Under the pieces are notes generated by a model. It was given only the letters and a program-made list of their open reading frames with translations, ran no database searches and had not been told where the DNA came from. A DNA stretch of 15,000 nucleotides from Bacteroidia bacterium (GTDB taxonomy: Bacteria > Bacteroidota > Bacteroidia > Bacteroidales > Dysgonomonadaceae). How positions within the stretch are numbered: the first letter of the stretch is position 1; every line of letters begins with the position of its first letter. Made by a program: the position numbers and the translations under genes. This document shows, piece by piece, positions 1 to 15,000 of the stretch. The DNA lies in contig BNXH01000031.1 in NCBI GenBank assembly GCA_025999435.1, positions 1 through 15,000 on the forward strand, written 5' to 3'.

Positions 1-822
1 CGAAATAACATCGGTATAACCTTCTACCAGATAACAACAATCAGCTTTGGTTATGGCTTGCTTAGCGAAATATATGCCGTATAGTTCGTTTCCTTTATGA
101 TAGATTTCGCTTTCCGGCGAATTTACATACTTACCCGTATTTTCTACTTTCTTCAATACGCGGCCGCCGAAAGCGATGACTTTTCCCGACAGGGTATGTA
201 CCGGAAACATGATGCGTCCCCGAAAGCGGTCGATCAGCTGGTTGTTGTGCTCGTTTTTGATAGACAGTCCGGTTTTTGTCAGAAATTCTTCCTTGTAACC
301 TGCCTTTAATGCGTTTTGTGAAAAAGCATCCCATTGTTCGAGACTATAACCGAGTTGGAATTTCTTTATAATATCTTCCCTGAATCCCCTTTCCCTGAAG
401 TAACTTAAACCGACCGATTTCCCTTCGATATGTTCATGCAATGTATTTACAAAATAATCGCGGGCATAGTCATTGAGAATAAAAAGGCTCTCGCGTTCGT
501 TATGAGCTTTCTTTTGTTCGTCTGTCAGTTCGCGCTCCTGCACTTCGATGCCGTATTTTTTCGCAAGGAATTTTAGTGCGTCGTAGTATGTCAACTGTTC
601 GTGCTTCATAATGAAGTGTACAGCCGTACCTCCTTCGCCACAGGCAAAGCACTTGCAAATGTTTTTGGCGGGAGAGACGTAAAACGATGGTGTTTTGTCG
701 CTATGAAAAGGGCACAATCCCACATAGTTTATTCCTCGCCGCTTGAGGGTGACATATTGGGATACCACATCCACTATTTGTGCGGCATCCATTATTTTAT
801 CTATGGTTATCTGATCTATCAT
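1..822 (-). CDS. dnaG: DNA primase DnaG, N-terminal 274 residues (3' end outside window)
   Basis: DnaG makes the short RNA primers used at the replication fork, working with the replicative helicase. I translated it on the minus strand from an ATG at 822-820, and the frame stays open to base 1. The N-terminus carries the CHC2 zinc finger, with C37, H40, C58 and C61 in the contexts LCPFH and CKCFACG. The RNA-polymerase-like basic domain follows, with the family motif NSPES..YHKGNELYG. The start of the Toprim fold, VEGYTDV, holds the presumed catalytic E267 just before the window ends. The family is usually 600-700 aa, so less than half is present. There is no clear Shine-Dalgarno before the start, as is common in Bacteroidota. 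A 130-bp repeat-rich gap separates it from the upstream DUF2007 pseudogene, so it may have its own promoter. The identification is secure. Confidence 0.96.
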   Translation of the reverse strand, partial: MIDQITIDKIMDAAQIVDVVSQYVTLKRRGINYVGLCPFHSDKTPSFYVSPAKNICKCFACGEGGTAVHFIMKHEQLTYYDALKFLAKKYGIEVQERELTDEQKKAHNERESLFILNDYARDYFVNTLHEHIEGKSVGLSYFRERGFREDIIKKFQLGYSLEQWDAFSQNALKAGYKEEFLTKTGLSIKNEHNNQLIDRFRGRIMFPVHTLSGKVIAFGGRVLKKVENTGKYVNSPESEIYHKGNELYGIYFAKQAITKADCCYLVEGYTDVIS

Positions 823-841
823 GCGATTATGCGTATACGAA

Positions 842-881
842 TTTGAAAATTTGAAAATGTGCCAATTTGAAAATGTGCCAA
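842..881. repeat. Tandem 16-mer (TTTGAAAATGTGCCAA)
   Basis: Two perfect head-to-tail copies of TTTGAAAATGTGCCAA occupy 850-865 and 866-881, preceded by a partial copy (TTTGAAAA) at 842-849. They lie in the gap just upstream of dnaG. Words of the same flavour (TTTTCAAA) recur in the ruvC-lipB gap. No coding or CRISPR-like organisation is visible. Confidence 0.85.
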
Positions 882-902
882 TTACATACGCTGCGCTCCT
901 GT
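880..902 (+). repeat. Dispersed 23-bp repeat, copy A
   Basis: This 23-bp stretch begins AATTACATAC and ends TCCTGT. It matches 8953-8975 at 20 of 23 positions, differing only at positions 11, 14 and 17. Both copies are intergenic. The function is unknown; it looks like part of a small interspersed sequence. Confidence 0.55.
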
Positions 903-924
903 TACCGATGGTTGGCGCGAACTT

Positions 925-943
925 ACTGTTGACTGTTGACTGT
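925..943. repeat. Period-7 direct repeat ACTGTTG
   Basis: ACTGTTG is repeated 2.7 times (925-931, 932-938, 939-943), ten bases past the 3' end of the frameshifted DUF2007 gene. Related short ACT/AGT-rich repeats occur at 2696-2709 and 12286-12311, each also immediately beyond or between minus-strand genes. Confidence 0.7.
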
Positions 944-952
944 AGAGGTTTG

Positions 953-1251
953 TTACTTTTTCTTTCCAAAGAATGACTGTATTTTCTCTACAACCCTGAC
1001 TACCTGCTTGGTAGACTCGGATATTTCGTAATCTTCTTTTGTGGCAAAGCCTCCTTCTATTAGGAGCTCTATGGCTCGTTGGGCATCCTCTTCCTGTACT
1101 TGCAGTTTGATGCCTCCTACAGCATAAGTATATGAATAGACCTGGCTTGTATATTCATGAGGGTACATGAAATACCATTGGCTTCTAAATACGTCATTGC
1201 GATAGCCAGATGATTGTAATCTTGCGATGTTTTAACTGTAACTAGTTCCAT
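953..1251 (-). pseudogene. DUF2007-type protein gene broken by a frameshift
   Basis: From ATG 1251-1249 the first frame reads MELVTVKTSQDYNHLAIAMT and continues through YLEANGISCTLMN, a typical DUF2007 N-terminus. It then meets a stop after about ten wrong-frame residues. The C-terminal half, YTSQVYSYTYAVGGIKLQVQ onward to the TAA at 955-953, is in another frame. The two frames meet near 1153-1156. The sequence there, ATGAATATACA, would read through if one copy of a TGAATGAA duplication had been lost; restoring TGAA gives ..LMNEYTSQV.. and a 100-residue protein. The start lies 11 bp after the SDR stop, so it belongs to that transcription unit. DUF2007 proteins are small alpha/beta proteins of unclear role, sometimes called putative signal-transducing proteins. 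The alternatives are a real inactivating slippage or a sequencing error. A short protein starting at 1168 is unlikely because it would lack the first strand and helix. Confidence 0.75.
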
Positions 1252-1262
1252 ACAAACTGAAT

Positions 1263-2018
1263 TTATTCTTCGTAAATCATTTTCTTTGTCATACCACCGT
1301 CTATTACGATGTTTTGTCCGTTGATGAAATTGTTTTCAGGATCGCAAAGGAAGAAGCAGGCACGTGTAATATCTTTTGGCACACCAACCCTGTTCGAAGG
1401 GTGCTGCTTGTGATCTTCCTCTCGTATTTCGTAGTGCCCGGTATCTATCCAGCCCGGACTGATACAATTTACCGTAATATTATATTTGCTTAGCGAGATA
1501 GCCAGAGCGTGTGTCAGCGAAACAATCCCACCCTTAGACGCTGCATAGGCTTCCGAGTCGGGCTCGCTCATCTGGTGACGGGTCGATGCCATATTGATAA
1601 TGCGTCCGTATTTGTTCAGGTCTTCGTTTTCGGAACGGAACTTTGCCAGCAACTTGGAGGTGATGAAAACCGACCGCAGATTTATATCCAATACATTTTC
1701 GAAATCTTCGACCGAGATGTCGAGAATATCTCCAAACCGGCTGATACCGACATTGTTTATAATAATATCGATATTTCCTTTCTTAACGAAAATGTCCGTG
1801 ACAACTTTTTCCAAAGCTGCTTTGTCGGCGACATCGATACGATAGAATGTACACCGGTAATCTTGTAGCTCTTTGCATAGCTGTTCTCCTGCGTCTTCGT
1901 CTGTATCGCAAAATACGACATCTGCCCCGTGTTGGCAAAAAGTAGTTACAATGGACCTGCCAATACCGTTGGCTCCACCTGTAACAAAAACGATTCTGTC
2001 TTGTATGTCTGTTTGCAT
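1263..2018 (-). CDS. Short-chain dehydrogenase/reductase (SDR family)
   Basis: This is a 251-aa classical SDR, an NAD(P)-dependent cytoplasmic oxidoreductase with a Rossmann fold. The nucleotide-binding motif TGGANGIG is at residues 13-20. An acidic residue, D38, closes the second strand, which in this family points to NAD(H) rather than NADP(H). NNVG at 88-91 replaces the usual NNAG. The catalytic tetrad is complete: N113, S145, Y158 and K162 (YAASK). The PGW segment after strand six is also present. The length is normal. The start ATG lies 6 bp past the lipB stop, so the two genes are almost certainly co-transcribed. The substrate cannot be inferred from sequence; sugar alcohols, hydroxy acids and 3-oxoacyl compounds are all possible. 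Being next to lipB does not make it FabG, as no ACP-binding evidence is visible. Confidence 0.9.
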   Translation of the reverse strand: MQTDIQDRIVFVTGGANGIGRSIVTTFCQHGADVVFCDTDEDAGEQLCKELQDYRCTFYRIDVADKAALEKVVTDIFVKKGNIDIIINNVGISRFGDILDISVEDFENVLDINLRSVFITSKLLAKFRSENEDLNKYGRIINMASTRHQMSEPDSEAYAASKGGIVSLTHALAISLSKYNITVNCISPGWIDTGHYEIREEDHKQHPSNRVGVPKDITRACFFLCDPENNFINGQNIVIDGGMTKKMIYEE

Positions 2019-2024
2019 AATTTC

Positions 2025-2690
2025 TTATTTATTCTCTATAAAAACTTCTTCAAATAATTCTCTCATTTTCAGTTTGGCTTCGTCCATATCTACGGGATGC
2101 CCTAACTCTTGTTGCAGTGAAGTTACGCCTTTATCGATGAAACCGCAAGGATTGATGAGGGAAAAATAAGAAAGATCAGTATTCAGGTTCAGCGCAAAGC
2201 CGTGCATAGTTACAAACCGGCTGCTGCGGACGCCGATTGCCGCAATTTTCCGGGTACGCGAAGGTACGGCTGTATCCAGCCACACACCGGCTGCACCCTC
2301 CAGCCTTTCGGCGTGAATAGTATATCCTTTTAAAAAACGGATAATAATATCCTCTAAATTATAGATGTACTGCCTGAGCCCGATACCGAACGTTTCGAGG
2401 TCGAAGATCGGATAGCCCACCAGTTGCCCGGGACCGTGATAGGTGACATCGCCTCCACGATCGATCTGGAAAAGTGAAACGCCCTTTTCTTTAAGCAGGG
2501 CTTCCTGAAAAAGAAGGTTCTCCTCTTTACCATGTTTTCCGATGGTGATAACATGAGGATGTTCGCAGAATAATAGCGTGTTTTTTGCATACGGCCCTTT
2601 ATCTTTCATATCCAGAGCTTCGGTGAATAGCTTTTGCTGATATTCCCAGGCATGCCCGTATTCTATGTTTTTCAGATCTTCGTATATCAT
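2025..2690 (-). CDS. lipB: Octanoyltransferase LipB
   Basis: LipB moves the octanoyl group from octanoyl-ACP to the lipoyl domains of 2-oxoacid dehydrogenases and the glycine-cleavage H protein, the first step of lipoate synthesis. The 221-aa product has the signature RGGDVTYHGPGQ at residues 78-89. It also has the family catalytic pair K148 (in RKIAAIGVR) and C182 (in NPCGF), 34 residues apart, the same spacing as K135 and C169 of the E. coli enzyme. The length is normal. It follows ruvC after a 93-bp repeat-filled gap and precedes the SDR gene by 6 bp. The ATG at 2690 gives the normal N-terminus. No lipA is visible in the window. Confidence 0.95.
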   Translation of the reverse strand: MIYEDLKNIEYGHAWEYQQKLFTEALDMKDKGPYAKNTLLFCEHPHVITIGKHGKEENLLFQEALLKEKGVSLFQIDRGGDVTYHGPGQLVGYPIFDLETFGIGLRQYIYNLEDIIIRFLKGYTIHAERLEGAAGVWLDTAVPSRTRKIAAIGVRSSRFVTMHGFALNLNTDLSYFSLINPCGFIDKGVTSLQQELGHPVDMDEAKLKMRELFEEVFIENK

Positions 2691-2695
2691 AATTT

Positions 2696-2709
2696 TAGTA
2701 GTTAGTAGT
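2696..2709. repeat. Period-7 direct repeat TAGTAGT
   Basis: Two exact copies of TAGTAGT (2696-2702 and 2703-2709) lie just upstream of the lipB start, where a ribosome-binding site would be expected. On the coding strand this reads ACTACTA twice. It may affect lipB translation if the copy number varies, but that is inference. Confidence 0.65.
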
Positions 2710-2748
2710 TGGCAGTATGAGAACTTACCGGTTTACTGGCATTTTTTA

Positions 2749-2786
2749 TTTTCAAATTTTCAAATTTCCGAATTTCCGAATTTTCA
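2749..2786. repeat. Period-8 direct repeats TTTTCAAA x2, TTTCCGAA x2
   Basis: The run is TTTTCAAA twice (2749-2756, 2757-2764), then TTTCCGAA twice (2765-2772, 2773-2780), then a further TTTTCA that overlaps the ruvC stop codon at 2784-2786. Two variants of one 8-mer, each duplicated, suggest stepwise slippage. It is related in composition to the 842-881 repeat. Confidence 0.75.
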
Positions 2787-3344
2787 TTTGACTTTTCCCG
2801 GATTTTTATTGATATAATCTTTCCAACCGGTAAACTTTTTGCCGGCGGACGGGTTGTTCGTTTGAAAGTAATGGCAAACCGCAGCTGCCAGTCCATCGGT
2901 TGCATCCATCTGGGGAAGCATATTCTCGTCCGGTATCTTCAGGAAATGTTGCAACATATAGGCGACCTGCTCTTTAGCCGCGCGTCCGTTTCCGGTAATC
3001 GACATCTTTATTTTCAGCGGAGCGTATTCAAAAATGGGAATATCGCGCGACAAAGCAGCCGCCATAGCTACCCCTTGCGCACGTCCCAACTTGAGCATAC
3101 TTTGCACATTCTTTCCGAAAAAGGGCGCTTCGATAGCCAATTCGTCGGGAAGATATTCATCGATCAGGCTGATGATACGTTCAAAAATCCGGCGAAGTTT
3201 CAAATAGTGATCGTCATATTTGCTTAGTTGCAATATACCCATTGCCAGCAATTCGGGTTTATTGTTGACTACTCGCAATACGCCGTACCCCATCACCTGT
3301 GTACCAGGGTCTATGCCAAGTATGATCCTTTCTTTTTCCAGCAT
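2784..3344 (-). CDS. ruvC: Holliday junction endonuclease RuvC
   Basis: RuvC cuts Holliday junctions symmetrically after RuvAB branch migration and so resolves recombination intermediates. The 186-aa protein has an RNase H-like fold with the full acidic set. D12 is in GIDPGTQ, E72 in AIEAPFFGK, and D147 and D150 in [12 protein letters not shown], with the same final spacing of three seen in the E. coli enzyme. The length is at the upper end of normal; the last 25 residues are a basic tail. The start ATG at 3344 follows the DUF4286 stop by one base, so translation is probably coupled. The 3' end overlaps a period-8 repeat tract. There is no ruvA or ruvB nearby, which is common in this phylum. 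Confidence 0.96.
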
Positions 3345-3345
3345 T

Positions 3346-3654
3346 CTATAATTCTATTTCTTCGAGCAGGGTTACAAAACCAAGAGCCTTGTCGCCGAAT
3401 CGTGAAGCCAGCTCTCCTTGCAAAATTTCTCCTTCGGAGGAAAACCAATGGTTGAGTGTTTCCACATTTTTTACGCTGAACTGAAGTGAGTAACTGCTGC
3501 CGCTTTCTTCATGCCGCGCATGTATGCGGGCAAAACGGGGTTCGTGGAGGAAGCCGCTGCTTGCAGCTCTTATGATGTATGTTTCTTTCATGAAATTGAT
3601 GTAATCGTTGAGCACATCATCTTCTACATGAAAGGTAGTATTAAAAATAATCAT
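3346..3654 (-). CDS. DUF4286 family protein
   Basis: This 102-aa cytoplasmic protein starts [12 protein letters not shown] and looks like a small alpha/beta barrel-type fold of the DUF4286 family, known mainly from Bacteroidota. No signal peptide or membrane segment is visible. Its function is unknown. It is the first gene of the minus-strand block, one base upstream of ruvC, and sits about 17 bp downstream of a TATTTTTG -7 box. The link with ruvC suggests co-expression, not necessarily a role in recombination. Confidence 0.85.
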
Positions 3655-3670
3655 TGTAAGTAATTTTATA

Positions 3671-3678
3671 CAAAAATA
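3671..3678 (-). promoter_or_regulatory. Candidate Bacteroidota -7 box for the DUF4286-ruvC-lipB unit
   Basis: On the minus strand this is TATTTTTG, an exact match to the Bacteroidota primary-sigma -7 consensus TAnnTTTG. It is 17 bp upstream of the DUF4286 start. I see no clear -33 TTTG at the expected spacing. The divergent 294-bp gap 3655-3948 also holds the promoter of the DUF2723 gene and otherwise nothing I can assign. Confidence 0.5.
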
Positions 3679-3875
3679 CGAAAAGTTTGGCGGTTTCTGT
3701 TATGGAATTTATCATTGTTGCAAGCTTTATCAAGTGTTGTTTGTCACCCTGACGCAGGAGGTATCTTGCATCACCTCAATCAAGAAATGGAAGGTACTTC
3801 CTTGAATTTTAAGAAGTTTTTGAATTTGACAGGCAAAAACAAAGCATCGTGAAACAAATATCTCAGTGTTTTAAC

Positions 3876-3883
3876 TATCTTTG
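3876..3883 (+). promoter_or_regulatory. Candidate Bacteroidota -7 box for the DUF2723 gene
   Basis: TATCTTTG matches TAnnTTTG exactly and is followed by C, giving the frequent TTTGC form. Transcription would begin near 3888-3890 and leave a leader of about 60 nt before ATG 3949. The -33 element is not obvious. Confidence 0.5.
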
Positions 3884-3948
3884 CACCCAAATATTTCAAA
3901 GAGATAACTTGTCATTCAAACAGAATTAATTCAATTACCTGTTTCATT

Positions 3949-6900
3949 ATGAAAAAATACAACCTGATAAACAATACTCTAGGCTGGTTTAGTTTTGCAG
4001 TAGCCGCGGTTGTTTACCTTATGACAATTGAACCGACAGCCAGTTTCTGGGATTGTGGAGAGTTCATTTCGTCAGCATATAAATTGGAGGTTGGACATCC
4101 GCCCGGCGCTCCGTTTTTTATGATTACAGGAAAGTTTTTCACGCTGTTTGCCTCCGATCCTACGCAAGTTGCATCGATGGTCAACAGTATGTCGGCTTTG
4201 CTCAGCGCCCTGACTATCTTATTCCTCTTCTGGACAATAACCCATCTGGCAAAGAAGCTGATATATACCGATTCTTCTAAAGAAATGACAATGGGACAAC
4301 TTATCGCTATCATGGGTAGCGGTTTGGTAGGAGCCCTTACATATACATTTACCGATACGTTCTGGTTTTCGGCTGTCGAAGGTGAGGTTTACGCCTACTC
4401 TTCTATGTTTACGGCCTTAGTATTCTGGTTGATACTGAAATGGGAAAACCGCGCCGGTCAGCCGGGTTCTGACAAATGGTTGGTGCTGATAGCTTATGCC
4501 ATGGGCTTGTCTATCGGTGTCCATTTGCTTAACTTGCTTTGTATACCGGCAATTGTCTTGGTCTATTACTTCAAAAAAGCAAAAGACGTAACATGGAAAG
4601 GCTTATTGCTTGCTTTAGCCGGATCTGTTTTCCTGATCGTGGTATTGATGTACGGTATCATTCCGGGCTTTACACAAGTGGGAGGCTGGTTCGAAATGTT
4701 CTTTGTGAATAGCTTAGGCTTCTCTTACAATTCGGGAGCATTGACCTATATATTAATAATGGTTATATCTATCGTATGGGCATTATATGAAACCTTGTCG
4801 AAAAAAGGAAATATGACCCGTGCCAAAATAGCGACTGCTGTATCTCTTGTTTTAAGTGGAGCTGCTATTATTGGTTCGAATGCCTTCTTGTGGGTGTTGC
4901 TTATTGCAGGTCTCTTCGTATTTTTATTCAAATATAAAGGTATTACGCCGAGACTGTTGAATACAATCGTTTTGTGTCTGATGGTTATTTTGATAGGGTA
5001 CTCATCTTTTGCTCTTATTCCTATCCGTTCCATAGCCAATACGCCGATGGATCAGAATTCGCCTGAAAATGTATTTACGCTGGGCAGTTACCTCAACCGT
5101 GAACAGTATGGCGACAGACCATTATTCTATGGCAGGACATACGCTTCAACGGAGAAGAGAGACCCTTCGACAGGACGTTTAGCCCCTCCTGAAAGCGAAA
5201 AGCTAAGCTACGACAAGGTGGTAAAAAAATCGCCGGACGAAAAAGACAAATATGTAGTGGTTAGCACTATCCCTACATACGGAGTGAACAACACCATGTT
5301 GCTTCCCCGTATGTATTCTACCGAACAAAGACATCTGCTGGGCTATCAGATATGGGCGGATATTAAAGATACATCAGTGCCTCCTACAATGTTTGAGAAC
5401 CTGAAATTCTTCTTTAGCTATCAGCTGGACTTTATGTACTTCCGCTACTTTATGTGGAACTTTTCGGGTCGCCAAAACGATGTACCGGCGAACGGAGGCC
5501 TTAGCAACGGCAACTGGATTACCGGAATCGGATTTGTAGACGAATTGCTCGGACGTGGTCCTCAGAATAATCTTCCTCCTGATATTCTCGAAAATAAAGG
5601 GCACAATGTGTATTATATGTTGCCGCTGATACTTGGTATTCTCGGCATTGTGTACCAGTTGACAAGAGGGAAAAAAGGTGAACAGCAGTTCCTTGTTACC
5701 TTCATGCTATTCTTTATGACAGGTCTTGCCATTATTATATATCTGAATCAGCAACCGTTCGAGCCGCGCGAGCGTGACTACGCCTATGCAGGATCGTTCT
5801 ACGCGTTCTGTATATGGATAGGCTTCGGTGTGGCATTCCTATGGAACCTGTTCAGCAAGAAATTGCCAAGCACTGTATCTGCGGCTCTTGCTACAGGACT
5901 GGCTTTGATAATTCCTGTGCAAATGGCAAGCCAGAACTGGGACGATCACGATCGCTCGGACAGATATACTATGCGCGACTTTGGTGAAAATTACCTGCGT
6001 GGTTGCGAGCCTAACAGTATTCTGTTTACAATGGGCGACAACGATACATTCCCGTTGTGGTATTCCCAGGAAGTAGAGGGTTTCCGTACAGATGTGCGCG
6101 TGAGCAACCTAAGCTACCTGCAAACAGACTGGTATGTAGACCAAATGCGCCGTCAGGCATATGACTCATCGCCTCTGCCTATTTCGTGGACAGAAGACCG
6201 TTATCAGGGATCAAAAGGTCAATCGGCATACGTATTGTCGAAGAGCGATATAGAAAATGCTGTAAAAAGAGAGTATCAAAACTCTAAAGATGGAGCTTCT
6301 TTCCTCAATCGGATCAACTTCTCGGATTTTTACGACACGGCTGTGTATAAAGATACATTGATGTTGGACGATGCATTGGAAATACTGAAAACAAAAGATA
6401 ATTACGCACCTCACAATCCGTTCGGAATAGAGAAAGGTGTTATTCTTCCGGGAAATGTATTGAAAATGCCTATCGATCAATCGAAAGTAGATTGGAAAGC
6501 ATTGGGTACAAGTCCGGCTTCTGAACTATTGTTCGACCTGAGCGCTAACAAATCGGGCGGTATATACCGACAGGAGATTATGATTCTGGAAATGTTGAAT
6601 AATATCAATAAGGATGACTGGAAACGTCCTATCTATTACGCTCTGACCATTGGCGAACCACCGTTGAAACTGGATAATCATTCTACTCAGGAAGGTATTA
6701 TATATCGCATTACTCCGGGTAAAATAGACAGTACAGGTGTAAACACTGACGTTATGTTCGATAATCTGGTCAACAAATACAAGTGGGGTGGAATAGAGAA
6801 GCCAAAAGTATATCTGGATGAAAACAACCTGAGAATGTGCCGCACTTTCCGCGTGATATTCGGTGATCTTATCACAGCTCTTTTACGCGAAGGCAAGAAT

Positions 6901-7425
6901 GATAAGGCATTGATTGCTCTCGACAGATGTATAGAAGTGCTTCCCGGAAATACGATTCCGCGTAGTGGCGAGTCGGTTGGATATGCGGATGCATATTATC
7001 AGCTGGGACACCCTGAGAAAGCACAGAAGATAATAGATGAAATTATGTACCGTACAGAAGGTGCCCTGAATTGGTACTTGAGTATGAAACAGAATGATAT
7101 GGTAAATTCGAGTGCAGATATCAGGGGCTACTTCGATACGGAAGTGCAAGTATTGGATACCTATCAGCGCTACGATAGAGCTAAATATAAAGAACTTCTT
7201 AATACGTTGACATTGCGTGCCGAGACATTCTTACGTAACGGTGTTAGCTTCAATCCTAGAAATCATCCTCTCGATTACCTGATGCGTATTTCGATGAGAG
7301 GATTTTATCTGGCCGGAGAAGATTCTGTTATTGAAAAAGAAGAGCATGCAAATGCTGAACGTATAGGCGAATTGATGCAAAAATATGCACCTGAACTTTT
7401 AAGAAGATATTCACAACCAAATTAA
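3949..7425 (+). CDS. DUF2723 GT-C-type membrane protein (putative protein/glycan glycosyltransferase)
   Basis: This is a 1158-aa polytopic inner-membrane protein. After a first membrane helix (residues 11-27) comes the DUF2723 signature PTASFWDCGEF (29-39) and GHPPGAP (49-55). The acidic pair D35/E38 in the first external loop is what GT-C glycosyltransferases use for catalysis. About ten further hydrophobic segments follow, up to about residue 660. The remainder is a large soluble region with NYLRGCEPNSILFTMGDNDT, typical of bacterial members, and a TPR-like end (about 980-1040: KALIALDRCIEV, YYQLGHPEKAQKIIDEI). Human TMEM260, a protein O-mannosyltransferase, carries the same domain, so transfer of a lipid-linked sugar to secreted proteins or glycans is plausible but not proven here. 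The gene has its own -7 box and is followed by a polysaccharide deacetylase, which fits an envelope role. Confidence 0.88.
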   Translation: MKKYNLINNTLGWFSFAVAAVVYLMTIEPTASFWDCGEFISSAYKLEVGHPPGAPFFMITGKFFTLFASDPTQVASMVNSMSALLSALTILFLFWTITHLAKKLIYTDSSKEMTMGQLIAIMGSGLVGALTYTFTDTFWFSAVEGEVYAYSSMFTALVFWLILKWENRAGQPGSDKWLVLIAYAMGLSIGVHLLNLLCIPAIVLVYYFKKAKDVTWKGLLLALAGSVFLIVVLMYGIIPGFTQVGGWFEMFFVNSLGFSYNSGALTYILIMVISIVWALYETLSKKGNMTRAKIATAVSLVLSGAAIIGSNAFLWVLLIAGLFVFLFKYKGITPRLLNTIVLCLMVILIGYSSFALIPIRSIANTPMDQNSPENVFTLGSYLNREQYGDRPLFYGRTYASTEKRDPSTGRLAPPESEKLSYDKVVKKSPDEKDKYVVVSTIPTYGVNNTMLLPRMYSTEQRHLLGYQIWADIKDTSVPPTMFENLKFFFSYQLDFMYFRYFMWNFSGRQNDVPANGGLSNGNWITGIGFVDELLGRGPQNNLPPDILENKGHNVYYMLPLILGILGIVYQLTRGKKGEQQFLVTFMLFFMTGLAIIIYLNQQPFEPRERDYAYAGSFYAFCIWIGFGVAFLWNLFSKKLPSTVSAALATGLALIIPVQMASQNWDDHDRSDRYTMRDFGENYLRGCEPNSILFTMGDNDTFPLWYSQEVEGFRTDVRVSNLSYLQTDWYVDQMRRQAYDSSPLPISWTEDRYQGSKGQSAYVLSKSDIENAVKREYQNSKDGASFLNRINFSDFYDTAVYKDTLMLDDALEILKTKDNYAPHNPFGIEKGVILPGNVLKMPIDQSKVDWKALGTSPASELLFDLSANKSGGIYRQEIMILEMLNNINKDDWKRPIYYALTIGEPPLKLDNHSTQEGIIYRITPGKIDSTGVNTDVMFDNLVNKYKWGGIEKPKVYLDENNLRMCRTFRVIFGDLITALLREGKNDKALIALDRCIEVLPGNTIPRSGESVGYADAYYQLGHPEKAQKIIDEIMYRTEGALNWYLSMKQNDMVNSSADIRGYFDTEVQVLDTYQRYDRAKYKELLNTLTLRAETFLRNGVSFNPRNHPLDYLMRISMRGFYLAGEDSVIEKEEHANAERIGELMQKYAPELLRRYSQPN

Positions 7426-7434
7426 AACATACGG

Positions 7435-7463
7435 GCAGGCGGATTTCTCTATTATTCGCCTGC
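7435..7463 (+). terminator. Hairpin between DUF2723 and deacetylase genes (weak terminator or attenuator)
   Basis: The stem GCAGGCG (7435-7441) pairs with CGCCTGC (7457-7463) and can be extended by a G-T and an A-T pair. The tail TTCTCATGTTGTT is only moderately T-rich, and the next gene starts 14 bp later. Partial termination or 3'-end protection seems likelier than a full stop. Confidence 0.45.
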
Positions 7464-7476
7464 TTCTCATGTTGTT

Positions 7477-8088
7477 ATGCTAATAGAACGACCCCCTAAA
7501 CTATACCGCTGGCTCTTTCCCGGAGCCCTTTGGCGGAAACCTGTTAAAGGCAAGAAAACAATCTATCTGACATTTGATGATGGCCCTATCCCCGAGATAA
7601 CCCCTTGGGTGTTAGATTTATTGGATAAATATGACATTAAGGCTACTTTCTTTTGCGTAGGCGATAATGTACGCAAGCATCCCGATATATACCAAATGCT
7701 ACTCGACAGAGGGCATCGTGTAGGTAATCATACTTTCAACCATATACAAGGAATACGAACTTTTTCGAAAAGATATTTGGCAAACACCAAACTTGCTTCG
7801 GAATATATCGATTCAGACCTGTTTCGTCCGCCTCACGGACATATGCGCGTTTCTCAGTTTTGGGTGCTGAGCCGTTATTATAAAATAGTTATGTGGGATG
7901 TCGTGACCCGTGACTATAGTAAGTTGATGAATCCGGATGAAGTATTCAACAACGTGAATAAATATGCACGAGATGGCTCGGTTATAGTCTTTCACGACTC
8001 GTTGAAGGCCGAAACAAATATGAAAGAAGCTTTACCCCGTAGTATCGATTGGCTTTTGGGACAGGGTTATACTTTCAGTCTGCTGTAA
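7477..8088 (+). CDS. Polysaccharide deacetylase, NodB-homology (CE4) family
   Basis: The 203-aa protein is essentially one NodB domain, a metal-dependent amidase that removes acetyl groups from N-acetylated sugars such as peptidoglycan or other glycans. All five motifs are visible: TFDDGP (32-37, D34 and D35); HTFNH (85-89, metal ligands H85 and H89); RPPHG (117-121, with H where most members have Y); WDVVTRD (140-146); and VIVFHDS with H173. There is no evident signal peptide or membrane anchor, so it may be cytoplasmic, or it may be exported by another route. It lies 51 bp downstream of the DUF2723 gene on the same strand. The residue change in motif 3 occurs in some relatives and need not abolish activity. 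The substrate is unknown. Confidence 0.92.
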   Translation: MLIERPPKLYRWLFPGALWRKPVKGKKTIYLTFDDGPIPEITPWVLDLLDKYDIKATFFCVGDNVRKHPDIYQMLLDRGHRVGNHTFNHIQGIRTFSKRYLANTKLASEYIDSDLFRPPHGHMRVSQFWVLSRYYKIVMWDVVTRDYSKLMNPDEVFNNVNKYARDGSVIVFHDSLKAETNMKEALPRSIDWLLGQGYTFSLL

Positions 8089-8128
8089 AGACATTCTTAT
8101 TCTCTACCTTATTTCTTCAAAATTTCCA

Positions 8129-8136
8129 TATCTTTA
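8129..8136 (+). promoter_or_regulatory. Possible -7 box before the small hypothetical gene
   Basis: TATCTTTA is one base from TAnnTTTG and lies 19 bp before the ATG at 8156. It is weak evidence. The small gene could instead be read through from the deacetylase, which ends 67 bp upstream of it. Confidence 0.3.
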
Positions 8137-8155
8137 GCATATTAAAACTAAAGCT

Positions 8156-8407
8156 ATGGGGCAAAACTATTCGAATATCTCGTATAAGAAAACATATACC
8201 GGTGATTATATAAAATCCTATAAAAGCGGGCACGTATACATATACGAGCCTCCAACGCAGGAGAAGAAGCAGTCGAAAGATCCGGTTTTGGCAGAAGGCC
8301 GCCGGAGAACACCTCGTCCGGAGGCACAAAAAGAAGAACTCCCCCCTTATTCGATCTTGAAATATAATTTATGCCAATCAGTAGTTAATGCTATTCCTGT
8401 TGGATGA
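8156..8407 (+). CDS. Small hypothetical protein, Tyr/Lys-rich N-terminus
   Basis: This 83-residue frame begins MGQNYSNISYKKTYTGDYIK. It has a Tyr-rich first third, a charged Pro/Glu/Arg-rich middle (EGRRRTPRPEAQKEELPP) and a short hydrophobic end. There is no signal peptide or membrane helix. I recognise no family. In favour of a real gene: it is in the same direction as its neighbours, has a plausible -7 box, and its codon use in the first 60 codons resembles them. Against: it is short and has low-complexity composition. The TGA is at 8405-8407, only four bases before the inverted repeat of the 8412-8948 element. The frame is therefore closed before the element and was not cut by it, unless the insertion also altered the flank. 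Confidence 0.45.
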   Translation: MGQNYSNISYKKTYTGDYIKSYKSGHVYIYEPPTQEKKQSKDPVLAEGRRRTPRPEAQKEELPPYSILKYNLCQSVVNAIPVG

Positions 8408-8411
8408 AAAC

Positions 8412-8449
8412 GTTCGGTTATTTTCTTCTGCGCGCAATCAAAGATTGCT
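8412..8449 (+). repeat. Left terminal inverted repeat (38 bp)
   Basis: This begins GTTCGGTTATTTTCTTCTGC and is the inverse of 8911-8948 with 36 of 38 positions identical. Its inner part is a small palindrome, GCAATC-AAA-GATTGC. Confidence 0.85.
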
Positions 8450-8658
8450 AGCGTCCCTTTTGCCCAAAGCCGCAAAAGGAACCAAAAAGGCTTTTGCGCC
8501 CCCGCTTCAACGTCCGACCCATAACGGACTTAAAGGCTAAACAAAAAAACTCGCTCCGGGTTTTGTTTAATACGAATCATTTGATAAGCTCAGACACGTT
8601 TTTGTTTTTAACGCCTTTTTCGTCCTATGGGTACCCCGTACTTGAAGCTAACGGCGCA

Positions 8659-8697
8659 GCTGACGCACGACAAGGCAACCGCTTGTCGTGCGTCAGC
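8659..8697. repeat. Perfect 16-bp stem-loop inside the element
   Basis: GCTGACGCACGACAAG at 8659-8674 is exactly inverted at 8682-8697, with a 7-base loop (GCAACCG). It is the strongest of the internal hairpins and is not followed by a T-run, so it is not a standard terminator. Confidence 0.85.
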
Positions 8698-8910
8698 CTC
8701 CCGCGCATTAGTTCCGCAGGCGGGGAACCCACACGGTGCAGGCGGCGTAGAAAGGGACGGGGCGATAGCCCGTTCGTCCCTTTCAGACGGCAAACCGGTT
8801 GTGGGTCGTCGAGGGACGGAGCGCTAGCTTTTTGCTTACTTTTGGGCAATGCCAAAAGTAAGGACAAGCCCGGCAGGGCGCGGCAGTAATGATCATATGT
8901 TGAGAATATA

Positions 8911-8948
8911 AGCAATCTGTGATTGCGCGCAGAAGAAAATAATCGAAC
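8911..8948 (-). repeat. Right terminal inverted repeat (38 bp)
   Basis: Inverted partner of 8412-8449, with two mismatches. It contains the palindrome GCAATC-TGT-GATTGC. The dispersed 23-bp repeat copy B begins four bases beyond its outer edge. Confidence 0.85.
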
Positions 8949-8952
8949 TATT

Positions 8953-8975
8953 AATTACATACACTTCGTTCCTGT
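8953..8975 (+). repeat. Dispersed 23-bp repeat, copy B
   Basis: This matches 880-902 at 20 of 23 positions, in the same orientation. It directly follows the right end of the 8412-8948 element. The surrounding A/T-rich sequence (TATTAATTA..GATTATTAATT) is partly self-complementary. Confidence 0.55.
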
Positions 8976-9020
8976 GATTATTAATTCAACAACTGATTCA
9001 CATAATTTATATAAGAAAGT

Positions 9021-9047
9021 TGTAACAAACATTCAGGCTGTTCCGTC
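9021..9047 (+). promoter_or_regulatory. Candidate ECF-type promoter of the DUF4252-sigma operon
   Basis: TGTAAC (9021-9026), a 17-bp spacer, then CGTC (9044-9047). AAC in the -35 box and CGT in the -10 box with about this spacing are the hallmark of promoters used by many ECF sigma factors. Transcription would start near 9053-9056 and leave a leader of about 65 nt before the first DUF4252 gene. It is the only such pair I noticed in the operon, and it fits autoregulation by the sigma factor encoded four genes in. The assignment is by pattern only. Confidence 0.45.
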
Positions 9048-9120
9048 TTAATAATTGAACGCAAGATGATAGCGCACATCGGACGATTTTAAATTATTAA
9101 TTAAGACAAAAAATACAGCT

Positions 9121-9588
9121 ATGAAAAAATATTTACTTTGCTTAATTTTAGCATTAGCCATCGGGCAAATGAGTTATGCCCAAAGTGTGGAAAGGTTTTT
9201 GAAAAATGTTTCGAATACAGAAAATATCGATAAGGTGAAAATCGGCCGCTTTATGATGAGTCTGGGTAAAATGTTTGGAGGCGTGGGTAATACACCGGTT
9301 GCACGAGGTATTCATTCATTGGAGGTTTATGATCTTTCGGGCTGCGACGCGAGAGTAAAACAGGATTTTTTAAATCAAATAAACAGCCTGAAAGATGGCG
9401 ACGGATACGAAACATTGATCATGGTTAAAGATAAAGGAGACAATGTGCGTATCATGATGAAAAAGAAGAAAGATGTAATCAGCGATTTGGTGATATTATG
9501 TATGGATGATAAAGAGCCTACAATCGTAAAGCTTTCGGGGAAAATAAAAGAGAAAGATGTCTCCGGGCTGGTAGACAAATACAATTAA
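9121..9588 (+). CDS. Secreted DUF4252 protein 1
   Basis: A 155-aa precursor with a classic signal peptide (MKKYLLCLILALAIGQMSYA, cleavage likely before Q21). There is no lipobox Cys at the cleavage site, so it should be a soluble periplasmic or secreted protein. The mature part is helical at first and ends in the block shared with the other three copies: YETL at 96-99, VKDKGDNVRI, a hydrophobic strand, and IVKLSGKI at 135-142, then a short amphipathic helix. This matches DUF4252, a family of unknown function from Bacteroidota. Its N-terminal half resembles copy 4 (11705-12172) more than copies 2 and 3. It is the first gene after the candidate ECF promoter. The stop is 39 bp before the next start. 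Confidence 0.85.
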   Translation: MKKYLLCLILALAIGQMSYAQSVERFLKNVSNTENIDKVKIGRFMMSLGKMFGGVGNTPVARGIHSLEVYDLSGCDARVKQDFLNQINSLKDGDGYETLIMVKDKGDNVRIMMKKKKDVISDLVILCMDDKEPTIVKLSGKIKEKDVSGLVDKYN

Positions 9589-9627
9589 TTAAAATATTAT
9601 AAGTAAACACAATCACAATCAGACATT

Positions 9628-10137
9628 ATGAAAAGAATTATTCTCTCTCTAGTACTAGTATTAGCCTTTGGGCAAGTGGCTATGGCTCAGGATCTGGATA
9701 AATTAATAGCCGAATTGGCTAAGGTAGAAGGAGTAACGCACCAGATAGTAGACCGTTCTACGCTTGATGCTGCAGTGGGAGCCGGAATGCAGGCGGATTC
9801 GACAGGAGCAGCCTCTTCTAAAATACCCGGGTTTATGAAAAAACTCGAACTGATAGAAGTGGTGGCAGCAGAAAACGTGCAGCCGGAACTTAAAAACAGA
9901 TTTCTGGAAGAACTGAACAAATTTGAAGACGGAAGCGGATACGAAACTTTACTGACTGTAAAGGACGGAGAAGATAACGTGCGTATTCTGGCTCAACGCG
10001 AAAACGGGGTGGTTACAGCGGTAATCATATTTGCAATAGATGAAGAAGATGCGGCAATCGTAAAGATGGTTGGGAAATTCGATCAGTCAGACCTGACAGA
10101 TATACTTAACGAACAGGAAAAGAATAAAAACAAATAA
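9628..10137 (+). CDS. Secreted DUF4252 protein 2
   Basis: A 169-aa precursor; the signal peptide ends AMA|QD at 20/21. The mature protein has DLDKLIAELAKVEG near its start, closely matching copy 3 (DLNKLMDNLAKVEG). An Ala/Gly/Ser-rich insert at about 48-65 is absent from the others. The family block is YETL 105-108, VKDGEDNVRI, then IVKMVGKF 144-151. The C-terminus is a charged Lys/Asn tail. It contains no cysteine. It lies between copies 1 and 3 on the same transcript, 13 bp before copy 3. The function is unknown, and a duplicate origin with copy 3 is likely. Confidence 0.85.
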   Translation: MKRIILSLVLVLAFGQVAMAQDLDKLIAELAKVEGVTHQIVDRSTLDAAVGAGMQADSTGAASSKIPGFMKKLELIEVVAAENVQPELKNRFLEELNKFEDGSGYETLLTVKDGEDNVRILAQRENGVVTAVIIFAIDEEDAAIVKMVGKFDQSDLTDILNEQEKNKNK

Positions 10138-10150
10138 AAAGGAAAAAATC

Positions 10151-10633
10151 ATGAAAAAGATATTCTTCAGTTTAGTATTACTTTTCGTCGGACAAGTTAT
10201 TTATGCTCAGGATCTGAACAAGTTGATGGACAACCTGGCCAAAGTAGAAGGTGCACAAAGGCAAGTGATGGATAAGGCTATGTTGAGTCAATCGATACCT
10301 GAATCGCAAAAGGATAAGATGCCTGACTTTATGAGCAAAGCAGACTCTGTGGTAGCCGTTATCGTACAAAATTGCCCTCAAGATGTAAATGACAAAATAC
10401 AGGAAGGGATAACCGGAGCTGAAACGAGCGGTATTTACGAACCGTTGGTAACAGTGAAAAAGGAAAACAACAGGGTTTCCATCTTGTCGGGTAAGGGCGA
10501 AGATGAGAATAAAGATGTTTACATCTGCGTAGCCGGCGGCAATGCTGTGGTTTTTGTGAAGTTGAGCGGCAAATTTACGATAGATGATTTAGCAAATATC
10601 GTTAAGGAGCAGCAAAAAGATAATGATAACTGA
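10151..10633 (+). CDS. Secreted DUF4252 protein 3
   Basis: A 160-aa precursor; the signal peptide ends IYA|QD at 19/20. The start is supported by an AAAGGA Shine-Dalgarno-like run about 8 bases upstream, unusually clear for this window. The family block is YEPL 96-99, a shortened VKKENNRVSIL segment, and FVKLSGKF 135-142. It is the most divergent copy in the middle strand region. The final TGA overlaps the sigma-factor ATG by one base (TGATG), so sigma synthesis is probably coupled to translation of this gene. Two cysteines (in QNCPQ and YICVA) could form a disulfide; this is speculative. Confidence 0.85.
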   Translation: MKKIFFSLVLLFVGQVIYAQDLNKLMDNLAKVEGAQRQVMDKAMLSQSIPESQKDKMPDFMSKADSVVAVIVQNCPQDVNDKIQEGITGAETSGIYEPLVTVKKENNRVSILSGKGEDENKDVYICVAGGNAVVFVKLSGKFTIDDLANIVKEQQKDNDN

Positions 10634-11130
10634 TGGATGCGGAAACTTTTAAAAAAGTATTCATCCCATATCATCAGAAATTATACAGAATTGCTTACCG
10701 GATAGTGCAGGATGCCGCCAATGCCGAAGACATAGTGCAAGATACATTTATTAAACTTTGGAACAAGCGTGACGAGATGGAAAACGTAGATAATACCGAA
10801 GCTTTCGCTATTATCATCTTGCGAAACACGAGCCTCGACCATTTGCGGAAAACAAAGAACGATCGTTATACGGACTATGACACGGATATGCCCGAAACGG
10901 TTTCCTTGTCGAAACAAATAGAACTGCAGGACGAAGCCGAAAAAATAAAGTATCTGATAAACAAATTACCGGATCAGCAACGGCAGGTGATGATGATGAA
11001 ACATTGGGACGATTATTCGGACGAGGAAATCGAACAGGCAACAGGCCTGAGCGCGGGAAACATAAGGGTTATATTATCAAGAGCCCGGAAAACTATTCGG
11101 GAACAATATATTAAAATCGGACAGCGATGA
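10633..11130 (+). CDS. ECF-family RNA polymerase sigma factor
   Basis: A 165-aa sigma-70-family factor with only regions 2 and 4, the ECF layout. Region 2 (about 8-75) contains AEDIVQDTFIKLW (31-43), the core-binding and -10 recognition helix. Region 4 (about 112-157) has LPDQQRQVMMMKHW followed by the helix-turn-helix DEEIEQATGLSAGNIRVIL and SRARKTIRE. It would direct RNA polymerase to a specific promoter set, probably including its own operon (candidate at 9021-9047). It overlaps the preceding DUF4252 gene by 1 base and the next gene by 4 (ATGA), typical of sigma/anti-sigma pairs held at a fixed ratio. No C-terminal extension is present. The regulon is unknown. Confidence 0.93.
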   Translation: MDAETFKKVFIPYHQKLYRIAYRIVQDAANAEDIVQDTFIKLWNKRDEMENVDNTEAFAIIILRNTSLDHLRKTKNDRYTDYDTDMPETVSLSKQIELQDEAEKIKYLINKLPDQQRQVMMMKHWDDYSDEEIEQATGLSAGNIRVILSRARKTIREQYIKIGQR

Positions 11131-11708
11131 AAACAAATGATATAAAAATATTACTCGAAGCCTTCTACAACGGGGAGACCAGTGCCGGTGAAGACCGTAT
11201 TTTGACGGATTACTTCAAAGGAGAAGACGTAGCAGAAGAGCTGAAGGATGAACAAACAATATTTCTGGCCATGTATGAGGCAGAGCCGGTGGATGTGCCT
11301 TTATCTTTGGAATCGGAGCTGAACAACTTGGTAGATGAGCTAGCCGGAGAAGAGAGTAAAGAGGCATCGAAAGTAAAACTGAAACCTCAGGATAATCGCA
11401 GGATAATGTGGACATGGGTCGCCAGTGCTGTAGCGGGTGTGGCCATATTAATATCGGCGGGAATATTTTTCAATAGACCGGCAACAGTAATTCCCGATGA
11501 GCCTGTGGCGGCACGGCAACAACCGGACGAGGCAGAAATGTCGGAAGCAGACAAGCAGGCGGTAAAGGAAGCAGAGGAAGCTCTTATCCTGCTGTCCAGT
11601 AAATTTAACAAGGGAGTGAATCAACTGGCTGTTGTTTCATCCAATATCGAAAAAACTAATGAAATACTAAATAAAGCTTTCAATCGGAAAAAAGATAAAG
11701 AATCATGA
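11127..11708 (+). CDS. Single-pass anti-sigma-like membrane protein
   Basis: A 193-aa protein with an acidic cytoplasmic N-terminus of about 90 residues, one membrane helix (about 94-115, WTWVASAVAGVAILISAGIFF) and a periplasmic tail. In the tail, residues 142-187 look like a long amphipathic helix or coiled coil (KEAEEALILLSSKF). The position right after an ECF sigma gene, with ATGA overlaps at both ends, and the topology argue for an anti-sigma factor that holds the sigma at the inner membrane. It contains no cysteine, so it is not a zinc-binding (ZAS) anti-sigma. I see no FecR or other known sensor domain in the tail. The early motif LLEAFYNGETSAGEDRILTD resembles the N-terminus of many Bacteroidota anti-sigma-like proteins. 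Inhibition of the sigma is inferred, not shown. Confidence 0.75.
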   Translation: MKTNDIKILLEAFYNGETSAGEDRILTDYFKGEDVAEELKDEQTIFLAMYEAEPVDVPLSLESELNNLVDELAGEESKEASKVKLKPQDNRRIMWTWVASAVAGVAILISAGIFFNRPATVIPDEPVAARQQPDEAEMSEADKQAVKEAEEALILLSSKFNKGVNQLAVVSSNIEKTNEILNKAFNRKKDKES

Positions 11709-12172
11709 AAATAAAAGCATTACTAATAGCGATGGCCATTATGATCGGTGCAATCACCGTTCAGGCACAAGATCAGATGTTCGATAAGTTTTCGAAGAAC
11801 AATGATATCTCTACGGTCTTTATTTCTAAGGCACTCCTTTCTATGGCCGGGAATATGAATATGGGCGGAGCCAATATCAAAAGCTTATCTAACAAGCTGG
11901 AAAGAATGGAAATATACTCCAGTGAAAACAAAAATGCAACGGCGCTAATGAAAGCCGAAGCAGGGAAGATTTCAGCAGATAAGTCGTTCGAGGAGCTGAT
12001 GACCGTAAAGGATAAAGACGATCATATCACTTTCTATGCCAAAAGAAACAAAGGAGACAGTTTTAAGGATCTCATAATGGTTATAAACGATCCTAACGAA
12101 TGTACTATAATCCGTATTGTAGGGACGTTCACGATGGAAGATATACAAGGCGTAATGGGCGGCAAAAAATAG
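11705..12172 (+). CDS. Secreted DUF4252 protein 4
   Basis: A 155-aa precursor with signal peptide MKIKALLIAMAIMIGAITVQA, cleavage likely before Q22. The mature region reads FDKFSKNNDISTVFISKALLS, then the family block FEEL 95-98, VKDKDDHITFY and IIRIVGTF 135-142. It is closest to copy 1 in the N-terminal half. The ATG overlaps the anti-sigma-like stop by 4 bases, so this copy is translationally tied to the regulator rather than to the other three. That placement makes it the best candidate for a periplasmic partner of the anti-sigma tail. This is inference. It is the last gene of the operon. Confidence 0.85.
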   Translation: MKIKALLIAMAIMIGAITVQAQDQMFDKFSKNNDISTVFISKALLSMAGNMNMGGANIKSLSNKLERMEIYSSENKNATALMKAEAGKISADKSFEELMTVKDKDDHITFYAKRNKGDSFKDLIMVINDPNECTIIRIVGTFTMEDIQGVMGGKK

Positions 12173-12176
12173 GAAT

Positions 12177-12220
12177 TATATAGTTTCAGATATGGCAAAT
12201 GTCATATCTGAGACTATATA
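12177..12220 (+). terminator. Long A/T-rich hairpin at the operon end
   Basis: An 18-bp stem (12177-12194 with 12203-12220) has one G-T wobble and an 8-base loop (GCAAATGT). It begins 5 bp after the stop of the last DUF4252 gene. No T-run follows, so it may act as a 3'-end stabiliser or as a bidirectional terminator between this operon and the convergent MATE gene. Confidence 0.55.
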
Positions 12221-12285
12221 TCATTACTTGAAAAACAAACTTTATAAGATATGCGAATATATCGATGGGGGCAAACTAATAGCCT

Positions 12286-12311
12286 GCTAACTGTTTACTG
12301 CTAACTGTTTA
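12286..12311. repeat. Period-14 direct repeat GCTAACTGTTTACT
   Basis: GCTAACTGTTTACT (12286-12299) is followed by a near-complete second copy (12300-12311), ending 5 bp from the MATE stop codon. It is similar in wording to the ACTGTTG repeat at 925-943. Confidence 0.7.
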
Positions 12312-12316
12312 TTAAC

Positions 12317-13690
12317 CTACCCTATTTTCGGCCTTTGCTTTTTTACCCGTCGATATACTACTGAGAACCACAGAGGCAGAATAATTCCTTTACACACCGT
12401 AGAAATAGCGATAGCCCACCATACACCTACTATGCCCATGTGTGAAGCAAGGAAGTATGCCAACGGGATACGCAAGGCATTAAATGTAATACTGATGATA
12501 GCCGGTTCTATCGTTCGCCCTATACCATTGAACATACCCTGTGTCGTCAGCTCGAACATCATAAATATTTGTACAAGCCCCATCACAAAAAGATATTGGG
12601 CTCCTGCCTTCATCGCGTTTTCTTCGGGAACAATAATACCGAATATCTGCGCGCCAAACAGGATAAAACTGATACTGACAATTACGCCCAAAGTAAGCAT
12701 CACCCTGATAGTATAGAAATATGCCTTCTTCCCTCTTTCCAGCTTATTAGCAGCATAATTCTGCGCTACAAATGCACTGAGAGCTGTAGAAAATCCTTGC
12801 GAAGTATTCCACGTAACAGCCTCTATCTGTCCCCCTGTAGTCTGAGACATAAGCCCCAGATGCCCGCCATGAATTGACGCTACACGAGCCAGATTCATAT
12901 TGATGACGGCATATAAGGAATTCATCAGCGAAACGGGAGCGCCCAAGAAGAAAATGCGTTTGAGATATATAGCCTTTGGCTTTATAAAAAACGAGAAATT
13001 ACCCAATATGCGACTTCCATATTTGATCTGATAGAAGAACAGCAGGAATACAAATAACTGCGCTACGACGGTTCCTATCGCCGCTCCATGCAATCCTAAT
13101 CCCATAGTAAACATCAATATCGGATCGAGAATCATGTTCAACACCAATCCGGCAGCATTGTTTTTGAAAGGAACCATACTACGTCCTCCCCCATTATATA
13201 TTCCGGTAAAGTTATAAGACAGGAACTGAAAAGGCAGGCTGATAGTAAGTATCCGCAGATATAAAACAGCATCGGCAGTTATACCGGCTTCAAGTTTAAA
13301 AAATGAAAGTATCTGATTGGCAAAAATAAATAATATGGAGACCCACGCCACAGCCAGGATCATTGATATTGTAGTGGAATGTGAGGCATAGATCGCCGCG
13401 CGTTTCATCTTCTTTGCACCGATCGACTGCCCTACGGCAACTTCCGCGCCTATCATGGCCAGATATGCCACCGAAGAAGTCAGCCATAAAAGCATACCGA
13501 TAGCTCCGATGGCAGCTTCCGATTTGGTTGCTATTTCGGGATGAGATGCTGTGCCCAGCCTACCCACCCACGACATAGCCATCAGTGTATATGCCATTTG
13601 CAGGAAGCTGGTTCCCATCAGAGGAAGCGCAAGTTTTATAAGGGTTGAGAATATATTCCCTTCCGTAAGATTATGTATACCTTGTTTCAT
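12317..13690 (-). CDS. MATE-family multidrug/metabolite transporter
   Basis: A 457-aa integral membrane protein with about twelve hydrophobic helices in two similar halves, the usual MATE length and layout. The N-terminus IFSTLIKLALPLMGTSFLQM and the later GAEVAVGQSIGAKKMKRA segment are characteristic of the family, as is the matching second-half FVAQNYAANKLERGKKA. MATE proteins export cationic drugs or metabolites in exchange for H+ or Na+; the coupling ion and substrate cannot be read here. The ATG at 13690 lies 30 bp after the stop of the YihY-family gene, so the two are probably co-transcribed from a promoter beyond the right edge. It converges on the DUF4252 operon. Confidence 0.93.
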   Translation of the reverse strand: MKQGIHNLTEGNIFSTLIKLALPLMGTSFLQMAYTLMAMSWVGRLGTASHPEIATKSEAAIGAIGMLLWLTSSVAYLAMIGAEVAVGQSIGAKKMKRAAIYASHSTTISMILAVAWVSILFIFANQILSFFKLEAGITADAVLYLRILTISLPFQFLSYNFTGIYNGGGRSMVPFKNNAAGLVLNMILDPILMFTMGLGLHGAAIGTVVAQLFVFLLFFYQIKYGSRILGNFSFFIKPKAIYLKRIFFLGAPVSLMNSLYAVINMNLARVASIHGGHLGLMSQTTGGQIEAVTWNTSQGFSTALSAFVAQNYAANKLERGKKAYFYTIRVMLTLGVIVSISFILFGAQIFGIIVPEENAMKAGAQYLFVMGLVQIFMMFELTTQGMFNGIGRTIEPAIISITFNALRIPLAYFLASHMGIVGVWWAIAISTVCKGIILPLWFSVVYRRVKKQRPKIG

Positions 13691-13720
13691 TATTTTTGTT
13701 GAAGGCTAAGATACATCGGG

Positions 13721-15000
13721 TTATAAATCTTTTAATAATTTTCTCCCGCTTTCCAGCTCGCTGAAATTTTTGATTTTCAGAATTGTATCCCACTCACTGT
13801 TAAATTCAATATCAGTATCGATCATAAAATCTTCCGAGCCATGCCGGTCTATTTTCTCAAACATGTAGGCTACTGTTATATGACCAATATCGAGAGAGGG
13901 TATGTATGCAGGTACCAATGTATTTTCGGAAGGGGTTTCGACCAATAAACCAACCTCTTCTAAAAAAAAGAGGGTATCACTTGTCAGCTTGGTAGGTATC
14001 TTATAATGCTCCGACAATTCGTCGGCAGTATAAGGAATATATCCTTTTTCGAACCGTTTCACGATAAGTGTCATTATCATCAGTGTTACAAAATCTTTGT
14101 AACGACGGCTTATATTCGAAGTTTCTTGTTCGAAGCTAAATTTATTCACATTCTGGAAGGCAAACGACAATTGCACTCCGAAAAGAACGAAAAACCATGT
14201 CAGCTGTAACCATAAGAGCAATAACGGGAGGGCGGCGAAGCTACCGTAAATAGCATTATATTTCGAAATCCATATCTGTCCACCAATATATAGCATCTGA
14301 AATACCTGAAAACAGACACCCGTAAAAATGCCGCCTAACAGGGCACTGCTAAATCGTACTTTTGTATTCGGGATGTATACATAGAGGATAGTAAATAAAA
14401 GAATTGTTATCAGGAAAGGCACAACTTCCATGAAAGGGCCTAAGACCAATCCCAGCAAATATTGTTGTTCGGCGGTTGTACTCAGTAAAAGATTCACCCC
14501 TGCGTTACATATCAGGAATACAGGTGCGATAATTATCAAAGCCAGATAATCGGTAAACATGCGAAAATATGTTCGTCCGGCTTTTATCTGCCATATTTTA
14601 TTGAAATTATCTTCAATATTCGATAATAGATTAATAACAGTATAAAGTAACAAGATAATACCTATACCCAGAAAAATTCCACCCTGCGCATATTCAATAG
14701 ATTTATCGATAAAAGCCGTTGCCTTATTCAATATTTCTTCCTGTCCGGCAAAATAGCTGAACAACTGACTCTTCACAATATTCTGAAACCCGAAGCCTCT
14801 GGCAATAGCGAACAATACGGCTAACCCAGGGACAATAGACAATAAGGTACTATATGTAAGAGCTGAAGCACGTGTAAAAAGCTGCCCCCCATCAATACTT
14901 CGTATAGCAAGGATAAAAGCCTTTACAATATTATAAAAACCAATCTTCCGGGAAGAGCGGTCTTTCTTATTTATCCGCCAAATATCATAAGTGAGGAAGC
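13721..15000 (-). CDS. YihY/BrkB-family membrane protein with winged-helix-like tail (5' end outside window)
   Basis: The frame is open from the right edge (first full codon at 14998) to the stop at 13721, giving 425 residues. It includes upstream residues FLTYDIWRINKKDRSSRKIG and RASALTYSTLLSIVPGLAVLFA, so the TTG at 14842 is internal and not a start. Six membrane helices with the family motifs ALTYSTLLSIVPGLA, YIPNTKVRFSSALLGG and YGSFAALPLLLLWLQ identify the YihY/BrkB family, once misassigned as RNase BN. After the last helix, about 130 cytoplasmic residues contain YTADELSEHYKIPTKLTSDT and FLEEVGLLVE. This looks like a winged helix-turn-helix of the Rrf2 type. Such tails are frequent in Bacteroidota members. 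The function is unknown. Confidence 0.88.
   Translation of the reverse strand, partial: FLTYDIWRINKKDRSSRKIGFYNIVKAFILAIRSIDGGQLFTRASALTYSTLLSIVPGLAVLFAIARGFGFQNIVKSQLFSYFAGQEEILNKATAFIDKSIEYAQGGIFLGIGIILLLYTVINLLSNIEDNFNKIWQIKAGRTYFRMFTDYLALIIIAPVFLICNAGVNLLLSTTAEQQYLLGLVLGPFMEVVPFLITILLFTILYVYIPNTKVRFSSALLGGIFTGVCFQVFQMLYIGGQIWISKYNAIYGSFAALPLLLLWLQLTWFFVLFGVQLSFAFQNVNKFSFEQETSNISRRYKDFVTLMIMTLIVKRFEKGYIPYTADELSEHYKIPTKLTSDTLFFLEEVGLLVETPSENTLVPAYIPSLDIGHITVAYMFEKIDRHGSEDFMIDTDIEFNSEWDTILKIKNFSELESGRKLLKDL

Follow-up and report, generated by a model that had tools for sequence, protein, structure and literature searches.

The locus described here raises the question of why several secreted proteins of one family, DUF4252, should be packed around a single ECF sigma/anti-sigma pair. 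It lies in a 15,000-nucleotide stretch of DNA from a gut-type bacterium of the Dysgonomonadaceae, either Dysgonomonas or close to it (contig BNXH01000031.1, positions 1 to 15,000), referred to below as the window. Six successive open reading frames on the plus strand encode three DUF4252 proteins (D1 to D3), an ECF sigma factor, an anti-sigma-like protein and a fourth DUF4252 protein (D4), with gaps of 39 and 13 bases followed by overlaps of 1, 4 and 4 bases (Table 1). The open reading frame coordinates and Pfam domains bear out the six-gene, one-strand order with short overlaps given in a preliminary description of this DNA. We consider it probable, at roughly 0.72, that this is an ECF sigma operon under its own control and dedicated to producing the set of secreted DUF4252 proteins, which would protect the envelope.

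Table 1. Features of the DUF4252/ECF sigma locus, in positions of the window
Feature	Position	Strand	Details
ECF-type operon promoter	9021..9047	+	-35 TGTAAC 9021-9026, -10 CGTC 9044-9047
D1, secreted DUF4252	9121..9588	+	PF14060 68.8 bits; in the tree with the outer upstream copy (up2) of the genus's other loci
D2, secreted DUF4252, upstream type	9628..10137	+	PF14060 57.3 bits; in the tree closest to up1, the inner of the upstream copies
D3, secreted DUF4252, upstream type, diverged	10151..10633	+	PF14060 40.7 bits; also nearest up1
ECF sigma factor, GFO_1088/PG0214 family	10633..11130	+	NF058625 188.8 bits; V146 in region-4 recognition helix
Anti-sigma-like protein	11127..11708	+	helical N-terminus, one membrane segment, helical extracytoplasmic tail
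D4, secreted DUF4252, downstream type (common-core position)	11705..12172	+	PF14060 92.6 bits; model pLDDT 78.3
Stable hairpin directly after D4	12177..12220	+	folding energy -27.6 kcal/mol, z -8.0

The hairpin after D4 is possibly the 3' end of the transcript, and no run of T follows it. Rfam gave no match anywhere in the window at its gathering threshold. Position 9021, at which the preliminary description began the region, is the first base of the ECF promoter.

All four DUF4252 proteins exceed the PF14060 cut-off of 23.9 bits. By their scores on NF058626, the GFO_1090 family (32.7, 28.9, 27.1 and 80.3 bits for D1 to D4, cut-off 150), they are relatives of that family and not members. Inspection of the sequences places AQ at residue 19-21 behind a hydrophobic N-terminus in each of the four, in agreement with the A|Q cleavage site claimed for all of them. 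The C-terminal block reported earlier as YETL..VKD..VKLSGKF does reflect shared conservation, but the quoted string is a loose consensus; beyond the N-terminus six columns are invariant (E97, L99, V102, K103, G140 and D146 in D1 numbering). In the tree, one change divides the upstream from the downstream DUF4252 types. DUF4252 was the sole Pfam match at E up to 0.1, and the CpxP/Spy family domain is absent; the proteins may nevertheless work like CpxP/Spy chaperones. Mog1p/PsbP-like small proteins, a grouping of DcrB, EagT6/SciW, PA94, PsbP and Mog1, recur among the structures closest to the D4 model (model confidence in Table 1); the fold match is weak. A search of solved structures by sequence gave a best E of 0.046 for D4 and was set aside.

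The fourth gene carries sigma-70 regions 2 and 4 (PF04542 and PF08281, above cut-off), and its product passes the curated cut-off of 130 bits for NF058625. The fifth protein, with 193 residues and no cysteine, matches no Pfam family above cut-off. It has a cytoplasmic helical N-terminus of about residues 1-80 (modelled with a pLDDT of about 90 to residue 50), one hydrophobic segment at about residues 97-115 in the hydropathy profile, as in 109 of 121 loci, and a helical extracytoplasmic tail, about 78 residues long, in which a block at about residues 148-163 is conserved. In the full model, confidence is low past about residue 80 and no useful fold match was found. Directly following the sigma gene with a 4-base overlap, and combining the N-domain with one membrane helix, the protein appears anti-sigma-like, its inhibition of the sigma factor being assumed from the class of system. 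A His/Cys zinc motif is the hallmark of zinc-binding anti-sigma factors, a type that a protein lacking cysteine does not fit. Nor does it resemble the dual-membrane Dma/Reo type, in which a long periplasmic part extends to the outer membrane.

The layout is a known Bacteroidota type. Among DUF4252 clusters sampled from Bacteroidales and Bacteroidia, 115 of 141 (the window included) have the gene for this sigma factor within 2.5 kb on the same strand, more than chance would give. The conserved linkage that had been put forward as a check is supported, and the scattering of DUF4252 genes independently of the sigma gene that had been named beforehand as refuting was not found. The core common to the loci is sigma, anti-sigma and one DUF4252, and extra upstream copies are frequent. 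The preliminary description had presented four DUF4252 partners as a departure from the ordinary; four are indeed present, but the contrast was overstated, since one or more upstream copies occur at 40 of 121 sigma loci and the one inner upstream copy that relatives have is the closest match to D2 and to D3 alike. In one relative (L282) D3 is fused to the start of D2, and the promoter is retained there, the intervening stretch being partly deleted. The locus is also present in D. mossii DSM 22836 (L286).

That promoter would tie the genes to the sigma factor. The pattern TGTAACN{16,17}CGTC matches once in the window, as TGTAAC-N17-CGTC (chance mean 0.03). Across relatives, TGT[AC]A[CT]-N16/17-CGTC precedes 88 of 117 operons, a pattern fitted on these loci because an initial GTAA[CT] motif (74 of 117 operons, 2 of 529 control genes) was widened after its misses had been read. 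Shuffles and controls were scored with the identical final pattern: the shuffle mean was 0.12 (largest 1 in 50 shuffles), and the one match among 529 control genes proved to be anti-sigma-like itself, with a DUF4252 gene immediately behind it (L178). The motif as written is missing from 29 of the 117 operons, some of which show near variants by eye and others nothing evident. In 25 genomes of the window's genus the strict motif occurred 20 times, against 6 for the reversed-pattern control; this operon accounted for 13 of the occurrences and an unlinked DUF4252 gene for 1. A loose motif was uninformative across the window's own genome: it matched 12 times and its reversed control 25 times, which is no enrichment. 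A sigma-70 promoter scan of 8900-12400 returned 13 sites, with 9.9 expected.

DUF4252 genes that lie apart from any sigma gene offer a second view of the regulation. In sigma-bearing genomes 8 of 14 such genes carry the promoter and 6 lack the motif; in sigma-free genomes none of 9 testable genes does (p = 0.007), a comparison in which three genomes scored as sigma-free are 65-86% complete. The 9 leave out L192 and L222, with fewer than 150 bases of upstream sequence, and the 14 had been 15 before L264, cut by a contig end just before an anti-sigma gene, was judged probably linked. L178 is a possible counter-example to the promoter tracking the presence of the sigma factor: in its genome (G062) the motif precedes an anti-sigma-DUF4252 pair, and no sigma of the family is found at E 1e-35. 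Since the motif lies before the anti-sigma-like gene of a sigma-free genome, 0 of 9 can also be read as 1 of 9, giving p = 0.040. Leaving out L263, whose position is at the edge of a contig, changes the two values to 0.017 and 0.074.

The sigma factor and the -35 element also vary together. All 74 operons with TGTA encode V, I or A at residue 146, and all 14 with TGTC encode Q, K or S there, so that this residue agrees with the fourth base of the -35 element in 88 of 88 operons, although this amounts to about three changes on the tree and an independent-pairs test finds one pair on starred branches and three on all, from which significance is unreachable. Where a genome has two such loci, different -35 elements are used in 8 of 13 cases; the remaining 5 genomes lacked a recognised site at one locus or at both.

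The linkage, the promoter, its sharing by unlinked DUF4252 genes and the match between sigma factor and promoter are each supported at the level of sequence, and together they make it most likely that an autoregulated ECF system has DUF4252 as its dedicated output. The earlier suggestion that these proteins are the main output gains from the promoter standing before the operon and before some of the unlinked genes; the sensor role suggested alongside it is more tentative. In the mechanism we propose, the membrane-bound anti-sigma factor would hold the sigma factor until an envelope signal frees it, on the pattern of other systems of this class. The sigma factor would then read the promoter and drive expression of all six genes, its own and that of its inhibitor among them; in some relatives it would also transcribe unlinked DUF4252 genes that have the same promoter. 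The DUF4252 proteins, presumably exported by their A|Q signal peptides, would protect the envelope from a place in the periplasm or on the outer membrane; their weak fold resemblance hints that they may bind or chaperone ligands that are hydrophobic or lipid-linked. Stress release, export and the protective role are the steps that we infer.

An alternative is that the promoter belongs to another ECF sigma factor and that DUF4252 merely travels with the pair. The genome of the window has nine further matches to the sigma family model, all below cut-off, one of these other ECF sigma genes, on C9, is preceded at about 65 bases by a GTAAC-N16-CGTC site, and the genome of L178 combines the motif with the absence of this sigma family. 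Against this, the -35 base follows residue 146 of the adjacent sigma factor, paired loci mostly differ in their -35 elements, and the promoter mostly follows the presence of this sigma; we regard linkage without regulation as improbable. Still less credence is due to a module for contact or interbacterial signalling, one of the two options given earlier, for which no evidence was found. Secreted paralogues with diverged N-terminal halves would suit it, but no toxin, immunity or defence family was matched in Pfam, NCBIfam or PADLOC (the last without any match among the six proteins), and the family tree groups the copies by their place in the operon, with no look of hypervariability.

What the DUF4252 proteins do once made is a separate matter. 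That they are pure effectors, the tail sensing alone or by proteolysis and extra copies raising the dose or diversifying ligands, has a little under an even chance. The promoter of the unlinked genes and the split of types by a single tree change, which resembles a diversifying output, speak for it, as do two loci (L183 and L269) with sigma and anti-sigma genes and no recognisable DUF4252; co-divergence of tail and DUF4252 speaks against it. With sigma divergence removed, the tail correlates with the downstream DUF4252 at 0.39 (95 loci, bootstrap 0.26-0.50). This equals in strength the correlation of sigma with the anti-sigma N-domain once the tail is allowed for (0.37, 0.27-0.45), and it exceeds that of the tail with its own N-domain (0.17, 0.06-0.28); for upstream copies the value is 0.33 (0.12-0.54, 31 loci). 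These values are a lead to feedback of DUF4252 on the anti-sigma tail, a more tentative reading, compatible with the dedicated-output explanation, in which the proteins are also periplasmic partners of the tail that damp the system, or let it fire when they are drawn off by damaged components of the envelope, so that several paralogues would widen the range of signals. A periplasmic protein damping its own system has a precedent in CpxP. The conserved helical block of the tail, the overlap of the anti-sigma gene with D4 and the L178 pair lacking a sigma gene would fit such a partnership. The intervals are wide, however, and some overlap; at 21 loci with two downstream copies the tail-DUF4252 value is 0.27 (-0.04 to 0.51) and the tail-N-domain value higher (0.41); N-domain and DUF4252 also correlate (0.19); and fast-evolving exported parts might co-vary without contact. 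More speculative, and as a whole unlikely, is a scheme of sigma-dedicated periplasmic sentinels, in which Mog1p/PsbP-like DUF4252 proteins would shield hydrophobic parts of the envelope and signal to the tail whether they are occupied. Diversified paralogues would then flank the operon at both ends, and parallel systems in one genome would be insulated by a change of one residue and one base in -35 recognition, V146/TGTAAC versus Q146/TGTCAC.

Related systems have been published. In the available excerpts of Porphyromonas gingivalis transcriptomes, the genes of PG_0214-0218 and PG_0985-0987 move together; these loci resemble the window in sigma family and in their tag order of sigma, hypothetical/anti-sigma and DUF4252; they differ in that PG_0217 and PG_0218 are annotated as hypothetical proteins. 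Unlike GFO_1088/PG0214-type loci (NF058625, NF058626), the window has three added upstream DUF4252 genes, and its DUF4252 proteins fall below the NF058626 cut-off. The nearest published layout seen, in the accessible part of its source, is Prevotella bivia PREBIDRAFT_RS05890-05910, whose genes fall together and by locus-tag order encode DUF4252, a hypothetical protein, sigma, DUF4252 and DUF4252, with two DUF4252 genes beyond sigma against three in the window (PMC11410844). The portion available on cirYZ-spy of Phocaeicola vulgatus describes an ECF sigma factor and its anti-sigma factor, transcribed together with an envelope protein and strongly induced during colitis; the output is a Spy-like chaperone in place of DUF4252 (PMC13114119). 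EcfO-Reo and Das-Dma of Bacteroides/Phocaeicola are, in the excerpts at hand, Bacteroidota ECF pairs linked with envelope stress or with vesicles, and NigD is an example of their exported outputs. By that description Reo and Dma extend to the outer membrane, unlike the tail of about 78 residues here. Within the literature excerpts available, DUF4252 itself appears as an annotation in expression tables, an entry among spacer targets or a brief remark.

New here, as read from the genomes compared, would be the extent of the linkage, the ECF promoter of the operons, its presence at unlinked DUF4252 genes and the match of residue 146 to the -35 element. This last pair may bear on how parallel ECF systems stay separate. 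The promoter common to the operon and some unlinked DUF4252 genes suggests that the exported proteins are the regulator's purpose, and its presence on even some unlinked members would provide a candidate regulator for DUF4252, an exported Bacteroidota family.

The six ORFs at 9121-12172 lie on the plus strand in the make-up and order that the preliminary description gave them (three DUF4252 genes, an ECF sigma gene, an anti-sigma-like gene and a fourth DUF4252 gene), and the last three junctions do overlap by 1, 4 and 4 bases. A Pfam profile search placed PF14060 (DUF4252) above cut-off in all four copies, and the sigma factor scored 188.8 bits against the NCBIfam GFO_1088 family/sigma_PG0214 (cut-off 130); the fifth gene stayed below the cut-off of every Pfam and NCBIfam family. 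No DUF4252 match was found beyond the operon in the window's genome (assembly of 2.2 Mb, 51% complete).

Coordinates of the operon and neighboring features in the window
Feature	Position	Strand	Remarks
MITE-like dispersed element	8412-8948		38-base terminal inverted repeats, 95% complementary
ECF-type promoter	9021-9047	+	TGTAACAAACATTCAGGCTGTTCCGTC; sole such site in window, chance mean 0.03
D1 (DUF4252)	9121-9588	+	
D2 (DUF4252)	9628-10137	+	
D3 (DUF4252)	10151-10633	+	
ECF sigma	10633-11130	+	
Anti-sigma-like	11127-11708	+	
D4 (DUF4252)	11705-12172	+	
Very stable hairpin	12177-12220		20 pairs, z -8.0, without a T run; between D4 and convergent gene 12317-13690

The MITE-like element stops about 70 bases before the -35 of the operon. 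Its 8440-8890 stretch recurs at 10 other sites of the window's genome, several of them lying where a contig ends, and another Dysgonomonas (L284) has matches to parts of it.

NCBIfam already names this sigma family and a related DUF4252 family, GFO_1090. A P. gingivalis FLL361 table has PG_0214-0218 and PG_0985-0987 up together (PMC10101095), PG0985-0987, termed an operon, is down in two sphingolipid-related mutants (PMC9045371), and PG_0987 is among the vesicle proteins raised in biofilm (PMC5378342). P. bivia RS05890-05910 are down together, with the tag order DUF4252, hypothetical, sigma, DUF4252, DUF4252 (PMC11410844), and PG0216-0218 were listed in 2007 among proteins restricted to Bacteroidales or nearby groups (PMC1887533). 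No treatment of DUF4252 function or of the promoter was found in the text available from the literature searched, which mostly did not cover subscription journals. The window locus is a further instance, with an enlarged output set, of this known Bacteroidota ECF locus type.

Of the genomes sampled, 15 of 149 from the class, 49 of 119 from the order and 52 of 61 from the family had DUF4252, the window's genome included each time. From these lists 140 DUF4252 clusters were pooled, with repeat rows dropped (G000, and G107 in the order list), and retrieved with flanks of about 5 kb, or less where a contig ended sooner, along with six loci picked for sigma alone. The linkage of DUF4252 with ECF sigma genes, proposed earlier as a check, holds across relatives: with the window included, 115 of 141 clusters have the sigma gene no more than 2.5 kb away on their own strand. 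Among the remaining 26, a contig end truncates L264 just in front of an anti-sigma gene, and L178 is preceded by an anti-sigma-like gene but by no recognised sigma. The core layout is sigma, a gap mostly of 400-700 bases containing the anti-sigma gene, and DUF4252. At least one upstream DUF4252 occurs at 40 of 121 sigma loci and three only in the window; a short piece (L303, genome G330) likewise shows the promoter with three DUF4252 ORFs behind it. Searching named genomes for the sigma found 10 loci, seven titled Dysgonomonas and three Prevotella (two of these three MAGs), and the closest sigma, 95% identical, is at the Prevotella-titled L282.

Of 117 operons whose upstream sequence covers 150 bases or more, 88 carry TGT[AC]A[CT]-N16/17-CGTC within 300 bases upstream, versus a mean of 0.12 and a maximum of 1 under 50 shuffles. 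The same motif precedes 1 of 529 control ORFs in these loci, the exception being the anti-sigma-like gene of L178. A strict form, TGTAACA-N15/16-CGTCTT, has 20 matches in 25 genomes of the genus (reversed-pattern control, 6): 13 at the operon, including the window's own site (L298) and those of L300 and L303, all three on pieces that end before the sigma, one at an unlinked DUF4252 gene (L311) and six elsewhere. A looser motif is not enriched across the window's genome (12 matches vs 25 in the control). A strict match at L292 precedes a 398-residue secreted protein, at 13 bits not clearly DUF4252 and possibly a further target; another, at L302, stands 31 bases ahead of the gene for a secreted protein of 241 residues that is rich in GSGN-type repeats and resembles DUF2807.

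The promoter also lies directly upstream of 8 of the 26 unlinked clusters (L173, L217, L220, L226, L230, L263, L265 and L267), all in genomes with the sigma elsewhere. In sigma-bearing genomes it is found at 8 of 14 unlinked DUF4252 loci (L264 left out), versus 0 of 9 in genomes without sigma, or 1 of 9 counting the L178 pair; each of the nine has 150 or more upstream bases, for which L192 and L222 are too short, sigma absence was called at E 1e-35, and three genomes scored sigma-less are just 65-86% complete (G183, G164, G169). Ignoring kinship, Fisher p is 0.007 and 0.040, respectively, or 0.017 and 0.074 with L263, at a contig edge, removed. At L178 the ECF-type motif is followed by the anti-sigma-like gene and directly by DUF4252, and no sigma of the GFO_1088/PG0214 family was recognised in that genome. 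Three loci of genus g105 (L239, L260, L262) keep unlinked DUF4252 without the promoter; another ECF sigma-like ORF (~54 bits) lies 2.7-3.9 kb off on the opposite strand.

The sigma column that best separates TGTA from TGTC operons is residue 146, in the region 4 recognition helix, which aligns with the serine of VRSR in a solved sigma-H and presumably corresponds to S172 of E. coli sigma-E. All 74 TGTA operons have V, I or A at this residue and all 14 TGTC operons Q, K or S, a strong pattern from few events, since only three changes on the tree are needed. In eight of 13 two-locus genomes examined, the -35 is TGTCAC where a DUF4252 lies upstream and TGTAAC at the second locus; for the remaining five, one or both sites were not found.

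By hydropathy, the gene after sigma encodes one hydrophobic segment in 109 of 121 loci and none in 12; 57 of the 121 encode no cysteine. Columns invariant in 38 close anti-sigma homologues include F13, Y14, G16, Y29, F30, A149, A152, N161 and G163. The anti-sigma-like protein encoded after the family's sigma at L180 is far longer than usual, with 718 residues against a median of 185. Across 95 loci, partial rank correlations of divergence with sigma removed were 0.39 (0.26-0.50) between the extracytoplasmic tail and DUF4252, 0.19 (0.07-0.29) between the cytoplasmic N-domain and DUF4252, and 0.17 (0.06-0.28) between N-domain and tail; that between sigma and N-domain, given the tail, was 0.37 (0.27-0.45). 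The order flips in 21 loci with two downstream copies (tail-DUF4252 0.27, N-domain-tail 0.41), and smaller subsets gave no clear pattern.

Across the family, with unlinked copies left out, a single change on a quick tree is enough to part upstream from downstream DUF4252. In this tree, where D2, D3 and D4 fall in no small starred set, D1 clusters with outer upstream copies from other loci of the genus, and the nearest relative of D2 and D3 is the inner upstream copy. At L282 the promoter region is 95% identical over 43 bases and is followed by a fused gene, the start of D2 with the body of D3; D1 was not found there. Either copy number shifts by recombination or this MAG is misassembled.

The earlier proposal, of an envelope-stress or contact-signalling module, made the DUF4252 proteins sensors or the main output. 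The sensor and contact roles would be no more than hypotheses. Its output part stands on the 115 of 141 linkage and on the promoter at operon and unlinked genes, sequence evidence by which it is well supported that DUF4252 would be a dedicated regulon output of the ECF system; feedback of DUF4252 on the tail of the anti-sigma offers a lead that can be tested.
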